From assembly GCF_021032705.1 (NCBI RefSeq), contig NZ_JAHVXI010000003.1:62001-126000 (forward strand): a stretch of DNA of 64,000 nucleotides. The letters are read 5' to 3'. The position numbers and the translations under genes were made by a program. The DNA is from Psychroserpens luteolus. Lineage in GTDB: Bacteria > Bacteroidota > Bacteroidia > Flavobacteriales > Flavobacteriaceae. Positions 1 through 64,000 of this stretch are shown here, piece after piece. The number at the start of each line of letters is the position of its first letter. Position 1 is the stretch's first letter. The notes below the pieces were generated by a model that did no database searches, was not told where the DNA came from, and saw only the letters and a list, made by a program, of their open reading frames with translations.

Positions 1-59
1 CAAAAACTGTCAAGACTCTTTTTGAAACCTATCCTAATATTGTAAAACCGATAGAATAA
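1..59 (+). CDS. 3' end of an unidentified gene (partial)
   Basis: The third plus-strand frame is open from the left edge and encodes an 18-residue tail ending in FETYPNIVKPIE before a TAA at 57-59. The residue mix looks like a normal protein C-terminus and the frame would converge on the minus-strand gene ending at 92. Too little is visible to name a product. It could also be a chance open stretch, since only 18 codons can be read. Confidence 0.4.
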   Translation, partial: KTVKTLFETYPNIVKPIE

Positions 60-91
60 TTAAAGTGCCACTATTTAAAGTGAACCTGCCA

Positions 92-511
92 CTAGTAATC
101 ATCACTAACTTTTATTTGATAACCATCTATTGGATACTCTTTTCCATTAAAAGTAGCTTTAGCTCTAAAGAACAAGGTGTCATTTACTGTTCTAAGCATC
201 TCTACTCTTAGTCCTCCATTTTTATCGATAGCTTTATCAATATCTGTAATACGCTTTGCAGGCGTTTTTTCAACATTCGTTTTTAGGATGTAATTACAGT
301 CATCAATCCATTCAATATCCAACACCATAAAATCATCTTTTGAGATGGATTCGAATTGAGATGTTTCAGATCGTTTTAGAGTTGACACAGGAACGACATC
401 AGTAGCAGGAATAATAAAAGTGCCTGTTTTAAATTCTTTACATTTTAATTCTTGTCCGTAAGACATCACGCAAATAAACAGTAACAGAGCTAGACTTATA
501 TGTTGTTTCAT
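92..511 (-). CDS. small secreted protein of unknown function
   Basis: 139 residues. The first 19 or so form a signal peptide (hydrophobic LALLLFICVMSYG, then Q at the likely cleavage site), so the product is exported, probably to the periplasm. The mature part is about 120 residues with no transmembrane segment. It contains the pair DIEWIDDCNYIL and KATFNGKEYPIDGY, which suggests a small beta-rich domain. I do not recognise a family. It starts 13 bases after the end of the upstream methyltransferase gene, so the two are probably co-transcribed, although no functional link is evident. Confidence 0.75.
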   Translation of the reverse strand: MKQHISLALLLFICVMSYGQELKCKEFKTGTFIIPATDVVPVSTLKRSETSQFESISKDDFMVLDIEWIDDCNYILKTNVEKTPAKRITDIDKAIDKNGGLRVEMLRTVNDTLFFRAKATFNGKEYPIDGYQIKVSDDY

Positions 512-524
512 TATTTTAGTGTAT

Positions 525-1685
525 TTAGTTATTCATATACTTACCCTTCTTACTTCCTTCGTACATAACGTATTTCACAAAACGGGACTCCAATTTAGCA
601 TTAAATAAATGAATTTTACGTGAAGGACGCAAACCAACATGTTTTAAAGCATCTAAATTAGACGTAATAAACCACGCGTCTGTTCCTGGATATCCTTGCT
701 TTAACGTGTCTCCTATTTCTTTATAAAACGTTTCCATATCAATATCTAAGCGTTCTCCATATGGCGGATTAAATACCATATGCAATTTATTGTCTCCTGC
801 TTTTTGTGTCTTAAAAAAGTCTTCATGCTGAATAGTAATAAACTCATCTAAATGCGCATTTTTAATATTAGCCTTCGCTTTAGACACAGCACTTGGTGAT
901 TTATCGTAACCAATCATTTTATGATGAAAGTCTCTAGTTTTACTAAGCAGAGATTCTTCAATTTTTTCAAACAGATCTACATCCCAATCTTGCCAGCGTT
1001 CAAAAGCAAATTCTTTCCGCATCAAATTTGGAGGAATATTACAAGCAATCATTGCTGCTTCAGCTAAAATCGTTCCACTACCACACATGGGATCCATAAA
1101 ATCTGACTGTCCGTCCCAACCTGAAAGCATCACTAAGCCTGCTGCCAAAACCTCATTAATTGGTGCGATATTGGTTGCAGATTTATAACCGCGTTTGTGT
1201 AACGACTCTCCAGACGTATCTAAAGAAATAGTGCATACTTGACGATCTATGTGCACGTTGATTTTTAAATCAGGAAAGCGCAAGTCTACATTAGGACGTT
1301 GCCCGTCGGTACTCCTAAATTTATCTACAATGGCATCCTTTGTTTTCAATGCTACATATTTGGAATGCGTAAATGCTTTAGAATGCACAGTAGCATCAAC
1401 AGCAAGACTACCTGTTGGTTTTAAATGTTTACTCCAGGACATTTTATAGACTTGATCGTAGAGATCTTGCTCGTTTAAAACACGGAATGTTTTTATAGGT
1501 TTTAAAATTTTAATAGCAGTGCGCAATGCTAGATTAGCTTTGTACATAAACCCCTTATCACCAACAAAACTCACATTTCTAACGCCTTTTTTAACTTCCA
1601 TTGCGCCTAATTGAATGAGTTCTCGCTCCAATAAATCTTCAAAACCATACAAGGTTTTTGCAACCATTTTATAATTATTCTCCAT
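525..1685 (-). CDS. THUMP-domain class I SAM-dependent RNA methyltransferase (RlmL N-terminal-like)
   Basis: 386 residues. The N-terminal ~155 residues match a ferredoxin-like plus THUMP RNA-binding module. The remainder is a Rossmann methyltransferase of the UPF0020 family. SAM-binding motif I is DPMCGSGT at residues 198-205 and the amine-methylating motif IV is NPPYGERL at 306-313, the NPPY type used for N2-guanine or N6-adenine methylation. The layout matches the N-terminal half of E. coli RlmL (23S rRNA G2445 m2G) without the fused RlmK half, which is the usual form in Bacteroidota. The cytosolic substrate is therefore probably 23S rRNA; the exact nucleotide is an inference from the family. 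It diverges from the gene at 1777, with a candidate back-to-back promoter between them. Confidence 0.9.
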   Translation of the reverse strand: MENNYKMVAKTLYGFEDLLERELIQLGAMEVKKGVRNVSFVGDKGFMYKANLALRTAIKILKPIKTFRVLNEQDLYDQVYKMSWSKHLKPTGSLAVDATVHSKAFTHSKYVALKTKDAIVDKFRSTDGQRPNVDLRFPDLKINVHIDRQVCTISLDTSGESLHKRGYKSATNIAPINEVLAAGLVMLSGWDGQSDFMDPMCGSGTILAEAAMIACNIPPNLMRKEFAFERWQDWDVDLFEKIEESLLSKTRDFHHKMIGYDKSPSAVSKAKANIKNAHLDEFITIQHEDFFKTQKAGDNKLHMVFNPPYGERLDIDMETFYKEIGDTLKQGYPGTDAWFITSNLDALKHVGLRPSRKIHLFNAKLESRFVKYVMYEGSKKGKYMNN

Positions 1686-1705
1686 GCTGTACGACTAATA
1701 GATTG

Positions 1706-1724
1706 CAAAAATAAAGTATTTTTG
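1706..1724. promoter_or_regulatory. divergent -7 elements in a perfect inverted repeat
   Basis: The sequence CAAAAATA-aag-TATTTTTG gives a Bacteroidota-type -7 box (TAttTTTG) on the plus strand at 1717-1724 and the same box on the minus strand at 1713-1706. They face the divergent genes starting at 1777 and 1685. No good TTG -33 box was found at the usual 17-23 base spacing on either side, so the assignment rests on the -7 matches and their position. Confidence 0.45.
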
Positions 1725-1776
1725 TGGCTTAGAAGAAGATTTAAAAATGAGATTCTTATTTAACTAGAAAGTTAAT

Positions 1777-2508
1777 ATGACAAAAGACACACAACATTGG
1801 TATGCTTCATGGTTTGATACGCCATTCTATCATATTTTATATAAAGATAGGGATCACAATGAAGCTCAGGTGTTTATGGATAATCTCACAGAATACCTCA
1901 ATATCCCAGAGCAAGGAGATATCTTAGATTTAGCTTGCGGAAAAGGAAGACACTCTGTATATCTCAATAGTTTGGGTTACAATGTCACTGGTGTAGATCT
2001 ATCTGAAAATAGTATTGAGTTTGCAAAGCAGTTTGAGAATGACACACTTCATTTCGAAGTTCATGATATGTGCAAACCTTACAGAAAACAATTTGATGCT
2101 GTTTTTAATTTATTTACCAGTTTTGGATATTTCGAAAATGAAGAAGATAATCTAAGAACCATAGAAGCTATAAAGGCCAACCTCAACGAGTTTGGATTTG
2201 GTGTAATCGACTTTATGAATAGTGATTATGTGATTGATAACCTTGTTACTGAAAATGTAAAAACTGTTGAAGGTATCGATTTTCATCAAAAAAGAAGTCT
2301 TAAAGATGGTTATATAGTTAAGAATATCTCTTTTTCTACTGAAGGTGAAGATTTTCAATTTCAGGAACGTGTAAAAGCATTTACCCTAAACGATTTTGAA
2401 GCGCTTTTTGAAAAAGCAGGTGTATACTTATTAGACGTTTTTGGAGATTACAAGCTTAGAAAGTTTCATGATAAAACATCTGAGCGTTTAGTCATGGTTT
2501 TTAAATAA
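1777..2508 (+). CDS. class I SAM-dependent methyltransferase
   Basis: 243 residues, a single Rossmann methyltransferase domain. Motif I reads ILDLACGKGRHSVYL at about residues 49-63, followed by the acidic ribose-binding GVDLSENSI. The domain is of the Methyltransf_11/25 small-molecule type, and the sequence does not reveal the substrate. It has no signal peptide and is cytosolic. It is the first gene of a tight run: the ZIP transporter starts 5 bases after its stop and a DUF4268 gene 5 bases after that. The ATG at 1777 is preceded by a candidate -7 box at 1717-1724. Confidence 0.85.
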   Translation: MTKDTQHWYASWFDTPFYHILYKDRDHNEAQVFMDNLTEYLNIPEQGDILDLACGKGRHSVYLNSLGYNVTGVDLSENSIEFAKQFENDTLHFEVHDMCKPYRKQFDAVFNLFTSFGYFENEEDNLRTIEAIKANLNEFGFGVIDFMNSDYVIDNLVTENVKTVEGIDFHQKRSLKDGYIVKNISFSTEGEDFQFQERVKAFTLNDFEALFEKAGVYLLDVFGDYKLRKFHDKTSERLVMVFK

Positions 2509-2513
2509 TATAA

Positions 2514-3188
2514 ATGAATACATATTTATTTCCAGTATATGCGGTAGTGTTAGGTATTATAGTTGTTGTTATTTTCAAACAACAGAGAAATACTTATACC
2601 AAATTACTTCTATCGTTTAGTGGTGCTTTTTTATTAGCACTCACACTTTTTGATTTATTACCCGAAGTCTATGAGCACTTAGAAGCCAAGCAAACAGGGT
2701 TGTTCATTATGTGCGGAATCTTATTACAAATCATTCTTGAGTTTTTCTCTAAAGGTGCCGAGCATGGTCATGTTCATATCCATAAAAATGAAACCGCATT
2801 CCCTTGGCTTTTGTTTATAAGCTTGTGTATTCATAGTTTTTTAGAAGGATTCCCAATTCATCAGCATAACGATATGGTTTATGGTGTACTTGTACATAAA
2901 ATCCCTATTGCCATATTGTTGACGATGTTCTTATTGCAGTCTAGTTATAGTAAACTTCAGATGGTTATCTTCTTAACTGTATTTACAGTTATGACGCCAT
3001 TAGGAACTTATATTTCTAACGCTACAAGCATTAATACCGAATACCTCAACATGATAAATGCTATTGTGATTGGTATATTCTTTCATATTTCCACAACTAT
3101 TTTATTTGAAAGTAGTGAAGGTCACAAATTCAATCTTTCAAAATTAGTGGCAATTATTTTAGGTGTTGGTATTGCGTATTTGATCTAG
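2514..3188 (+). CDS. ZIP family divalent metal transporter
   Basis: 224 residues, nearly all in about seven or eight hydrophobic helices. ZIP signatures are visible: DLLPEVYEH in an early helix, the metal-site helix with HSFLEGFPIHQH, and the next helix with HKIPIA, corresponding to the usual HKIPE. A histidine-rich loop (EHGHVHIHKNE) lies just before the metal helix, as is usual for zinc transporters. It probably imports zinc or another divalent metal across the inner membrane. Isoleucine replaces the common glutamate after HKIP, so metal specificity may differ from classic ZupT. It is co-transcribed with the flanking methyltransferase and DUF4268 genes. Confidence 0.85.
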   Translation: MNTYLFPVYAVVLGIIVVVIFKQQRNTYTKLLLSFSGAFLLALTLFDLLPEVYEHLEAKQTGLFIMCGILLQIILEFFSKGAEHGHVHIHKNETAFPWLLFISLCIHSFLEGFPIHQHNDMVYGVLVHKIPIAILLTMFLLQSSYSKLQMVIFLTVFTVMTPLGTYISNATSINTEYLNMINAIVIGIFFHISTTILFESSEGHKFNLSKLVAIILGVGIAYLI

Positions 3189-3193
3189 TTTTT

Positions 3194-3622
3194 ATGTTTT
3201 CAAAGGAAGAAAGCCGTCTACTCCGCCAAGAATTTTGGACCAGTTTTGGAAAATCATTTCCAAGAAAGTGGATTTTATATGACACCAAAATAAAAGGATT
3301 TTCATTCAAATTTCATTTCGACACAAAGAAAGCATTGGTAGCTTTAGATTTAGAAGACGATTTAGAAAATCGTATTATCTATTGGGAAAAACTGCAATCA
3401 TTACAGTCTATTTTAAGAGAAGATTACTTACCTGAAGTTTACTTCGAAGAAGAATTCTACTTAGATAATGGTAAAGAAATCTCTAGAATCTATTTACCTT
3501 TAAACCATAAGGTATCTATTCACAATAAGAACTCGTGGCAAGAGGTGATGGTGTTTTTTAATGAGACTATGAGTAAATTTGAAGCCTTCTTTGAGGAGTA
3601 TCGTGATATAATAAGCGATTAA
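3194..3622 (+). CDS. DUF4268 domain protein
   Basis: 142 residues covering one small cytosolic domain. The sequence begins with a charged helix and has the features of DUF4268: FWTSFGKSFP near the start, WILYDTKIKGFSFKFHFD, and an acidic central YFEEEFYLDNGKEISRIY. The family has no established function; some relatives are loosely related to restriction-endonuclease-like folds. It follows the ZIP gene by 5 bases and ends the three-gene run. Nothing in the sequence indicates a catalytic site I can defend. Confidence 0.75.
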   Translation: MFSKEESRLLRQEFWTSFGKSFPRKWILYDTKIKGFSFKFHFDTKKALVALDLEDDLENRIIYWEKLQSLQSILREDYLPEVYFEEEFYLDNGKEISRIYLPLNHKVSIHNKNSWQEVMVFFNETMSKFEAFFEEYRDIISD

Positions 3623-3706
3623 TCACTTATGCTTTCGTTTCAAATTGAAGAGCTATTAAATTGATTAAAATTTATATCTTTAAGCATCAACCTAAAACAA
3701 AAGACT

Positions 3707-4078
3707 ATGAAACTCGGTGCATTTTCAATTAGCTTGGCCGTAAAAGACATTCACGCGTCTAAGGCTTTTTATGAAACCTTAGGGTTTAGTGTATTTGCTG
3801 GAGATCTAGAACGCAATTATCTCATTATGAAAAACGGAAACGCCTTAGTAGGTCTATTTCAGGGCATGTTTGAAAATAATATCCTGACCTTCAATCCTGG
3901 ATGGGATGAAAATGCCACTACACTAGAAGAGTTTGATGATGTAAGAGCCATTCAAAAACATCTTAAATCTCAGAATGTAAAATTAGAACGCGAGGCAGAT
4001 GAGTCGACTTCTGGTCCTGCAAGTATTGTAATGCTCGATCCTGATGGCAACGCCGTATTAATCGATCAACATGTTTAA
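3707..4078 (+). CDS. VOC (glyoxalase/bleomycin-resistance) family protein
   Basis: 123 residues, a single vicinal-oxygen-chelate domain built from two beta-alpha-beta-beta-beta repeats. The first repeat starts ISLAVKDIHASKAFYETLGF and the domain ends with DPDGNAVLIDQH. Members bind a metal and act on small molecules, or serve as antibiotic-binding proteins; the substrate cannot be read from sequence. The module GLFQGMFENNILTFNP is closely mirrored in the C-terminal domain of the protein at 19231-20106, so the two are paralogues. The last four bases overlap the end of the convergent hemolysin III gene. A weak -7 box (TAtcTTTa) lies at 3675-3682. Confidence 0.85.
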   Translation: MKLGAFSISLAVKDIHASKAFYETLGFSVFAGDLERNYLIMKNGNALVGLFQGMFENNILTFNPGWDENATTLEEFDDVRAIQKHLKSQNVKLEREADESTSGPASIVMLDPDGNAVLIDQHV

Positions 4079-4701
4079 ATAACGAAAAAGTACACCATGA
4101 AAAAGTGGCAAATGGCACCTCCTAATACAAATAAGTGCCAAATCACATGGTTATAAGGTATTTTATCAATGGCATAAAAAACGATTCCCACTGTGTAAAG
4201 CAGTCCTCCTGCAAATAACAAGTACAATCCGTTAGTGTCTAGTCTATCGGCTAAGGTAGAGAAGTCAAAAACAATTAACCATCCCATAACGAGGTATAAT
4301 AATGTGGAAAAGGTTTCGAATCTACCTGTAAAGAATAGTTTTAGAATTACTCCAAAAGCAGCAATTCCCCAAACCACCCAAAAGAGCACCCAACCTAAAC
4401 TGTCGGACAACATGATGAGTAGCACAGGTGTATAGGTTCCTGCAATAAGTAGATAAATGCTAATATGATCAACGATTCGAAAGTAATGCTTACGTTTATC
4501 CCCTTTTACGGCATGATAAAATGTAGAAGCCAAAAACAAAACAATAATTGAGATGCCGTAAATGATAACACTAAAGAGTCCGTAAGGTGTTTCTCCTTTT
4601 AAAAAGACAATGAGTAGCACCAAACCTGCAATTCCAAGTGCAGCACCAATCCCATGACTCCATGCATTTAAGCGTTCTTCTAGAGGCGATTGTATACGCA
4701 T
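4075..4701 (-). CDS. hemolysin III / PAQR family membrane protein
   Basis: 208 residues with seven hydrophobic helices. The PAQR metal-site residues are present: Ser and His in ASTFYHAVKGDK of helix 2, Asp in RIVDHISIYLLIAGTYTP of helix 3, and two His in HLFVLGGAICHF of the last helix. Bacterial members (YqfA/HlyIII) are inner-membrane proteins, suspected zinc-dependent hydrolases or involved in membrane fluidity; the hemolysin name is historical. The start codon overlaps the stop of the upstream DUF4294 gene (TAATG), which implies translational coupling. Confidence 0.9.
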   Translation of the reverse strand: MRIQSPLEERLNAWSHGIGAALGIAGLVLLIVFLKGETPYGLFSVIIYGISIIVLFLASTFYHAVKGDKRKHYFRIVDHISIYLLIAGTYTPVLLIMLSDSLGWVLFWVVWGIAAFGVILKLFFTGRFETFSTLLYLVMGWLIVFDFSTLADRLDTNGLYLLFAGGLLYTVGIVFYAIDKIPYNHVIWHLFVLGGAICHFFMVYFFVI

Positions 4702-5390
4702 TAGTTTTTAATTTCGGCTGTTGATTTATTCTTTAACCATTTATCAGATAAGTCGTAGTAATCGAATTCGATAGCTGGTTCTTGACGTTCTAGAATCCTG
4801 TCTTGAAACGCGCGTTCTAGGATATCTTCAATAAAGAAATCTTCTTTTATCTCCATTGGATTAAACTCACGTTTAAGAGAAATATCAAACAAGTTAGCTG
4901 TACTATTAAACCAAAAGGCTCGCCAACCACTGCGTAATTCTTTAATTAACTGAAATGTTGTTTTCCCAGTTTGTCGGTGAATTAATTTAACGAGAATCTG
5001 ACCTTCAGTTCGCGTGAGCTTTTTGAGCTCTGCAGAAAATTCATCTTCAATATACTTTTGAATTTTCTTTGCATAGCGTTTTTTATCTCTCTTTTTTTCA
5101 AGTGTTTCCAGACGCTGCTTTAAGGTAATCAAACGGTCGGCTGCCAATTTAGCATAAGGATATACTTTTAAAGTTTTTCGTTTTAAGATTAAGTACTGTC
5201 TACGTTCTTCTCGATCTGAAAAATTAATCTTATTAAGTACTAAAACTTCCTTTAGGTCTATAGCTTCTTTTACAATAGAGTCACCTTCTACATAGATATA
5301 CTGTACCAATGTAGAGTCTTTTTCAACAGGTTCAACCTGAGCGAAAAGACACAACGGAAAGCATATTAAAAGGTATACTACTAATCTCAT
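4701..5390 (-). CDS. DUF4294 family exported protein
   Basis: About 229 residues from the ATG at 5390. An in-frame ATG at 5414 would add eight residues before the signal peptide and is less likely, because MRLVVYLLICFPLCLFAQ is a complete signal sequence. The mature protein is charged and helical, with a core around YPYAKLAADRLITLKQRLETLEKK and TRTEGQILVKLIHRQTG that is typical of DUF4294, a Bacteroidota family of unknown function. It is probably periplasmic. The gene is coupled to the hemolysin III-like gene by a TAATG overlap. Confidence 0.8.
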   Translation of the reverse strand: MRLVVYLLICFPLCLFAQVEPVEKDSTLVQYIYVEGDSIVKEAIDLKEVLVLNKINFSDREERRQYLILKRKTLKVYPYAKLAADRLITLKQRLETLEKKRDKKRYAKKIQKYIEDEFSAELKKLTRTEGQILVKLIHRQTGKTTFQLIKELRSGWRAFWFNSTANLFDISLKREFNPMEIKEDFFIEDILERAFQDRILERQEPAIEFDYYDLSDKWLKNKSTAEIKN

Positions 5391-5498
5391 ATGTAAGTTT
5401 ACTGCCAAAACCATTCCATTTAGATCATCAAAATTAATTATTTGTTAGTTTATAAACCTTTATTTCGTGTTAATATTATAATTAAATTATACAAACAA

Positions 5499-5533
5499 AG
5501 AAAACCCATAAATGATTTATTTAAGGGTTTTCT
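5499..5533 (-). terminator. intrinsic terminator of the ABC/M1-peptidase operon
   Basis: A 9-bp stem AGAAAACCC/GGGTTTTCT pairs 5499-5507 with 5525-5533. On the minus strand the stem is followed by a T-rich tract (TTTGTTTG). It lies just past the stop of the gene ending at 5551, so it probably ends that transcript. Confidence 0.7.
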
Positions 5534-5550
5534 CAATTTTGTTAGTATTA

Positions 5551-8500
5551 CTAATTTATTTTCTGTCGGTTGTCGTCAGAACGTGTATCAATTAACTTAT
5601 TGTAAGGATCTACACCAACTTCGGTAGGTTTTTCATCAACAATAATAGACAGTCTATTATTAATCTCTGTGATTTTATGTTTCTTTAAATATAGGACACG
5701 TTCCTTTTTCTTTCCATCGATATCATCTTCGGTAAAAATACCAATATCGATATAATCTTTTAGTTGCACTGATAATAATGGTTTATCTTTTCCTTCTGGC
5801 AAATACGTAATTGAGTCTCTACCAACTTCAGAATAGTATCGTTTTCCTTTTTCATTATTTCGATATTTACTCACGTTAAATTCGATATCAACTTTATATT
5901 TTCCATTATCCATTTCAGTAGTAGAAGCACTAAGAACTCTATTATCGTATAGCGTAATGGTTTCAAACATATCTTTAATCACATACTGCAAACTATCTGG
6001 AGTGACTGCTCTAACATGATTGACCATATCTATTGATGTTGTATAAGGTGGTTCTTGAAATTTCACTTTCTCTACATAGGTTTTAAGTGCATTGTTAAGT
6101 ACATCCTCTCCAATATAATCGCTCAAAGCATATAACACTAATGATCCTTTTTGGTAACGTATATAACCTTGGCCATCATTGTACATTAATGGTTTTTCTC
6201 GTTTACTCTCAAAGGTTCTCGATGTTAGATAATCATCTAAGGCTTTCTTTAAAAATTTGCGCATTTGTTCTTTTCCAATTTCCTTCTCAAGAACTTTTAA
6301 TGATACATATTCCGATAAACTTTCAGACATCATGGTCGCTCCCAAAACATCTGCACCAATCACTTGATGTGCCCACCATTGATGCGCCACTTCATGAACT
6401 GTAATAGCATAAGTGTAATCTACACCTCCTTCTTCACTATCATCAACCTCGGCAATAAAACCTGCGTCGCCAGAAAAAGGGATTGTATTTGGAAATGACT
6501 GGGCAAACCCACCAGCTGGAAATTCTATAATGCGTAATTGTTTATGTTGATACGGACTAAAATTTTCTGTATTATAAGTCAATGATGCTTTCATTCCTCG
6601 CATCATTCTATCGAGATTGTATTCATGACCTTTATGGTAATAGATCTCTAAATCGACATCATTCCATTTGTCTCGTTTTACTTCGTATCTAGCAGAATTA
6701 AACGCATAGAAATGTAATATTTTACTATCCATCTTATAATGAAAATAACGGCGACCATCTTCTACCCATTCCTTCTGTAGGTAACCTGGAGCAATTGCGA
6801 TTTGATCTTCACTCGTGCTCACTGTAGCTTCAAAATCGACCCAATCACTATCCTTGGAAATATAGGTGTTCCCTAAGGCAGATGAATCACTTGGATGAGG
6901 TCGCAATGCATTAGGAGGTAGATCATATTTTTTTCGCGTTTTGTCATCTCTAAGTTCATTACTCCCATCATAACCCAAACTTGGAAATAACTGAAAATTA
7001 TTAAGAAATGTTCCATTTTCAATAACAGGAGAATTACGCCTTAAAATTGTATTAGGTTCATTTTTGACTGTAAAATGCAACTTCATGGTATCACCAGGTA
7101 TCAACGGACGCTTTAATTCATAAATATCAAAGTTGTACAAGGTATCTTCTAATACGAGTTGATTAGCTCTATCAAATTCAAATGTGCTTGGATAGCTATT
7201 ATGGTTTAAGAAAATACTATCTATTACTTGATCCGTTTTGTTGACCATGAGATATTCTCCAGACCCATTAAAATCTCTTGTCTTCGGAAAAATATCCAGG
7301 TTAGCTTTTACCGAAACTATTCTCGGTTGGGCAACATCTTGATATTTTTTATAGAGCTTCTCCCACTCTACACGTTGCTGCTCTCGCTCTTTTGAAGAAT
7401 AGCTTTCATTCTTAATATTTGTTTCGTGGAAAATTCTAAAACCTAAAGACAAAAAGCCAATAAGCAATACTAAAAATGTGATAGCAACTGGAGCTTTAAA
7501 CCTGGACTTTGCAATTTTAATACGTTCTTTAAACGAGTGTGGTAACCCTCTAACCCAAAACAAGCCAGCGATGACCATCAATACTAATCCTCCAAGAACC
7601 CAATAGCTTTTATACAGCAAGTAACGACCTAGGGAATCTCCATATCCATTCATGTCATTAAATCCAAACCCAGGGCCTTCGTTATATTTTAAAATAGGTT
7701 GTTCTATACCAGCTAAACTCAAGAATGGGATACCAATTGCAATAACCAATAAGACAAAGAGACCTAAATATGGGTTTCGAATCAAAGTTTGAATCCATAA
7801 CGCTAAGAAAGCCCAAATTACATAATTAATGAGTTTTAAACCGAATAATTCTTTAATGTATAACCCTATCTCAATATCATAATATCCTTTATATAATTGA
7901 AATAAAATTCCTGATATCATAATAACTGTTAACAACAGCATTTGCATTTTTACAATGGCAATAAATTTTGATAAAAACAGTGACCAATTTGGAATTGGAG
8001 TCACGTCCTCAATACCATTCATTTTTGCAATCTTACTACGATTGACTAACATTCCTGCGTATAAAAATGTGCAAATATTGATAGCAATTACAAATGCACC
8101 TCCGCCTTGTAACATACGCCATGTTCTAGGATATGATGGTGTTCCAAAAGGGTTTCCTAAGTCTGCAAGCGCTATTAATACGATAATAAGACCTACCAAT
8201 ACGATACTAATAAATGGCCAGCTCTTAACAATATATTTAAATTCTACATTAGATATTTTCCATGTGTTTTTTAGGTTTTGCAGAAAAGAGTAATCAAAAT
8301 TAACTTTAGGTAAATTAACTCTTGTAATACCTCCAAAATTGCGTTTTGTAGAACGTACACCTTGTGATTTTTTAAAGAGCGAAAATGTAATAGCATTTTG
8401 GCTAAACTTAAAGAATCTATATACCAAAGCAAACACAACTGAGGACACACCCAACCAAATCAAACGGTTATATATAATAACTTCTTTTATAGGGATATGC

Positions 8501-9204
8501 AGCTCATTTTGCTCTGCAACGGTCCAATACCTAGTATAATATTGCATAGCCGCTCCTCCAAAAGGGTCAGCCAAGGCAGCAATATATCTATGCTCTGGAT
8601 CTGATAAAAAGCTCTCGGCCACGCCTTGGACAAATAACAGTAAAATAACAGTTATAAATCCAGCCGCTATATTTCTTGTAAACGTAACAACTCCAAAAAC
8701 AATAGCCCCAAATAATAATATATTTGGTAAAATGAATACCCAATACGCATTAAAATAAGATTTGAAATCAAATGTAGTGATCAAATCAGGATTGGTTCCT
8801 GGCAATCGATACCCAATAAACATTCCAATTCCAATAGTTAATACAACACAAGTTACAATAAGCACTGCGCTAAAAAATTTGGCAAATAAATAGCTGCTTT
8901 TTGTAAATGGATATGAATATAAAATAGTATGCATATCACTCTTATAATCTCTATATACTGATACACCAATAATTGATGGAAATAAAAAGAAAATAAAAAT
9001 GGTTAATGAAATAAATAAGTTAGCAATGCCGAACGGTGAATTTACAGTTCTAGATGAACCGGTCGTAACTGTTAAGCTATCGAATATTCCTGCATTGGCT
9101 GCAGAAATAAATAGAGCCAAAGAAAAGAAAATTGCCATATAAATATAGAAGGCAGGTTTTTTTAACCAGTACTTCAATTCATGAAAAAATATAGTAGAAA
9201 ACAT
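5551..9204 (-). CDS. ABC-2 type permease fused to an M1-family aminopeptidase domain
   Basis: 1217 residues. The N-terminal half (about 1-590) has a dozen or more hydrophobic helices in two ABC-2-permease-like blocks. The C-terminal half (about 620-1200) is an M1 gluzincin peptidase with HEVAHQWW at 937-944. The third zinc ligand is probably Glu961 in the SESLSEY segment, one residue further on than the textbook HEXXH-X18-E spacing. Such fusions are common in Bacteroidota and sit next to their own ATPase, as here (32 bases downstream of the gene at 9237-10124). The peptidase domain should face the periplasm. Whether the complex transports peptides or is a membrane-anchored peptidase is unknown. 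Confidence 0.9.
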   Translation of the reverse strand: MFSTIFFHELKYWLKKPAFYIYMAIFFSLALFISAANAGIFDSLTVTTGSSRTVNSPFGIANLFISLTIFIFFLFPSIIGVSVYRDYKSDMHTILYSYPFTKSSYLFAKFFSAVLIVTCVVLTIGIGMFIGYRLPGTNPDLITTFDFKSYFNAYWVFILPNILLFGAIVFGVVTFTRNIAAGFITVILLLFVQGVAESFLSDPEHRYIAALADPFGGAAMQYYTRYWTVAEQNELHIPIKEVIIYNRLIWLGVSSVVFALVYRFFKFSQNAITFSLFKKSQGVRSTKRNFGGITRVNLPKVNFDYSFLQNLKNTWKISNVEFKYIVKSWPFISIVLVGLIIVLIALADLGNPFGTPSYPRTWRMLQGGGAFVIAINICTFLYAGMLVNRSKIAKMNGIEDVTPIPNWSLFLSKFIAIVKMQMLLLTVIMISGILFQLYKGYYDIEIGLYIKELFGLKLINYVIWAFLALWIQTLIRNPYLGLFVLLVIAIGIPFLSLAGIEQPILKYNEGPGFGFNDMNGYGDSLGRYLLYKSYWVLGGLVLMVIAGLFWVRGLPHSFKERIKIAKSRFKAPVAITFLVLLIGFLSLGFRIFHETNIKNESYSSKEREQQRVEWEKLYKKYQDVAQPRIVSVKANLDIFPKTRDFNGSGEYLMVNKTDQVIDSIFLNHNSYPSTFEFDRANQLVLEDTLYNFDIYELKRPLIPGDTMKLHFTVKNEPNTILRRNSPVIENGTFLNNFQLFPSLGYDGSNELRDDKTRKKYDLPPNALRPHPSDSSALGNTYISKDSDWVDFEATVSTSEDQIAIAPGYLQKEWVEDGRRYFHYKMDSKILHFYAFNSARYEVKRDKWNDVDLEIYYHKGHEYNLDRMMRGMKASLTYNTENFSPYQHKQLRIIEFPAGGFAQSFPNTIPFSGDAGFIAEVDDSEEGGVDYTYAITVHEVAHQWWAHQVIGADVLGATMMSESLSEYVSLKVLEKEIGKEQMRKFLKKALDDYLTSRTFESKREKPLMYNDGQGYIRYQKGSLVLYALSDYIGEDVLNNALKTYVEKVKFQEPPYTTSIDMVNHVRAVTPDSLQYVIKDMFETITLYDNRVLSASTTEMDNGKYKVDIEFNVSKYRNNEKGKRYYSEVGRDSITYLPEGKDKPLLSVQLKDYIDIGIFTEDDIDGKKKERVLYLKKHKITEINNRLSIIVDEKPTEVGVDPYNKLIDTRSDDNRQKIN

Positions 9205-9236
9205 AGTGTATTTTTTTAGATGTAAATAAATTTCAA

Positions 9237-10124
9237 TTAGCTTAAAACAGGTTCATCCTGTCGTAACGCTATAAAATACACATCGTCTAACTGCGGCTCG
9301 GCTGATTTAAAATCGGCATCAGGTAATTGATCTGAAAACACCCTAATGTTTAGCGTATTATCTTCATTATAATTAGAAGACAACACATTGTATTTAGCTT
9401 CATTTTCCTCTAAATTATCACGTTCAATAATCTTGGTCCAAATTTTCCCACTAAGCTCTTCTCTAGCTTTTGAAGGTGTCGAATGCTTCAAAATACGTCC
9501 ACCATTTAAAATAGCCATTTCATTACATAGTTCTTTAACATCTTCAACAATATGTGTCGAAAAAATCACAGTACAGTTGGTTCCTACCTCGCGAAGTACA
9601 TTTAGAAAACGATGTCTTTCAGCTGGATCTAAACCTGCAGTAGGCTCATCTACAATAATAAGTTTAGGGCTATTTAATAATAACTGTGCAATACCAAAGC
9701 GTTGTTTCATTCCTCCTGAATAACCTGCAACATTCTTTTTACGCACATCTGATAAATTTGTGATCTCTAAAACTTCATTAACCAATGCAGCTCGGTCACT
9801 TTTTGAAGCAACACCTTTTAAAGTCGCAAAATAATCCAGTAAAGCTTCAGCAGACATTTTTGGATACACACCAAACGATTGTGGTAAGTATCCTAAAATT
9901 CTTCTGAGTGCCATTTTATCTTCCAAAACATTAATGTCTCCAAACATAATTGAACCAGAATCTGGACTCTGCAATGTTGCTATCGTTCTCATAAGTGATG
10001 ATTTTCCTGCTCCATTTGGACCTAGTAAACCAAACATTCCTGTACCAATTTCGAGATTAAGATTATCGATAGCTTTGACACCATTTTTATATGTTTTTGT
10101 TAAATCTTTAATGACTAGCTTCAT
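9237..10124 (-). CDS. ABC transporter ATP-binding protein
   Basis: 295 residues. Walker A is GPNGAGKS at residues 35-42, the ABC signature is YSGGMKQR at about 135, and Walker B is LIIVDEPTAGLDP, followed by the H-loop in STHIVEDVKEL. The last ~80 residues are a less conserved extension. This is the cytosolic motor for the permease-peptidase fusion encoded 32 bases downstream and almost certainly in the same transcript. The substrate is not known. The gene diverges from the M42 peptidase gene at 10261. Confidence 0.93.
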   Translation of the reverse strand: MKLVIKDLTKTYKNGVKAIDNLNLEIGTGMFGLLGPNGAGKSSLMRTIATLQSPDSGSIMFGDINVLEDKMALRRILGYLPQSFGVYPKMSAEALLDYFATLKGVASKSDRAALVNEVLEITNLSDVRKKNVAGYSGGMKQRFGIAQLLLNSPKLIIVDEPTAGLDPAERHRFLNVLREVGTNCTVIFSTHIVEDVKELCNEMAILNGGRILKHSTPSKAREELSGKIWTKIIERDNLEENEAKYNVLSSNYNEDNTLNIRVFSDQLPDADFKSAEPQLDDVYFIALRQDEPVLS

Positions 10125-10260
10125 CTGTTTTTGTTTAAAATTAAATTTATAAGGTGATAAGTGTAAAAATAGTTCATTTTGTTACAAAATTTAGTTGAGT
10201 AACATTTTAATACTGAATAAATCCTTTTATTTTTACAGAAATACAAATAACAACATATCT

Positions 10261-11349
10261 ATGGCATCAAAAAGTATCCTAAATAAAAAATCACTCGATT
10301 TCCTTGAAAAATATTTAAATAATGCAGCTCCTACAGGTTATGAATGGAACGGTCAAAAGGTTTGGATGGACTATCTAAAACCTTATGTAGACGAGTTTAT
10401 TACGGACACCTACGGAACGGCAGTTGGCGTAATCAACCCAGAAGCTAAGTACAAAGTAGTTATTGAAGGTCATGCCGATGAAATTTCATGGTATGTAAAT
10501 TATATTTCGGATAACGGATTGATCTATGTGATTAGGAATGGAGGAAGTGATCATCAAATTGCACCAAGTAAAATTGTAGATATCCATACTAAAAAAGGGA
10601 TTGTCAAAGGCGTATTTGGTTGGCCTGCTATCCATACAAGAAGTCGTGCAAAGGAAGAACCACCAAAACCAAACAATATTTTTATAGATTGCGGTTGCTC
10701 CAATAAGAAAGAAGTCGAAAAACTAGGAATACATGTTGGTTGTGTGATTACATATCCCGACACCTTTCATATTTTAAACAAAAATAAGTTTGTTTGTCGC
10801 GCACTAGATAACCGAATGGGTGGTTTTATGATTGCCGAAGTGGCACGCTTACTAAAACAAAATAAGAAGAAATTACCTTTTGGATTATACGTCACTAACT
10901 CTGTTCAAGAGGAAATTGGATTGCGTGGTGCACAAATGATAACCGATACCATCAAACCAAATGTAGCGATAGTCACTGATGTTACACACGATACAACAAC
11001 ACCAATGATCGATAAAAAGAAAGAAGGTCATTTACAAATTGGTAAAGGTCCTGTTGTCGCCTATGCACCAGCAGTACAACAAAAATTACGTGATTTAATA
11101 ACAGATACTGCTGAAGAAAAGAAAATACCATTCCAACGTTCTGCCTTGTCTAGAGCCACTGGTACAGACACAGATGCTTTTGCTTACAGCAACGGAGGTG
11201 TTGCCTCTGCATTGATCTCTTTACCATTGCGTTACATGCACACAACCGTTGAAATGGTGCATCGTGATGATGTAGAAAATGTCATTAAAATGATTTATGA
11301 AACACTTCTTAAAATTAAAGATGGAGATACATTCTCTTACTTTGAATAA
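10261..11349 (+). CDS. M42 family metallopeptidase (glutamyl aminopeptidase/FrvX-like)
   Basis: 362 residues from the ATG at 10261. The frame stays open upstream to a TTG at 10195, but the extra 22 residues do not fit the family and the ATG gives the usual length. M42 di-metal residues are visible: GHADEISWYV (first His and Asp), ALDNRMGGFM (bridging Asp), VQEEIGLRGAQ (catalytic Glu pair), DVTHDTTTP and the final MHTTVEMVHRDD. These cytosolic co-catalytic zinc or cobalt aminopeptidases form large tetrahedral complexes that trim peptides. The gene abuts the aminotransferase gene with no gap (stop 11347-11349, ATG 11350). A weak -7 box (TAttTTTa) lies at 10228-10235. Confidence 0.9.
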   Translation: MASKSILNKKSLDFLEKYLNNAAPTGYEWNGQKVWMDYLKPYVDEFITDTYGTAVGVINPEAKYKVVIEGHADEISWYVNYISDNGLIYVIRNGGSDHQIAPSKIVDIHTKKGIVKGVFGWPAIHTRSRAKEEPPKPNNIFIDCGCSNKKEVEKLGIHVGCVITYPDTFHILNKNKFVCRALDNRMGGFMIAEVARLLKQNKKKLPFGLYVTNSVQEEIGLRGAQMITDTIKPNVAIVTDVTHDTTTPMIDKKKEGHLQIGKGPVVAYAPAVQQKLRDLITDTAEEKKIPFQRSALSRATGTDTDAFAYSNGGVASALISLPLRYMHTTVEMVHRDDVENVIKMIYETLLKIKDGDTFSYFE

Positions 11350-12513
11350 ATGCTTATGAGTATTCAACATCAAAAACACCTTTTCAGTATTCCTGAAGAC
11401 GTTACTTATCTAAATATAGCGAGCCTCTCTCCTTCTTTTAAAGCTATTGAGAAAGCTGGCCTTGATGCCGTACTCCAAAAAAGTAAACCCTATACAATTC
11501 CAGTTTCAGATTTTTTTGATCCTGTAACTGAACTCAAGCATTTATTTGCAAAACTCATTGACACTGATGAACCTGAACGTATAGCAACCATCCCTTCTGT
11601 TTCCTACGGAATGGCTACTGTTACTAACAATATCAAACTCAATCCCAATGATGAGATCTTAGTTATTGAAGAGCAGTTTCCGAGTAATATCTATGCTTGG
11701 AGAAAACTTGCTGAAACTTATGATGCAAAAATTAGAACCATAGCTAGCCCAAATCTTATAGAAGATAATGGCAAACAGTGGAACAAAGACATTCTTGACG
11801 CCATTTCCGATAAAACTGCTGTTGTGGCTTTAGGAAATATCCATTGGTCTAATGGAACCATTTTCGATTTAAAAACTATACGATCAAAAACTAGGACGCA
11901 TGATGCATTATTAATTGTGGATGGTAGTCAGACTATAGGTGCTTATCCGTTTTCAATTAAAGAAATCCAACCAGACGCGCTGATTTGTGCTGGATACAAA
12001 TGGCTCTTTGGTCCTTATGGATGTGCTTATGCGTATTATGGAAATTATTTTGATAACGGAGAACCTATTGAAAACAATTGGGCCAATCGACTGAATAGTG
12101 AAAAATTAGCTGACCTTACTAATTATGAAGCACGCTACAAACCTCTAGCCAATAGATATGCTGTAGGTGAAAGCGGTAATTTCATTTATGTGAAAATGCA
12201 AATCGAAGCACTGAAACAAGTGATTCAATGGAAACCGAATACCATTCAAGAGTATTGTAAATCTATTTCTCTATCAGCTACCGAACAATTAATAGCTTTA
12301 GGTTGTCAAATTGAACATCCAGATTATAGGACACATCATTTGTTTGGTGTTAAACTGCCTGAAAGTCTTGATATCAAGAAACTTAAAGCGGCATTACAAG
12401 AACAGCAGATCTACGTATCATTTAGAGGTAAATTCATTCGGATTTCCTGCCACTTCTACAATACTAAATCCGATTTTGAAACCTTAGTTAATTGCATTAA
12501 ATCTGTACTCTAA
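11350..12513 (+). CDS. aminotransferase class V-fold PLP-dependent enzyme
   Basis: 387 residues. The PLP-binding lysine lies in CAGYKWLFGPYG, preceded by the cofactor-contacting LLIVDGSQTIGAYP, the arrangement of cysteine-desulfurase/kynureninase-like class V enzymes. The substrate is unknown. No conserved desulfurase active-site cysteine loop can be pointed to, so a role as an isopenicillin-N-epimerase-like or amino-acid-modifying enzyme is more likely than IscS function. The gene starts directly after the M42 peptidase stop and is followed 4 bases later by a Nudix gene, so all three are probably one operon. A second ATG three codons in (11356) is an alternative start. Confidence 0.88.
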   Translation: MLMSIQHQKHLFSIPEDVTYLNIASLSPSFKAIEKAGLDAVLQKSKPYTIPVSDFFDPVTELKHLFAKLIDTDEPERIATIPSVSYGMATVTNNIKLNPNDEILVIEEQFPSNIYAWRKLAETYDAKIRTIASPNLIEDNGKQWNKDILDAISDKTAVVALGNIHWSNGTIFDLKTIRSKTRTHDALLIVDGSQTIGAYPFSIKEIQPDALICAGYKWLFGPYGCAYAYYGNYFDNGEPIENNWANRLNSEKLADLTNYEARYKPLANRYAVGESGNFIYVKMQIEALKQVIQWKPNTIQEYCKSISLSATEQLIALGCQIEHPDYRTHHLFGVKLPESLDIKKLKAALQEQQIYVSFRGKFIRISCHFYNTKSDFETLVNCIKSVL

Positions 12514-12517
12514 TAGT

Positions 12518-13072
12518 ATGGAAGACTATATTGATATCGCTGATAGAAAAGGAAAATTAACTGGCGTTTCGGCTTCAAAATCTGAAATCCACTCTAAGGG
12601 ACATTTTCACCATACAGCACATATATGGTTTTTTACTTCAGATGGTGAAATTCTACTTCAACAACGTGCTGCTTCAAAACTGATTTGCCCATTGCTATGG
12701 GATGTTTCTGTCGCAGGTCATGTAGATGCAGGTGAAACCATAGAACAGGCTGCTATTAGAGAAACAAAAGAAGAAATTGGTATTTCCATTTCCGAAGAAC
12801 AACTCATTAAAATAGGCGTTTTTGATTGTTTTCAATCGTATTCAAACGGCATTATTGATAATGAGTTCCACAATACCTTCATCGTAAAGCTTAACTTAGA
12901 CATAGGTGATTTCACTCCAAACCTAAACGAAGTTGAAGCCCTAAAATTTGTTACTATGTCAGAATTCAATGAGAAACTAGAACATAGCGATATGAATAAT
13001 CATTTCATATCTAGTAACAAAACCTACTACCAATTCGTTTTAGAAACCATTAAAAATAACCTAGCTGAATAA
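12518..13072 (+). CDS. Nudix hydrolase
   Basis: 184 residues with a complete Nudix box at residues 67-89: Gly67, Glu73, then RETKEEIG at 81-88, fitting GX5EX7REUXEEXGU. The N-terminus (YIDIADRKGKLTGV, then HSKGHFHHTAHIWFF) resembles isopentenyl-diphosphate isomerase-like and YfcD-like Nudix proteins. The true substrate could be a nucleoside diphosphate derivative or an isoprenoid diphosphate. It is cytosolic. It follows the class V aminotransferase gene by 4 bases and precedes the PrsW-like gene by 19. Confidence 0.9.
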   Translation: MEDYIDIADRKGKLTGVSASKSEIHSKGHFHHTAHIWFFTSDGEILLQQRAASKLICPLLWDVSVAGHVDAGETIEQAAIRETKEEIGISISEEQLIKIGVFDCFQSYSNGIIDNEFHNTFIVKLNLDIGDFTPNLNEVEALKFVTMSEFNEKLEHSDMNNHFISSNKTYYQFVLETIKNNLAE

Positions 13073-13091
13073 TTTTTACTACTTTTCATTC

Positions 13092-13781
13092 ATGATCAAT
13101 TTACTTGTACTCGCCATTGCTCCTATTTTTATAATTATTCTCTATGTGTATTATAAAGATAAATATGACAGGGAACCGAAAGGTCTTTTATTGGCAAGCT
13201 TTTTATTAGGAGCCATACTAAGTATTATTATTACAACCATAATTTATGTTGGGTTTGACATCATACTTCCTCTTAAAGATGAGTTTAGCGTGCCTCAACA
13301 GTTTGTAAAAGCATTTTTAGTTGTTGGGCTCACTGAAGAATTTAGCAAATATATAATTGTTAGGTTTTTCTCTCAGCCAAAAGAAGCTTTTAACGAACCT
13401 TTTGATGGCATTATGTACGCCGTCATGGTATCAATGGGCTTTGCAGCTACAGAGAATATACTTTATGTTTTGGAAGGTGGTTATGCTACTGGTATTTTGA
13501 GAGCTTTTACTGCTGTTCCAGCACATGCCACATTTGGTATTTTAATGGGCTATTTTATGGGAAAAGCAAAATTCTCAAAAAACAGAATCAAACTCAACCT
13601 CTTTGGATTATTATTGGCCGTCACGTTTCATGGTTTTTATGACTTCTTCTTATTTATAGATTTTATACCTGGTATATGGGTTGGCGCATTTATATCGCTT
13701 ATTCTGGGTATTATATTATCACATAAAGCCATTAAAACACATCAGGAGAATTCTCATTTCAATCCAAAAAATGGTTTATAA
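13092..13781 (+). CDS. PrsW-family intramembrane metalloprotease
   Basis: 229 residues with about eight hydrophobic helices. The PrsW active-site pattern is visible: the Glu pair in GLTEEFSKYIIVRFF, FDGIMYAVMVSMGFAATENILY, the His in VPAHATFGILMGYFMG, and a last His in VTFHGFYDFFLF. PrsW proteins cleave within or near the membrane, in Bacillus acting on the anti-sigma factor RsiW. No anti-sigma partner is encoded nearby, so its target here is unknown. It probably ends the operon started by the M42 peptidase. Confidence 0.88.
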   Translation: MINLLVLAIAPIFIIILYVYYKDKYDREPKGLLLASFLLGAILSIIITTIIYVGFDIILPLKDEFSVPQQFVKAFLVVGLTEEFSKYIIVRFFSQPKEAFNEPFDGIMYAVMVSMGFAATENILYVLEGGYATGILRAFTAVPAHATFGILMGYFMGKAKFSKNRIKLNLFGLLLAVTFHGFYDFFLFIDFIPGIWVGAFISLILGIILSHKAIKTHQENSHFNPKNGL

Positions 13782-13821
13782 TTCCTATAATGTATTTTAA
13801 TTATTTTGCTAAAAATAATCC

Positions 13822-13852
13822 GTTACGAAAACGTTATAATTCGTTACCTTTA
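13822..13852 (+). promoter_or_regulatory. promoter and candidate operator of the acyl-CoA carboxylase operon
   Basis: A -33-like TTA at 13823-13825 is followed after 19 bases by a -7-like TAccTTTa at 13845-13852. The same span holds an inverted repeat, GTTACGAA at 13822-13829 and TTCGTTAC at 13840-13847, matching at 7 of 8 positions with a 10-base spacer. A dimeric repressor bound there would cover both promoter boxes. No regulator that binds it can be named. Confidence 0.4.
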
Positions 13853-13875
13853 CTGCGAATAAAAAATCCATTTTA

Positions 13876-14361
13876 ATGAGTCAATCCTTTAAGGTAAATG
13901 TCAATTCAACATTCGATTTTGATATTTCAGAAACAGAAAGCTCCCAACTCAACAGCATCAAAACTTCAGCAAGCGAACACCATGTTTTACATGAGAATTC
14001 ATCTTACAAAACTGAAATAACTAGATCAGATTTTAATAAAAAAGAATTTCAAGTAAAGGTTAATAACAACATTTACAACATAAACATTATAAATGAGTTA
14101 GACTCATTAATAAAAGAAATGGGATTCGAAATAGGCAGTTCTAAAGTTGTTAATGATATTAAAGCACCAATGCCTGGATTAATTCTTGAAATTAATGTAA
14201 AGAATGGTCAAGAGGTTAGCGAAAATGATACGCTTTTAATCTTGGAAGCCATGAAAATGGAAAATGTACTAACCTCTCCTAGAGATGGTGTCATAAAATC
14301 TATTTCAGTAGAAAAAGGTGATGCTGTAGAAAAAAATCAATTGCTCATAGAATTCGAATAA
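13876..14361 (+). CDS. biotin carboxyl carrier subunit of an acyl-CoA carboxylase
   Basis: 161 residues. The C-terminal ~70 residues form a biotinyl/lipoyl domain with the target lysine in EAMKME (Lys127) and the typical APMPGLILEINVKNGQ start of the swinging arm. The first ~90 residues are poorly conserved and probably dock the carrier to its carboxylase partners. It carries CO2 on biotin between the biotin carboxylase (next gene, 1 base away) and the carboxyltransferase at 15844. The short N-terminus lacks a proline/alanine-rich linker, fitting the propionyl/acyl-CoA carboxylase type rather than AccB. Confidence 0.92.
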   Translation: MSQSFKVNVNSTFDFDISETESSQLNSIKTSASEHHVLHENSSYKTEITRSDFNKKEFQVKVNNNIYNINIINELDSLIKEMGFEIGSSKVVNDIKAPMPGLILEINVKNGQEVSENDTLLILEAMKMENVLTSPRDGVIKSISVEKGDAVEKNQLLIEFE

Positions 14362-14362
14362 A

Positions 14363-15802
14363 ATGAAAAAAATATTAGTAGCTAATCGTGGAGAAATTGC
14401 AATTCGCGTCATGCGTACAGCAAAAAAAATGGGTATTAAAACAGTAGCTGTTTATTCAACTATTGATAGACATTCTCCCCATGTAAAATATGCAGATGAA
14501 GCTGTACTTATTGGCGAAGCTCCTTCTAATCAATCGTATCTGCTAGGTGATAAAATTATAGAGGTTGCAAAACGCTTAAATGTTGATGGTATTCATCCAG
14601 GTTATGGATTTTTAAGTGAGAATGCAGATTTCGCCGAACTTTGTGAAGCAAACAACATTACATTTATTGGCCCAAAGTCTAAAGCTATTAGAGTCATGGG
14701 TAGTAAACTAGCTGCAAAGGAGGCTGTTAAAGCTTATGATATACCAATGGTTCCTGGAACAGATGAAGCTATTACAGACATCCCAGAAGCTAAAAAAATT
14801 GCAAAAGATATTGGTTTTCCAATATTGATAAAAGCCTCTGCTGGAGGTGGTGGAAAAGGAATGCGTATCGTACAAAAGGAAGAGGAATTTGAATCTCAAA
14901 TGGATCGCGCTATTAGCGAAGCTGTTAATGCATTTGGTGATGGTTCTGTATTTATTGAAAAATACGTCACGTCTCCTCGCCATATTGAAATACAGATAAT
15001 GGCAGACACACATGGTAATATCATCCACTTATTTGAGCGTGAATGCAGTATTCAAAGACGTCATCAAAAAGTCGTTGAAGAAGCGCCATCAAGTGTACTA
15101 AGTCCCGAACTTAGACAAAAAATGGGAGACGCAGCTGTAAGAGTTGCTGAAGCTTGCGATTATGTTGGTGCTGGAACCGTAGAATTTTTGTTGGACGATA
15201 CTCACAATTTCTATTTTCTTGAAATGAATACACGTTTACAAGTTGAACATCCCGTATCAGAGATTATTACTAATACCGATTTAGTAGAACTTCAAATTCG
15301 AGTGGCTCGTGGTGAAGTATTAGCTCTAAAGCAAGACGATCTTGAAATTCATGGTCATGCTTTAGAATTACGTGTTTATGCCGAAGATCCTCTAAATGAT
15401 TTTTTACCTAGCGTTGGAACTCTTGAGACCTACAAACTTCCTAAAGGAAAAGGTATTAGGGTAGATAATGGATTTGAGCAAGGCATGGAAATCCCTATCT
15501 ATTATGATCCAATGATCTCTAAACTTATTACCTACGGAAATACACGTGATGAAGCTATATCTCTAATGCTGAAGGCTATTGACGATTATCATATTGAAGG
15601 AATCCAAACAACTTTGCCTTTTGGAACTTACGTTTGTGAGCATGAGGCTTTTAGAAGTGGAAACTTCGATACTCATTTTGTGAAACGTTATTATGCGCCA
15701 GAGGATTTAATCGATCAGCAAAAAACTGAAGCCAAAATTGCAGCACTTGTTGCCGTAAAACACTATTTAGAAGAGCAAAAACTTTTGCGTATTCCAAATT
15801 AA
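14363..15802 (+). CDS. biotin carboxylase subunit of an acyl-CoA carboxylase
   Basis: 479 residues. Biotin carboxylase N-domain starts KKILVANRGEIAIRVMRTAK. The ATP-grasp glycine loop is ASAGGGGKGMRIV, and catalytic segments ERECSIQRRHQKVVEEAPS and EMNTRLQVEHPVSE are intact; the C-domain ends the protein. It uses ATP and bicarbonate to carboxylate the biotin on the carrier encoded immediately upstream. It is about 30 residues longer than E. coli AccC. Together with the carrier and carboxyltransferase it forms a complete three-subunit acyl-CoA carboxylase, most likely for propionyl-CoA. Confidence 0.95.
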   Translation: MKKILVANRGEIAIRVMRTAKKMGIKTVAVYSTIDRHSPHVKYADEAVLIGEAPSNQSYLLGDKIIEVAKRLNVDGIHPGYGFLSENADFAELCEANNITFIGPKSKAIRVMGSKLAAKEAVKAYDIPMVPGTDEAITDIPEAKKIAKDIGFPILIKASAGGGGKGMRIVQKEEEFESQMDRAISEAVNAFGDGSVFIEKYVTSPRHIEIQIMADTHGNIIHLFERECSIQRRHQKVVEEAPSSVLSPELRQKMGDAAVRVAEACDYVGAGTVEFLLDDTHNFYFLEMNTRLQVEHPVSEIITNTDLVELQIRVARGEVLALKQDDLEIHGHALELRVYAEDPLNDFLPSVGTLETYKLPKGKGIRVDNGFEQGMEIPIYYDPMISKLITYGNTRDEAISLMLKAIDDYHIEGIQTTLPFGTYVCEHEAFRSGNFDTHFVKRYYAPEDLIDQQKTEAKIAALVAVKHYLEEQKLLRIPN

Positions 15803-15843
15803 ATTCAGTTTAAAATAAATCATTCAATAACATACCATTTTCT

Positions 15844-17385
15844 ATGGATTCAAAAATAAAAACCCTAAACGACAAATTACAAAAGGCCTATTTAGGAGGC
15901 GGACAAGTTAGAATTGATAAGCAGCATCAAAAGAAAAAACTCACTGCACGTGAACGTGTAATGTATTTTCTAGATGAAGGTTCTTTTGAAGAAATAGGAG
16001 CTTTGGTAACCCATAGAACAAAAGATTTTGGAATGGAAAACCAAAAATTTTATGGTGATGGTGTTGTTACAGGTTATGGTACTATTGGCGGACGTTTAGT
16101 GTATGTATTTGCACAAGACTTCACTGTATTTGGTGGTTCTCTTTCGGAAACTCATGCAGAGAAAATCTGTAAAATAATGGACTTGGCCGTAAAAGTTGGA
16201 GCACCTGTTATTGGCTTAAATGATTCTGGAGGCGCGAGAATTCAAGAGGGTGTTCGTTCTCTTGGTGGTTATGCAGATATTTTCTACAGAAATGTACAGG
16301 CATCTGGTGTCATTCCGCAAATTTCAGCAATCATGGGTCCTTGTGCTGGAGGTGCTGTATATTCGCCAGCTATGACAGATTTCACCATTATGGTAGAAGA
16401 CACGAGTTATATGTTCGTCACGGGACCAAATGTTGTAAAAACTGTAACCAATGAAGAGGTTACAAGCGAAGAACTTGGTGGTGCAAGTACACACTCAACA
16501 AAATCTGGTGTAGCCCATAAGACATCATCAAACGATGTTGAATGCCTAGAGGATGTAAAAACCTTGTTAAGCTACTTACCTCAAAATAACACAGAAAGCC
16601 CTGAGCTTTTACCGTACGACCTACAAGACGAAATAAGAGATAGCTTATCTACAATAGTTCCTGACAACGCTAATAAACCTTACGATATGCATGATGTGAT
16701 CAAAGGTATCATAGATGAAGATTCTTTCTATGAGATTCATAAAGATCATGCTGAAAATATTATTGTTGGCTTTGCTCGTTTAGGTGGTCGTAGTATTGGT
16801 ATTGTAGCTAATCAACCTATGTTTTTAGCAGGTGTACTGGATGTAAACAGCTCAAAAAAAGCAGCGCGATTTGTACGTTTCTGTGATTGTTTTAATATTC
16901 CTTTACTTGTACTAGAAGATGTTCCTGGTTTCTTACCAGGCACAGATCAAGAATGGAATGGTATAATCGTGCATGGCGCAAAATTACTCTATGCATTTAG
17001 CGAAGCTACAGTGCCAAGAGTAACTGTAATTACACGAAAAGCTTATGGAGGAGCCTATGACGTTATGAACTCAAAACATATAGGTAGTGATATGAATTTT
17101 GCTTGGCCTAGTGCCGAAATTGCAGTTATGGGAGCTAAAGGTGCTGCGGAAATCATCTTTAAAAAGGATATAAACGCTGCCCAAGATAAGGAAGCGAAAT
17201 GGAAAGAGAAAGAGGCTGAATATGCTGAGCTTTTCGCAAACCCATATAGCGCAGCAGAACGTGGTTTTGTTGATGAAGTTATTCTTCCAAAGAACACAAG
17301 AAGGAAGCTGATAAAAGCCTTTGCGATGCTAGAAGATAAAGTTGTTGATCGTCCAAAACGCAAACATGGAAATATTCCATTGTAA
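15844..17385 (+). CDS. acyl-CoA (propionyl-CoA) carboxylase carboxyltransferase subunit
   Basis: 513 residues, the usual length of PccB-type carboxyltransferases carrying both crotonase-like halves. The N-half oxyanion region reads [20 protein letters not shown] and [17 protein letters not shown]. The C-half includes [21 protein letters not shown] and [17 protein letters not shown]. It transfers CO2 from carboxybiotin to acyl-CoA, giving methylmalonyl-CoA if the substrate is propionyl-CoA. It is third in the operon, 41 bases after the biotin carboxylase gene, and converges on the AraC-type regulator with only 9 bases between stops. Substrate choice (propionyl versus acetyl or methylcrotonyl) is inferred from family resemblance. 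Confidence 0.93.
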
Positions 17386-17394
17386 CATCAATTG

Positions 17395-18504
17395 TTAGAG
17401 TTCTTTTACGATTTTACTGAAATAGGAATTTGGAGTTTCATTTGTGAATTTTTTAAACGCTCTATAGAAACTTGTTTTATTGCCAAACCCACATTCTTCT
17501 CCAATAGCTTGTATTGAAAGCTTTGATGCTGTTCCTTTTTTAAATAATTGCTTGGCTTCCTCTATTCGGTATGAGTTGATAAAATCATAAAACGAGATAT
17601 TCATATGTTCGCTCAATACTTGAGAAATATGATGAGAAGGCACATCAATAGCAACAGATAAGTCTTTTATCTTTAGATTAGTCTTAAGATACATTTTTTC
17701 TATAGCAACAGCATGAGTCAGCTTTTCATTTATTAAAATCTGTTCAGATTTATTTAAAGGTGATGTTTCATACTTCGTTTTCTTTTTTGAGAACACATCT
17801 TTTATATCCACTACCGAATAGCTCAAAAGCAGTATTGTAATAGCCATTAAACTTGCTAATACAATTTCAGTAGTAATAGCAGAAACCCCTGTAATTAAAA
17901 ACCCTGTTTGAAATATCATGTAAAATACACATAGAACAATTAAGGTCCATGAAATACGGTTGAGTATCGACTTATTACCATTAAATTTTGACTTAATTAC
18001 TTTTAATGAAACAACAACATAAATTAAAAATAGAATTATAAATAGGTTAGCAGATAGCCATTCTATAAACGTAACATTTCCATCTGGTATATTTTTATAA
18101 TAATAATTAATAGTATTGACCTTAGCGGCTGTTGGCTGCATTAAATAACTAAACTGCTCAATACATGCAATTATAAATGGCAACATGTGCAACATATCCA
18201 CTTTATTAAAAGTAAATCGCTTGGTATTAAAACTTTTTACAAACAAAAAATAAGAAGGCCCTAAAAGAAATAAAGTAGGATAACTAAGACCTAATAGATT
18301 TGGGTATTGCTTTATGATTTCAGTAGTAAAAAGCAAAAACGTATCTAAATGCAAAATCAGAAAAAATAATAGTGCTGCTAAAAACCATCTTGAAATTCCC
18401 AGAGATTTCGCTCTAAATAATACCACTATTACAAAAAGTCCAATTAGAATGGTTCCCCCTAATAAGAATGTAAGTACAAATGCTGATGCTCCTAAACTAT
18501 CCAT
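17395..18504 (-). CDS. membrane-anchored AraC-type transcriptional regulator
   Basis: 369 residues. The first ~235 hold about seven hydrophobic helices. The C-terminal ~100 residues are an AraC/XylS double helix-turn-helix: LKIKDLSVAIDVPSHHISQVL for the first motif and IQAIGEECGFGNKTSFYRAFKKF for the second, ending near TPNSYF. This 7TM-AraC layout is common in Flavobacteriia and suggests a membrane sensor whose cytosolic part binds DNA. The target is unknown; it lies convergent with the carboxylase operon and divergent from the SRPBCC gene at 18661, which is the nearest plausible target. Confidence 0.88.
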   Translation of the reverse strand: MDSLGASAFVLTFLLGGTILIGLFVIVVLFRAKSLGISRWFLAALLFFLILHLDTFLLFTTEIIKQYPNLLGLSYPTLFLLGPSYFLFVKSFNTKRFTFNKVDMLHMLPFIIACIEQFSYLMQPTAAKVNTINYYYKNIPDGNVTFIEWLSANLFIILFLIYVVVSLKVIKSKFNGNKSILNRISWTLIVLCVFYMIFQTGFLITGVSAITTEIVLASLMAITILLLSYSVVDIKDVFSKKKTKYETSPLNKSEQILINEKLTHAVAIEKMYLKTNLKIKDLSVAIDVPSHHISQVLSEHMNISFYDFINSYRIEEAKQLFKKGTASKLSIQAIGEECGFGNKTSFYRAFKKFTNETPNSYFSKIVKEL

Positions 18505-18660
18505 AATAAAAACTTAATGCAATATAGTAAGCCTTTATTAATTGATAATAGCTTTTTATGATTTGCACCCAATCAATCGGTTTCAATTAATTAAGCGTGC
18601 CCATTTTTACTAAAAAACACCGCAGCAATCCTCTAATTTTAAATCAAAATTATTTTTCAA

Positions 18661-19215
18661 ATGGTACGCAAAATATTAAAATGGACTTCGATTATTATTA
18701 CAGCTTTAATTGTCATCATATTAATTTATGGCAGCATACAATACTCAAAAGCAAAAGGTATTAATCACTTTATTTCAGAACGCATTGTTGAGGCTCCAAA
18801 AGCTAAAGTGTGGCGCATCATATCAGATGTAGGCAATTACCACAAAGTCACTGCTGCTGGCATTGACGATGTTAAAATAATAGAAGGAGAAGGACTAGGT
18901 TTAAAACGTATATGTGCAGATCAAAACGGAAATAGCTGGGAAGAGACTTGTACCTCATGGATTCCCGAAAAAGAATTTGGTTTTGAAGTTAATACACAAA
19001 AGGAAGACTATCCTCTTCCCTTCAAATCTCTTTCTGCAATCTGGAAAATAGATGCTATTAGTCCTAACAAAACTAAAATTACCATAGACATGAGCTATGA
19101 GTTTAAAAATGCATTCTTAGGTGGTTTATTTCTGAATTTAGGAGAAAAACAAGCCAAGAAAGATTCCAATTTTTTATTAGACAATTGGCAAAAAATGGCC
19201 GAAAACAATCAATAA
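18661..19215 (+). CDS. SRPBCC (START-like) family protein with N-terminal membrane anchor
   Basis: 184 residues. A single N-terminal hydrophobic helix (WTSIIITALIVIILIYGSI) is followed by a ~145-residue START/polyketide-cyclase-like fold: ISERIVEAPKAKVWRIISDVGNYHKV at the start, a Trp-rich middle, and a long C-terminal helix. Such proteins bind hydrophobic ligands. The anchor suggests the domain sits on the periplasmic face of the inner membrane. It is 15 bases upstream of the secreted VOC fusion gene, so the two are probably co-transcribed. The ligand is unknown. Confidence 0.8.
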   Translation: MVRKILKWTSIIITALIVIILIYGSIQYSKAKGINHFISERIVEAPKAKVWRIISDVGNYHKVTAAGIDDVKIIEGEGLGLKRICADQNGNSWEETCTSWIPEKEFGFEVNTQKEDYPLPFKSLSAIWKIDAISPNKTKITIDMSYEFKNAFLGGLFLNLGEKQAKKDSNFLLDNWQKMAENNQ

Positions 19216-19230
19216 ATAAAACTTAAACTT

Positions 19231-20106
19231 ATGAAAAACACAATGAAATTTATACTACTATTATGTATATCGCAAACTCTGGCGCAAACCTCAAATACTA
19301 TTCCTGAATGGTTCCAAAAGAACATGGAAGGTTCTATTGGGACTTGGGTTGCTGATAATGCTGAATATAAAAATGAAAATGAACCTATGACAAGCTACGC
19401 TATGGATTGGAAATGGGGCATTGGAAAAACGTCTATAATTGGTGAACTCTATGGTTATATTGACGACAAAAAAGTTGGTCCATTTTGGGAGTTTAGACAA
19501 TACTGGGATTTTAAAAAAAACGAGGGTATACTATTACAATATGGAAGCGATGGCACTGTTGGTATTGGTCCGTTAAAACAAATATCGGATAGCGAAACCG
19601 AATTAACACAGGTATTTACAACCCCTTCTGGAGTTTCTAAAACTCACGGACATCGGTCTAGCTTAAAACCAAATACACTAAAAGTGAGTTCATTTACTAT
19701 TGATGCCAATGAAAAATGGACTGTAAATAGATCGTATACTTGGAAGCTTTCAAAAGCAAAAAAAACCAACGAATTAGGTCAGCTATCATTATCTCTTAAC
19801 GTTAAAAATATCAAAGCCTCCTATTCCTTTTATAAAAAGTTAGGATTTAAAAAACTAGAAGGCAACCTAGATCAAAACTGGGTGGTTTTATCAGATGGCA
19901 ATTCAAAAATTGGATTATTCCAAGGGATGTTTCCAAACAATACCATTACATTTAATCCTATAGATGCGCGAGAACTATATAAAATAGCAACCTCTAAAAA
20001 CTTACCTGTTGTTATGAAAACAGGAATGGATAAAAAAGACGGTAAAGCATCATTTATGATCACAGATCCAGATGGCAATCCCATTTTAATTGACCAACAT
20101 AAGTAA
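19231..20106 (+). CDS. exported fusion of a DUF1579-like domain and a VOC domain
   Basis: 291 residues. A signal peptide (MKFILLLCISQTLAQ) precedes a beta-rich domain of ~150 residues (GSIGTWVADNAEY, MDWKWGIGKTSIIGELYG, VGPFWEFRQYWD) that resembles DUF1579/lipocalin-like modules. The last ~115 residues are a VOC domain starting LSLSLNVKNIKASYSFYKKL and ending DPDGNPILIDQH. This domain is a clear paralogue of the stand-alone VOC protein at 3707-4078, sharing GLFQGMF, TFNP and the C-terminal motif. An exported VOC domain fused to this module is unusual. It follows the SRPBCC gene by 15 bases. Function not established. Confidence 0.75.
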   Translation: MKNTMKFILLLCISQTLAQTSNTIPEWFQKNMEGSIGTWVADNAEYKNENEPMTSYAMDWKWGIGKTSIIGELYGYIDDKKVGPFWEFRQYWDFKKNEGILLQYGSDGTVGIGPLKQISDSETELTQVFTTPSGVSKTHGHRSSLKPNTLKVSSFTIDANEKWTVNRSYTWKLSKAKKTNELGQLSLSLNVKNIKASYSFYKKLGFKKLEGNLDQNWVVLSDGNSKIGLFQGMFPNNTITFNPIDARELYKIATSKNLPVVMKTGMDKKDGKASFMITDPDGNPILIDQHK

Positions 20107-20115
20107 GAGATTATG

Positions 20116-21201
20116 CTAGTTTGGAAATAAACTTTTATCTAAACCTGGGACAATACGCAATGCATTTTTGTAATACACTTTTTTAAGCACTTCGTCTGGT
20201 AAATCTAAACCATACATCGGCCAAAAGGCATGGTATTTTTTATGATATGGAAAGTATTCATCAGCACTTTCCAAAACTCTAAAATACGTTGGAAACTCAT
20301 TGGGTTTCCAACTGTCTTTTCCGAATAGAATTCGGTCTTGATATTTGATAAAAAAAGCTTTTGCGAAGCGAGGTTGTCTGCCCAATTCGGCTATAATAGC
20401 ACCAATGCCAACATTCATATTTGGCATCTCATCTAATAATTTACCAAGATGCCCTAAGTTATTAGCAAACCAGCCCATATGTGCATTGATAAATGTCGTG
20501 TTTGGATGCGCTTTAAACATATTGTGTTGCTCTTGTATAATTTGTTCCCAAGGTGCTGGATTATTAGCATCACGTTTGCGACGTGGATGTGTTTTTAATT
20601 CGAGCCATCGCTCATTATCACCATCAAATTCGTCCCAAAATGACTTCGGATCTGCAGCATGAATCAACACCGGAATTCCTAATTCTCCGCAGGTTTTCCA
20701 GATTGGGTTCAATCTTGGGTCATCAATAGCCAAACGCTTACCATCAACATCTGTATTTCTCAACCCCAAACTCTTGTACACTTTGAGTCCGCGTGCACCA
20801 TTTTTTACATCTTCGCGCAACTGCGCTACCTTCTCTTCAATCCAACCCTCTGCTCCTGCTCCTTCAAAATTGATATTACAAAATACAACAAAGCGACCTG
20901 GGAAATTCTTGTTAATATTTGCAACCGACTGTATAAGATCATCTCCCGTTCTTCCACTTAAATTGACCATGATCTTCATATTTAATGTATCCATGGCAGC
21001 AACAACTGGGCTCAAATTTTGAGTAGGCATTCGATATTGATGACCATGAACATCAATAAACGGAAACTTTGCTTTTTTAATAATTTTTCCTGGAACAACA
21101 AGCGTTGATTTTGGGTTATAATCTTCAAAAGATATGTCTTGGGAAAAGGATGAATATGCCGCGAATAATAAAACGCAGAACAAATAGTACTTAGTTTTCA
21201 T
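20116..21201 (-). CDS. exported amidohydrolase-family protein
   Basis: 361 residues with a signal peptide (YYLFCVLLFAAYSSFSQ). The metal-binding HxH of the amidohydrolase TIM barrel is FIDVHGH at residues 48-54. Later ligands are likely in VLIHAADPKSFWDEF and FINAHMGWFANNLGHL, and the final Asp in RILFGKDSW. This fits the amidohydrolase_2 (aminocarboxymuconate decarboxylase-like) group. The enzyme would act in the periplasm; the substrate is unknown. It converges on the VOC fusion gene, with a 9-base gap. Confidence 0.85.
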   Translation of the reverse strand: MKTKYYLFCVLLFAAYSSFSQDISFEDYNPKSTLVVPGKIIKKAKFPFIDVHGHQYRMPTQNLSPVVAAMDTLNMKIMVNLSGRTGDDLIQSVANINKNFPGRFVVFCNINFEGAGAEGWIEEKVAQLREDVKNGARGLKVYKSLGLRNTDVDGKRLAIDDPRLNPIWKTCGELGIPVLIHAADPKSFWDEFDGDNERWLELKTHPRRKRDANNPAPWEQIIQEQHNMFKAHPNTTFINAHMGWFANNLGHLGKLLDEMPNMNVGIGAIIAELGRQPRFAKAFFIKYQDRILFGKDSWKPNEFPTYFRVLESADEYFPYHKKYHAFWPMYGLDLPDEVLKKVYYKNALRIVPGLDKSLFPN

Positions 21202-21278
21202 ATGAAGTGTTTTATGCTTTAAAGTTAAACATCACAAGTGATAGAGCTATAGATTTAGCATGTGTTTAACACAAACTG

Positions 21279-21806
21279 TTAAAACACGCGTCCATAATAA
21301 TTTAAATCTACAATTTCGCCTTTAGTAGTTCTATAATCATTCCGAATCACGCCTTCTAATTCAAAACCACTTTTTAAAATCACAGCGATGCTACCATTAT
21401 TTCTGCTACTAGCGCGACACAAAAGCTTAATGAATTTAAACTCTGCAATAATATGCTCAATAACTAAAGTAGCAGCTTTTGTTGTAATCCCTTGGCCTTG
21501 ATATTCTGCATCTATAAAAAAGCCTAATTCTGCTTTAGGCACATTCCAATCGATATTTTTCACATCTACCAGTCCCACAAACAAATTAGTAGTGAGATCA
21601 ATAACCATGTAAGGCATATAGGTTTTATTTTGAATACGTTGCTCAATTTCTAAACAATAGTTCTTAGTATCCTCTAATGTTAGGGTCTTCGCTACTGTTC
21701 CTGCAAAAAAATCCTCAAGACGAGCTCTGTTTCTATCAATTAAATTGAAAAACGCTTCACTTTCTGTAGGTTGTAATAGATTGATTTTAAAGTGATCAAA
21801 ATTCAT
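21279..21806 (-). CDS. GNAT family N-acetyltransferase (RimJ/RimL-like)
   Basis: 175 residues, one GNAT domain of the RimJ/RimL type. It has the usual FVGLVDVKNIDWNVPKAELGFFI strand region, the acetyl-CoA loop EYQGQGITTKAA (Q/R-x-x-G-x-G/A type), and the C-terminal RNNGSIAVILKSGFELEGVIRND. Targets in this group are ribosomal protein N-termini, antibiotics or small amines; nothing here decides between them. It is last in a three-gene minus-strand run with the S41 peptidase gene (3 bases upstream) and the DinB gene. Confidence 0.88.
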   Translation of the reverse strand: MNFDHFKINLLQPTESEAFFNLIDRNRARLEDFFAGTVAKTLTLEDTKNYCLEIEQRIQNKTYMPYMVIDLTTNLFVGLVDVKNIDWNVPKAELGFFIDAEYQGQGITTKAATLVIEHIIAEFKFIKLLCRASSRNNGSIAVILKSGFELEGVIRNDYRTTKGEIVDLNYYGRVF

Positions 21807-21809
21807 TAT

Positions 21810-22817
21810 TTAATTATTATTTATCCAGTTAATAGCCTCTGTTAACGCAGCTTCTGTAGCACTAAATTGGTCAGGGCTTAATTGCTCTCCAAATACATTT
21901 AAATCTCTATCTGCAAAATAATGGGTTGTAAGGAGAAGTCTAGCATTATCGCTCAAGGTGAATGGCGTGTTAGCGGTTGAAAGCCCGCAAGTAAAGTCTC
22001 CAAATGTTCTCGTATTTGGTCTACTAATAAAACTAACGGCAATAGCCTCGCCAGAACTTGCCACACCATTATCTAATAAGACAGCAACTTTCGGATTTGG
22101 ATTTGCCAATTCGTACGCTGGTTCTAACGACATCACTACTGTTCCGTCAATAAATGATGAATTATTGTCAAACCCAAATGCGATTTCATTTTGATCTGGA
22201 TCAACAAAATAACCAGATGTACCATTACCCAAAACAGGTCCAATTCCTGTTAGCATAGGCCACATATTTCCACCAGTATTTGCTCTTAAATCTACAATCC
22301 AAGCTTCTATATTGAGTCCGTCTTGAGATTGAATTTGAGTCCGTATATTTTCGGCAAAGGCAATACCATCACTGCCAGCAGAACCATTAAAATTAGAGAC
22401 TTTTACATAACCAATATGACTTGGAACCTCAACATTATCAAATGCCGTACCTTCACAGATGACGCTATTTGGATTCACATATTGCTCATTTGAACCAATA
22501 TAAAAACTGTGATTATCACCTAATAACTCAAGAGCCTTTAATATTCCTGGATAAGTATCTTGTATGGTTTGTGCATTGTTTTCTAACTCTGTAAATGCTT
22601 CGGTTCTTAAATTGTTCCAATCAATTGTGTATTTATTAATCGAGTTGTCTTGCATAATATTAATCACCTGATTAAGGTAATTTCTCGCAACTACAGACAC
22701 ATTGTCAATAGTATCGATTTCTGAGGTGGAGTCTCCTGCCGATGGTGCAATGTCACTCTTACTGCACGAAAAGAGAACAAGTATGAATAGCGTATATATT
22801 TTAATTTTTTTGGTCAT
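21810..22817 (-). CDS. S41 family peptidase, lipoprotein
   Basis: 335 residues. The N-terminal LFILVLFSCSKSD is a lipobox, with the lipid-bearing Cys followed by SKSD. The S41 (tail-specific protease/TSP) fold is visible: GDNHSFYIG before the core, then IEAWIVDLRANTGGNMWPML and the catalytic Ser in VASSGEAIAVSFI. No PDZ domain is evident between the N-terminal helix region and the core. It should act in the periplasm or at the outer membrane. Its start overlaps the stop of the DinB gene (TAATG), indicating coupling. Substrates unknown. Confidence 0.88.
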   Translation of the reverse strand: MTKKIKIYTLFILVLFSCSKSDIAPSAGDSTSEIDTIDNVSVVARNYLNQVINIMQDNSINKYTIDWNNLRTEAFTELENNAQTIQDTYPGILKALELLGDNHSFYIGSNEQYVNPNSVICEGTAFDNVEVPSHIGYVKVSNFNGSAGSDGIAFAENIRTQIQSQDGLNIEAWIVDLRANTGGNMWPMLTGIGPVLGNGTSGYFVDPDQNEIAFGFDNNSSFIDGTVVMSLEPAYELANPNPKVAVLLDNGVASSGEAIAVSFISRPNTRTFGDFTCGLSTANTPFTLSDNARLLLTTHYFADRDLNVFGEQLSPDQFSATEAALTEAINWINNN

Positions 22818-23263
22818 TATGAATCTAGTAATCGTCTATGATAATTGATTTGCCCTAAATGATAAGATAAATGCATTACTAAATGCACTAGAAAGTATTC
22901 GGTGGTCATAGTATCTTCAAATACACGGCGTTTATATTCTTTTTGTAAATCACTTTCTGTAAGACCTTTTAACACCCTTGAAACAACAATAATGGTATCA
23001 TCTACTTGTTTGATTAAGTCTTCACGAGGCACATCCTTAAGTGAAAACTCTAAATCACGTTGTCTTACATATCCCGAATTACCAATGGTCTCTCCAATAA
23101 AATGATTAAGATTTCCAACGATATGCAAACATAGATTTCCAGCAGAATTAGATATGTCTTTTGTTACTAACCACAGCTTTTTTTCATCTGTATATAAACT
23201 GACTTCTGTTTTTAATTGGTTTAAATCTCTGGTATACAATTTTATTAATGTATCTGTAAGCAT
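22817..23263 (-). CDS. DinB-family (DUF1572-like) protein
   Basis: 148 residues, a single four-helix bundle of the DinB/YfiT type. The three metal-binding histidines are probably in LCLHIVGNLNHFIGE and HLVMHLSYHLGQINYHRRLL. Relatives bind a divalent metal and include thiol transferases such as bacillithiol S-transferases, but the activity here is unknown. It is first in a coupled run with the S41 peptidase and GNAT genes. The 203-base gap upstream is shared with the divergent DUF1579 gene. Confidence 0.85.
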   Translation of the reverse strand: MLTDTLIKLYTRDLNQLKTEVSLYTDEKKLWLVTKDISNSAGNLCLHIVGNLNHFIGETIGNSGYVRQRDLEFSLKDVPREDLIKQVDDTIIVVSRVLKGLTESDLQKEYKRRVFEDTMTTEYFLVHLVMHLSYHLGQINYHRRLLDS

Positions 23264-23466
23264 ATTGAGTTTAGTTATAAAATGATTCTATAAAAATATA
23301 CAATAATCGCTAATGTTTCGATACAAAGATTTAGAATATATTTTAAATAATAATACGTCTTAATTATCAAGATTTATTAATTAAAAAATCCAACATCAAC
23401 AACATCTAACAGCTGTTCGTAATAATTTTAATATCTTTATAAGTATTAATTCTAATCCTTACCAAT

Positions 23467-24030
23467 ATGAAAAAATTACTCGTATTAATAGTATTACTTG
23501 TGTTTTGTGCCAATGGATATGCGCAAACACCAGAAGAGATGAAAGCGTGGCAAGAACATATGACGCCAGGAAAATATCATAAGTGGCTGTCTTCTTTTGA
23601 TGGCGAATGGAATGGTGATGTAAAAATGTGGATGGATCCATCACAACCACCTGTTGCTTCAAAAATGTCTACAAAAAATGAAATGATTATGAATGGTCTT
23701 TACCAAAGATCTACGCATTCCGGAAATATGATGGGTATGCCTTTTAAAGGTGAAGGTATGATTGGTTATGATAATTCTAAAAAGGAGTTTATCAATACAT
23801 GGATAGATAATATGGGAAGTGGTATTATGATTATGAAAGGTACTTTAGATGAAACAGGAAAGATCTTACTTACCGAAGGCACTATGACCGACCCAATGTC
23901 TGGAAAAGATATGGGCATCAAACAAATATTGACGCATATCTCTGAAGACAAGCACCATTTCGAAATGTATATGATTGTAGGTAAAGAGGAAATGAAAACT
24001 ATGGAAATCACCTATACGCGAAAGAAATAA
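23467..24030 (+). CDS. exported DUF1579 family protein
   Basis: 187 residues with a signal peptide (KKLLVLIVLLVFCANGYAQ). The mature ~165 residues are the DUF1579 domain: HKWLSSFDGEWNGDVKMWMD, MNGLYQRSTHSGNMMGMPFKGEGM and IGYDNSKKEFINTWIDNMG are characteristic. The sequence is strikingly rich in methionine. Family function is unknown. The fold is predicted to be a small beta-barrel and the protein is probably periplasmic. A -7-like TAtcTTTa lies at 23432-23439 and an intrinsic terminator follows at 24055. Confidence 0.85.
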   Translation: MKKLLVLIVLLVFCANGYAQTPEEMKAWQEHMTPGKYHKWLSSFDGEWNGDVKMWMDPSQPPVASKMSTKNEMIMNGLYQRSTHSGNMMGMPFKGEGMIGYDNSKKEFINTWIDNMGSGIMIMKGTLDETGKILLTEGTMTDPMSGKDMGIKQILTHISEDKHHFEMYMIVGKEEMKTMEITYTRKK

Positions 24031-24054
24031 AATCAATTAGTATTTAACATAATG

Positions 24055-24080
24055 AAAACTCCCGAAATTGGGAGTTTTTT
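24055..24080 (+). terminator. intrinsic terminator
   Basis: A 9-bp stem AAAACTCCC/GGGAGTTTT (24055-24063 with 24070-24078) with a six-base loop is followed by a T run. It lies 25 bases past the DUF1579 stop at 24030 and separates that gene from the MFS gene. Confidence 0.85.
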
Positions 24081-24142
24081 TATGCAAAAAATAATTAAGA
24101 GGAGTTTATGAAATCATTCCCTTTTCATAAAAGTAATCCTAG

Positions 24143-24150
24143 TATCTTTG
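24143..24150 (+). promoter_or_regulatory. -7 box directly upstream of the MFS start codon
   Basis: TATCTTTG is a perfect TAnnTTTG match. The ATG begins at 24155, only four bases after the box, so a start site at the usual distance would fall at or next to the start codon. No clear TTG -33 box was found upstream. Confidence 0.5.
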
Positions 24151-24154
24151 CGCA

Positions 24155-25363
24155 ATGCAAAATAAACCAACCTTTAAATTTGAATTTATTGCACTCATGG
24201 CATCACTGATGTCTATTGTTGCCTTATCTATTGATGCTTTATTGCCTGCATTACCAGAAATTGGAAACACATTAAACGTGAGTGATCCAAGCGATAATCA
24301 ACTATTAATTACGATGATCTTTTTGGGTTTAGGTTTCGGGCAATTAGTATTTGGTCCTTTATCTGATAGCTTCGGAAGAAAACCTATGGTCTATTTTGGT
24401 TTTGGAGTTTTTGTAATCGCCAGTATTATTTGTGTGACTACAAAGAGTTTAGACATGATGATTCTTGGGCGAATCTTACAAGGCATAGGTCTCTCCTCGC
24501 CTAGAACTATCGCAATTGCTATGACTAGAGATACTTATAGTGGCGATTTTATGGCTAAGATACTATCCATCATTGTGATGTTCTTTATTTTGGTTCCCAT
24601 TGTTGCGCCTACTTTCGGGCAATTATTACTCGATTTTTTCAATTGGCAAGCCATCTTTAATGCTAACCTAATTATTGGTTTAATCATTGTGCTTTGGTTT
24701 TGGAGACGCCAACCAGAGACTTTAGAAAAAACCAACCGAATTAAATTCTCATCGTCCATATTTATTTCTGGAACTAAAGAATTTTTACGGTATAGAGAGG
24801 CTATTGCTTTTACACTTGTTTCTGGTTTTATTACAGGATCATTTATGGTATACCTTAGTACCTCTCAACAAATATTTCAAGAGCAATACCAACTAGGTGA
24901 TATATTCCCTTATATTTTTGCAAGTACAGCCTTTTCGGTTGGCTTTGCTACGTTTACCAATAGCAGACTCGTAATTAGGTTTGGTGCATTTAATATAGCC
25001 TATACAGCTACCATTGCTTATGCAGTCATTTCGATTTTGTATGTGGTTCTGTTTTATTCTGGGAACAATCCTAGTGTAGGTGTACTCATCACCTTTTTCT
25101 TATTACAATTTTTTGCTGTAGGCTTTCTCTTCGGAAATTTACGCTCATTGGCTATGGAGCCTTTAGGTCATATTGCAGGTATTGGTGCAGCAATAAACGG
25201 ATTTGTGTCTACTGTGATGGCCGTTCCTATAGCGAACTATATCGGAAGTTTTGTCAAAACCTCAGTACTCCCTTTATTTATTGGGTTTTCCATTTTTGGA
25301 ATCTTGTCGTTGTTGGTGTTTTTAGCTGTAAAACGAAGACGACGCATCATCTTTGAAGCTTAA
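24155..25363 (+). CDS. Bcr/CflA-type multidrug efflux MFS transporter
   Basis: 402 residues, twelve hydrophobic helices. The MFS motif A in the 2-3 loop reads GPLSDSFGRKPMVYFGF. The Bcr/CflA group pattern is visible: ALSIDALLPALPEIG in helix 1, DNQLLITMIFLGLGFGQLVFGPLSD, and the antiporter-type helix RILQGIGLSSPRTIAIAM. It probably exports drugs or small amphipathic compounds by proton antiport. The next in-frame ATG would remove part of helix 1, which supports the ATG at 24155 even though it lies four bases from a strong -7 box. Confidence 0.9.
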   Translation: MQNKPTFKFEFIALMASLMSIVALSIDALLPALPEIGNTLNVSDPSDNQLLITMIFLGLGFGQLVFGPLSDSFGRKPMVYFGFGVFVIASIICVTTKSLDMMILGRILQGIGLSSPRTIAIAMTRDTYSGDFMAKILSIIVMFFILVPIVAPTFGQLLLDFFNWQAIFNANLIIGLIIVLWFWRRQPETLEKTNRIKFSSSIFISGTKEFLRYREAIAFTLVSGFITGSFMVYLSTSQQIFQEQYQLGDIFPYIFASTAFSVGFATFTNSRLVIRFGAFNIAYTATIAYAVISILYVVLFYSGNNPSVGVLITFFLLQFFAVGFLFGNLRSLAMEPLGHIAGIGAAINGFVSTVMAVPIANYIGSFVKTSVLPLFIGFSIFGILSLLVFLAVKRRRRIIFEA

Positions 25364-25370
25364 TAAATAC

Positions 25371-25460
25371 CGCATTAGTGATGGAGCCATTGTTGGAGCT
25401 CATCTTTGATAACGACTGGTGAGAGCGCGACGTTTTGCTTTTTTAAGCAAAAGGGAATGC
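25371..25460. repeat. structured intergenic element, copy 1
   Basis: The gap between convergent genes holds a foldable element. GCATT (25372-25376) can pair with AATGC (25456-25460). Inside, GTTG (25392-25395) pairs with CGAC (25428-25431) and GCTC (25398-25401) with GAGC (25423-25426). TTTTGCTT/AAGCAAAA (25433-25440, 25445-25452) forms a separate hairpin. A ~28-base part around GATGGAGCCATTGTTGG closely matches the element at 35871-35937. It resembles repeat elements I recall from other flavobacterial genomes, but I cannot identify it. Confidence 0.55.
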
Positions 25461-25465
25461 CCAAA

Positions 25466-27373
25466 TCACATAGCATTGTCTTTAATGTCTTGAACAACTT
25501 CTGGATTAAGAAGCGTACTAATATCTCCTAAGTTATCGGCATCTTTATGTGCAATTTTACGAAGGATACGACGCATGATCTTACCACTACGTGTTTTTGG
25601 AAGTCCGTTAGTAAATTGAATGGTATCCAACTTAGCTATTGGTCCAATTTGCTCGGTAATAATCTGGTTGATCTCTTTCCTCAGGTTATCATGATTTCTA
25701 CCTTCACCAGTATCTTTTAAAGTCACATAACCATATAAAGCATTGCCTTTAATATCATGAGGAAAACCAACTATAGCGCTTTCGGCTACTGCTGGATGTT
25801 CGTTTATAGCATCTTCAATTGGAGCTGTACCTAAGTTATGACCAGATACAATAATCACATCATCAACACGACCTGTAATCCTGTAGTATCCAACTTCATC
25901 GCGTAAAGCACCATCACCAGTAAAATACATCTTTTCAAATGCCGAAAAATACGTGTCTTTATAACGTTGATGATTTCCCCAAATGGTACGTGCCATACTA
26001 GGCCAAGGAAACTTCACACATAAACGACCATCTACTTGGTTTCCGTTTATTTCATTTCCATTTCCATCCATTAAAGCGGGTTGAATTCCTGGAAATGGCA
26101 AGGTTGCATAGGTTGGTTTTGTTGGTGTTGCAAATGGAATAGGTGTAATCATAATACCTCCTGTTTCGGTTTGCCACCACGTATCGACAATAGGTGCTTT
26201 CTTCTTGCCTACATTATCATCATACCAATGCCAAGCTTCTTCATTAATAGGTTCACCAACCGTTCCTAAAACTTTTAAAGAGGATAGGTCATATTTCTCT
26301 AAATGAGAAACGCCTTCTTTTGCTAAAGCCCTAATCGCTGTAGGTGCTGTATAAAATTGTGTGATCTTATGCTTTTCTACAATCTCCCAAAAGCGTCCAA
26401 AATCTGGATAACTTGGCACACCTTCAAACATGACAGTCGTTGCTCCATTAGCTAAAGGACCATAAACAATATAACTATGCCCTGTGATCCAACCAATATC
26501 GGCTGTACACCAATACACATCTTCTTCTTTATACTGAAATACATTTTTAAAAGTATAGGCACTATAGATCATATAACCAGCTGTAGAATGCACCATCCCT
26601 TTGGGTTGCCCTGTTGATCCAGAAGTATACAAAATGAATAACGGATCTTCGGCGTCCATCACTTCAGGAGGGAAATCGATGTATGCCTCATCAAGAAGTG
26701 GTTGCAGCCAATGGTCTCTACCCTCTTTCATATTGACATCAGATTGTATGCGTTTAGCGACTAAAACTGTATCTACGCATGAACAGTGCTCTAAGGCATC
26801 ATCTACAATTCCTTTTAAATCGATTGTTTTGGCGCCTCGGTAAGACCCATCGCTAGTGATAACCATTTTACAATCTGAATCATTGATTCTAGTTGCTAAA
26901 GCCTGTGCAGAAAATCCGGCAAATACGACCGAATGTATAGCACCAATACGAGCACAAGCCAAAACTGAAATCGCTAATTCGGGAATCATTGGTAAATAAA
27001 TACAAACACGATCTCCTTTATTAACACCTTGTTCTTTTAACACATTTGCAAATCGGCAAACACGTTCATGCAACTGTTTGTATGTAATATGTTGAGCACC
27101 TTCATTTGGAGTATTGGGCTCAAAAAGAATAGCCGTTTTGTCACCTCTGGTATGCAAATGTCTGTCAATACAATTTTCGGTAATGTTCAATTTCCCACCA
27201 TTAAACCACTTGACCTCAGGTTTAGAGAAATCCCATTGTAGCACCTTGTCCCATTTTTTGCGCCACATAAAATGTTCTTCGGCAATTTCTTCCCAAAACA
27301 ACTCTGGGTTTCTAACAGACTTCCGATAGACTTGAAAATATTCTTCAAGGTTTTTAATATGGTAATTACTCAT
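25466..27373 (-). CDS. acs: acetyl-CoA synthetase (acetate--CoA ligase)
   Basis: 635 residues, standard Acs length. It makes acetyl-CoA from acetate, ATP and CoA through acetyl-AMP. The AMP-binding P-loop is LYTSGSTGQPKGMVHST, the acetate-pocket tryptophan motif is TWWQTETGG, and the hinge region is YRITGRVDDVIIVSGHNLG. The C-terminal lysine that is usually acetylated lies in TRSGKIMRRILRKI. It starts 3 bases after the sodium:solute symporter stop, the classic pairing of an acetate permease with Acs, which supports scavenging of acetate. It is the last gene of the operon beginning at 30759. Confidence 0.96.
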   Translation of the reverse strand: MSNYHIKNLEEYFQVYRKSVRNPELFWEEIAEEHFMWRKKWDKVLQWDFSKPEVKWFNGGKLNITENCIDRHLHTRGDKTAILFEPNTPNEGAQHITYKQLHERVCRFANVLKEQGVNKGDRVCIYLPMIPELAISVLACARIGAIHSVVFAGFSAQALATRINDSDCKMVITSDGSYRGAKTIDLKGIVDDALEHCSCVDTVLVAKRIQSDVNMKEGRDHWLQPLLDEAYIDFPPEVMDAEDPLFILYTSGSTGQPKGMVHSTAGYMIYSAYTFKNVFQYKEEDVYWCTADIGWITGHSYIVYGPLANGATTVMFEGVPSYPDFGRFWEIVEKHKITQFYTAPTAIRALAKEGVSHLEKYDLSSLKVLGTVGEPINEEAWHWYDDNVGKKKAPIVDTWWQTETGGIMITPIPFATPTKPTYATLPFPGIQPALMDGNGNEINGNQVDGRLCVKFPWPSMARTIWGNHQRYKDTYFSAFEKMYFTGDGALRDEVGYYRITGRVDDVIIVSGHNLGTAPIEDAINEHPAVAESAIVGFPHDIKGNALYGYVTLKDTGEGRNHDNLRKEINQIITEQIGPIAKLDTIQFTNGLPKTRSGKIMRRILRKIAHKDADNLGDISTLLNPEVVQDIKDNAM

Positions 27374-27376
27374 ATA

Positions 27377-29113
27377 TTAATGATTTATAGCATCTCCTGC
27401 ACCAGATGGAATTCTAATATCTTCAACAATCTTTTGTACATTTTCAGGAGGTGATTTTGTAAACTTCATGACAATAATTGATACACTAAAATTAAGTAAC
27501 ATTGCAATACTACCAAAACCTTCAGGTGAAATTCCAAACCACCATTCACTTTTATCAGGTAATACTTCATCAAACCAACCTAATTTATATTTTATCATAT
27601 ATAAGAGCATGGCTATAATACCAACTATCATTCCAGCTATAGCTCCTTCTTTATTCATCTTCTTATAGAAAATACCTAGGATAATTGCAGGAAAAAATGA
27701 CGCAGCTGCTAATCCAAAAGCGAGAGCTACAACAGCTGCTACAAATCCTGGTGGATTAATTCCAAAATATCCAGCAATACATACAGCTCCAACAGCAGAC
27801 AATCGAGCAGCTCTTAACTCTGTTTTTTCTGTAATTTTTGGATTAATAACCTTTTTTATAAGGTCATGGGATACTGATGCTGAAATCACTAATAATAATC
27901 CTGCAGCTGTCGATAAGGCTGCTGCCAAACCACCAGCAGCAACTAAAGCAATAACCCAATTAGGAAGTTTTGCTATTTCTGGATTTGCAAGCACCATGAT
28001 ATCATTATCAACAATGAGTTCATTTTTAGTTTCATTTGCTAAATATTGAACTTTACCATCTTTATTTTTATCGGTAAACGTTATTAAACCTGTAGTTTCC
28101 CATTTTTTAAACCATTGAGGAACTTCTGTATAAGGCTTATCTGATATTGTTTCAATCATATTTGTTCGTGCGAAAACAGATACCGCAGGAGCTGTACTAT
28201 ATAAAATAACAATTAGTAACAATGCTATTCCGGCAGATTTGCGTGCATCTCTTACTTTTTTAACTGTAAAGAATCTAACAATCACATGTGGTAAGCCTGC
28301 TGTACCAACCATCAATGCCAGCGTAATAGCAAAAACATCTATTGTAGACTTTGTTCCTTCGGTGTATTCAGAAAAACCAAGTTCTGTACTTAAACCGTCT
28401 AATTTATCTAATAAATACATTCCAGATCCATCATTTAATTCGCCTCCAAATCCTAATTGAGGTACTGGGTTTCCTGTCATTTGAATTGAAATAAAAATAG
28501 CTGGCACCATAAATGCAAAAATGAGAACACAATATTGTGCAACTTGTGTATAAGTGATCCCTTTCATTCCTCCTAAAACAGCATAAAATAAAACAATAAG
28601 CATCCCAATAATAACACCTGTATTAATATCTACCTCTAAAAATCTAGAAAATACAATACCTACGCCTCTCATTTGTCCTGCCACATAAGTGAACGACACT
28701 AGCAATGCACAAATTACAGCCACTATACGAGCCGTATTAGAATAGTAACGATCTCCTATAAAATCTGGAACCGTGAATTTTCCAAACTTTCTAAGGTAAG
28801 GAGCTAACAACAATGCAAGAAGCACATAACCACCTGTCCAACCCATAAGATATACTGCACCATCATACCCTGCAAATGATATAATTCCGGCCATTGATAT
28901 AAATGAGGCTGCACTCATCCAGTCGGCAGCTGTAGCCATTCCATTTGCCCAAGGCGAAACACCGCCTCCAGCAACATAAAAATCTTTTGTTGAACTCGCT
29001 CTTGACCAAATTGCGATTCCTATATAAAGTGCAAAAGTTATACCTACTAAAATATAAGTCCAACTTTGCACATCCAATATTGATTCTGCAGATTCACTAT
29101 TCATCAAAACCAT
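27377..29113 (-). CDS. sodium:solute symporter, large subunit (acetate-permease-like)
   Basis: 578 residues, about thirteen hydrophobic helices of the SSS fold. DFYVAGGGVSPWANGMATAADWMSAASF and LMGWTGGYVLLALLLAPYLRKFG are typical of the VC_2705-like subfamily, which is encoded with a DUF4212 small subunit, as here. A long extramembrane loop contains DKNKDGKVQY, an EF-hand/dockerin-like acidic loop. The gene overlaps the DUF4212 gene by 17 bases if the ATG at 29113 is used, or by 8 if the ATG at 29104 is used; both fit. Position next to acs suggests acetate or another short carboxylate as substrate. Confidence 0.9.
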   Translation of the reverse strand: MVLMNSESAESILDVQSWTYILVGITFALYIGIAIWSRASSTKDFYVAGGGVSPWANGMATAADWMSAASFISMAGIISFAGYDGAVYLMGWTGGYVLLALLLAPYLRKFGKFTVPDFIGDRYYSNTARIVAVICALLVSFTYVAGQMRGVGIVFSRFLEVDINTGVIIGMLIVLFYAVLGGMKGITYTQVAQYCVLIFAFMVPAIFISIQMTGNPVPQLGFGGELNDGSGMYLLDKLDGLSTELGFSEYTEGTKSTIDVFAITLALMVGTAGLPHVIVRFFTVKKVRDARKSAGIALLLIVILYSTAPAVSVFARTNMIETISDKPYTEVPQWFKKWETTGLITFTDKNKDGKVQYLANETKNELIVDNDIMVLANPEIAKLPNWVIALVAAGGLAAALSTAAGLLLVISASVSHDLIKKVINPKITEKTELRAARLSAVGAVCIAGYFGINPPGFVAAVVALAFGLAAASFFPAIILGIFYKKMNKEGAIAGMIVGIIAMLLYMIKYKLGWFDEVLPDKSEWWFGISPEGFGSIAMLLNFSVSIIVMKFTKSPPENVQKIVEDIRIPSGAGDAINH

Positions 29114-29372
29114 ATTTTTTATCTAGCTTATTCATGATTCGTACATAAATAAAAATGAGTATAACAAATACATACATTGAACCTTGTTGAGCAAACCAAA
29201 AACCAAGTTTAAAACCTCCCATTTTTATGTTATTAAGTTCATCTTTAAAAACTATTCCTGCGCCATATGAAACTAAGGCCCATATAATTAAAAGGATACA
29301 GACATACTTAATGTTTTCTCTCCAATATGCTTTTTCTCTAGTACGTTTTTTACTGCTGCTTTTATCGATCAT
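29097..29372 (-). CDS. DUF4212 protein, small subunit of a sodium:solute symporter
   Basis: 91 residues with two hydrophobic helices (YVCILLIIWALVSYGAGIVF and a second at FVILIFIYVRIMNKL). Family DUF4212 is nearly always adjacent to an SSS-type transporter and is taken as its small subunit. The gene overlaps the upstream symporter gene by 11 bases and the downstream SSS gene by up to 17, so its translation is coupled to both. The segment LGFWFAQQGSMYVF between the helices is the family hallmark. Confidence 0.9.
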   Translation of the reverse strand: MIDKSSSKKRTREKAYWRENIKYVCILLIIWALVSYGAGIVFKDELNNIKMGGFKLGFWFAQQGSMYVFVILIFIYVRIMNKLDKKYGFDE

Positions 29373-30759
29373 TTGGCTTTTCTGTTTTTAAGTTATGTAT
29401 ATAAATCTTCAACTCCTTCACGACTTTAGGAGCTAATAAAATAGTGGCTAGCATCGTAGGTATGGCCATGAACGCAAATATCCCATCAATAAAGTTGATC
29501 ATCACTTCAAATTCAGTGGTAGCCGCCAAAATAATACTTAAAATGTAGAAATAATTGTAATACTGCTTGTTGTGTGCTCCAGCTAAAAAAGACATGCATT
29601 TCTTTCCGTAATAAGCATAAGAAAATAAGGATGAGATGCTAAAAATAAACACACAAATCATGAGTAGATATTGTCCAATTCTAGGCATTGCATTTTGAAA
29701 AGCCGAGGCCGTCAAACTTACACCATTAAGTCCATCTATTTTCCAAACACCAGTTACTAAAATAGCTAATGCAGTTAATGTACATACTATTAGCGTGTCT
29801 ATAACTGGACCAAGCATGGCTACCAAACCTTCACGTACAGGCTCATCTGTTTTTGCTGCTCCATGCGCCATTGGTGCTGTACCAATTCCTGCTTCATTTG
29901 AAAAAGCACCGCGTTTAATTCCTAATAAGACGAGTGCTCCTAAAACACCTCCAATGACATCTTTCTTTCCTTCGGTTTTCATAAAGTTTGCATCAAAAGC
30001 ATCTGTAAAAATCATCATAAAATACTTAGGGACTTCGGTGTAGTTAATTACCAATATGATCAATACTAAAATAAAATATAGGATTACCATAGAAGGTACC
30101 ATTTTAGAGGCAATAGAACTTATACGTTTTAATCCGCCAAGAACAACAATGGTTGTCACAATAACCAAAACTGCAGCAATGATAAGGTTAGTAGATAGAC
30201 TTACCTCCACACCATTAGGAATTAAAACAATATCATTAATGGCTTGTTTTAATTGGTTAACATTAACCACAGGTAATGCGCCGAGCATTCCGAAAACTGA
30301 AAACATAATCGCTAAAAATTTCCAATTCTTCCCTAAACCTTCTCTAATAAAATACATAGGACCGCCTTGCAATTCACCATTACTATCTTTTCCTCTATAC
30401 ATAATGGCTAAGGTGGACGTAAAAAACTTTGTAGACATGCCAACAACTGCACTAATCCACATCCAGAACATAGCGCCTGGCCCACCAACAGCAATAGCTA
30501 AGGCTACACCTGAAATGTTACCCATGCCTATTGTTGAAGATAGTGCGGTAGTTAAGGCTTTGAAATGGCTAATCTCTCCAGGATCGTTTGGGTCATCATA
30601 TTTTCCTCTTAGTACTTTTATAGCATGACCAAAAAAACGGAACGGTAAAAAACGTGACAACACTAATAAATAGAGTCCACCACCAATAAGTAAAACAAGT
30701 AATGGAATTCCCCACGCTAAGGACGAAAATTTTTCAGAAATCGAATTGAGTTGTTCCAT
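29362..30759 (-). CDS. alanine/glycine:cation symporter (AgcS family)
   Basis: 465 residues, about eleven hydrophobic helices. AgcS signatures include FKALTTALSSTIGMGNISGVALAIAVGGPGAMFWMW, LQGGPMYFIREGLGK and FSNEAGIGTAPMAHGAA. It imports small neutral amino acids with sodium or protons. It heads a tight operon with the DUF4212/SSS pair and acs, a combination that links uptake of amino acids with acetate. It diverges from the gene at 30849. Confidence 0.93.
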   Translation of the reverse strand: MEQLNSISEKFSSLAWGIPLLVLLIGGGLYLLVLSRFLPFRFFGHAIKVLRGKYDDPNDPGEISHFKALTTALSSTIGMGNISGVALAIAVGGPGAMFWMWISAVVGMSTKFFTSTLAIMYRGKDSNGELQGGPMYFIREGLGKNWKFLAIMFSVFGMLGALPVVNVNQLKQAINDIVLIPNGVEVSLSTNLIIAAVLVIVTTIVVLGGLKRISSIASKMVPSMVILYFILVLIILVINYTEVPKYFMMIFTDAFDANFMKTEGKKDVIGGVLGALVLLGIKRGAFSNEAGIGTAPMAHGAAKTDEPVREGLVAMLGPVIDTLIVCTLTALAILVTGVWKIDGLNGVSLTASAFQNAMPRIGQYLLMICVFIFSISSLFSYAYYGKKCMSFLAGAHNKQYYNYFYILSIILAATTEFEVMINFIDGIFAFMAIPTMLATILLAPKVVKELKIYIHNLKTEKPNDR

Positions 30760-30848
30760 TTACAATCTTAAATTTGCCTTCTAAGATATTACTTTCAATT
30801 TAGTACACCTGAAAAATTAAAAGTATATTTATACAAATCGACTAACTA

Positions 30849-31937
30849 TTGAAAACCAACCGAATCTTTTTTATTGATGCCGTACGTGCATTTGCAATTT
30901 TAATGATGCTTCAAGGTCATTTTATAGACACACTTCTCAATCCTATACACCGAGATTCGTCAAACATGGTTTATCAAATATGGTATTATTTTCGGGGTAT
31001 TACAGCTCCAACATTTTTCACCATCTCTGGATTGGTATTCTTATATTTACTTTTAAGAGCCAAACATAAAGGAGATGATTACCCTAGAATTAAAAAAGGG
31101 TTATACAGAGGTTTATTACTAATTGGTATTGGGTATTTACTTCGTGTTGATATTTTTGGATGGCTACGCGGTGACTTTAAATCCTATTTCTTTGTTGTAG
31201 ACGTTTTGCAATGTATAGGTTTATCCCTTATTATACTTATTGGATGCTACGTTTTACTTCGGAAACATGTAAGACTTTTATCTATACTCTTATTTCTTAT
31301 GGGTTGCTTGTGCTTTTTAACTGAACCTATATATCAGTCATGGAATTTTAGTAATGTACCAATCGCCTTTGCCAACTATATGACTAAAAGTTACGGCTCT
31401 ATTTTCACCATTTTGCCATGGTTTGGCTACACTGCTTTTGGAGGCTTTCTCGCTACTATATTCTATTCTCATGTCCATAAAAAACGATTCAGATTAGTTA
31501 CCGTAATTTCATTTTTTATCACAGGTATATTCCTAATCGATTGTTCTTCGTGGTTTTTAATGCGTTTACATTATTGGACAGATATTGAAATTTTCAAATC
31601 TTCAGCTTACTTTAATTATCTCTTTACACGCTTTGGAAATGTATTGTTGATATTTGGAGTTTTCTATGCTGCTGAGCCTTTTTTAAAAGGATCATTAATT
31701 GGGAAAATTGGACAAAAAACCTTGTCAATTTATGTGATACACTTTATAATCATCTTTGGAAGTTTCACAGGAGTCGGACTTAAACATTTCTTTTTAAAAG
31801 CATTGAATCCAACACAAGCAATACTCGGCGCATTTCTATTTATAATTGTGGTATGTATTATTTCGTTTCATTATGTAAAGACCAATGCTTTTATTTATAA
31901 AGGTGTAAGAAAATTGGTAAGAGCGCTTAAAAATTAA
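30849..31937 (+). CDS. multi-helix membrane protein of the heparan-alpha-glucosaminide N-acetyltransferase-like (DUF1624) group
   Basis: 362 residues, about ten hydrophobic helices. The first helix reads RIFFIDAVRAFAILMMLQGH, the conserved start of this family, followed by TFFTISGLVFLYLL. The family transfers acyl groups across the membrane, in animals from acetyl-CoA to heparan sulfate; the bacterial substrate is unknown. The start is a TTG at 30849: an in-frame stop lies two codons upstream and the next ATG would cut the conserved first helix. A -7-like TAtaTTTa is at 30824-30831. It is followed 3 bases later by an NTF2-like gene. Confidence 0.8.
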   Translation: MKTNRIFFIDAVRAFAILMMLQGHFIDTLLNPIHRDSSNMVYQIWYYFRGITAPTFFTISGLVFLYLLLRAKHKGDDYPRIKKGLYRGLLLIGIGYLLRVDIFGWLRGDFKSYFFVVDVLQCIGLSLIILIGCYVLLRKHVRLLSILLFLMGCLCFLTEPIYQSWNFSNVPIAFANYMTKSYGSIFTILPWFGYTAFGGFLATIFYSHVHKKRFRLVTVISFFITGIFLIDCSSWFLMRLHYWTDIEIFKSSAYFNYLFTRFGNVLLIFGVFYAAEPFLKGSLIGKIGQKTLSIYVIHFIIIFGSFTGVGLKHFFLKALNPTQAILGAFLFIIVVCIISFHYVKTNAFIYKGVRKLVRALKN

Positions 31938-31940
31938 GAT

Positions 31941-32318
31941 ATGAATCTAGAGCAAAACAAGACGAACGCCATTGCCTTTTATAAAATGGCGTATGAAGGA
32001 CAACCCAAAAAGGCAATAGAACTGTATGTTGGCAATGAATACATCCAACACAATCCCGATGTTGCTGATGGCTTACAAGGTTTTATTGACTATTTTGATC
32101 GTATGCAAAATGAGTATCCCAATAAATCTATAGCATTTGTAAGATGTATTGCTGAAGGCAATTTGGTAGCACTCCATACACATCAAACTTGGCCTGGAAA
32201 TGACCAGTATGTCACAATGGATTTTTTTCGGTTTGATATAAACGGAAAAATTTGCGAGCATTGGGATGCTATACAACAAATTCCAAAAACATCTGCCAAT
32301 CCAAATACCATGTATTAA
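31941..32318 (+). CDS. NTF2/SnoaL-like protein
   Basis: 125 residues, one cone-shaped alpha+beta barrel of the SnoaL-like polyketide-cyclase group: NAIAFYKMAYEGQPKKAIELY at the start, then YIQHNPDVADGLQGFIDYF, and C-terminal FFRFDINGKICEHWDAIQQI. The His/Asp pattern (QHNP...EHWD) is typical of the predicted SnoaL subfamily. It binds or turns over a small molecule; the substrate is unknown. It lies 3 bases after the membrane acyltransferase-like gene. Confidence 0.88.
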   Translation: MNLEQNKTNAIAFYKMAYEGQPKKAIELYVGNEYIQHNPDVADGLQGFIDYFDRMQNEYPNKSIAFVRCIAEGNLVALHTHQTWPGNDQYVTMDFFRFDINGKICEHWDAIQQIPKTSANPNTMY

Positions 32319-32491
32319 ATTCACTATTTGGAGTTTCTCATTTACAACTAATTACTATCCCATAAGATAAATTCAGAATAGTGAATTATTTTTATGTTTT
32401 ATTTATCAATTTGATTAAATATTGAAAGTTTTTTTAGGGTAAATTCATTTATACATGTTAATAATAGTATAAACCTAGAAAAGAAAAATTG

Positions 32492-34804
32492 ATGAATCTA
32501 AAACTACCTCTCCTAGTGCTTTTCCTATGTATAGGAACATTAGTAAATGCCCAGCGTTCTTGCGGTATGGTTGAACTTATGCAGGAAAAAATGCAAGACC
32601 CAGAATACGCTAGACAATACATAAAAACACAGGCTAAATTTAAAGCTCAATTAGCATTAAACCTTGAAGCAAGACAGTCTAATCGAAGAATGGATCCTAT
32701 TATCATTCCTGTCGCTGTTCACTTCCCTTCTGGTCTCGAATCTGATCGCGCATGTCTCGAAGCTTTAGCCCAAAATCAAATTGATATTTTAAATGAAGAT
32801 TTTAATGGTACAAATGCAGATATTTCAGGTTGGGATGCTGCAGCGCCATTTTATACAAGTACAAATACTACAACTGGTAATACAAATGTTTTGTTTTGTA
32901 TTGCTACAATGAATCATCCTACAGGATTAGATCCTGAAATGGTTGAAGGCGGTCCAGCCGTAACCATTGGATATAATTTTGGAAATGGAGGAGAAACCGA
33001 TGCAAATTGGGCAGGTTACATGAACTTTCTTGTAAAAGATATTGGTGGAGGTTTATTAGGCTTCTCACCTTTTCCTGGAAATATTGCTGCAGGTGAATCT
33101 GTAACAATGAACTTAGGTGCTTTCGGTTCTGGTGCTGGTTGCCCAAATTCTGGTATCGTTCCAGGAGCACCTTTTAATTTAGGTCGTACAGTAACTCATG
33201 AGCTTGGGCATTTCTATAATTTAGATCATGTTTTTACGGGTAGTTGTGCCACTGATGATAATATTGCAGATACACCTAATCAAAGTAATCCAAGTGGTGG
33301 ATGCCCAACTTTAGGCGCTTCTCCTGCTTGTGCTGCAGGTGAGCAACGCTTATTTCAAAGTTTTATGGATTATACTGACGATGCTTGTATGATTATGTTT
33401 AGTAACGGACAAACAACTGTTATGGAAGCTTATGTCATGTCTATAGAATCTACATTTAAACCTAACGTTGTTAGTTGCAGCGTGGCTCCAGACTTTGTAT
33501 TAGCAGCTTCAAATTCTTCTGAAAATATTTGTGAATCAACCAATTCTGTTAATTATACTATTAACTATACAGCTACAGGTGGAAATACAGATACTACAGT
33601 ATTTTCTGCATCAAATTTACCAGCTGGAGCATCGGGAAGTTTTAGTCCGACTAGTTTAAGTGATACAGGTACAACGACATTTACAGTAAATAACTTAGGA
33701 AGTATTTCTGCTGGAAATTATATGATTACAGTAACAGGAACTGGTATTGTAACCAAATCTATAGATGTCGAACTTATTATTGAAGGAGCCACTCCAAATA
33801 CACCAGGACTTGTAAGTCCGGCTAACAATGCCACAGATATTCCGCTATTATCAGATTTAGTTTGGAATACTGTTACAGATGCTACAAGTTACACGGTAGA
33901 ACTTTCAACAAATGCAGCATTCACAGCGATCATTGCTTCAAGTACGTTTAATGGCACGACATTTTCGACTCCAGAACTTACCGCAAACACACAATATTTC
34001 TGGAGAGTAAAAGCTGCAAATAGTTGTGGCGAATCCTCTTATTCAGCAACAAGAAGCTTTACAACAGCCGACGTGACATGTACAAATTATAATTCTTCGG
34101 AAAACAATTTGAACATTCCAGGCGCAGGTAATTCAGTACATGTTATTACATCTACACTTAACATTACCGATGACATCACAATTTCGGATGTAAATATGAC
34201 AATAAATATTTCACATACATGGGCTGGAGATATAGAGTTAGTATTAACATCTCCAAACGGTACATCTGTAACATTATTAGCCAATAGCACCTGTGATGAT
34301 GGTACAAATGACATCAACGTCACTTTTGATGATCAGGCTGCTGGCCCAGTGTCTTGTAGTACTATTGCTCCTGCCGTAGGTGGTACTGTTCAACCAGCAG
34401 AAGTATTATCTGCCTTTAACGATGAAAGTACCGTAGGTGATTGGGTTTTAACAATTACCGATGGTTTTCCTACTGAAGATGGCGGTACATTTCTAAACTT
34501 TGATCTAGAGATTTGCGGAACAACAACATTAAGTGTTGAAGATGCTAATTTATCAGATTCTCTGGCGATATGGCCTAATCCAGCTAAAGACGAATTAAAT
34601 GTTTCTTTTAGCACACAAAACAATAAAGATGTTAATATTATACTATATGACTTGAGAGGTCGTGTTATAAATCAACTTACCTACGCAAACAATGGAGGAT
34701 TATTTAATCAACGCTTACACTTTGGGACTCTAGAAAGTGCCGTTTATATTTTGAGCATTGAAAATGATGGTCAAATCATAAATAAACGCATTATTATAGA
34801 ATAG
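32492..34804 (+). CDS. secreted M43-like zinc metalloprotease with P-domain and T9SS sorting tail
   Basis: 770 residues from the ATG at 32492; the TTG just before it is not needed. Order: signal peptide (LPLLVLFLCIGTLVNAQ), propeptide, metzincin catalytic domain with HELGHFYNLDH (His236, Glu237, His240, His246) and Met-turn FMDYTDDACMIMF, an Ig/fibronectin-like region, a proprotein-convertase P-domain (about 530-680, ISHTWAGDIELVLTSPNG), and a type A T9SS C-terminal domain (about 685-770, LAIWPNPAKDELNVSF, then ITNKR-like tail). It should be secreted by the type IX system. The HFYN in place of HxxG is common in M43. No operon partner is evident. Confidence 0.9.
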   Translation: MNLKLPLLVLFLCIGTLVNAQRSCGMVELMQEKMQDPEYARQYIKTQAKFKAQLALNLEARQSNRRMDPIIIPVAVHFPSGLESDRACLEALAQNQIDILNEDFNGTNADISGWDAAAPFYTSTNTTTGNTNVLFCIATMNHPTGLDPEMVEGGPAVTIGYNFGNGGETDANWAGYMNFLVKDIGGGLLGFSPFPGNIAAGESVTMNLGAFGSGAGCPNSGIVPGAPFNLGRTVTHELGHFYNLDHVFTGSCATDDNIADTPNQSNPSGGCPTLGASPACAAGEQRLFQSFMDYTDDACMIMFSNGQTTVMEAYVMSIESTFKPNVVSCSVAPDFVLAASNSSENICESTNSVNYTINYTATGGNTDTTVFSASNLPAGASGSFSPTSLSDTGTTTFTVNNLGSISAGNYMITVTGTGIVTKSIDVELIIEGATPNTPGLVSPANNATDIPLLSDLVWNTVTDATSYTVELSTNAAFTAIIASSTFNGTTFSTPELTANTQYFWRVKAANSCGESSYSATRSFTTADVTCTNYNSSENNLNIPGAGNSVHVITSTLNITDDITISDVNMTINISHTWAGDIELVLTSPNGTSVTLLANSTCDDGTNDINVTFDDQAAGPVSCSTIAPAVGGTVQPAEVLSAFNDESTVGDWVLTITDGFPTEDGGTFLNFDLEICGTTTLSVEDANLSDSLAIWPNPAKDELNVSFSTQNNKDVNIILYDLRGRVINQLTYANNGGLFNQRLHFGTLESAVYILSIENDGQIINKRIIIE

Positions 34805-34837
34805 TAATACTGCACATAATTAAATAATTAATTCATG

Positions 34838-34866
34838 AAAAAGGAACCAGACTTGGTTCCTTTTTT
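34838..34866. terminator. bidirectional intrinsic terminator
   Basis: An 11-bp stem AAAAAGGAACC (34838-34848) pairs with GGTTCCTTTTT (34855-34865) around a six-base loop. Flanking A and T runs allow termination in both directions. It sits between the convergent protease gene (stop 34804) and purC (stop 34879). Confidence 0.9.
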
Positions 34867-34878
34867 AATTTGAATACC

Positions 34879-35838
34879 TTAAGATTTAAGATAATTGAGA
34901 ACATTAGCCTCTATCCTACTTTGAATATCAGATACATCAGCTTTAACGAATTTTTCGCCCATGATATTCTCATAAAGCTCAATATAACGTTCACTAACAG
35001 TTTCAATATATGCATCGCTCATTTCAGGAACGGTTTGTCCTTCTAGGCCTTGAAAATTATTTGAGATCAACCATTGACGCACAAATTCTTTAGACAGTTG
35101 TTTTTGTGCTTCGTTGTTGTCCTGACGCTCTTGGTAACCATCGGCATAAAAATAACGCGACGAATCTGGTGTATGGATTTCATCGATAAGTACTATTTTA
35201 CCCTCTTTTGTTTTACCAAACTCATATTTGGTATCTACCAAGATTAGTCCTCTTGACGCAGCGATTTCTGTACCACGTTGAAATAATTTACGTGTATAAT
35301 CTTCAAGTACGACATAATCTTCTTCGGAAACAATACCTCGTTTTAAAATATCTTCACGTGAGATATCTTCGTCGTGATCTCCCATTTCTGCTTTAGTAGC
35401 TGGTGTGATAATAGGTTCTGGGAATTTATCATTTTCTTTCATGCCTTCTGGCATTTCTACGCCACACAACAAGCGTCGTCCAGCTTTATACTCACGAGCT
35501 GCATGACCAGACATATAACCTCTAATCACCATTTCTACTTTAAAGGGGTCACATAAATGTCCGACAGCTACATTAGGATCTGGAGTCGCTGTTAACCAAT
35601 TAGGCACCAAGTCTTCTGTTGCTTTCATCATACTTGTTGCAATCTGATTGAGGATTTGCCCTTTATACGGAATCCCTTTAGGCATAACCACGTCAAAAGC
35701 CGATAAACGATCGGTCGCGATCATGACAAGCTCTTCATCGTTGATGTTATAAACTTCTCTTACTTTCCCTTTATAGACACTTTTTTGGTTGGGGAAATTG
35801 AAATTGGATGCTGTTATGGTATGGTTCTGATTTGCCAC
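34879..35838 (-). CDS. purC: phosphoribosylaminoimidazole-succinocarboxamide synthase
   Basis: 319 residues. It makes SAICAR from CAIR, aspartate and ATP in purine synthesis. Signatures are [11 protein letters not shown] near the start, [20 protein letters not shown], and the C-terminal [16 protein letters not shown]. At about 320 residues it is the longer type found in Bacteroidota and fungi, not the ~240-residue E. coli form. Cytosolic. It lies downstream of phoH on the same strand with a 113-base gap that contains a structured repeat element, so the two may have separate promoters. A bidirectional terminator follows. Confidence 0.96.
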
Positions 35839-35870
35839 GACTGAACAATTTGTTTTTATTATTACTTAAA

Positions 35871-35937
35871 TCCTAGCCCAGATTGAGGCATTTGTTGAAG
35901 CTCCTCGCAGAGAGCGACTGCCGAAAGCTGGAATAGC
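35871..35937. repeat. structured intergenic element, copy 2
   Basis: Between phoH and purC lies a foldable sequence. CTA (35873-35875) can pair with TAG (35934-35936), CCAG (35878-35881) with CTGG (35928-35931), GGCA (35887-35890) with TGCC (35919-35922), and GTT plus GCTC (35894-35903) with GAGC plus GAC (35912-35918), the same core helix as in the element at 25371-25460. Over ~28 bases the two copies agree at about 21 positions. It resembles repetitive intergenic elements of Flavobacteriaceae, perhaps related to Flavo-1 RNA, which I could not check. Confidence 0.55.
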
Positions 35938-35951
35938 TTCTTATTAAAAAA

Positions 35952-36905
35952 TTAATCTCTATTTTCTATACTTTTATAAGCTGCAATGACCTTCTTCACC
36001 AATTTATGACGAATCACATCCTTATCATCTAAGTAGATCATACCAATACCATCTACATTTTTAAGCACAAGTAAGGCTTCTTTTAATCCGGAAATAGTAC
36101 GACGTGGTAAATCAACTTGACCAGGATCTCCTGTAAGCAAGAACTTTGCATTTTTTCCCATACGTGTTAAAAACATTTTCATTTGTGCATGCGTCGTATT
36201 TTGACCTTCATCTAAAATCACAAAAGCATTGTCTAATGTTCGTCCACGCATAAATGCCAAAGGTGCAATTTGAATGGTTCCATTTTCAATAAAACTAGCC
36301 AATCTCTCAGCAGGAATCATATCGCGAAGTGCATCATATAAGGGTTGCATATAGGGATCTAGCTTTTCTTTTAAATCACCAGGAAGAAATCCTAAATTCT
36401 CACCTGCTTCAACTGCAGGACGCGTTAAAATAATACGTTTAACCTCTTTTGCTTTTAACGCACGAACCGCTAAAGCTACTCCTGTATAGGTTTTACCTGT
36501 TCCAGCTGGACCTATAGCAAAAACCATATCATTTTTACGCATGCTCTCAACCAACTTGCGCTGGTTCACAGTTTGCGCCTTTATAATCTTTCCATTAACG
36601 CCATGGACTATAGTTTCACCGCTTTGCTCTGAGGTTGTGTAATCATCACTGCTTTGACTTGTCAATACACGCTCAATCACATTTTCATCTATTTTATTAT
36701 ACTTGCCAAAATGTTGCATGAGCATGTTCATACGACGATCAAATTCTTCAAGTAAATCTTCGTCGCCATAAGCTTTTATTTTGTTACCTCTAGCTACAAT
36801 TTTAAGTTTCGGAAAGTATTTTTTGAGTAGTACGATGTTGGCATTTTGAGCTCCAAAAAATTCTTTGGGTGTAATTTCTTCTAGTTCTAAAATAAGTTCG
36901 TTCAA
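35952..36905 (-). CDS. PhoH family protein (ATPase)
   Basis: 317 residues. A short N-terminal RNA-binding-like region (about 15-60) precedes the PhoH ATPase core, with Walker A GPAGTGKT at 132-139 and Walker B FVILDEGQN at about 229-237. The middle holds QRKLVESMRKNDMVFAIG and LTRPAVEAGENLGFLPGDL, typical of PhoL/YbeZ. YbeZ relatives act with YbeY and ribosome-maturation nucleases. Cytosolic. It has a long 210-base upstream gap shared with the divergent gene at 37116; CAAAAATA at 36992-36999 (minus-strand TATTTTTG) is a candidate -7 box for it. Confidence 0.93.
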   Translation of the reverse strand: MNELILELEEITPKEFFGAQNANIVLLKKYFPKLKIVARGNKIKAYGDEDLLEEFDRRMNMLMQHFGKYNKIDENVIERVLTSQSSDDYTTSEQSGETIVHGVNGKIIKAQTVNQRKLVESMRKNDMVFAIGPAGTGKTYTGVALAVRALKAKEVKRIILTRPAVEAGENLGFLPGDLKEKLDPYMQPLYDALRDMIPAERLASFIENGTIQIAPLAFMRGRTLDNAFVILDEGQNTTHAQMKMFLTRMGKNAKFLLTGDPGQVDLPRRTISGLKEALLVLKNVDGIGMIYLDDKDVIRHKLVKKVIAAYKSIENRD

Positions 36906-37115
36906 AAGCGATGGGAATTATAAATTAATCTGTTTTGTTTTATTAGTTTTGTGATGAGACAAAATGAGCTTCATTTTAATATCATCTTAATCAAAAATAA
37001 TTAAACTATTTTATTCTGTAGGTTTACCTAAGGTTAAAATATGATTAGTTTTTAACAGTTTTGTTTAAGATCAAAAAAAGGAAAACATCAATTAAACTTT
37101 ATTTGCAGCTAACCT

Positions 37116-37952
37116 ATGGCAATCATCACATTAACAACCGATTTTGGTGAAAAAGATCACTTTGCTGGTGCCATTAAAGGTGCTATTTATAGTGAATTGC
37201 CTGATGTGAGAATTGTTGATATCTCGCATTCGGTAGCGCCATTTAATGTCGCTGAAGCGGCTTATATTATTCAGAATGCATATAGCAGTTTTCCTAAAGG
37301 CACCATTCATATGATTGGTATTGACTCTGAGCTCAATCCTGAAAACAAACATATTGCTGTAAAATTAGACGATCACTATTTCATTTGTGCCAATAATGGG
37401 ATCATGAGTATGATCTGCTCTGAAATTGCGCCGCAAAAAATTGTTGAAATAAATATTCATGATCGTGTAGCCACCAGTTTTCCTGTATTGGATGTGTTTG
37501 TGAATGTCGCTTGTCATATTGCTCGTGGTGGTACCTTAGAAGTGATTGGAAAACTAATCAATACAATTAAACCTATTAAAAATTTGATTCCGTTCGTTAA
37601 TGATGAAAAGAATCAAATTATTGGAAGTGTTATTTATATTGACAACTACGGCAATGTAATCACCAACATCAAACGTCAATTTTTTGAAGGTGTGCAAAAA
37701 ACTCGTGCTTATGAAATTTCGGCACGTAGCTATAAGTTCAAAAAAATATACGACAAATACAGCGATGCCATTAATTTTGAAATTCCTGAAGATAAGCGTT
37801 ACGATGCTGGCAAAGGTTTGGTTGTATTTAATTCGTCTGGGTATTTAGAAATTGCAGTTTACAAAAGTGATAATGCTACTGTTGGTAGTGCGTCAAGTCT
37901 TATGGGACTTAAAGTGATGGACACAGTCACTATTAATTTTTCAAAAACTTAA
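37116..37952 (+). CDS. SAM-hydroxide adenosyltransferase-like (DUF62) protein
   Basis: 278 residues. The N-domain ITLTTDFGEKDHFAGAIKGAI and the C-domain with YIDNYGNVITNI are hallmarks of the SAM-dependent chlorinase/fluorinase/SAM-hydrolase family, which converts SAM to adenosine and methionine. Two side chains of the usual Asp-Arg-His triad look absent: the motif normally reading DPG...R is IGIDSELNPEN (Asp70 kept, Arg replaced by Asn77), and the usual FHGRD is SFPVLD (His replaced by Pro123). The protein may thus have lost or changed activity. First gene of the run leading to gldF/gldG. The positional alignment was made by eye. Confidence 0.85.
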   Translation: MAIITLTTDFGEKDHFAGAIKGAIYSELPDVRIVDISHSVAPFNVAEAAYIIQNAYSSFPKGTIHMIGIDSELNPENKHIAVKLDDHYFICANNGIMSMICSEIAPQKIVEINIHDRVATSFPVLDVFVNVACHIARGGTLEVIGKLINTIKPIKNLIPFVNDEKNQIIGSVIYIDNYGNVITNIKRQFFEGVQKTRAYEISARSYKFKKIYDKYSDAINFEIPEDKRYDAGKGLVVFNSSGYLEIAVYKSDNATVGSASSLMGLKVMDTVTINFSKT

Positions 37953-37955
37953 GCT

Positions 37956-38252
37956 ATGTTTGTAAGAATTGTAAAAATGAGCTTTGATGCTTCTAAAATT
38001 GAAGAATTCCTTTCTAATTTTGAAGATAATAAGCACCATATTAGAGCTTTTGATGGTTGTGAATTTTTAGAACTCTATCGTGACAAACACAATACAAACG
38101 TCTTTTTTACGTATAGTTATTGGCAAACCGAAGCCGATTTAGAAAATTATAGACAGTCTAACTTGTTTAAAGGTGTTTGGGCAAAAACAAAACCGTTGTT
38201 CAATGCTAAACCAGAAGCTTGGAGTGTAGATAAATTGGAATCACTGGAATAA
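37956..38252 (+). CDS. antibiotic biosynthesis monooxygenase-like (ABM) domain protein
   Basis: 98 residues, a single ferredoxin-like dimeric alpha-beta-barrel domain. FVRIVKMSFDASKIEEFLSNF and the closing HNTNVFFTYSYWQTEADLENYRQS are typical of ABM/quinol-monooxygenase-like proteins. The function of the group ranges from heme oxygenases to quinol monooxygenases; nothing here fixes it. It is 3 bases after the DUF62 gene and 10 bases before the next, so it belongs to the same transcript. Confidence 0.87.
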   Translation: MFVRIVKMSFDASKIEEFLSNFEDNKHHIRAFDGCEFLELYRDKHNTNVFFTYSYWQTEADLENYRQSNLFKGVWAKTKPLFNAKPEAWSVDKLESLE

Positions 38253-38262
38253 ACTATCAACT

Positions 38263-38892
38263 ATGACCAAATTCTTGTTCTTATTATTAGTTGTGCAAAT
38301 AACGTTTGCCCAAGAAGTGTCATTAGAAATGTCGTTGCAAAATATTGTAATAAGAGGGATTAGCAATCCTATTAAAGCAACCATAGAAAATACCAAATGT
38401 GCCGATGTTGTTATTAAAAGTGATGCTGCTAAAATAGAATATTATCGAGATTGTAACTTTAATCTTATACCTTCTACAGAACGTAGAGAACTCGTTATAA
38501 ATTTCTACAAGATAAAACAGAAAGACACTGTCTTTGTTACTAAAAAAATATATCGAGTTATTGATTTTCCCGACCCTATTCCTACGCTGGCAGGTATAGA
38601 AGAAGGCTCGATTTCCGAAGAAAAATTTAAAAAACATTTTAGCATTGGTAAATTTGATTCCTATAGTGAATATGCTTGCATAAATTTTGGTATCACATCC
38701 TATACAATGATGGTGGTTAGAGGGACAACTTCTGTTGGGATTTCAAAAAATATAGGTAATAGAGCTTCAGAAGAGACAAAGAAATTAATCGCACTAGTAA
38801 AATCTGGTGATCAAGTATACATTACCAACTTAGAATGCAAGGTACTTGACCAAGTAAGACTATTAGACGACATTAGATTTGATATTAAATAG
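38263..38892 (+). CDS. exported protein resembling the GldM C-terminal domain
   Basis: 209 residues with a signal peptide (KFLFLLLVVQITFAQ). The mature protein begins LQNIVIRGISNPIKATIENT, then continues to a strand run ending YRVIDFPDPIPTLAG, which closely follows the repeated Ig-like domains of GldM (NVLYRGVDNPI... and VKPIPDPVP). Length fits two such domains without the N-terminal membrane helix. GldM is a periplasmic T9SS/gliding motor component. The position just upstream of gldF makes an accessory role in gliding or secretion plausible; the assignment is by eye. Confidence 0.65.
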   Translation: MTKFLFLLLVVQITFAQEVSLEMSLQNIVIRGISNPIKATIENTKCADVVIKSDAAKIEYYRDCNFNLIPSTERRELVINFYKIKQKDTVFVTKKIYRVIDFPDPIPTLAGIEEGSISEEKFKKHFSIGKFDSYSEYACINFGITSYTMMVVRGTTSVGISKNIGNRASEETKKLIALVKSGDQVYITNLECKVLDQVRLLDDIRFDIK

Positions 38893-38898
38893 CTAAAT

Positions 38899-39309
38899 AT
38901 GTTTGGAAGATTTCATCTCTTTTTTGGTATTATAATCGTTATCGTTTTTTTATTGACTGGACAATACATGCACCATAAATATGACCATCTAAAAGATATG
39001 GAACTTATGAATAGAGCTTTATTTAGAGCTGGACACCTTTATATTTTATTATTTGGTTTGGTTAATGTCGCTCTTGGTGCATATATGAAACCTCGAAAAC
39101 ATAAATTCTTAAACAAAGTGCAATCATTTGGTTCTGTGACAATTATCATCGCTAGCTGCTTAGTGATTTATGCATTTTTCACAGAACTCCCAACCGAAGA
39201 TATCGAAAGACCGCTCACTCGCCTGAGTCTTTATATGGTATTTTTTGGTGTAACTATACATGGTTTAATATCTTTGATGAAAAATAAACTAGAAAACCCT
39301 AACAACTAA
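38899..39309 (+). CDS. four-helix integral membrane protein of unknown function
   Basis: 136 residues with four hydrophobic segments (about 3-20, 48-66, 77-97 and 110-128) and short charged loops. MHHKYDHLKDMELMNRALFRAGHLYILLFGLVNV near the centre has several His and Arg residues that might bind a cofactor or metal. I do not recognise a family with certainty. The gene follows the GldM-like gene by 6 bases and precedes gldF by 2, so a role linked to the gld cluster is possible but not shown. Confidence 0.7.
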   Translation: MFGRFHLFFGIIIVIVFLLTGQYMHHKYDHLKDMELMNRALFRAGHLYILLFGLVNVALGAYMKPRKHKFLNKVQSFGSVTIIIASCLVIYAFFTELPTEDIERPLTRLSLYMVFFGVTIHGLISLMKNKLENPNN

Positions 39310-39311
39310 TA

Positions 39312-40040
39312 ATGCTCGCCATACTAAAAAAAGAAATAAACACCTTCTTCGCCTCTCCTATTGGATACTTAGTTATTGCTGTATTTTTATTACTTAACGG
39401 CTTGTTTTTATGGCTGTTTAAAGGCGAATTTAATGTTCTTGATAATGGCTTTGCCGATTTATCAACTTTCTTTTTATTAGCGCCATGGATTCTCATATTT
39501 CTAGTTCCAGCTGTAACGATGCGTAGTTTTGCAGATGAGAAGAAACAAGGTACTTTGGAGTTATTACTCACTAAGCCTATTAGTCATCTCAATATCGTTT
39601 TTGGAAAATATCTTGGTGCTTTTGTATTAATTATTATTGCTTTAATTCCAACATTACTATATGTCTATACCATTTCTAAGCTTGGAAATCCTGAAGGCAA
39701 CTTAGATGTTGGTAGTGTGATGGGGTCATATTTCGGATTGCTCTTTCTGGTTGCTGCTTATACTGCTATTGGCGTATTTGCTTCTAGCTTGACCGACAAT
39801 CAAATCGTAGCCTTTATCATTGCTGTATTTATTTGTTTCTTTTTCTATTTTGGTTTTGAGGGCTTGTCCAATTACAACCTTTTTGGAGACACCCTATATA
39901 TTGAAAAATTAGGAATGGAGTCTCATTTTAAAAGTATGAGTCGAGGTGTTTTAGATACCAGAGACATCATTTATTTTTTAAGTATCACGGCTTTATTTAT
40001 TGTACTCACTAAACTAAACATTAAACGCGCAAACAAATGA
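39312..40040 (+). CDS. gldF: gliding motility ABC transporter permease GldF
   Basis: 242 residues, an ABC-2 type permease with six hydrophobic helices. The start, LAILKKEINTFFASPIGYLVIAVFLLLNGLFLW, and MRSFADEKKQGTLELLLTKPIS in the first loop are hallmarks of GldF. It forms an ABC complex with GldG and the ATPase GldA, which is needed for gliding in several Flavobacteriaceae; gldA is not in the window. Its stop overlaps the start of the next gene (ATGA), so the two are coupled. Confidence 0.92.
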   Translation: MLAILKKEINTFFASPIGYLVIAVFLLLNGLFLWLFKGEFNVLDNGFADLSTFFLLAPWILIFLVPAVTMRSFADEKKQGTLELLLTKPISHLNIVFGKYLGAFVLIIIALIPTLLYVYTISKLGNPEGNLDVGSVMGSYFGLLFLVAAYTAIGVFASSLTDNQIVAFIIAVFICFFFYFGFEGLSNYNLFGDTLYIEKLGMESHFKSMSRGVLDTRDIIYFLSITALFIVLTKLNIKRANK

Positions 40041-40531
40041 TTATTACAGCTCCTTTAGTCATTATGATGTGCATTGTTTTTGTACTAATCTTTCTGTTTG
40101 TAAAAACAATAGATCGTCGCAAATGGCTGACCTTTTTAGTGAGTTTAGCGATTACGCCTTTTGCTTATTTCTATGCTGTATACCCGATGGTAAATATTTT
40201 TAGTAACTATCACCATCAAAAATATTTTTCTTCAGAATTGTGGATAGAGAAACCTGCATTACGTTATGAATTATCTGATGATATGATTACTTCGGAAATT
40301 TTAATCGGACAGCCAAAAAGCGACATTGAATCCCTTTTGGGAACGTATGAATGGTTATCATGGGACGAGGCTCAAAAAGACCATGACTCTAACAGATGGA
40401 ACTATAGCTTGGGTATTGAACCTGGCGCTTTTAATACCGAAAAAGAATGCGTTGAAATTGTTTTTGAACACGATAAAGTTAGTGCGATATCAACATATAA
40501 AGAAGAGATAAAATTTGATGCTAAAGACTAA
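40037..40531 (+). CDS. membrane protein with SmpA/OmlA-like domain between gldF and gldG
   Basis: 164 residues. Two N-terminal hydrophobic helices (about 2-22 and 30-52) precede a ~100-residue soluble domain with SEILIGQPKSDIESLLG, then a Trp-rich RWNYSLGIEPGAF and EIVFEHDKVSAI. The pattern G-x-x-x-x-x-I-x-x-L-L-G and the closing strand resemble SmpA/BLIP-like domains. The gene starts inside the last four bases of gldF and its end overlaps the gldG start by 14 bases, so it is translated with both. In most related genomes I recall gldF and gldG being adjacent, so this insertion is notable. Function unknown. Confidence 0.8.
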   Translation: MIITAPLVIMMCIVFVLIFLFVKTIDRRKWLTFLVSLAITPFAYFYAVYPMVNIFSNYHHQKYFSSELWIEKPALRYELSDDMITSEILIGQPKSDIESLLGTYEWLSWDEAQKDHDSNRWNYSLGIEPGAFNTEKECVEIVFEHDKVSAISTYKEEIKFDAKD

Positions 40532-42191
40532 AAAAAATATCATCACAATTGCCATCGTTTTAGTCGCAATTATTGCTGCTAATGTCATATCGAGCAAAGT
40601 CTATAAACGTTTTGATCTAACGAAAGATAAACGCTATACTTTATCTAATGAGGCTTTACAAACTATTGAAGATGTTGATTCACCTTTAATTATTGACGTG
40701 TTCTTGGAAGGTGATTTTCCAACAGAATTTAGACGACTACGTGACGAGACACAACAGCTACTTGAAGAGTTCACAGTTTACAATAGCAATGTCAACTTTG
40801 AGTTCATGAATCCGTTAGCCGATGAAAAAAATCGCAATCAAATCCTACAACAACTAACACAGCGCGGCTTGCAACCATTTCAAATCAATATTAAGGAAAG
40901 CGGCAAAACCTCTCAAGAACTTATTATTCCCTGGGCATTAGCCAGTTATAATGAGCAAACGGTTATCATTCCGTTGATAAAAAATAAAATTGGAGCCACA
41001 GATCAGGAATTGGTCAATGGTTCAATTCAAAACTTAGAGTATGCCTTTGCTGAAGCTTTTAAAAAGTTAGTCACTCCAAAGCAGAAAAAGATAGCCATTT
41101 TAAGAGGTAATGGTCAGTTAAAAGATATATATGTTGCCGATTTCCTTAAACGATTAGGAGAGCATTATTTTCTAGCACCATTTACTTTAGATAGTGTAGC
41201 TAGCAACCCTAAAAAAACCTTGCAAGACATTAGGAATTATGATCTTATTGTTTCTGCAAAACCAAGTGAGGCCTTTTCCGAAGAAGAGAAATATGTATTA
41301 GATCAATATACCATGAATGGTGGTAAAAGCCTATGGCTCACCGAGAGTATTGTTATGGATAGAGATAGTTTGAACAACAGAGCTGGAACTGCTGTGGCTA
41401 TTATGAAGGATCTCAACCTTAACGATTTCTTTTTTAAATATGGTGTGCGTATTAACCCTGTTATTGTTAACGATTTGTACTCTGCACCTATTCCTCTAGC
41501 CATTGGTGAAGGCAATAATGCCCAGTTTCAGCCAGTACAATGGCCATACTCGCCATTAGCAGCCAGTAACCCAAATCATCCCATAACGACCAACTTAGAT
41601 CCCGTAAAATTTGATTTTACGAGTCAGATAGATACACTAAAAAACACCATTGATAAAACGATTTTACTAAGAAGTTCTCAATTATCAAAAACACAAGGTG
41701 TGCCGCGAGAAATTAGTTTAGATGTGGTTACTCAAGAACCCAATCCTGAAGAGTACAAAGAACCAAATCAAACCTTAGCCGTTCTACTCGAAGGAGAGTT
41801 TAGTTCTGTGTACGATAAACGTATCAAACCGTTTAAGGTTTCTGATGATAAAACCAAAAGTATTGCCACAAAGATGATTGTTATTGCCGATGGTGATGTG
41901 ATTAAAAATGAGGTTATAAAAAACAGACCTCAAGAATTAGGTTTCGAATTTTTGACCAAACGCAAATTTGGAAATAAAGAGTTTCTAGAAAATGCTGTGA
42001 ACTACCTTTTGAATGATGACGGACTTATAAACATTCGTACAAAAGAGGTGAAATTGGCATTCTTAGATTCTGAAAAAATTGAAGACCAAAAATCCAAATG
42101 GCAAATTGTAAATATTGCCTTACCTCTTGTAATATTAGGTCTTTTTGGTTTTGCTTTTAAATATTTTAGAAGAAAACGCTACTCTAAATAA
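40518..42191 (+). CDS. gldG: gliding motility-associated ABC transporter substrate-binding protein GldG
   Basis: 557 residues from the ATG at 40518; a TTG three bases earlier is less likely. An N-terminal helix (ITIAIVLVAIIAANVISSKVY) and a C-terminal helix (IVNIALPLVILGLFGFAFKYF) flank a ~480-residue periplasmic part. RFDLTKDKRYTLSNEALQTIEDVDSPLIIDVFLEG is the GldG start, and the middle belongs to the ABC-type uncharacterised-transport (DUF4350-like) family. Works with GldF and GldA. The start lies within the preceding gene (14-base overlap), evidence of coupling. Confidence 0.93.
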   Translation: MLKTKKNIITIAIVLVAIIAANVISSKVYKRFDLTKDKRYTLSNEALQTIEDVDSPLIIDVFLEGDFPTEFRRLRDETQQLLEEFTVYNSNVNFEFMNPLADEKNRNQILQQLTQRGLQPFQINIKESGKTSQELIIPWALASYNEQTVIIPLIKNKIGATDQELVNGSIQNLEYAFAEAFKKLVTPKQKKIAILRGNGQLKDIYVADFLKRLGEHYFLAPFTLDSVASNPKKTLQDIRNYDLIVSAKPSEAFSEEEKYVLDQYTMNGGKSLWLTESIVMDRDSLNNRAGTAVAIMKDLNLNDFFFKYGVRINPVIVNDLYSAPIPLAIGEGNNAQFQPVQWPYSPLAASNPNHPITTNLDPVKFDFTSQIDTLKNTIDKTILLRSSQLSKTQGVPREISLDVVTQEPNPEEYKEPNQTLAVLLEGEFSSVYDKRIKPFKVSDDKTKSIATKMIVIADGDVIKNEVIKNRPQELGFEFLTKRKFGNKEFLENAVNYLLNDDGLINIRTKEVKLAFLDSEKIEDQKSKWQIVNIALPLVILGLFGFAFKYFRRKRYSK

Positions 42192-42277
42192 CCAAAAAAC
42201 AGGTCTAAAATGCCCTTTTTTATAAGCTTTGAGTTGTTAATAAGTTTGTTTTATAAAACAATAGCTTTAAGATATAT

Positions 42278-42308
42278 TTGTATTGCACAATTTGTTGTGA
42301 TAATTTTG
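42278..42308 (+). promoter_or_regulatory. dnaN promoter
   Basis: A -33 TTG at 42278-42280 and a -7 TAatTTTG at 42301-42308 are separated by 20 bases, a good Bacteroidota match. The start codon is at 42329, leaving a short leader. A second TAtaTTTG at 42273-42280 lies just upstream and overlaps the -33 box, and could drive an alternative start. Confidence 0.65.
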
Positions 42309-42328
42309 TAAAAATTTTAGAAGAACGT

Positions 42329-43447
42329 ATGAAATTTATAGTATCCAGTACATATTTACTTAAACAATTACAAGTTTTAGGAGGTGTTATCAATAGTTCG
42401 AATACACTACCGATTTTAGATAATTTCTTATTTGAGTTAAAAGACTCAAAACTAACAGTTTCGGCAAGTGATTTAGAAACGACAATGTCTTCAAGTTTAG
42501 ATGTTGAAAGTGATAACGATGGTAGTATTGCATTACCAGCACGTTTATTACTCGATACTTTGAAAACGTTTCCAGAGCAACCATTAACCTTTGTGGTTGA
42601 AGATAACAATACCGTTGAGATTAGTTCTAATCATGGTAAATATGCCTTGGCTTATGCAGATGGGAATGAATTTCCAAAAGCTGTAGAATTGGATAATCCA
42701 AGTACAACCACAATAGCTGGTGATATTTTAGCTACAGCTATAAGCAAGACCATCTTTGCTGCAGGTAATGATGATTTACGTCCTGTAATGAGTGGTGTCT
42801 TTTTTCAATTCTCTACTGAAGGTTTAACATTTGTAGCAACCGATGCTCACAAATTAGTTAAATATACACGTGGTGATGTTAAAGCAGATCAAGTTGCCGA
42901 ATTTATAATGCCAAAAAAGCCTTTAAATCTTTTAAAAGGAATTTTAGCAGCAAACGATGATGCAGTTACTATTGAGTACAACGATTCGAATGCTAAGTTT
43001 ACCTTTGAAAATTCTGTGCTTGTTTGTCGTTTAATAGATGGGAAATATCCTAATTACGAAGCGGTTATTCCTAAAGAAAATCCAAACAAATTAACTATAG
43101 ATAGAACACAATTCTTAAACTCTGTTCGTCGTGTGAGTATCTTCTCAAATAAGACGACGCATCAAATACGTTTAAAAATTGCTGGTGCCGAGTTGAATAT
43201 TTCTGCTGAAGATATCGACTACTCAAATAAAGCCGAAGAACGTTTAACTTGTGATTATCAAGGTGATGATATGCAAATTGGGTTTAACTCACGCTTTTTA
43301 ACTGAAATGCTAAATAACCTAAACTCTGATGAAGTGCAACTAGAAATGAGCTTGCCTAATAGAGCTGGTATCTTGACTCCTATTGATGGTTTAGATGATG
43401 GCGAAAAAGTAACGATGTTAGTGATGCCTGTAATGCTAAATAACTAG
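42329..43447 (+). CDS. dnaN: DNA polymerase III beta subunit (sliding clamp)
   Basis: 372 residues from the ATG at 42329; the frame is open further upstream to 42278, but that would run through the promoter and add 17 residues with no family match. It has the three-domain clamp fold: MKFIVSSTYLLKQLQVLGGVI, LPILDNFLFELKDSKLTVSASDLETTMS, then DLRPVMSGVFFQFS for domain 2 and NSRFLTEMLNNL for domain 3, ending MPVMLNN, the typical C-terminus. It encircles DNA and tethers polymerase. It is away from dnaA, as in many Bacteroidota. An intrinsic terminator follows at 43468. Confidence 0.97.
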   Translation: MKFIVSSTYLLKQLQVLGGVINSSNTLPILDNFLFELKDSKLTVSASDLETTMSSSLDVESDNDGSIALPARLLLDTLKTFPEQPLTFVVEDNNTVEISSNHGKYALAYADGNEFPKAVELDNPSTTTIAGDILATAISKTIFAAGNDDLRPVMSGVFFQFSTEGLTFVATDAHKLVKYTRGDVKADQVAEFIMPKKPLNLLKGILAANDDAVTIEYNDSNAKFTFENSVLVCRLIDGKYPNYEAVIPKENPNKLTIDRTQFLNSVRRVSIFSNKTTHQIRLKIAGAELNISAEDIDYSNKAEERLTCDYQGDDMQIGFNSRFLTEMLNNLNSDEVQLEMSLPNRAGILTPIDGLDDGEKVTMLVMPVMLNN

Positions 43448-43467
43448 TCACGAAAAACATATATTAT

Positions 43468-43503
43468 AAAAGCCAATGACCTCTAGTTATTGGCTTTTCT
43501 ATT
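43468..43503 (+). terminator. intrinsic terminator of dnaN
   Basis: A 13-bp stem AAAAGCCAATGAC (43468-43480) pairs with GTTATTGGCTTTT (43486-43498), with one G-U pair and a five-base loop, followed by a T-rich tail. It lies 20 bases past the dnaN stop. Confidence 0.9.
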
Positions 43504-43512
43504 TTTATAACT

Positions 43513-43884
43513 ATGACAAGAACATCCATAGCAAAACTCTATTTAAAGTACCTTGAACTTGGTGATATAGAGCGTATTGTTGATTTATTTTCTGAAACCG
43601 GAACTGTATCTTCACCGCTTTATGGTCATCAACCTGCGAATGCATTTTATACATCTTTACAAAACGATACGAATTCGTCGAAACTAGAGCTTAAAGGCAT
43701 TTTTGATGATCATGAATCCAACAAACTCGCCTTACATTTCAATTATCATTGGGTTTTAAAAACAGAGGCTACAGTTAATTTTGATGTTGTTGATATCATT
43801 TCCTTTAATAAGGAATTAAAAATTGAACACTTACAAATTATCTATGATACTGTAGTTAGTCGACATTTGATTAACAATACATAA
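43513..43884 (+). CDS. NTF2-like small protein
   Basis: 123 residues, one SnoaL/NTF2-like domain: the first helix TSIAKLYLKYLELGDIERIVDLF, then SSPLYGHQPANAFYTSL and a C-terminal sheet DVVDIISFNKELKIEHLQIIYD. The function is unknown; the group covers ketosteroid isomerase-like and nuclease-inhibitor-like folds. Cytosolic. The gene starts right after the dnaN terminator and converges on the membrane-protein gene at 43893 (8-base gap). No promoter box was found. Confidence 0.8.
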   Translation: MTRTSIAKLYLKYLELGDIERIVDLFSETGTVSSPLYGHQPANAFYTSLQNDTNSSKLELKGIFDDHESNKLALHFNYHWVLKTEATVNFDVVDIISFNKELKIEHLQIIYDTVVSRHLINNT

Positions 43885-43892
43885 ACTATGCT

Positions 43893-44672
43893 TTATGAAG
43901 TACTAGCAGGAATAAAAATTGATTTAATTCTATCAATAACACCTTGAAGCATACTAAACAATGCATCTGACGAAAATCCTCCAATGAGCGCCAAGACACT
44001 TTTATTGAATAAATTAACATTGTCAGGATTAGTGATATACACTGATAAAATTTCAGATAATACTAAACCTGCAATAATACCAAGTACTATTTGAGCCATA
44101 TATTCTATGGATTCCTCAGGTAACAATGTTCCTTTTTTTAACGAACTACTTACATTTTTTAATAAATAAAATACGACGCCCAGACCAGAAATAGCACACA
44201 AATAACCAATATTTAAAAGCAATTGTTCTCCATGGTTATTCATGATTCCTTTGTCGAGCGAATCATTGTTTACAGCAGATGACGTTCCAGTAATAATGAA
44301 AATTGCCAAGAATACCAATGCCAAAATAATGAGGTTTCTAACCAATGGTAATCGACTTAATATCATTTTACTATTATCTTCTGAATGTAAATTTTTAGTA
44401 TACTTAATAGATTTTGGTGTAGCAGGTGCAACATTCTTACACAATAAATTATGAGCATTAATTAGATCGTCAACACTACTGTTTTGAATAAGAGAATTAA
44501 TTTCAGTATTTATAGTAATTCCGTTGTAAACTGCATAAGACAACATATTATTTATTTCATCACTTAGTTCTTTAATAATGTCTTGAGAAATTCCGGGTTT
44601 TGTTGTATCTGAAGTTTTATCAACTTTAGGTTTAACAGTGGATGCAGAAGATGTAGAAACAGTTTTGGCCAT
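43893..44672 (-). CDS. membrane protein of unknown function
   Basis: 259 residues. The first ~110 are polar with a helical stretch (SQDIIKELSDEINNMLSYAV) and a Ser/Thr-rich start. Three or four hydrophobic helices follow in the second half (about 111-132, 146-168, 188-210 and 222-240), ending ALIGGFSSDALFSMLQGVIDRIKSIF. The last segment GGFSSDALFSML looks like a conserved element but I know no family for it. The gene is alone, with a terminator-flanked gap of 153 bases upstream, and has no evident partner. Confidence 0.75.
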   Translation of the reverse strand: MAKTVSTSSASTVKPKVDKTSDTTKPGISQDIIKELSDEINNMLSYAVYNGITINTEINSLIQNSSVDDLINAHNLLCKNVAPATPKSIKYTKNLHSEDNSKMILSRLPLVRNLIILALVFLAIFIITGTSSAVNNDSLDKGIMNNHGEQLLLNIGYLCAISGLGVVFYLLKNVSSSLKKGTLLPEESIEYMAQIVLGIIAGLVLSEILSVYITNPDNVNLFNKSVLALIGGFSSDALFSMLQGVIDRIKSIFIPASTS

Positions 44673-44773
44673 AATTTAATATTTAAAATGATGTCCTAAA
44701 TTAATAAGTAATGTCATTAAAAAACCAAGTAAAAACACCCAATTACTATTGTGCGTGTATATACTATAACTAA

Positions 44774-44803
44774 AAAACGCTCACTTAAAAAAGTGAGCGT
44801 TTT
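44774..44803. terminator. intrinsic terminator between the DUF4870 gene and the gene at 43893
   Basis: A 13-bp perfect stem AAAACGCTCACTT (44774-44786) pairs with AAGTGAGCGTTTT (44791-44803) around AAAA. It lies 23 bases past the minus-strand DUF4870 stop (44826) and is preceded by an A run, so it terminates leftward transcription of that gene; it may also work in the other direction. Confidence 0.9.
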
Positions 44804-44825
44804 CATTTATCCCTATGTAAAATAA

Positions 44826-45161
44826 CTAACTAATAAAATTAAGAGATAAAGGATATTTTGGTGATTCTCCATGACTTGCTCTAATAGCGTTTATAATTGG
44901 AAATATAAACGATAGTATACCTAATACTATTAATCCAAAAACGCCAACTAATACAAATACTAAAGGAATACAAATTAAACTATATACTAATACGCTCAAT
45001 TGAAAATTGACGATATTTTTGCCTTCTTGATCCATTCTATACACATTTTCTTTTTGAGTAGCCCAAATGATCAACGGAACTATAAGTCCGCCAAATCCTG
45101 TTAAAAATGTAAGCAACTGACTCAAATGTGTAAGTACTATAAGTTGATTATCTTGTCGCAT
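44826..45161 (-). CDS. DUF4870 family membrane protein
   Basis: 111 residues from the ATG at 45161. Another ATG at 45185 would add eight residues (FNQNIIT) not typical of the family. DUF4870 is visible as LTHLSQLLTFLTGFGGLIVPLIIWATQKE, YRMDQEGKNIVNFQLSVLVYSLICIPL and a last helix ending FPIINAIRASHGE. It has three hydrophobic helices. The family has no known function and is widespread. The gene stands alone and is followed by a strong terminator. Confidence 0.85.
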   Translation of the reverse strand: MRQDNQLIVLTHLSQLLTFLTGFGGLIVPLIIWATQKENVYRMDQEGKNIVNFQLSVLVYSLICIPLVFVLVGVFGLIVLGILSFIFPIINAIRASHGESPKYPLSLNFIS

Positions 45162-45252
45162 TGTGATGATGTTTTGATTGAACACCTATTGGACGCAAGT
45201 CTTCTTAAAATGTTACAGCTACACCACTTTTTTTAACGAAAAACATTAAATA

Positions 45253-45837
45253 TTATTTTTTTATTACACTGAAAAATAGCTCATTACCTTGTCGATGAGA
45301 AATAGAATTGTAACACAACTCCATCGTTTTAATATGAAAGACGTCTTTAAAGTAAGATAGATACAGTACTTTGTTTCCTCCAAACGGAGGTTTATCGTCG
45401 TTTAAAGGTTGATCAAATAATAATCCTACAAGTTTACCTTTATCAACTAAAAGCTCGCTCATCTTCGTCACATATTTTGACCGAAGACTTGGGTCAAGTG
45501 CGCAAAAAAACGTTTGTTCCAATATGAGATCAAAAGGCATATTTAAGTCAAAAAAGTTAGTTTGAATTAAATGGTCATCAGGAAATTCAGGCACTCTTTT
45601 CTTTATATTATTGAGAGCTGTTTTAGATAAATCGATGACATAAACATTGGTGAATCCTTGATTAAACAAATACTCGGCTTCATAAGAATTACCGCCACCA
45701 GGAATTAAAATACGTAAAGATTTATCTTTGAGCTGGTCAATATAAGTCTTGATTGGCGGTGACACTTCTCCTAAATCCCAACGGTCTTCTTTATTTATAT
45801 ATCGGTTATCCCAGTAAGACGCATCTAATTTTTCCAT
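45253..45837 (-). CDS. TPMT-like SAM-dependent methyltransferase
   Basis: 194 residues. It begins SYWDNRYINKEDRWDLGEVSPP, the characteristic thiopurine/halide methyltransferase start, and the SAM site is LRILIPGGGNSYEAEYL followed by VYVIDLSKTAL. Group members methylate thiols, halides or thiocyanate. The C-terminus VDKGKLVGLLFDQPL includes typical TPMT-family strands. Cytosolic. One base separates its start from the upstream TauE gene stop, so the two form an operon; a sulfur link between a sulfite-type exporter and a thiol methyltransferase is a plausible inference. Confidence 0.88.
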   Translation of the reverse strand: MEKLDASYWDNRYINKEDRWDLGEVSPPIKTYIDQLKDKSLRILIPGGGNSYEAEYLFNQGFTNVYVIDLSKTALNNIKKRVPEFPDDHLIQTNFFDLNMPFDLILEQTFFCALDPSLRSKYVTKMSELLVDKGKLVGLLFDQPLNDDKPPFGGNKVLYLSYFKDVFHIKTMELCYNSISHRQGNELFFSVIKK

Positions 45838-45838
45838 G

Positions 45839-46639
45839 CTATAATAGTTCTTTTAGAATAATATAGACTCCCATAATTAGTACAAACCATCCAAACCCTT
45901 TTTTTAATTTTTTACCATTAATAAAATTGGAAAGATAAGTCCCAATAAAAATCCCAACTACAGAAATCGCTGTAAATATGAGTAAAAATGCCCAGTCTAT
46001 ATTTAGGTTCTCAATGTCGCCAATAAAACCTATTAGGGACTTTACTGCAATAATTAAAAGTGAGGTTCCTACAGCTTTTTTCATTGGTAATTTTGCTAAA
46101 AGCACTAATGCAGGTATAATAAGAAACCCTCCTCCAGCACCAACAATTCCTGTTAATACACCAACAACAAAACCTTCAATAGTGATTAACGGATAATTAA
46201 ATTTTACATCTTCGGAAGATGTATCTACCGCAACTTTTCTTTCCTTTATCATTGAAATTGAAGCCAACAACATAACAATAGCAAAAAAGACCATAATAGC
46301 TACATTCTTGGTCAGTGTAAAATCTCCGATAGTAAAAATTTCCGATGGGATTGCTGGCACTAAAAACTTTCGTGTAAGGTACACAGCAATAAATGCTGGG
46401 ATTGCAAATACAATAGCAGTTTTAAAATCTACTAATCCCTTTTTAATATTCTGAAATGTGCCAAAAACAGAAGATACTCCAACCACAAAAAGTGAATAAG
46501 CCGTTGCAGTGACTGGGTTTATAAACATTAAGTACACCAATATAGGAACCGTTAGAATAGACCCTCCTCCTCCAATTAATCCTAAAACAAGGCCAATTAA
46601 AAGTGCTCCAAAGTATCCAAAAACTTGTGAGATATCCAT
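45839..46639 (-). CDS. TauE/SafE family sulfite/sulfonate exporter-like protein
   Basis: 266 residues with eight hydrophobic helices in two repeats. Each repeat carries the family Gly-rich motif: LVLGLIGGGGSILTVPILVYL and VGVLTGIVGAGGGFLIIPALVLL. Members export sulfite, sulfonates or other anions. It is co-transcribed with the TPMT-like gene 1 base downstream. The ATG at 46639 lies five bases past a TAgaTTTG -7 box on the minus strand (46652-46645), so the transcript may be leaderless. Confidence 0.9.
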   Translation of the reverse strand: MDISQVFGYFGALLIGLVLGLIGGGGSILTVPILVYLMFINPVTATAYSLFVVGVSSVFGTFQNIKKGLVDFKTAIVFAIPAFIAVYLTRKFLVPAIPSEIFTIGDFTLTKNVAIMVFFAIVMLLASISMIKERKVAVDTSSEDVKFNYPLITIEGFVVGVLTGIVGAGGGFLIIPALVLLAKLPMKKAVGTSLLIIAVKSLIGFIGDIENLNIDWAFLLIFTAISVVGIFIGTYLSNFINGKKLKKGFGWFVLIMGVYIILKELL

Positions 46640-46644
46640 GAACG

Positions 46645-46652
46645 CAAATCTA
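46645..46652 (-). promoter_or_regulatory. -7 box directly upstream of the TauE start codon
   Basis: On the minus strand TAGATTTG is a perfect TAnnTTTG. The ATG begins five bases after it, the same geometry as at 24143-24157. No clear -33 TTG was found. Confidence 0.45.
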
Positions 46653-46701
46653 ATTATAAATTATAAGTAGTTTGTATTTAAAATAAGATTTCCGAATAAA
46701 A

Positions 46702-47709
46702 CTATTTGGTAGTTTCCCTTAAGATGAGATTAGTCTTTATTGTTTTTGTTGTTTTCTTGGTGGTTCCTTTATCCTTTAAACGATTTAAAAGCAATTTGAC
46801 CGAAGCCTTACCTATATCTACAGTATGCTGTGAGATAGTAGACAATTTTGGATTGGTGAATTGAAGTACATTCTCATCTGAAAATCCAATTATGGACAAG
46901 TCACTTGGTACATTATAATTTAGTTTTAGTGCCTTTTGAAGCGCAATGACACCTGAGGTGTTATCAATAGAAATAATACCATCAACCGATTGATATTTAT
47001 TGAATAATTGATCAACGCCATCCTCAATTGATTTATCGTTTTCAATGGTAATGATACTAGGTTCATTCTTATAATCAAAGGCCTCATTTAAGGCTGCCAA
47101 ATACCCATTTGCCCTGAGTTTACCAACACTTAACTCATCAATACTACTCACAAGCACAATATGTTGTCGTCCTTCAGAAAGTAAATGCTTAGTTGCTTCA
47201 TAAGCAGCTCCAAAATCATCTATAATAACCTTATCACAATTAATATCTTCAGAAACCCTATCAAATAATACTACTGGAATATCTTTTTGCAATATCTCAT
47301 TGATATGGTCGACATTATTAGCCACTTGTGTTTCTTCTGCTAGGGATAAAATAAAACCATCAACACTACCATTAGATAATAATTGGAGGCTATTGATTTC
47401 TTTGGATTGCATTTCATTGGAAACACAAGTGATAATATTATAGCCTTGTTTACTGGCCTGCATTTCTATGGCATATAGTGCTTTTGCAAAAAAATGATTA
47501 AGAATATTAGGAATAATTACACCAATCGTATTAGTTCTACTGTTTTTAAGACTTAAAGCTAACTTATTTGGTTTATAGTTTAAAAACTTAGCAAGAGCCT
47601 TTACTCGTTCTATAGTGTCAGGGCTAATTTCGTCGCTATCATGCAATGCTTTTGATACTGTAGAAACAGATACATTTAATTGCTCGGCTAATTGTTTTAA
47701 TGTTACCAT
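46702..47709 (-). CDS. LacI family transcriptional regulator
   Basis: 335 residues. The N-terminal helix-turn-helix reads TLKQLAEQLNVSVSTVSKALHDSDEISPDTIERV, with the hinge helix PNKLALSLK. The rest is a periplasmic-binding-protein-like effector domain (about 60-330). It sits at the downstream end of the beta-glucan locus on the same strand, so it is the natural candidate for controlling that locus in response to a sugar; this is inference from position. It lies 164 bases past the T9SS protein gene and its terminator. Confidence 0.93.
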   Translation of the reverse strand: MVTLKQLAEQLNVSVSTVSKALHDSDEISPDTIERVKALAKFLNYKPNKLALSLKNSRTNTIGVIIPNILNHFFAKALYAIEMQASKQGYNIITCVSNEMQSKEINSLQLLSNGSVDGFILSLAEETQVANNVDHINEILQKDIPVVLFDRVSEDINCDKVIIDDFGAAYEATKHLLSEGRQHIVLVSSIDELSVGKLRANGYLAALNEAFDYKNEPSIITIENDKSIEDGVDQLFNKYQSVDGIISIDNTSGVIALQKALKLNYNVPSDLSIIGFSDENVLQFTNPKLSTISQHTVDIGKASVKLLLNRLKDKGTTKKTTKTIKTNLILRETTK

Positions 47710-47816
47710 AAAATTAAAAATAAGAAAGGTATAATTCCGATATAAAAATAATTGCTTTTATTTTGATTAGAAAGGGATATTTCAATATAATCATTTAAGC
47801 ATTTTGACATTAATAA

Positions 47817-47850
47817 AAAAGCCACATTGCAACTAGCAAATGTGGCTTTT
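47817..47850 (-). terminator. intrinsic terminator after the T9SS protein gene
   Basis: A 12-bp stem AAAAGCCACATT (47817-47828) pairs with AATGTGGCTTTT (47839-47850) around a 10-base loop. It lies 23 bases past the minus-strand gene ending at 47874, and is flanked by A and T runs in both directions. Confidence 0.9.
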
Positions 47851-47873
47851 AAAAAATATTAGTTAGTTAAGCA

Positions 47874-49388
47874 TTATTTTTTAACCAATTTGATTGTCTT
47901 GCTTCCCGTAGCAGAAGAAACTTTTGCAAAGTATAATCCTGCTTTTAAGTTAGATGCATCAATCTGAGTTTCATTTGCATTTGGAGTTACATTAACCACT
48001 TGCTTTCCTAAAACATCATAAATTTGAATAGACTCGATATCTTGAGTACCTATAACTGTCCAATTGTTTGTTGTTGGATTAGGAAATACAGAAAACTCAT
48101 TTCTAGTAAATTCTTCTGCACCTAAAGTGTTAGACGTACTAAAGAATATATTGTCAAAATAAACCTCTCCATTTCCATCAAATTTCCATTGGAATATATC
48201 ATTTAAATCATAAGTACCACTTGATGGTGTGTGATCTAAGAAATGTTGTAATGGAATAAATACACTCTGCCAAGACCCAGTTACAATTGGGGAATCTGGA
48301 GTAGGTCCACCAAATCTATATCTAGGTTCTTCAGCAGCTCCACCACCAATTCCAGCTGTGGCATCAATTAGGAAGAAATTAAACTCAGTTGTCGTCGTTG
48401 CATAATAGTTTATGTGTACAAATTGATAACCTCCTGCAACTAAATCTTCAGCATCCCATTGTGCACCATAGAAAAAGAAACCTCCACCTTCAATTTTTCC
48501 GGCGTTATTTCCATTCATTTCAATATCTACTTCTGGAACGCCTACGTTACCAAACGCGTAGAAGTTAAAGTTACCAACACTACTACCTGGTAAACCACTG
48601 TAAACATAAAGATCTGTTCCCGTAGAAGGATATTCTGGAGCGGCCATTGTAGGACCAGCAGGTGGACAAGCAGGGCAAGAAGCACCACCACAATCTACAC
48701 CAGTCTCATCTTGATTTTGGATTCCATCATCACAGGTCTCAGGACAGGTTGGACAATCAGGACCACCACAATCTACACCAGTTTCCATACCATTTTGAAC
48801 ACCATCCATACACGTTGGCTCTGGAGCACCTACTTGAACAATGTCGTCAATGTAATACGTCCCAGATTCAGTAACCAAAACACCATCACCAGCAGGGCCT
48901 TCAAGTGCTGGGTCATAATCTGGTTGTATTACCAAAGTAGAATACTGTTCCATACCTGTAAGACCTGGTTGATCAGAAAAATCGAATGTAACTTCGGTCC
49001 ATGTATTCGCATTAGCAACCACAACATCTCTATTGTAAGTTGGCTCTCCACTTAATCCTATTTGGATTTGAAATCTTAATTGAAGGTTAGCTTTCGTTGA
49101 CCAAATTTTCATTGTAAACGCTGTTCCATTCGCCAAGTCAATTAAAGGTGATCCTGGTGTTTCATATCCAAAACCTGCAAACCAGTTAGCTCCAACAAGT
49201 TTATCTACTTGTAGTACTCGAGCAGACATATTTCCTGCACTTACATCAGGATTTGCAATATTAGCAAAACCTAAAGTACCAAATTGAAATGATGCAGTCG
49301 TCGTTGTATCTTCATAATCAACAGGCAAAGATTGCCCAAACGTAATAGCCGAGGCTAATAAAAAGATTAAAATTGTAATTTTTTTCAT
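47874..49388 (-). CDS. secreted T9SS protein with two carbohydrate-binding-like modules
   Basis: 504 residues. Signal peptide (ITILIFLLASAITFG), then a beta-sandwich of ~170 residues ending in SGTYYIDDIVQVG, a pair of 26-residue Cys-rich repeats, a second beta-sandwich (about 265-415) ending GEVYFDNIFFSTS, and a T9SS type A tail (about 420-504, FSVFPNPTTNNWTVIG ... KTIKLVKK). No catalytic domain is seen. The first sandwich closely follows the C-terminal module of the PKD lipoprotein at 58560: shared FTMK, W-x-E-x-TFDF and YYxDxIVQ. It probably binds laminarin or a related glucan at the cell surface. It lies 333 bases past the GH17 gene of the same locus and has its own terminator. Confidence 0.85.
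   Translation of the reverse strand: MKKITILIFLLASAITFGQSLPVDYEDTTTTASFQFGTLGFANIANPDVSAGNMSARVLQVDKLVGANWFAGFGYETPGSPLIDLANGTAFTMKIWSTKANLQLRFQIQIGLSGEPTYNRDVVVANANTWTEVTFDFSDQPGLTGMEQYSTLVIQPDYDPALEGPAGDGVLVTESGTYYIDDIVQVGAPEPTCMDGVQNGMETGVDCGGPDCPTCPETCDDGIQNQDETGVDCGGASCPACPPAGPTMAAPEYPSTGTDLYVYSGLPGSSVGNFNFYAFGNVGVPEVDIEMNGNNAGKIEGGGFFFYGAQWDAEDLVAGGYQFVHINYYATTTTEFNFFLIDATAGIGGGAAEEPRYRFGGPTPDSPIVTGSWQSVFIPLQHFLDHTPSSGTYDLNDIFQWKFDGNGEVYFDNIFFSTSNTLGAEEFTRNEFSVFPNPTTNNWTVIGTQDIESIQIYDVLGKQVVNVTPNANETQIDASNLKAGLYFAKVSSATGSKTIKLVKK
48657..48812 (-). repeat. tandem 26-residue Cys-rich repeat inside the T9SS protein
   Basis: Two 78-base units encode CMDGVQNGMETGVDCGG and CDDGIQNQDETGVDCGG followed by Cys-containing tails (PDCPTCPET and ASCPACPPA). 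DNA identity is high over the core, including an exact 20-base match at 48685-48704 and 48763-48782. Such motifs serve as linkers in many Bacteroidota surface proteins. Confidence 0.85.
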
Positions 49389-49721
49389 AGTTATATATAT
49401 TAGAATTAGTAATTATTTAAAAATTATATCAGGTATTTTTCATTTTCATAAATTTAAGCACTATCTATTGAGATTATCATAAAACACACCGCTACAAAAA
49501 ACATACAAACACAAATAATTTGCTTTTTGTTTAATTATGTCTTCAAATCCGCTAAACAAAGCGGACTCAAGACGTTTCAAAATATTAACAAAGTCTTATT
49601 TAGCATTTTATTAACTATTGTGTTGTGGTAATGTTGTGTTTGTTTTTCGCTATGTATTGCTCACTTTTTTGAATGTTGTACTTTTAAGCATTTATAATAG
49701 CTCTCCCATCAACCAATTGCT
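49389..49721. other. 333-base gene-free region between the glucan locus and the T9SS gene
   Basis: This is the only gene-free gap over 300 bases. It probably holds the promoter of the T9SS gene at 49388, although no TAnnTTTG box was found on the minus strand. It contains an imperfect hairpin at 49539-49573: GTCTT/AAGAC outer stem and TCCGCT/AGCGGA inner stem, with no T run on either side, so it is not a standard terminator. No open frame of note, no tRNA and no repeat copies were seen. Confidence 0.6.
49539..49573 (-). promoter_or_regulatory. imperfect hairpin of unknown role
   Basis: Six base pairs TCCGCT/AGCGGA flank a six-base AAACAA-type loop, extended by GTCTT/AAGAC after a small internal loop. 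Lacking a U run, it could be a leader structure, protein-binding site or RNA processing site between two parts of the locus. Confidence 0.4.
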
Positions 49722-50630
49722 TTAAAATTTTAATTTTTCGTGTTTATCCCAAAGTCCCCAATAGGCTCCAACATCACCTTCATCGCCAGTTTTCCATGAC
49801 TCGTCAAATGATGAGAAATAAAACACCTCAATACCTGCTTTTTTAGCCCATACCTGAGTATTGATAAAATATTTCATAGCATTCTCTTCGGAAGAAAATG
49901 CCCCCTTCAAACTACCGCCTTGACTAGGCCAGCCAGTCTCTGTAATGATTACTTTTTTACCACGTCCAGCATCCGATGCCTGTCCGAACATTTGCTGCAT
50001 ATGATGTAGCGCGCCATCAATATGGCAGCCTTCCCAATACGGATAGCAATTGCTAAGTATGACATCGCTAATCTCTACAAGCTGAGGATGTACCGAAAAC
50101 TCATAATAGGCGTCGACATAACCCACAGGAATATCTGGCAAAGCCTCTTTGACCCGTCGTATATAGTCTAACAATTCGTCTAGTGACAAATCGTTTCTGT
50201 ACAGTACTTCATTACCAACAGCAGCAATATCAACAACGCCCTCTTTTGCTAATTGAATGAGTCCTTCAATTTCTTTTTCATTATCATCTTTATCATCTCC
50301 CAACCACGCACCTACTAGCGTTTTCATACCGTGCTTGTGGGCGATACGTGGAATATGCTCATTCCCCTCTATACAAGAAAATGAACGAATCCATTTCGAA
50401 TAGGGCTTTAGTATCTTTACACGTCTTTCTACCTGTTCTTCGGTTATGATGTCACCAGGTTCCTGACCATCTTCATACATACTAAAGCAGATCCCATGCA
50501 TTCCTTTTTTAAGTGTTGCTCTCCACAACGTTTTTAATTCTTCTAGTGAATATTTACCGAAATCAATTCCTGAGTGTTCTGCGAAATTAATTCCATTATA
50601 CGCGTGATATTCTTCGTCTCTATATGACAT
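49722..50630 (-). CDS. cytosolic GH17 family beta-1,3-glucan hydrolase
   Basis: 302 residues, a bare GH17 TIM barrel without signal peptide or lipobox (MSYRDEEYHAYNGINF), so probably cytosolic. The acid/base is Glu141 in AVGNE and the nucleophile Glu231 in IITETGWPSQGG. GH17 cuts or transglycosylates beta-1,3-glucans. It is the last gene of the locus, 19 bases after the sugar symporter, and would process imported laminari-oligosaccharides together with the phosphorylase at 55070. It differs strongly from the lipoprotein GH17 at 53769 and is not a recent duplicate. Confidence 0.9.
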   Translation of the reverse strand: MSYRDEEYHAYNGINFAEHSGIDFGKYSLEELKTLWRATLKKGMHGICFSMYEDGQEPGDIITEEQVERRVKILKPYSKWIRSFSCIEGNEHIPRIAHKHGMKTLVGAWLGDDKDDNEKEIEGLIQLAKEGVVDIAAVGNEVLYRNDLSLDELLDYIRRVKEALPDIPVGYVDAYYEFSVHPQLVEISDVILSNCYPYWEGCHIDGALHHMQQMFGQASDAGRGKKVIITETGWPSQGGSLKGAFSSEENAMKYFINTQVWAKKAGIEVFYFSSFDESWKTGDEGDVGAYWGLWDKHEKLKF

Positions 50631-50649
50631 TTAAACTTTAAATTTATAG

Positions 50650-52215
50650 TTATAGTTCTCCTCGTCGTTCAACGAGTTCTTTCTTTATCTCTCTAGCCCT
50701 ATCTTCATTTAGATTATACTTCCACATTACCCAAACCGCAAGTGCTGCAGTTAACGATGGAACCAATATATCGGCTATTCTAAGATTGTTCATAGTCTCT
50801 ATAGATTGCTCAGTAACATTAGGGTCAAATCCTACAATACTTAAAATTACACCGCCCAAAACAAGAGCTATAGACTGACCAATTTTTACCATCAGCCAAT
50901 AGATGGCTCCAAACGTTCCTTCTTTACGAGGCATACCATTCTCCAATTCGTCTAAATCGCAAACATCTGCCGTCATAGACATCATTAAAGTGAACAAACC
51001 TCCCATACCAAAAGCAAATAATGGAATTGGTACAAATATGAGCCATGGTACATCGCTACCTGGATCAATACTGAACCAAGACATTCCAATACTTTCAAGA
51101 GCTGGATTTAGAGATTCGAAAATGGAACTAACTCCAGAATTTAAACTCTCACCAAATCCCGTTTGATTAAATTTATTATTAAGTTCTTTATCAAAACCCC
51201 ACCATTTCAAAACATAGCCAACGATGGATAACACAGTTGAGATTATAAACGCCTTTTTCTTTCCCCATTTATTAGCCATTCTTGTAATAATTGGGATAAC
51301 TATAAATGCTGTAATAATAGCATTAATGGTATTGAACCAAGCAGGCCAAGTACCAGCCATCTCATAACTTCCACTATACATATAAAACACAATAATGAAA
51401 ACACCAAATGCCGCTACAAGCTGAAATCCATTAAACACTAAAAACGTTGCTCCACATAATTTCATGAAAGGTTTATTTTTTGTGACTTGTTTAATACCCT
51501 GCCATAAATCTTTCATATTTGATGCTAACGACTTAAATGTAATTTCTTTTCTATTCTCCATATGAGAAGAATCAATACCCTTACAAAATAATGCTGGCAG
51601 TATTCCAAAAACAACACACATGGCACCAACAATAAGAGCCATTGTACGAACACCTTCTGTTTGCGTATTAAATGTGTCTGTATCAGGAATAATAACATAT
51701 AACCATGGTACAATCATCCAAGCAATTTGCCCCATAGTATTAGAAAAAGCCATTAACCGTGTACGTTCATTATAATCGGAAGTCATTTCATATCCAAGAC
51801 CTACTAATGGTGTTGCAAACATTGTATTACCAATAAGAAATAATAATTGAAGAATCATTACATGCCAAATAATATAAGATTGGGATGCATTATCATCAAT
51901 TTGCCACATTAAAAAGAAAAGTATTCCGCTTATAATTGCTCCAATAAAAATATAAGGTCGTCTTCGTCCCCATCTCGATTTTGTATTATCAGAGATGAAA
52001 CCCATTATTGGATCAGTAATTGAGTCGAATATTCTTGGTAAACCACCTAAAAGCCCAGCCCATAACGGATCAACACCCCAAGCCGTCAATAAGAAAAACT
52101 GAATAAAAACACCAAGAGTACCTGGTAATATATTCAATATAAAATGACCTGCTCCAAAGGCTGCTTTTTGTCCAACTGGGACTTTATCTTTTGCGGCTGT
52201 TTTAATTTTTGACAT
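50650..52215 (-). CDS. GPH-type sugar:cation symporter (MFS)
   Basis: 521 residues, about twelve hydrophobic helices. Motifs of the glycoside-pentoside-hexuronide group are SITDPIMGFISDNTKSRWGRR-type loop, RPYIFIGAI, and MTADVCDLDELENG. An insert near residues 330-380 (NKFNQTGFGESLNSGVSSIF) lengthens a loop. It should import mono- or oligosaccharides across the inner membrane, here products of laminarin digestion. It lies between GH30 and the cytosolic GH17, 23 and 19 bases away. Confidence 0.92.
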   Translation of the reverse strand: MSKIKTAAKDKVPVGQKAAFGAGHFILNILPGTLGVFIQFFLLTAWGVDPLWAGLLGGLPRIFDSITDPIMGFISDNTKSRWGRRRPYIFIGAIISGILFFLMWQIDDNASQSYIIWHVMILQLLFLIGNTMFATPLVGLGYEMTSDYNERTRLMAFSNTMGQIAWMIVPWLYVIIPDTDTFNTQTEGVRTMALIVGAMCVVFGILPALFCKGIDSSHMENRKEITFKSLASNMKDLWQGIKQVTKNKPFMKLCGATFLVFNGFQLVAAFGVFIIVFYMYSGSYEMAGTWPAWFNTINAIITAFIVIPIITRMANKWGKKKAFIISTVLSIVGYVLKWWGFDKELNNKFNQTGFGESLNSGVSSIFESLNPALESIGMSWFSIDPGSDVPWLIFVPIPLFAFGMGGLFTLMMSMTADVCDLDELENGMPRKEGTFGAIYWLMVKIGQSIALVLGGVILSIVGFDPNVTEQSIETMNNLRIADILVPSLTAALAVWVMWKYNLNEDRAREIKKELVERRGEL

Positions 52216-52238
52216 AGTGGTTTAGTTTAGTTAGTGTT

Positions 52239-53744
52239 TTATGACTTAGGCACTACAATTGTTTGAATTGCTTGTGCGTTTATTTTAATATTTACATTGC
52301 TTTCATTTAAATTTAACGTGAAATTCTTGGCGGTTTCGCCTTCATTAAATATGACTACTGCAATAGAATCATCAGGGTTTTTTGCAGCAGTTACCATCAA
52401 GTCTTTATCTGGGTTTTCAACATCAATCACCACAGCTCCTGGCCTCATATATTTGCTGAAATGCGCCATGGTGTAATAAATAGGTGTAAAATAGACCTCG
52501 TCTGCATCTGGATCGACAATAATAGGAGCAACACACCAGTTTTTAAACCAGTTAGGTCCGCCTTGTCTATCTAAAACCATATTCCAATCGACCCATCCAT
52601 CAACCCAGTTATTTAAGCATCCAATAATATCTCGCGCATAACGATTAACAGGTGCATATTTAGGATGCAAATATTTCTCATCTTCTGCTGCCCAATCCCA
52701 GCCCCAATCGGTAGCTTCTTTTGACCAGTACCAGATATCATTTTTCCATTTTGGAACTTCAGAATCTACACAGCCTTCAGTTTCAATTAAATATTTATCA
52801 GGTGCTTTGTTATGAGCGTATTGCAAAGCGTCAGGGAAATAGTCGTAAGTACTTTCATACCAATGAATGGCTGTTCCATCATAATACTTCGATGATTCCT
52901 CAGTAGCATACATGACATCTACCCATTCTTTCAAGCCTGCTCTATTTTGGTCATAACCCAAAATGATTTTATCTCCTTTACCATCGGCTTCGAGTTTCGG
53001 TCCTAAGTGATTCTGTACAAAATCGGTCATTTCTTCTGGAGTAAAGTGCATACTTTCCCAGTTATTTCCATTTCCATGTGGTTCATTTTCAACAGTAAAA
53101 CCCCAAATTGGAATGCCTTCGGCTTCATAAGCATCTACATATTTTGAAAAGAACAAGGCCCAAGTATCATAGTATTTAGGCAATAATTTTCCGCCAACCC
53201 ATTCCTTATTATCTTTCATCCAAGGTGGTGCTGTCCATGGCGACGCAAAAATATCGAAGCCATCTTCTGAGATTGCCATAGCTTCTTTTATCATTGGAAT
53301 AAGATCATCCATATCATCTTTGATAGTAAAATGTTCTAACATCATATCATCTTCAACAGGTGCATACGAATACTGACTCAACGAAAAATCACAGGAGTTC
53401 ATATGCGTTCGCGTTAATGAATAATTTGCTCCTTCTCTACTGAAATAAGCCTTCAATATTTTATCTCTATTGGCTTTACTTAATTTGTTTAACAAATAAG
53501 CAGAAGACTCAGTAAATGCACCTCCAAAGCCAGTAATAGTTTGAAATTTTTTATCAGGATTAATTTTTAAAACAGGCAAAGAATCTGTCGTTGAAACTTC
53601 ATTGATTCTTGTGAGCTGATTTCCGCTTGCTGATGTTTCATAAATCTCAACTTCAAGCAAGTCTTGTCCTATTTCTTTTTTTTCGTTACAACCTATCATA
53701 ACTAGTACTAAAAGGGAATAAAAAATGTAGCTTACGGTTTTCAT
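52239..53744 (-). CDS. GH30 family glycosidase, lipoprotein
   Basis: 501 residues. Lipobox MIGC (Cys19) marks a lipoprotein. The GH30 (beta/alpha)8 barrel with side beta-domain has the acid/base Glu221 in FTVENEPHGN and the nucleophile Glu323 in LIETEGCVD. GH30 members in laminarin loci remove beta-1,6-linked glucose side chains (exo-beta-1,6-glucosidase/glucosylceramidase-like). Positions +2 to +5 after the Cys (NEKKE) lack a run of acids, so the periplasmic face of the outer membrane is likelier than the cell surface. It sits 23 bases from the symporter gene and 24 bases from the GH17 gene. Confidence 0.93.
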   Translation of the reverse strand: MKTVSYIFYSLLVLVMIGCNEKKEIGQDLLEVEIYETSASGNQLTRINEVSTTDSLPVLKINPDKKFQTITGFGGAFTESSAYLLNKLSKANRDKILKAYFSREGANYSLTRTHMNSCDFSLSQYSYAPVEDDMMLEHFTIKDDMDDLIPMIKEAMAISEDGFDIFASPWTAPPWMKDNKEWVGGKLLPKYYDTWALFFSKYVDAYEAEGIPIWGFTVENEPHGNGNNWESMHFTPEEMTDFVQNHLGPKLEADGKGDKIILGYDQNRAGLKEWVDVMYATEESSKYYDGTAIHWYESTYDYFPDALQYAHNKAPDKYLIETEGCVDSEVPKWKNDIWYWSKEATDWGWDWAAEDEKYLHPKYAPVNRYARDIIGCLNNWVDGWVDWNMVLDRQGGPNWFKNWCVAPIIVDPDADEVYFTPIYYTMAHFSKYMRPGAVVIDVENPDKDLMVTAAKNPDDSIAVVIFNEGETAKNFTLNLNESNVNIKINAQAIQTIVVPKS

Positions 53745-53768
53745 TGTTGATTTTTTTATTTGACATAT

Positions 53769-55055
53769 CTATCGATTTGCCATTATTTCGTCTAGAGCTG
53801 GAGGTACTAAAACATCTTCCATCAAAGCAGCCTTATTACCATTATATGTTTTGGTTATTGGATTACCATTTCTCGTTAACCCATCAAAAACACCATCATC
53901 TACTAAATCCCATATTGGGTATTTTGCCTTTCCATCAATCGTAAACAATCCGAAATGGTTTTCAGAACCATTTGGATGATGTGCATCTTTCCATTGTTCA
54001 TTAAAAGCTTCAAAATAGAAGCACGAAATTCCAGCAGTATTCGTCCATTCTCTCATGAGTTTGTGGTACAAACCTTGTTTGTATTCATCTGTTGCTCTAG
54101 AGCCATTAGGTCCGTAGAACCCTTTAGACACTGTTGCCCATCCTGTTTCTCCAATATGAATAGGTTTGTTAACACCGATGCTTTTCATGTAATTAGTAAC
54201 ACTATCGTACTGACGTTTAGAAAATTGGATAGCACGTTCTATTGCAGCATGAATCTTATCACTATCTGTAAGACTATCTTCGGCTTCAGGGACTCCCCAA
54301 AATTCAGGGTTGTAATGTGAATTGTGATAAGGATAGGTGTGCATCGAAATATAATCTACGGCTTTGATTAATTTTTCTAGATCTTCAACATGATATTGGT
54401 CTTCGCCACCTCCCCATGATGCAAAATCATCAGAACTGGTTATCCATAAATCTTTCGGAAGTTTGTCTTGCGTCTTTAATTCTTGTAAATGTGTTACCCA
54501 TTTTAATATCACGTTAGGTTGCACATAATAGCTTTCTGCCCATTTGACCATAGCTTCATTTCCTACAGCCAAAACCTTAACAATGTCTGGGTATTTATTA
54601 GCCAAAGCTACAGCTCTTTCTATTTCCGCTGCATTATTAGGACTCTCAACGTTATGATCTACTGGTTGATCTGTCCATGCGTTTAGACAATCAATCCATG
54701 CACCTAACATCACATACATCTCGAAATTTGAGTCTTCTTTTTTAAGCTCTGTAATCGCTTTTAAAATATTTGAAGCATGCGGAAGTTGTACATTATATGT
54801 TCGTAATACTTTGATACCCATTGCAGACAATAGCTTCATATCATCTTTGAGTTCTTTAATTGTTGGCTGACTATCTCTAGATTTTTCGCGGTAACCTCCA
54901 TAAGATATTGCTAAATAATTAGGATTTCCTAATATCTCTTTAGCAGTCATTTGTTTGCCTCTTTGCATGTCTTTGTTAGATTTTGGGTTTTGATTACAAG
55001 ATGACATGATCATTGAAATAATTATTGCACATAGGATATTTACTTTCAATTTCAT
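53769..55055 (-). CDS. GH17 family beta-1,3-glucanase, lipoprotein
   Basis: 428 residues. Lipobox SSC (Cys20) with hydrophobic IIISMIM before it. The GH17 barrel has acid/base Glu167 in VLAVGNEAM and nucleophile Glu303 in IGETGWATVSKG. It should cut beta-1,3-glucan main chains or oligosaccharides at the outer membrane or in the periplasm; residues after the Cys (NQNPKS) show no acidic surface-export signal. It lies 14 bases past the phosphorylase gene and 24 before GH30. Confidence 0.92.
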   Translation of the reverse strand: MKLKVNILCAIIISMIMSSCNQNPKSNKDMQRGKQMTAKEILGNPNYLAISYGGYREKSRDSQPTIKELKDDMKLLSAMGIKVLRTYNVQLPHASNILKAITELKKEDSNFEMYVMLGAWIDCLNAWTDQPVDHNVESPNNAAEIERAVALANKYPDIVKVLAVGNEAMVKWAESYYVQPNVILKWVTHLQELKTQDKLPKDLWITSSDDFASWGGGEDQYHVEDLEKLIKAVDYISMHTYPYHNSHYNPEFWGVPEAEDSLTDSDKIHAAIERAIQFSKRQYDSVTNYMKSIGVNKPIHIGETGWATVSKGFYGPNGSRATDEYKQGLYHKLMREWTNTAGISCFYFEAFNEQWKDAHHPNGSENHFGLFTIDGKAKYPIWDLVDDGVFDGLTRNGNPITKTYNGNKAALMEDVLVPPALDEIMANR

Positions 55056-55069
55056 GTGTTTGATATTTT

Positions 55070-58000
55070 TTACTTTAAAATTGATTTATTAATACTTATG
55101 GTAATGCGCTCTACTAAACCTGATCTAGCAAAAATCTCGTTACTAGTGTTTCTATCAAGAACCAAGCTGTTAAGCGTTTTTTGTGAACTTTTAGTAGTTT
55201 CTACTTCAATCCAATTCTCATATCCCATTTTATAAATTATAGGCACTTGGCAATATGTAAAAGCTAAGGAACCAACTTCAAGTTCTATTGACTTCCAGTT
55301 GTTGTTTACATCAACATAGTTAAGGAGTTTAGATTCTGTCAAGAATTCCTCTTCTCTCAATAAACAAGGGTTAAAAAGCAATTGTCCTTGTTTAACAAAT
55401 ATTCCTAGTTCTCCAAAACGACTCAAAATATCCTCTTTAACTTGTCCTGTCATTCCTGGCTGTTGTGCTCCCTTTCCTCCTGGTGTATGCGAATATGGAT
55501 CGGTTGGAAAAGCACCATATAGTGCTGGAGACTTATGTACGCCAATCCCTTCATTAATTTCATAAAAATGCTCTAGTAATTGCCCGATTATAGCTTCGCT
55601 TTCGTCATCATTTACTGCTTTTATACAACATTCTTGTACAGCCAGTAATAATTTTGAAACCATATGCCAATAGATCGATCCTAACCCTTCATAACCATAG
55701 AATGTTCCAGATCTTCCTGTAAACGCTTTATGATTAAACACCTCTTCGAAAGCTTGCAACACTTTTGGAGTGTCTGACTCTAAAAGTGCTTCATATTTTG
55801 TTCCTGAAAGATTTTCTAACGCTAAAGAAACGTCGCTAGCATTCTTAAAGTTTCCATTAAAATGATAGTCGCCATTAACATCTTTTTCGATGATTTGAAC
55901 ATTTCCATCCTTTAACAATTCTTGGAATAATTTTGATGAAAAAACGGCATCTTCAGGAATCGTATTTCTGTCTAAAAACCCTTTAAGTTCTTTATTAGGA
56001 TACAGCATATAACTGTATTGATCCTCTCTAAAAAGCTTGCTTTGTTTTAATGCATTTAAGACATTTAGTGTTTCTGTAGCTTTTAAATAACCAGAACTCA
56101 AAACAGCCACTTGACCTTCTAACATTTCACTTAAATAAGAAATGGAAATAGAGTTATCTGCATTTACAGTCATGAGGTTATAAGCATGATATAAATTATC
56201 AGAACGCTTATTAGCTTTAATTGAATGCTCTAAATAAGACTTACCAATTGTTACAAAATCCTTCAATCTATTAATCGAAAGTGCTGTTTTTCTTCCTGAA
56301 AAGGCATGGTTATAGATTTGAGTTCTATACTTACTACCTGCATTTCCTAAACCATCTAATATTATTTTTTTATCTGTATCATTAATCGCTGCTGATAATA
56401 AGTCTTTATTATTTTCGAAGGTATTTAATACAGAATCGAAGAATTCAGATAGCTCAACAGAAACGTCTACTTGATCAATACTAGTCGTTGTAAGTAACTT
56501 TTCAAAGAAATTAAAGAATCTACGCAGATAATAAAGCGTCACCATAGATATTCCATTACCTACCAAAGCATTATTTGCATCGTTCCATTCGGGACGTTGT
56601 GTATTCATCCAAATACCACCTTCGGGAATAAAGTTTGATAGTTTTGCCAAAGATGTCACTAATATTTTTTCAATAAAATTTGCTTTAACTATAAATCTGT
56701 TTTCATCACGAAGTAAGGCACCATCTGCGCCTAATTGTTCACGCTCTTCATTAATTTTATGATCTAATGCATCATCAAAAACGATGGTGTCTTTTGGATT
56801 TTTTAGTAAGTCTGCGTATGGCTTAATTTTATAAGGTACATTGGCATAGACAAATAGATCTTTTGTAAAGAAACTTTCTAATTTATCTGGGTTATGGCTA
56901 TTAATAAATTCTAAAAACTTAAGTAAGTAGATAATTTGATGATCTCCCCAATATCCAATGTAAGACCATGGGTCGTCTGGTTCAATTATTTCCCAATCAA
57001 AACCATCTTTTGTTACCCTATATGGGTTATAGCCATCAAATGTTGTTGCGTTTAAAAATTTATGAATCATACTTTCAATGAACTCTGGATATGAGTGTGC
57101 TAGCGCTTCCCAGTTTTGGAAGATATCTCGCCAATTGCCTTCATAATCTAAAATTTTAGATCCATCAATTTCACTTCTTGTATTAATTGAAAATTTATTC
57201 CAAGGACGACTTGGGTCGCCATGTCTACGACTAAATTTTAATGGCATATACTCTAAACAAAGGCGTCTAAAGTTTTTATCATCACTATTGTATGCTATTT
57301 CTTGTATTTCTGATAAAGAAAACACTTCTGGAAGGGTATCTAATATTTCTTCAGATGTTCGTGCAACTTTTTTATTTGCATTGTGAAGATAGTTGCTAAA
57401 ATCCCATTTTTCAATTTGATAACCATTATCAAAAATTCCTCCACGCATAATGTTAAATAGCGTATTAGAAAAGTGACGCGTATCTCTTAAACTATCTGCA
57501 GACACTTGAATGGCATCTGATGCCGAATTCAACTCCACTAATCGTTTAGTACCATGATCAATGTTCTCATTAACTTTATCGACTAATGTATCATCCTCGC
57601 GTATTTTCTTTAACAACAACGCAATATCTGAGTGATTTTGATTAACATTAGCGACTAGCATCCATTCTTTAGAAGAATCTGCTAGTAATTCTATTTCCGT
57701 AGAAACAAAATAAGCCCCTTTTTCAGCTTTAACATCTACTTCTTGTGTTAAAGATTGACCAGACCTAAAAGCATCTAGTTGTAATGACGATAGTAAATAC
57801 TTAGGGTTATTTAAACCTAATGACCAAACAACATTTGCTTTTAATGCTTCACTTGCTTCAGCTTTATCAACAAGAATAGCACTAAGTGCATAGATTCCAA
57901 GTCCAGTTGACTCTTCTAGCTCATTTCGTTTATAGGCATCTACTAAATTACTAGATTGGTTTTGAATATCACTACCAATACTTGCTGGCAAAATATTTTG

Positions 58001-58537
58001 AATACCATCTAATAATGTTATACTTACAGATTCTGTAGCAGTATTAATTAATTTAGATTTTTTTACAAAACCAAACTTATTACTAGAGCTCCATTGGTAT
58101 CTAAATATTAACTCTAAGTCATGATTGATCTCTTCAAAAATAATTTTGTTTCCATATCTATTCTTATACAAGTTTTGAGTTGTAGAATACCTACCCAAAG
58201 ATCTAATAGCCAGTGGTTCCCACATGAACTCTTGATTATTTTTATGAACTTTGAAGATTGATTTATTTCCGGTTATATCAGCAGATTCGGTAATCTTATC
58301 ATCTGTATAGTAAGGAAATAGAGCATATTCAGAATTTTTACGTCCAGCCGTTAGTCCTCCATTACTCGATATAAACATCCAGTGATTAGAATCACTGACG
58401 ATACTCATAAAAAAAGGACGAATTTCATCACTATTAGAAATCTTGTAATAAGATTCATTATCAATAACTAAATCTATTAATCTGACTTTTTTTTCTTTAG
58501 AAATATTATTTTCCATTAAAGTTGCTTCGGTTATCAT
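55070..58537 (-). CDS. GH149/GH94-like beta-1,3-oligoglucan phosphorylase
   Basis: 1155 residues, no signal peptide, so cytosolic. The size and the catalytic segment point to GH149 rather than the shorter GH94. The likely general acid is Asp653 in NTQRPEWNDANNALVGNG, the same place as the WND/DWND acid of GH94 phosphorylases. A conserved C-terminal block contains TPGGKGAQQPGMTGQVKEDI. GH149 enzymes reversibly phosphorolyse beta-1,3-oligoglucans to glucose 1-phosphate. Two starts are possible: the ATG at 58537 or the ATG at 58516. It lies 22 bases past the PKD lipoprotein gene. Function is inferred from family and locus, not proven. Confidence 0.85.
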   Translation of the reverse strand: MITEATLMENNISKEKKVRLIDLVIDNESYYKISNSDEIRPFFMSIVSDSNHWMFISSNGGLTAGRKNSEYALFPYYTDDKITESADITGNKSIFKVHKNNQEFMWEPLAIRSLGRYSTTQNLYKNRYGNKIIFEEINHDLELIFRYQWSSSNKFGFVKKSKLINTATESVSITLLDGIQNILPASIGSDIQNQSSNLVDAYKRNELEESTGLGIYALSAILVDKAEASEALKANVVWSLGLNNPKYLLSSLQLDAFRSGQSLTQEVDVKAEKGAYFVSTEIELLADSSKEWMLVANVNQNHSDIALLLKKIREDDTLVDKVNENIDHGTKRLVELNSASDAIQVSADSLRDTRHFSNTLFNIMRGGIFDNGYQIEKWDFSNYLHNANKKVARTSEEILDTLPEVFSLSEIQEIAYNSDDKNFRRLCLEYMPLKFSRRHGDPSRPWNKFSINTRSEIDGSKILDYEGNWRDIFQNWEALAHSYPEFIESMIHKFLNATTFDGYNPYRVTKDGFDWEIIEPDDPWSYIGYWGDHQIIYLLKFLEFINSHNPDKLESFFTKDLFVYANVPYKIKPYADLLKNPKDTIVFDDALDHKINEEREQLGADGALLRDENRFIVKANFIEKILVTSLAKLSNFIPEGGIWMNTQRPEWNDANNALVGNGISMVTLYYLRRFFNFFEKLLTTTSIDQVDVSVELSEFFDSVLNTFENNKDLLSAAINDTDKKIILDGLGNAGSKYRTQIYNHAFSGRKTALSINRLKDFVTIGKSYLEHSIKANKRSDNLYHAYNLMTVNADNSISISYLSEMLEGQVAVLSSGYLKATETLNVLNALKQSKLFREDQYSYMLYPNKELKGFLDRNTIPEDAVFSSKLFQELLKDGNVQIIEKDVNGDYHFNGNFKNASDVSLALENLSGTKYEALLESDTPKVLQAFEEVFNHKAFTGRSGTFYGYEGLGSIYWHMVSKLLLAVQECCIKAVNDDESEAIIGQLLEHFYEINEGIGVHKSPALYGAFPTDPYSHTPGGKGAQQPGMTGQVKEDILSRFGELGIFVKQGQLLFNPCLLREEEFLTESKLLNYVDVNNNWKSIELEVGSLAFTYCQVPIIYKMGYENWIEVETTKSSQKTLNSLVLDRNTSNEIFARSGLVERITISINKSILK

Positions 58538-58559
58538 GCTTTGTAAGCTGTATTGGTAT

Positions 58560-59399
58560 TTATTGTTGAACTATTTCATCAAAGTAGTAAATGTCACCAT
58601 CACAATCTGCGTTTCTTTCAAAATATATGATCATACTCTGAAAGGTTCCTGTAGGGACATCTGTGAAATCAAAAGTAAGTTCTTGCCATTCTCCGATTTG
58701 AGTGATATTAGCAACTCTATCTTGAGAAGGCTCAGTATTTGGAAATGGCATAAACTCTAAACGAAGGGTGACTTCAGTAATTTGAGTTTCTGCTAAAACC
58801 TTCATTGTAAACGTTTTATTAGATGTTGTAGAAAAATCTATTGAAGTTGCTAAACCAACACCAAGTCCAGCAAAGGTTTGACATCCTGTAGTTTTTTCAT
58901 ATCGTTGTACTTTACAACTTGAGTTTACAGCATCTATTACAGGGTTATCAACTATAAAACCAGCAGTATTTCCGAAAGCGTCAAATGTTGCATTTCCATT
59001 AGCATCTAAGAACGTCCAATTTATATCTCCATTTGCAGGATCAAGATTCTCAGCAGATTCATCGGTACAAACAGGAATATCTATAACAAATGTTTCTTGA
59101 AATGTATCTGCATTGCCATTAATATCAAATGCAGTTAAGGTTACTGTATATGTACCATTTTCATAAGTTACAGATGGCTCTGCTAATGTAGATGATGTTC
59201 CATTGCCAAAATCCCAAGAATAATTTACAGCATCGTTTGATACATTAATAAACGAAATAGTTCTTACATCAATATTGCTTAGAAATCTTGCATCTAATTC
59301 TATAACTTCTCCAGCACCTCCATCACCTTCACAACTTGTTAATCCAAAGGAAAAAATTGTTACGATTATGATACTTATTTTATATTTTAAAAATCTCAT
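58560..59399 (-). CDS. PKD-domain lipoprotein with carbohydrate-binding-like module
   Basis: 279 residues. Lipobox LTSC, followed by EGDGGAGE (acidic, as in surface-export signals). A PKD domain is clear at about 40-105 (NYSWDFGNGTSSTLAEPSVTY). The C-terminal ~140 residues form a beta-sandwich-like module with FTMKVL, WQELTFDFTDVP and IYYFDEIVQQ, matching the first module of the T9SS protein at 47874. It has no catalytic signature and probably holds glucan at the cell surface, like the SusE/F-type binders of other loci. 15 bases past GH16. Confidence 0.88.
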   Translation of the reverse strand: MRFLKYKISIIIVTIFSFGLTSCEGDGGAGEVIELDARFLSNIDVRTISFINVSNDAVNYSWDFGNGTSSTLAEPSVTYENGTYTVTLTAFDINGNADTFQETFVIDIPVCTDESAENLDPANGDINWTFLDANGNATFDAFGNTAGFIVDNPVIDAVNSSCKVQRYEKTTGCQTFAGLGVGLATSIDFSTTSNKTFTMKVLAETQITEVTLRLEFMPFPNTEPSQDRVANITQIGEWQELTFDFTDVPTGTFQSMIIYFERNADCDGDIYYFDEIVQQ

Positions 59400-59414
59400 G
59401 TTTTTATATTTAAA

Positions 59415-60290
59415 TTAATTGTACACTCTCACATAATCCACATACATGCGCTGTGGAAAAACTGTTTCTGCATTAGGAGCACCTGGTAAAGATCCACCTA
59501 CAGCCATGTTGATAATAATGTAAAACGGACGATTAAACACCCATTCACCAGTATTTTGAGGAGCTCCCTCTTCTACTCCAATTGCTTCTTCTGCAGCATC
59601 TTGAGGAGTTAAAGTTTGATATAAATCTCCATCGACGTAATAATTGATATAGTTAGGTCCCCATTCTATTCCGAAAACATGAAATCCTGTATCAAAACGA
59701 TCATTTTCAATCTCGTATTCTTTAGTTAATGCATCTCCAGCATTATACCCTGGACCATGAGCACTACCAAAGACTACAGTAGGGCGATTACCAACATATT
59801 CCATGACATCAATTTCTCCGCATTGTGGCCATGGGTTTTGATCACAATCGTTACCTAAAAGCCAAAATGCCGGCCAGATACCTTTTCCATATGGCAAACG
59901 AATTCGAGCTTCAAAGCGACCATATTGCTGTTCAAATAAGCCTTGAGTGGTTAATCTAGCAGAGGTGTAATTTGAGGATTCGAAAGCCTCTTCTCTTGCC
60001 GTTAATACTAATAATCCATTTTCTACAGTTACATTTTCAGGTCTATCAGTATAATATTGCAATTCATTATTACCCCAACCTGCTGGTAATCCTTGAGCGG
60101 TTCCATCTCCAATATCATAAGTCCACATTGACGAATCTGGAGTACCATCTATATCAAACTCATCTTGCATCACTAGGTTATTAAGTTGAGTTACTTCCTG
60201 AGTTTCGTCAGTATTACAAGCGCTTATCAATAGGGCTACCATAAATAATAGCACTAATTTTATCTTGTTAAATGATTTTATATATTTCAT
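59415..60290 (-). CDS. GH16 family beta-1,3-glucanase (laminarinase-type), lipoprotein
   Basis: About 291 residues from the ATG at 60290; a longer frame to 60317 is open but puts extra residues before the lipobox. Lipobox ISAC, then NTDETQE, an acidic surface-type signal. The GH16 catalytic motif is GEIDVMEYVG with Glu159, Asp161 and Glu164, the canonical EIDxxE. Supporting strands are GKGIWPAFWLLG and INYYVDGDLYQTL. It should cleave beta-1,3 or mixed glucans at the surface. It lies 26 bases past the Ig/CBM lipoprotein gene. Confidence 0.94.
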   Translation of the reverse strand: MKYIKSFNKIKLVLLFMVALLISACNTDETQEVTQLNNLVMQDEFDIDGTPDSSMWTYDIGDGTAQGLPAGWGNNELQYYTDRPENVTVENGLLVLTAREEAFESSNYTSARLTTQGLFEQQYGRFEARIRLPYGKGIWPAFWLLGNDCDQNPWPQCGEIDVMEYVGNRPTVVFGSAHGPGYNAGDALTKEYEIENDRFDTGFHVFGIEWGPNYINYYVDGDLYQTLTPQDAAEEAIGVEEGAPQNTGEWVFNRPFYIIINMAVGGSLPGAPNAETVFPQRMYVDYVRVYN

Positions 60291-60316
60291 GTTCTTTTGT
60301 TTATAAATTATAGCCA

Positions 60317-61780
60317 TTATTCATTGTAAAAATATACGTTATCTACCCATATATCTGAGATAGTTGCATCTGAAACGAAGAATAGTTGTCCTAAATTAGC
60401 AAGGTCTGAAAATCCTGAAAAGTTAGAAATTGGAATGTCTAGACTTAACCAACCATTTTCGTCAGTATTTCCTAAAGCAGTAGAATTCAATATAAAGTCC
60501 CCACTAGTAGTAGAACCAGTACCTGTTCCACTTTCAAGAGATAATCTTATAAAATCACCACCATCGATAGCTTCTCTTATATTAATATCTACATGTAAAT
60601 GAGACATTGCACTTATATCAACTAAAGACACAGTTTCATAAGTTCCAATACTAACAAAGTTTAGCATTGTATAGTTTATAATATTATCAAGTCCACCTCC
60701 TGGTAAAGGCACTTGTAAATCAACATTATTAGGATCTGCTCCAGCACCACCTTGTGTAGTTGCAAATTGAAAGAAACCATTATAGTGTCTTACAGGAACA
60801 TTTGTATATGCATCACTAAAGAGCGACACAACGTTTGCAGGGTCTCTAGTTGGAATAGGCGCGCTAGGGAATGGACCATTAGATGTGAGTTCTAAAGAAC
60901 CTTCTGCTAAATTAGCACCAACACTAGCTGTAATAGTAGTAGTACCTACTCCAATAACTGTTATCTCACCCGATTCTGAAACTGTTGCTACAGATTCATT
61001 AGAAGATGAAAAGTCAAAGTAACTAGGAGCTGCATTAACTGTTTGATTGATGCCTGTCGGTAAATTAACGGTATATGAAGTTCCTGAAACCTGAATAGTA
61101 GAACCTACAAAAGCCTCTTGTACAAGAGAAGCACCACTAAAGATTTGGGGTACTTCTTGACCTAGAGTTCCTAGGGTTTCAAATCGTAGTTCGTCTATCC
61201 AAAATGTAAATCCAAAACCATTTGTGCTTTGTGTTCCAGCAGCAAAGAGAAACATTCCCTTTTCTTGAAGAAGCTTAGAAGGATCTGGGATAGGGATTAT
61301 GTATTTTTTCCAATCAGTCGATAATTGAACATTAGGAAAACTTACAGCGTATTTATCCTCTACAAAATCGGTTCCAAAACCTGCTTCAACAATACCTGTT
61401 GTAGACCCTTTAGCCCAGAACGTTAAGGCATCATATTGTGTTAAATTTCTACCCGCTCCAGCATCTTCAAAAATTCCGCCTATAAACCCTCCGTCTGGAT
61501 CATTAGGTGCAGGTACATCTATTCTAATTGATATGCTTCCTTCAAAAGCTTCACCATTATCAGTACCAAAACCATTGACATTTGCACCTGCAGCTGGGTC
61601 AAACGAATTAAAAAACTCTTCTGTAAGTCCTATTGGTGTATCTGTAAAAATATCACCTATAGTGGGAAATGTAGCTGGAACTGCGTCATCAGAAATATCT
61701 CTCTCACATCCATAAGTAAGAATTAGAATCAATCCTAATAAGAATGTATTGTTTAATTTGATTAATTTCATTGTTTTCAT
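60317..61780 (-). CDS. lipoprotein with Ig-like and carbohydrate-binding-like domains
   Basis: About 487 residues from the ATG at 61780, which follows the upstream stop by 10 bases; a longer frame to 61843 overlaps that gene and was not used. A hydrophobic start ends in TYGC followed by ERDISDD, an acidic surface-type signal. A beta-sandwich (about 40-200, YDALTFWAKG ... FTFWIDELRFETLG), a BIG2-type Ig domain (about 235-305, SNESVATVSESGEITVIGVG), and a C-terminal sandwich ending ISDIWVDNVYFYNE follow. No catalytic site. It probably binds laminarin at the surface. Confidence 0.87.
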   Translation of the reverse strand: MKTMKLIKLNNTFLLGLILILTYGCERDISDDAVPATFPTIGDIFTDTPIGLTEEFFNSFDPAAGANVNGFGTDNGEAFEGSISIRIDVPAPNDPDGGFIGGIFEDAGAGRNLTQYDALTFWAKGSTTGIVEAGFGTDFVEDKYAVSFPNVQLSTDWKKYIIPIPDPSKLLQEKGMFLFAAGTQSTNGFGFTFWIDELRFETLGTLGQEVPQIFSGASLVQEAFVGSTIQVSGTSYTVNLPTGINQTVNAAPSYFDFSSSNESVATVSESGEITVIGVGTTTITASVGANLAEGSLELTSNGPFPSAPIPTRDPANVVSLFSDAYTNVPVRHYNGFFQFATTQGGAGADPNNVDLQVPLPGGGLDNIINYTMLNFVSIGTYETVSLVDISAMSHLHVDINIREAIDGGDFIRLSLESGTGTGSTTSGDFILNSTALGNTDENGWLSLDIPISNFSGFSDLANLGQLFFVSDATISDIWVDNVYFYNE

Positions 61781-61790
61781 TGTTTCGTTT

Positions 61791-64000
61791 TTATTTTCCA
61801 ATATTGATATGTACATAGGTTCTAATCTCCCACTCCGAACCATCAGGAAATCCAGCTGGACTTAATATTGGTTGTGGAGGAAAGTCATCAGTAAATGTGT
61901 TCGTAGGAGAATACCTTGGTGAGAATTGATCTAGAGCTCTCCATGTTCCTCTTATTCCAATTCGTGTACTTGGTAGAATAAACCAATCTGGTTTACCCAA
62001 TGAGGTTGAAACGTCTAGCATTAATTGTAATGGGAATGTTAAGTTAAAATCCCTATGGTAATCGAAAGGTCCCCAATCATTAATTTTTACATGTGTTCGT
62101 AGACTCATTTTCTTGTAAATCATTCTGATATCTGCGCCAAAACGATCAATTGTTCTATCACTATCACCATTAGCTTGTCCATTTCCGTAGTAGAAATTAC
62201 CAATCAACCCTAATTCTGGGCTAATTTTAGATACCATTCTAGAATGTAGCTCCCATAAGTCGTCAGCAGGTACTGATGTTGGGAATGCAAAAAATGTACG
62301 ATTAGCTTGGAAACCAATATGAGCATCCATTGTTGTAGGAAGGTGGCGGAATACAAATCCTAAATTCATTGCAAATTTAGCGTCTTCGGCTCTATCATTA
62401 TCCCACGAATACATCCATGTTCCAGGCGTTGGATCGTAGGTAAGTAATAATTCAGCTCCTGTGGTTTCTCTATTACCATTTCTTACCGCGAAAGGATCGC
62501 TAATAACATTTCTTAATCTCCCAGGTGCATCACCACCGTTGGGCATAGGGTCAACTAACGGTTTTTGATACATAAAGTTTGGTGCAATTTGAAAATCGCC
62601 AATTGTATATGTAAAACCACTTAAAATACTAGACACATTTCCACTACCTGAATCTCTCAATTTCCATCCCGTGAAGGTTTGAGTTTGATCGGCTCCACCA
62701 TTAGCAACTAAGCCCATGATAGCACCTTGAGCATACCAATTAAACTTACCACCTCCATAAGTGATTTTTGCTTTAGCACCCCAATTGTCTTTGCCTTGTA
62801 CTTGATCTAATACAACTTCTCCGTTGTCGATATCTTGATATGTACTACCATTTAATGGACTTCCACCCCAGATTGCCCCGAGTGTCACTCCTACTTTTCC
62901 AAAATCTCTTTCTACAACAAGTGTTGCGCGTTCTGTTGGCCACGCTGGTATAATACCACTTCGCACTTGATTGGCATCCAATACACGTTGACCGTTTTCA
63001 TCAAATTCTAAATCGGTTTCAATATCTCTATGGTATATACCAGTAATTTCATAATTACCAACTTTACGTTGATACTTCAATAAAGCGGTTGGATTAGCTC
63101 CCCACCATAATTGAGGTCCGAATGCCGCTTTTAAACCATTAAGAGATCCTTTACCGTTGAATTCCATCCCAAGTATCTCACCATTATAAATATCTAAGTT
63201 TGGACCATAGTTAGCTTCAGGATACAATCCGAAGAAATCGCCTTCATATCCCCAATGGTAATGCCCAGTTCTGTAAAAACCTTTAATATCAGCATATTTT
63301 GTATTCCATTCGAATTCAGCATTATAAACTCTTAGTCTGTTAAAGTCATCGATTTCTACATCTAAATCATTTCCTCCTTCAACGCCAACAACAGTAATTG
63401 GTCTACCTACATTCTCATAAAATATTTCATCAATTGGGTTTTCTGCTACATTACCCAAAATATTAAAGTTTAAATTAGCTCTCATATTTGGTGCTGGATT
63501 ACCTTCAATTCCAACGAAATACGACTGCATATGATCAAAACCTAATTGATTAGGAAACACATTGGCATTTGGGTCTTCAGTTTCAGGAGTAGTTATCAAA
63601 CTCCCACCTGTACTAAATGTTGTAAAACGAGCACCTAGATTACTAATTCTTATTTTCTGACTTCCGCCGCCTCCTAAAGCAGCTTTATCTCCTCTTGCTC
63701 TGAGTACAGCGTCCATTAATTCAATATTATTAAAGTAATTTGACATGAACTCTGGAGTCATTTCAGGGTTATACGGATCTAATTTATGTACTTCTTTAAG
63801 CGCATAATAAGCAGCTCTAGGATATAATGTGTATAATCCTCTAGCATCTGTTGGTCCTTTTGCACAAATACCAAACCACTCTTCATTCATATTGAGATCA
63901 CCTTCTTTTGCTTGATCTCTACTATATCCTCCATTTGGCCAAACAGCAACATTATCATGAACATCTAAGTTTTCAGTTTGTTTATATTTCCACCAACCAT
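61791..64000 (-). CDS. GH2-like glycosidase end fused to a long beta-barrel-like tail (5' truncated)
   Basis: The frame stays open to the right edge, so at least 736 residues are visible and the start lies beyond 64000. The first ~75 visible residues resemble the end of a GH2-type TIM barrel (NGGYSRDQAKEGDLNMNEEW, ... YPRAAYYALKEVHKLDPY, like the PxPaLyEvKKVYQ end of beta-galactosidases). The remaining ~650 residues have many short alternating strands with aromatic residues and Gly/Asn turns (GFYRTGHYHWGYEGDFF; DRFGADIRMIYKKMSLRTH), like an outer-membrane beta-barrel. It ends with INIGK, not the usual C-terminal Phe. The gene is the first visible member of the glucan locus. Confidence 0.7.
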   Translation of the reverse strand, partial: GWWKYKQTENLDVHDNVAVWPNGGYSRDQAKEGDLNMNEEWFGICAKGPTDARGLYTLYPRAAYYALKEVHKLDPYNPEMTPEFMSNYFNNIELMDAVLRARGDKAALGGGGSQKIRISNLGARFTTFSTGGSLITTPETEDPNANVFPNQLGFDHMQSYFVGIEGNPAPNMRANLNFNILGNVAENPIDEIFYENVGRPITVVGVEGGNDLDVEIDDFNRLRVYNAEFEWNTKYADIKGFYRTGHYHWGYEGDFFGLYPEANYGPNLDIYNGEILGMEFNGKGSLNGLKAAFGPQLWWGANPTALLKYQRKVGNYEITGIYHRDIETDLEFDENGQRVLDANQVRSGIIPAWPTERATLVVERDFGKVGVTLGAIWGGSPLNGSTYQDIDNGEVVLDQVQGKDNWGAKAKITYGGGKFNWYAQGAIMGLVANGGADQTQTFTGWKLRDSGSGNVSSILSGFTYTIGDFQIAPNFMYQKPLVDPMPNGGDAPGRLRNVISDPFAVRNGNRETTGAELLLTYDPTPGTWMYSWDNDRAEDAKFAMNLGFVFRHLPTTMDAHIGFQANRTFFAFPTSVPADDLWELHSRMVSKISPELGLIGNFYYGNGQANGDSDRTIDRFGADIRMIYKKMSLRTHVKINDWGPFDYHRDFNLTFPLQLMLDVSTSLGKPDWFILPSTRIGIRGTWRALDQFSPRYSPTNTFTDDFPPQPILSPAGFPDGSEWEIRTYVHINIGK

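Follow-up and report, generated by a model that had tools for sequence, protein, structure and literature searches.

How does beta-1,3-glucan enter a bacterium whose laminarin operon encodes no SusC/SusD pair? Among the sugars that marine algae make, laminarin is a major one, and Bacteroidota are usually held to take it up by SusCD. In the stretch of Psychroserpens luteolus DNA analysed here (the window, 64,000 nucleotides; coordinates prefixed C32 are those of the contig), an initial annotation had recognized GH16, GH17 and GH30 lipoproteins, a symporter, a second GH17 and a GH149-like phosphorylase on one strand at 10-26 base spacing, and had expected SusC/SusD or a replacement to the right. 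We give an even chance to the reading that this is a variant B laminarin operon whose first gene encodes an outer-membrane entry protein for beta-1,3-glucan, coupled to an enzyme.

The operon and its enzymes

All of these genes are present on the minus strand (Pfam support for GH16, both GH17, GH30 and the symporter), in an operon of nine consecutive genes whose eight intergenic gaps, computed with lipobox-guided start codons, measure 10, 26, 15, 22, 14, 24, 23 and 19 bases, in agreement with the spacing claimed; beyond the cytosolic GH17 end of the operon lies a gap of 333 bases. The first gene of the operon, which the window edge cuts, had been overlooked; in full it spans C32:123791-126973 (window 61791 to 64973) and encodes 1060 aa.

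61791..64000, minus strand: fusion gene, first of the operon; 735 C-terminal residues lie within the window, beyond which the gene runs on to C32:126973 (window position 64973)
60317..61780, minus strand: Big2lip, a Big_2-domain lipoprotein of 487 aa whose lipid cysteine is followed by an acidic sequence; consistent companion of the fusion and probable glycan-binding protein
59415..60290, minus strand: GH16 lipoprotein (Pfam GH16), likewise acidic past the lipid cysteine; probably an endo-glucanase of the cell surface
58560..59399, minus strand: PKD-domain lipoprotein of 279 aa; probable surface glycan-binding protein (Pfam domain and export signal)
55070..58537, minus strand: GH149 phosphorylase of 1155 aa, no signal peptide (NCBIfam equivalog and 6hq6 match)
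53769..55055, minus strand: GH17 lipoprotein in the MlGH17A/FbGH17A position (Pfam GH17; PMC13188888); probably a periplasmic endo-glucanase
52239..53744, minus strand: GH30 lipoprotein (Pfam GH30; PMC6246565); probable beta-1,6 debranching enzyme, perhaps periplasmic
50650..52215, minus strand: MFS_2/GPH-like symporter of the inner membrane (Pfam MFS_2; TIGR00792)
49722..50630, minus strand: cytosolic GH17 of 302 residues with transglycosylase-type residues (Pfam GH17 and residue alignment)
47874..49388, minus strand: T9SS-tailed protein of 504 aa, 333 bases outside the operon
46702..47709, minus strand: LacI-family regulator (domain match), adjoining the operon

This operon type is described as laminarin PUL variant B (PMC6298971), seemingly variant 1 of PMC10108472, in Formosa, Polaribacter and Muricauda (see also PMC6246565 and PMC13188888), and it shares with the P. 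luteolus operon GH16, GH30, two GH17, an MFS transporter, often GH149, a PKD protein and a LuxR regulator. GH16, GH30, two GH17 and the MFS transporter stand in synteny here, in the gene order of Muricauda (PMC13188888), where the gene called GH2 is the barrel fusion described below. Unlike variant B, P. luteolus has its SusCD outside the operon: none of the genes from the Y_Y_Y/LuxR regulator to the operon end encodes SusC or SusD, as a canonical PUL would. A SusCD pair farther along the same operon is rejected as well, as no operon gene lies beyond the fusion; after 327 bases come a regulator that combines Y_Y_Y and LuxR-type domains (signal sequence and membrane span by eye) and then genes that appear unrelated by eye. 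The genes to the right of this regulator resemble purine breakdown, again by eye. At the downstream end, a related T9SS-tailed protein is found in all four relatives for which that end was fetched, the match covering the C-terminal half only in three of them, and the LacI-family regulator is kept in three of the four.

The product of 1155 residues is, judged by sequence, a genuine GH149 beta-1,3-glucan phosphorylase, as the initial annotation had proposed: it matches the NCBIfam GH149 equivalog over its full length at 1804 bits (cut-off 1150) and, over nearly its whole length, the solved GH149 Pro_7066 at 1688 bits (6hq6; PMC6484121), which likewise has no signal peptide. The symporter scores 203 bits against TIGR00792, below the cut-off of 231. 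Both GH149 and the 302-residue GH17 are without a lipobox and, by eye, without a signal sequence, as the initial annotation had noted. The cytosolic GH17 looks, however, like a transglycosylase: it carries Glu141, Tyr144, Trp199, Glu200 and Glu231, that is, the acceptor-site Tyr, Trp and Glu and the two catalytic Glu, all five residues named for the glucanosyltransglycosylase MlGH17B (PMC11005184) at a constant offset of 8; MlGH17B also has no signal peptide. These residues occur in all eight stand-alone GH17 copies compared (window copy included), and the acceptor Tyr in none of three MFS-fused copies.

Hydrolysis outside the cell, as previously annotated, fits GH16 but probably not the other lipoprotein enzymes. 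We judged surface versus periplasmic placement by residue composition alone; an acidic lipoprotein signal of the kind seen in GH16 sufficed for export in PMC5080379. The acidic residues that usually mark exported lipoproteins are missing from the GH17 lipoproteins and, less clearly, from the GH30 ones (12 of 29 have two or more); these proteins look periplasmic. Family membership, synteny and the literature on this operon type all speak well for a laminarin pathway whose last step is phosphorolysis in the cytosol; since the operon type and GH149 in such loci are published, and the pathway was already proposed (PMC5827456, PMC6484121 and PMC13188888), the idea of energy saving is not new.

A predicted glucanase and outer-membrane barrel in one protein

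The fusion starts with a signal peptide, after which AlphaFold2 models predict a TIM barrel (residues 24-395), two helices (407-432) and a 24-strand outer-membrane barrel (441-1057), at moderate confidence (pLDDT 73.6 and pTM 0.51 for the full fusion, 70.5 and 0.70 for the barrel alone). With the 24 strands picked by hand from the model, the barrel has 12 long loops on one side (mean 24.3 residues) and 11 short turns on the other (mean 5.3; p 1e-4), an asymmetry that would have the N-terminal enzyme face the periplasm. The extracellular loops are on average nearly as conserved as the strands (0.76 versus 0.78), and three of them, rich in aromatic and acidic residues, reach 0.96-0.98. In structure searches with two programs, the 50 matches listed by each were membrane beta-barrels; Foldseek ranked TonB-dependent receptors highest, with low TM-scores (about 0.36), so that the fold search singles out no porin. 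By sequence, neither a plug domain nor a TonB-dependent receptor barrel was found in the fusion (Pfam at E up to 1, NCBIfam at E up to 0.1).

The enzyme domain appears to be a GH158-like member of clan GH-A, for which we propose beta-1,3-glucanase activity. Its best profile matches are BuGH158 (1.9e-7) and another GH158 (2.9e-5), although no individual stretch of the 6pal match reaches significance by itself, and it has the clan GH-A TIM barrel with an Asn-Glu acid/base and a Glu nucleophile. The catalytic Glu169 and Glu273 are invariant in 26 of 26 sequences. GH2 as a family carries additional domains before the TIM barrel, whereas the mature fusion begins directly with it. The GH2 TIM-barrel Pfam PF02836 passes its cut-off in the fusion (29.6 bits versus 21), and structure comparison leaves GH2, GH158, GH157 and GH5 tied among the matches listed. 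The GH2 compared in PMC7157763 has further domains ahead of its TIM barrel. Both catalytic Glu of the endo-beta-1,3-glucanase BuGH158 (6pal; PMC7157763) and the preceding Asn align with the fusion, counted from the printed alignment, within a sequence similarity that is otherwise remote; after the TIM barrel, BuGH158 continues into an Ig-like domain, the fusion into helices and an outer-membrane barrel. Such a barrel-glucanase fusion is not described in the titles or opening abstracts of the open-licence papers found.

Distribution of the fusion and of SusCD

Of the 395 Bacteroidota genomes sampled, 33 carry the fusion, that of P. luteolus included. GH149 is present in all 33, versus 70 of the 395 overall, and lies within 20 kb of the fusion in 31. 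A barrel profile, with at most three candidates scored per genome, matched 35 of the 395 genomes, namely the 33 and two with broken genes (G411, G522); no intact barrel without the enzyme was found at this depth, at which weaker stand-alone barrels may be missed, and we reject the idea that the barrel forms a family of its own. In one scan of viral contigs no virus-borne copy turned up.

We compared gene neighbourhoods in the best 80 of 576 relatives, a sample that leans to close kin, leaving out loci with short flanks (14 from the upstream count, 11 from the downstream count). Big2lip accompanies the fusion in all 69 loci with 9 kb downstream, and it is never the next gene in the 11 loci that have the enzyme without the whole barrel; GH30 follows in 46 and GPH in 26 of the 69, counts that are too low because the flanks end at 10 kb. 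Four of the barrel-less loci (L155, L160, L177, L178) are close to the end of a contig; one of these, L178, retains a barrel start behind a stop.

The expectation of SusC/SusD or a replacement to the right was a good one. The nearest SusC above the family cut-off (C32:170034-172991) lies 43 kb from the fusion gene, and this SusCD belongs to the laminarin SusC clade; it stands outside the operon, in a separate cluster at C32:165-173 kb. The alternative expectation, a replacement, has a candidate in the barrel fusion, which already begins within the window at 61791. SusC in the 80 loci was detected with a profile built from seven SusCs of the P. luteolus genome. In 43 of 66 loci the 10 kb upstream contain no SusCD, and the remaining 23 have SusC or SusD upstream, so the fusion is not a strict SusCD replacement everywhere. 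These 43 loci minus L042 correspond to 42 genomes, several of them MAGs, and in 34 of these no laminarin-clade SusC was found; seven keep one, and G718 is borderline. Marine strains such as Winogradskyella jejuensis, Nonlabens tegetincola and Muriicola jejuensis yielded no match to the laminarin SusC at E 1e-100. This genome-wide survey covered SusC only, with at most 19 candidates scored per genome and only the best match placed (two for G686); three weak best matches were left unplaced, and for G679 and G680 the laminarin clade was called from identity (99 and 92%), not from a tree. SusCD is dispensable to the fusion locus, and SusCs of other clades may carry laminarin.

Candidate roles of the fusion

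Could the barrel simply fix a periplasmic glucanase to the outer membrane while glucan enters by SusCD or general porins? The enzyme has homologues that lack the barrel; some of them show a lipobox by eye, as though either a lipid or a barrel could serve for attachment. The SusC or SusD upstream in 23 of 66 loci and the laminarin-clade pair retained by P. luteolus would supply an entry route. Yet a 24-strand barrel of about 620 residues with 72% mean column identity, loops included, far exceeds what an anchor needs, a surface lipoprotein constantly accompanies it, and most genomes without upstream SusCD yielded no laminarin-clade SusC; we consider an anchoring role possible but unlikely. Less probable still is that the enzyme is threaded through its own C-terminal barrel to act on the cell surface. 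The order of signal peptide, enzyme, helix and C-terminal barrel is that of type V autotransporters, but their beta-domain has 12 strands, not the 24 predicted here, and the Pfam autotransporter domain is absent from the fusion at E up to 1. Homologues that lack the barrel nevertheless have the helix pair that precedes it here, and this pair hence seems part of the enzyme, which leaves only about 8 residues as linker. A usher-like export or assembly platform for GH16 or the surface lipoproteins of the operon is in our view very improbable: the resemblance to ushers is one of fold only, no usher domain is found in Pfam at E up to 1, these lipoproteins bear the kind of acidic signal that proved sufficient for export in PMC5080379, and import is what the association with GH149 and other glucan genes would suggest.

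The entry-protein reading would have laminarin held by the surface lipoproteins Big2lip and PKD and cut by surface GH16, as domains and export signals suggest. Oligosaccharides would cross the outer membrane through the fusion barrel, assisted by Big2lip, with a second entry in P. luteolus through the distant laminarin-clade SusCD. The GH158-like domain, covalently tied at the periplasmic mouth in the predicted topology and equipped with catalytic residues, would cleave the emerging glucan and so keep the gradient inward. By homology to characterised enzymes, GH30 would remove beta-1,6 branches and GH17 shorten the chains; the symporter would bring oligosaccharides into the cytosol, where GH149 is predicted to phosphorolyse them to glucose 1-phosphate and the cytosolic GH17 to transfer glucanosyl units and free laminaribiose. 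The Y_Y_Y/LuxR regulator probably senses the sugar.

More tentatively, and as a proposal we hold possible rather than probable, the fusion and Big2lip would form a SusCD-independent glucan importer with a periplasmic glucanase fixed where the 24-strand barrel opens inward; by digesting each chain on arrival the enzyme would allow passage in one direction only, and in many Bacteroidota this importer would be the sole dedicated laminarin entry. Like SusCD, the two combine an outer-membrane barrel with a surface lipoprotein in a glycan locus; unlike SusCD, the fusion has no plug or TonB-receptor domain and Big2lip no SusD domain match (Pfam), and an enzyme is fused instead. Conserved also where laminarin-clade SusC was not found, the barrel-glucanase fusion adds to SusCD a second, concrete candidate for how laminarin enters, and could explain the working of clusters described as lacking susCD. 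It would be the outer-membrane counterpart of the MFS-GH17 fusion FbGH17B (PMC6246565), which likewise joins a transporter to a glucanase in the same pathway, at the inner membrane and with an MFS protein in place of an outer-membrane barrel.

The operon and its surroundings

The operon, nine minus-strand genes running from C32:126973 (whole-contig numbering; window 64973, beyond the window edge) down to window 49722, belongs to a known variant of laminarin PUL. It lies on a 442 kb contig, of which the window is bases 62001-126000, in a 3.84 Mb genome. The same-strand glucan genes at 10-26 base spacing described in the initial annotation were all found, with gaps of 10, 26, 15, 22, 14, 24, 23 and 19 bases.

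Operon order, all minus strand
1: fusion protein, a GH158-like glycosidase domain with a predicted outer-membrane barrel
2: Big_2 lipoprotein
3: GH16 lipoprotein
4: PKD lipoprotein
5: GH149 (55070-58537)
6: GH17 lipoprotein
7: GH30 lipoprotein
8: MFS_2/GPH-like symporter
9: cytosolic GH17

A 933-residue regulator (propeller repeat, Y_Y_Y, LuxR-type domain; signal sequence seen by eye) precedes the fusion gene across a 327-base gap, and downstream of the operon lie a T9SS-tailed protein after 333 bases and then a LacI regulator after 164. Among four related loci covered as far as the downstream end, all have a relative of the T9SS-tailed protein (three matching the C-terminal half only) and three the LacI regulator. 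Farther along the contig, a same-strand cluster at C32:130217-139175 (L003:6218-15176) looks like purine breakdown, judged by eye from its products (deaminases, a nucleoside hydrolase and a xanthine-dehydrogenase-like protein), and a 3554-codon open frame (C32:145601-156265; L004:2602-13266) lies between the operon and a SusCD cluster.

Clusters with GH149 and without susCD have been published (PMC5827456), as has a variant 1 laminarin PUL without susCD from one MAG (PMC10108472); among the open-licence papers listed by literature searches, no title or opening abstract described the first gene's barrel half. A Muricauda paper (PMC13188888) reports a GH2 upstream in clusters of this kind, and in the Muricauda record SGIU01000001.1 (locus L065) the gene between the regulator and the Big_2 lipoprotein is the fusion. 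An unclassified GH0 reported in the top 10% of transcripts of a bloom MAG whose laminarin PUL includes GH149 (PMC10108472) could be the same protein.

Distribution of the fusion and its partners

The sequence, conservation, linkage and catalytic residues (Glu169/Glu273) of the fusion are directly observed. Counted where a single frame covers at least 94% of the protein, it was found in 56 of the 299 Flavobacteriaceae genomes and 33 of the 395 Bacteroidota genomes examined, the 33 coming from several families and including the genome under study, and its counterpart in an uncultured Psychroserpens, the nearest named record, is 98% identical. All 33 fusion genomes encode GH149, against 70 of the whole set of 395 (Fisher 7e-29), and in 31 of the 33 the two genes share a contig and lie no more than 20 kb apart. 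In ten more of the 395 genomes the enzyme half stands without a complete barrel; nine of these genomes have GH149, and in two of the ten (G411 and G522) the gene is a broken fusion. With no more than three candidates per genome scored, none of the 395 gave an intact barrel without the enzyme. At L175:8379-10436 (685 aa) the enzyme domain is joined to GH16 in place of the barrel, an arrangement that supports action of the two on a shared beta-glucan substrate. At L161:1271-4176 a broken fusion gene is followed by an apparent transposase gene (by eye).

Big_2 lipoprotein and GH16 genes accompany the fusion in all 69 named loci with 9 kb downstream (drawn from the best 80 of 576 relatives, hence leaning towards close kin); 62 of the 69 also have GH149, and 60 have the GH17 lipoprotein. 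The Big_2 lipoprotein is also present in six of six remoter fusion loci, L167 giving only a partial match at its far edge. Where the enzyme lacks a whole barrel, the Big_2 lipoprotein is the next gene in 0 of 11 loci and was not seen as best hit across the stretch covered, four of these loci lying near contig ends; SusCD occurs in three of the 11. We propose that the fusion, whose barrel and topology are predicted, would provide enzyme-coupled outer-membrane entry, and we infer transport by it, the direction of that transport and the binding of a partner.

SusCD and the proposed phosphorolytic ending

SusC or SusD lies upstream in 23 of 66 fusion loci with 9 kb upstream and is absent from that stretch in 43. 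When the genomes behind 42 of the 43 were searched with the laminarin SusC of this genome, seven had a laminarin-clade SusC (47-99% identity), G718 was borderline and 34 gave none; some of the 42 are MAGs, and other SusC clades might serve laminarin. The 34 comprise 24 with best hits outside the clade in the tree, three with weaker, unplaced hits and seven without a hit at E 1e-100.

Seven SusCs exceed the family cut-off in the genome under study. The nearest to the operon, C32:170034-172991, is 46-71% identical to 20 SusCs (>700 residues, each upstream of the fusion in a related locus), to which the others show about 30% identity, and it branches inside their clade. Its cluster (C32:165460-173057; L168, L169; roughly 103-111 kb on the window scale) comprises SusC, SusD and two PKD lipoproteins and is kept in a sister genome (L180). 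This clade placement and the SusD and PKD neighbours indicate that the laminarin SusCD is present here, encoded in a separate cluster. The initial annotation, which placed SusC/SusD or a replacement to the right of the window, was correct as to side, the SusCD genes forming their own cluster outside the operon.

The 1155-residue product, previously read as a GH149/GH94-like phosphorylase, is a member of GH149, scoring 1804 bits against the curated equivalog model (cut-off 1150) and aligning almost end to end with the solved Pro_7066 structure. GH149 is absent from seven of 69 related loci, and a GH3 glucosidase occupies its place in five; by eye, none was seen in the other two (L095, L102). 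This exchange argues that phosphorolysis is one of two exchangeable pathway endings. Replacement of GH149 by GH3 has been described in Muricauda (PMC13188888), and a phosphorolytic end of laminarin PULs was proposed earlier (PMC5827456, PMC6484121); the present genome encodes two PF02878 (phosphoglucomutase family) proteins.

Enzyme location and the GH17 enzymes

An acidic stretch, scored as at least two Asp/Glu among the six positions following the lipid cysteine in related-locus proteins with a detected lipobox, is carried by 65/65 Big_2 lipoproteins, 73/78 GH16 lipoproteins (including some second GH16s upstream), 34/35 PKD lipoproteins and 17/18 SusDs. It is scarcer in GH17 (10/47) and GH30 (12/29) lipoproteins, which carry more Lys/Arg after the cysteine than the other four. 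Interpreted through export-signal work on lipoproteins (PMC5080379), these counts suggest a cell-surface location for GH16, the Big_2 lipoprotein, PKD and SusD and a periplasmic one for the GH17 lipoprotein; a periplasmic GH30 is less clear.

Residues Glu141, Tyr144, Trp199, Glu200 and Glu231 of the cytosolic GH17 match, at a constant offset of 8, Glu133, Tyr136, Trp191, Glu192 and Glu223 of the transglycosylase MlGH17B (for the last of these the source paper gives Glu233 as well), whereas FbGH17B, a glucose-releasing MFS-GH17 fusion, has Met in place of the Tyr. Tyr is found in 8/8 stand-alone cytosolic copies in the loci examined, the window copy included, and Leu or Phe in 3/3 MFS-fused copies, a difference that may mark transferase versus hydrolase. 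MFS-GH17 fusions lie at L173:10453-12810, L175:1113-3482 and L178:8617-10968.
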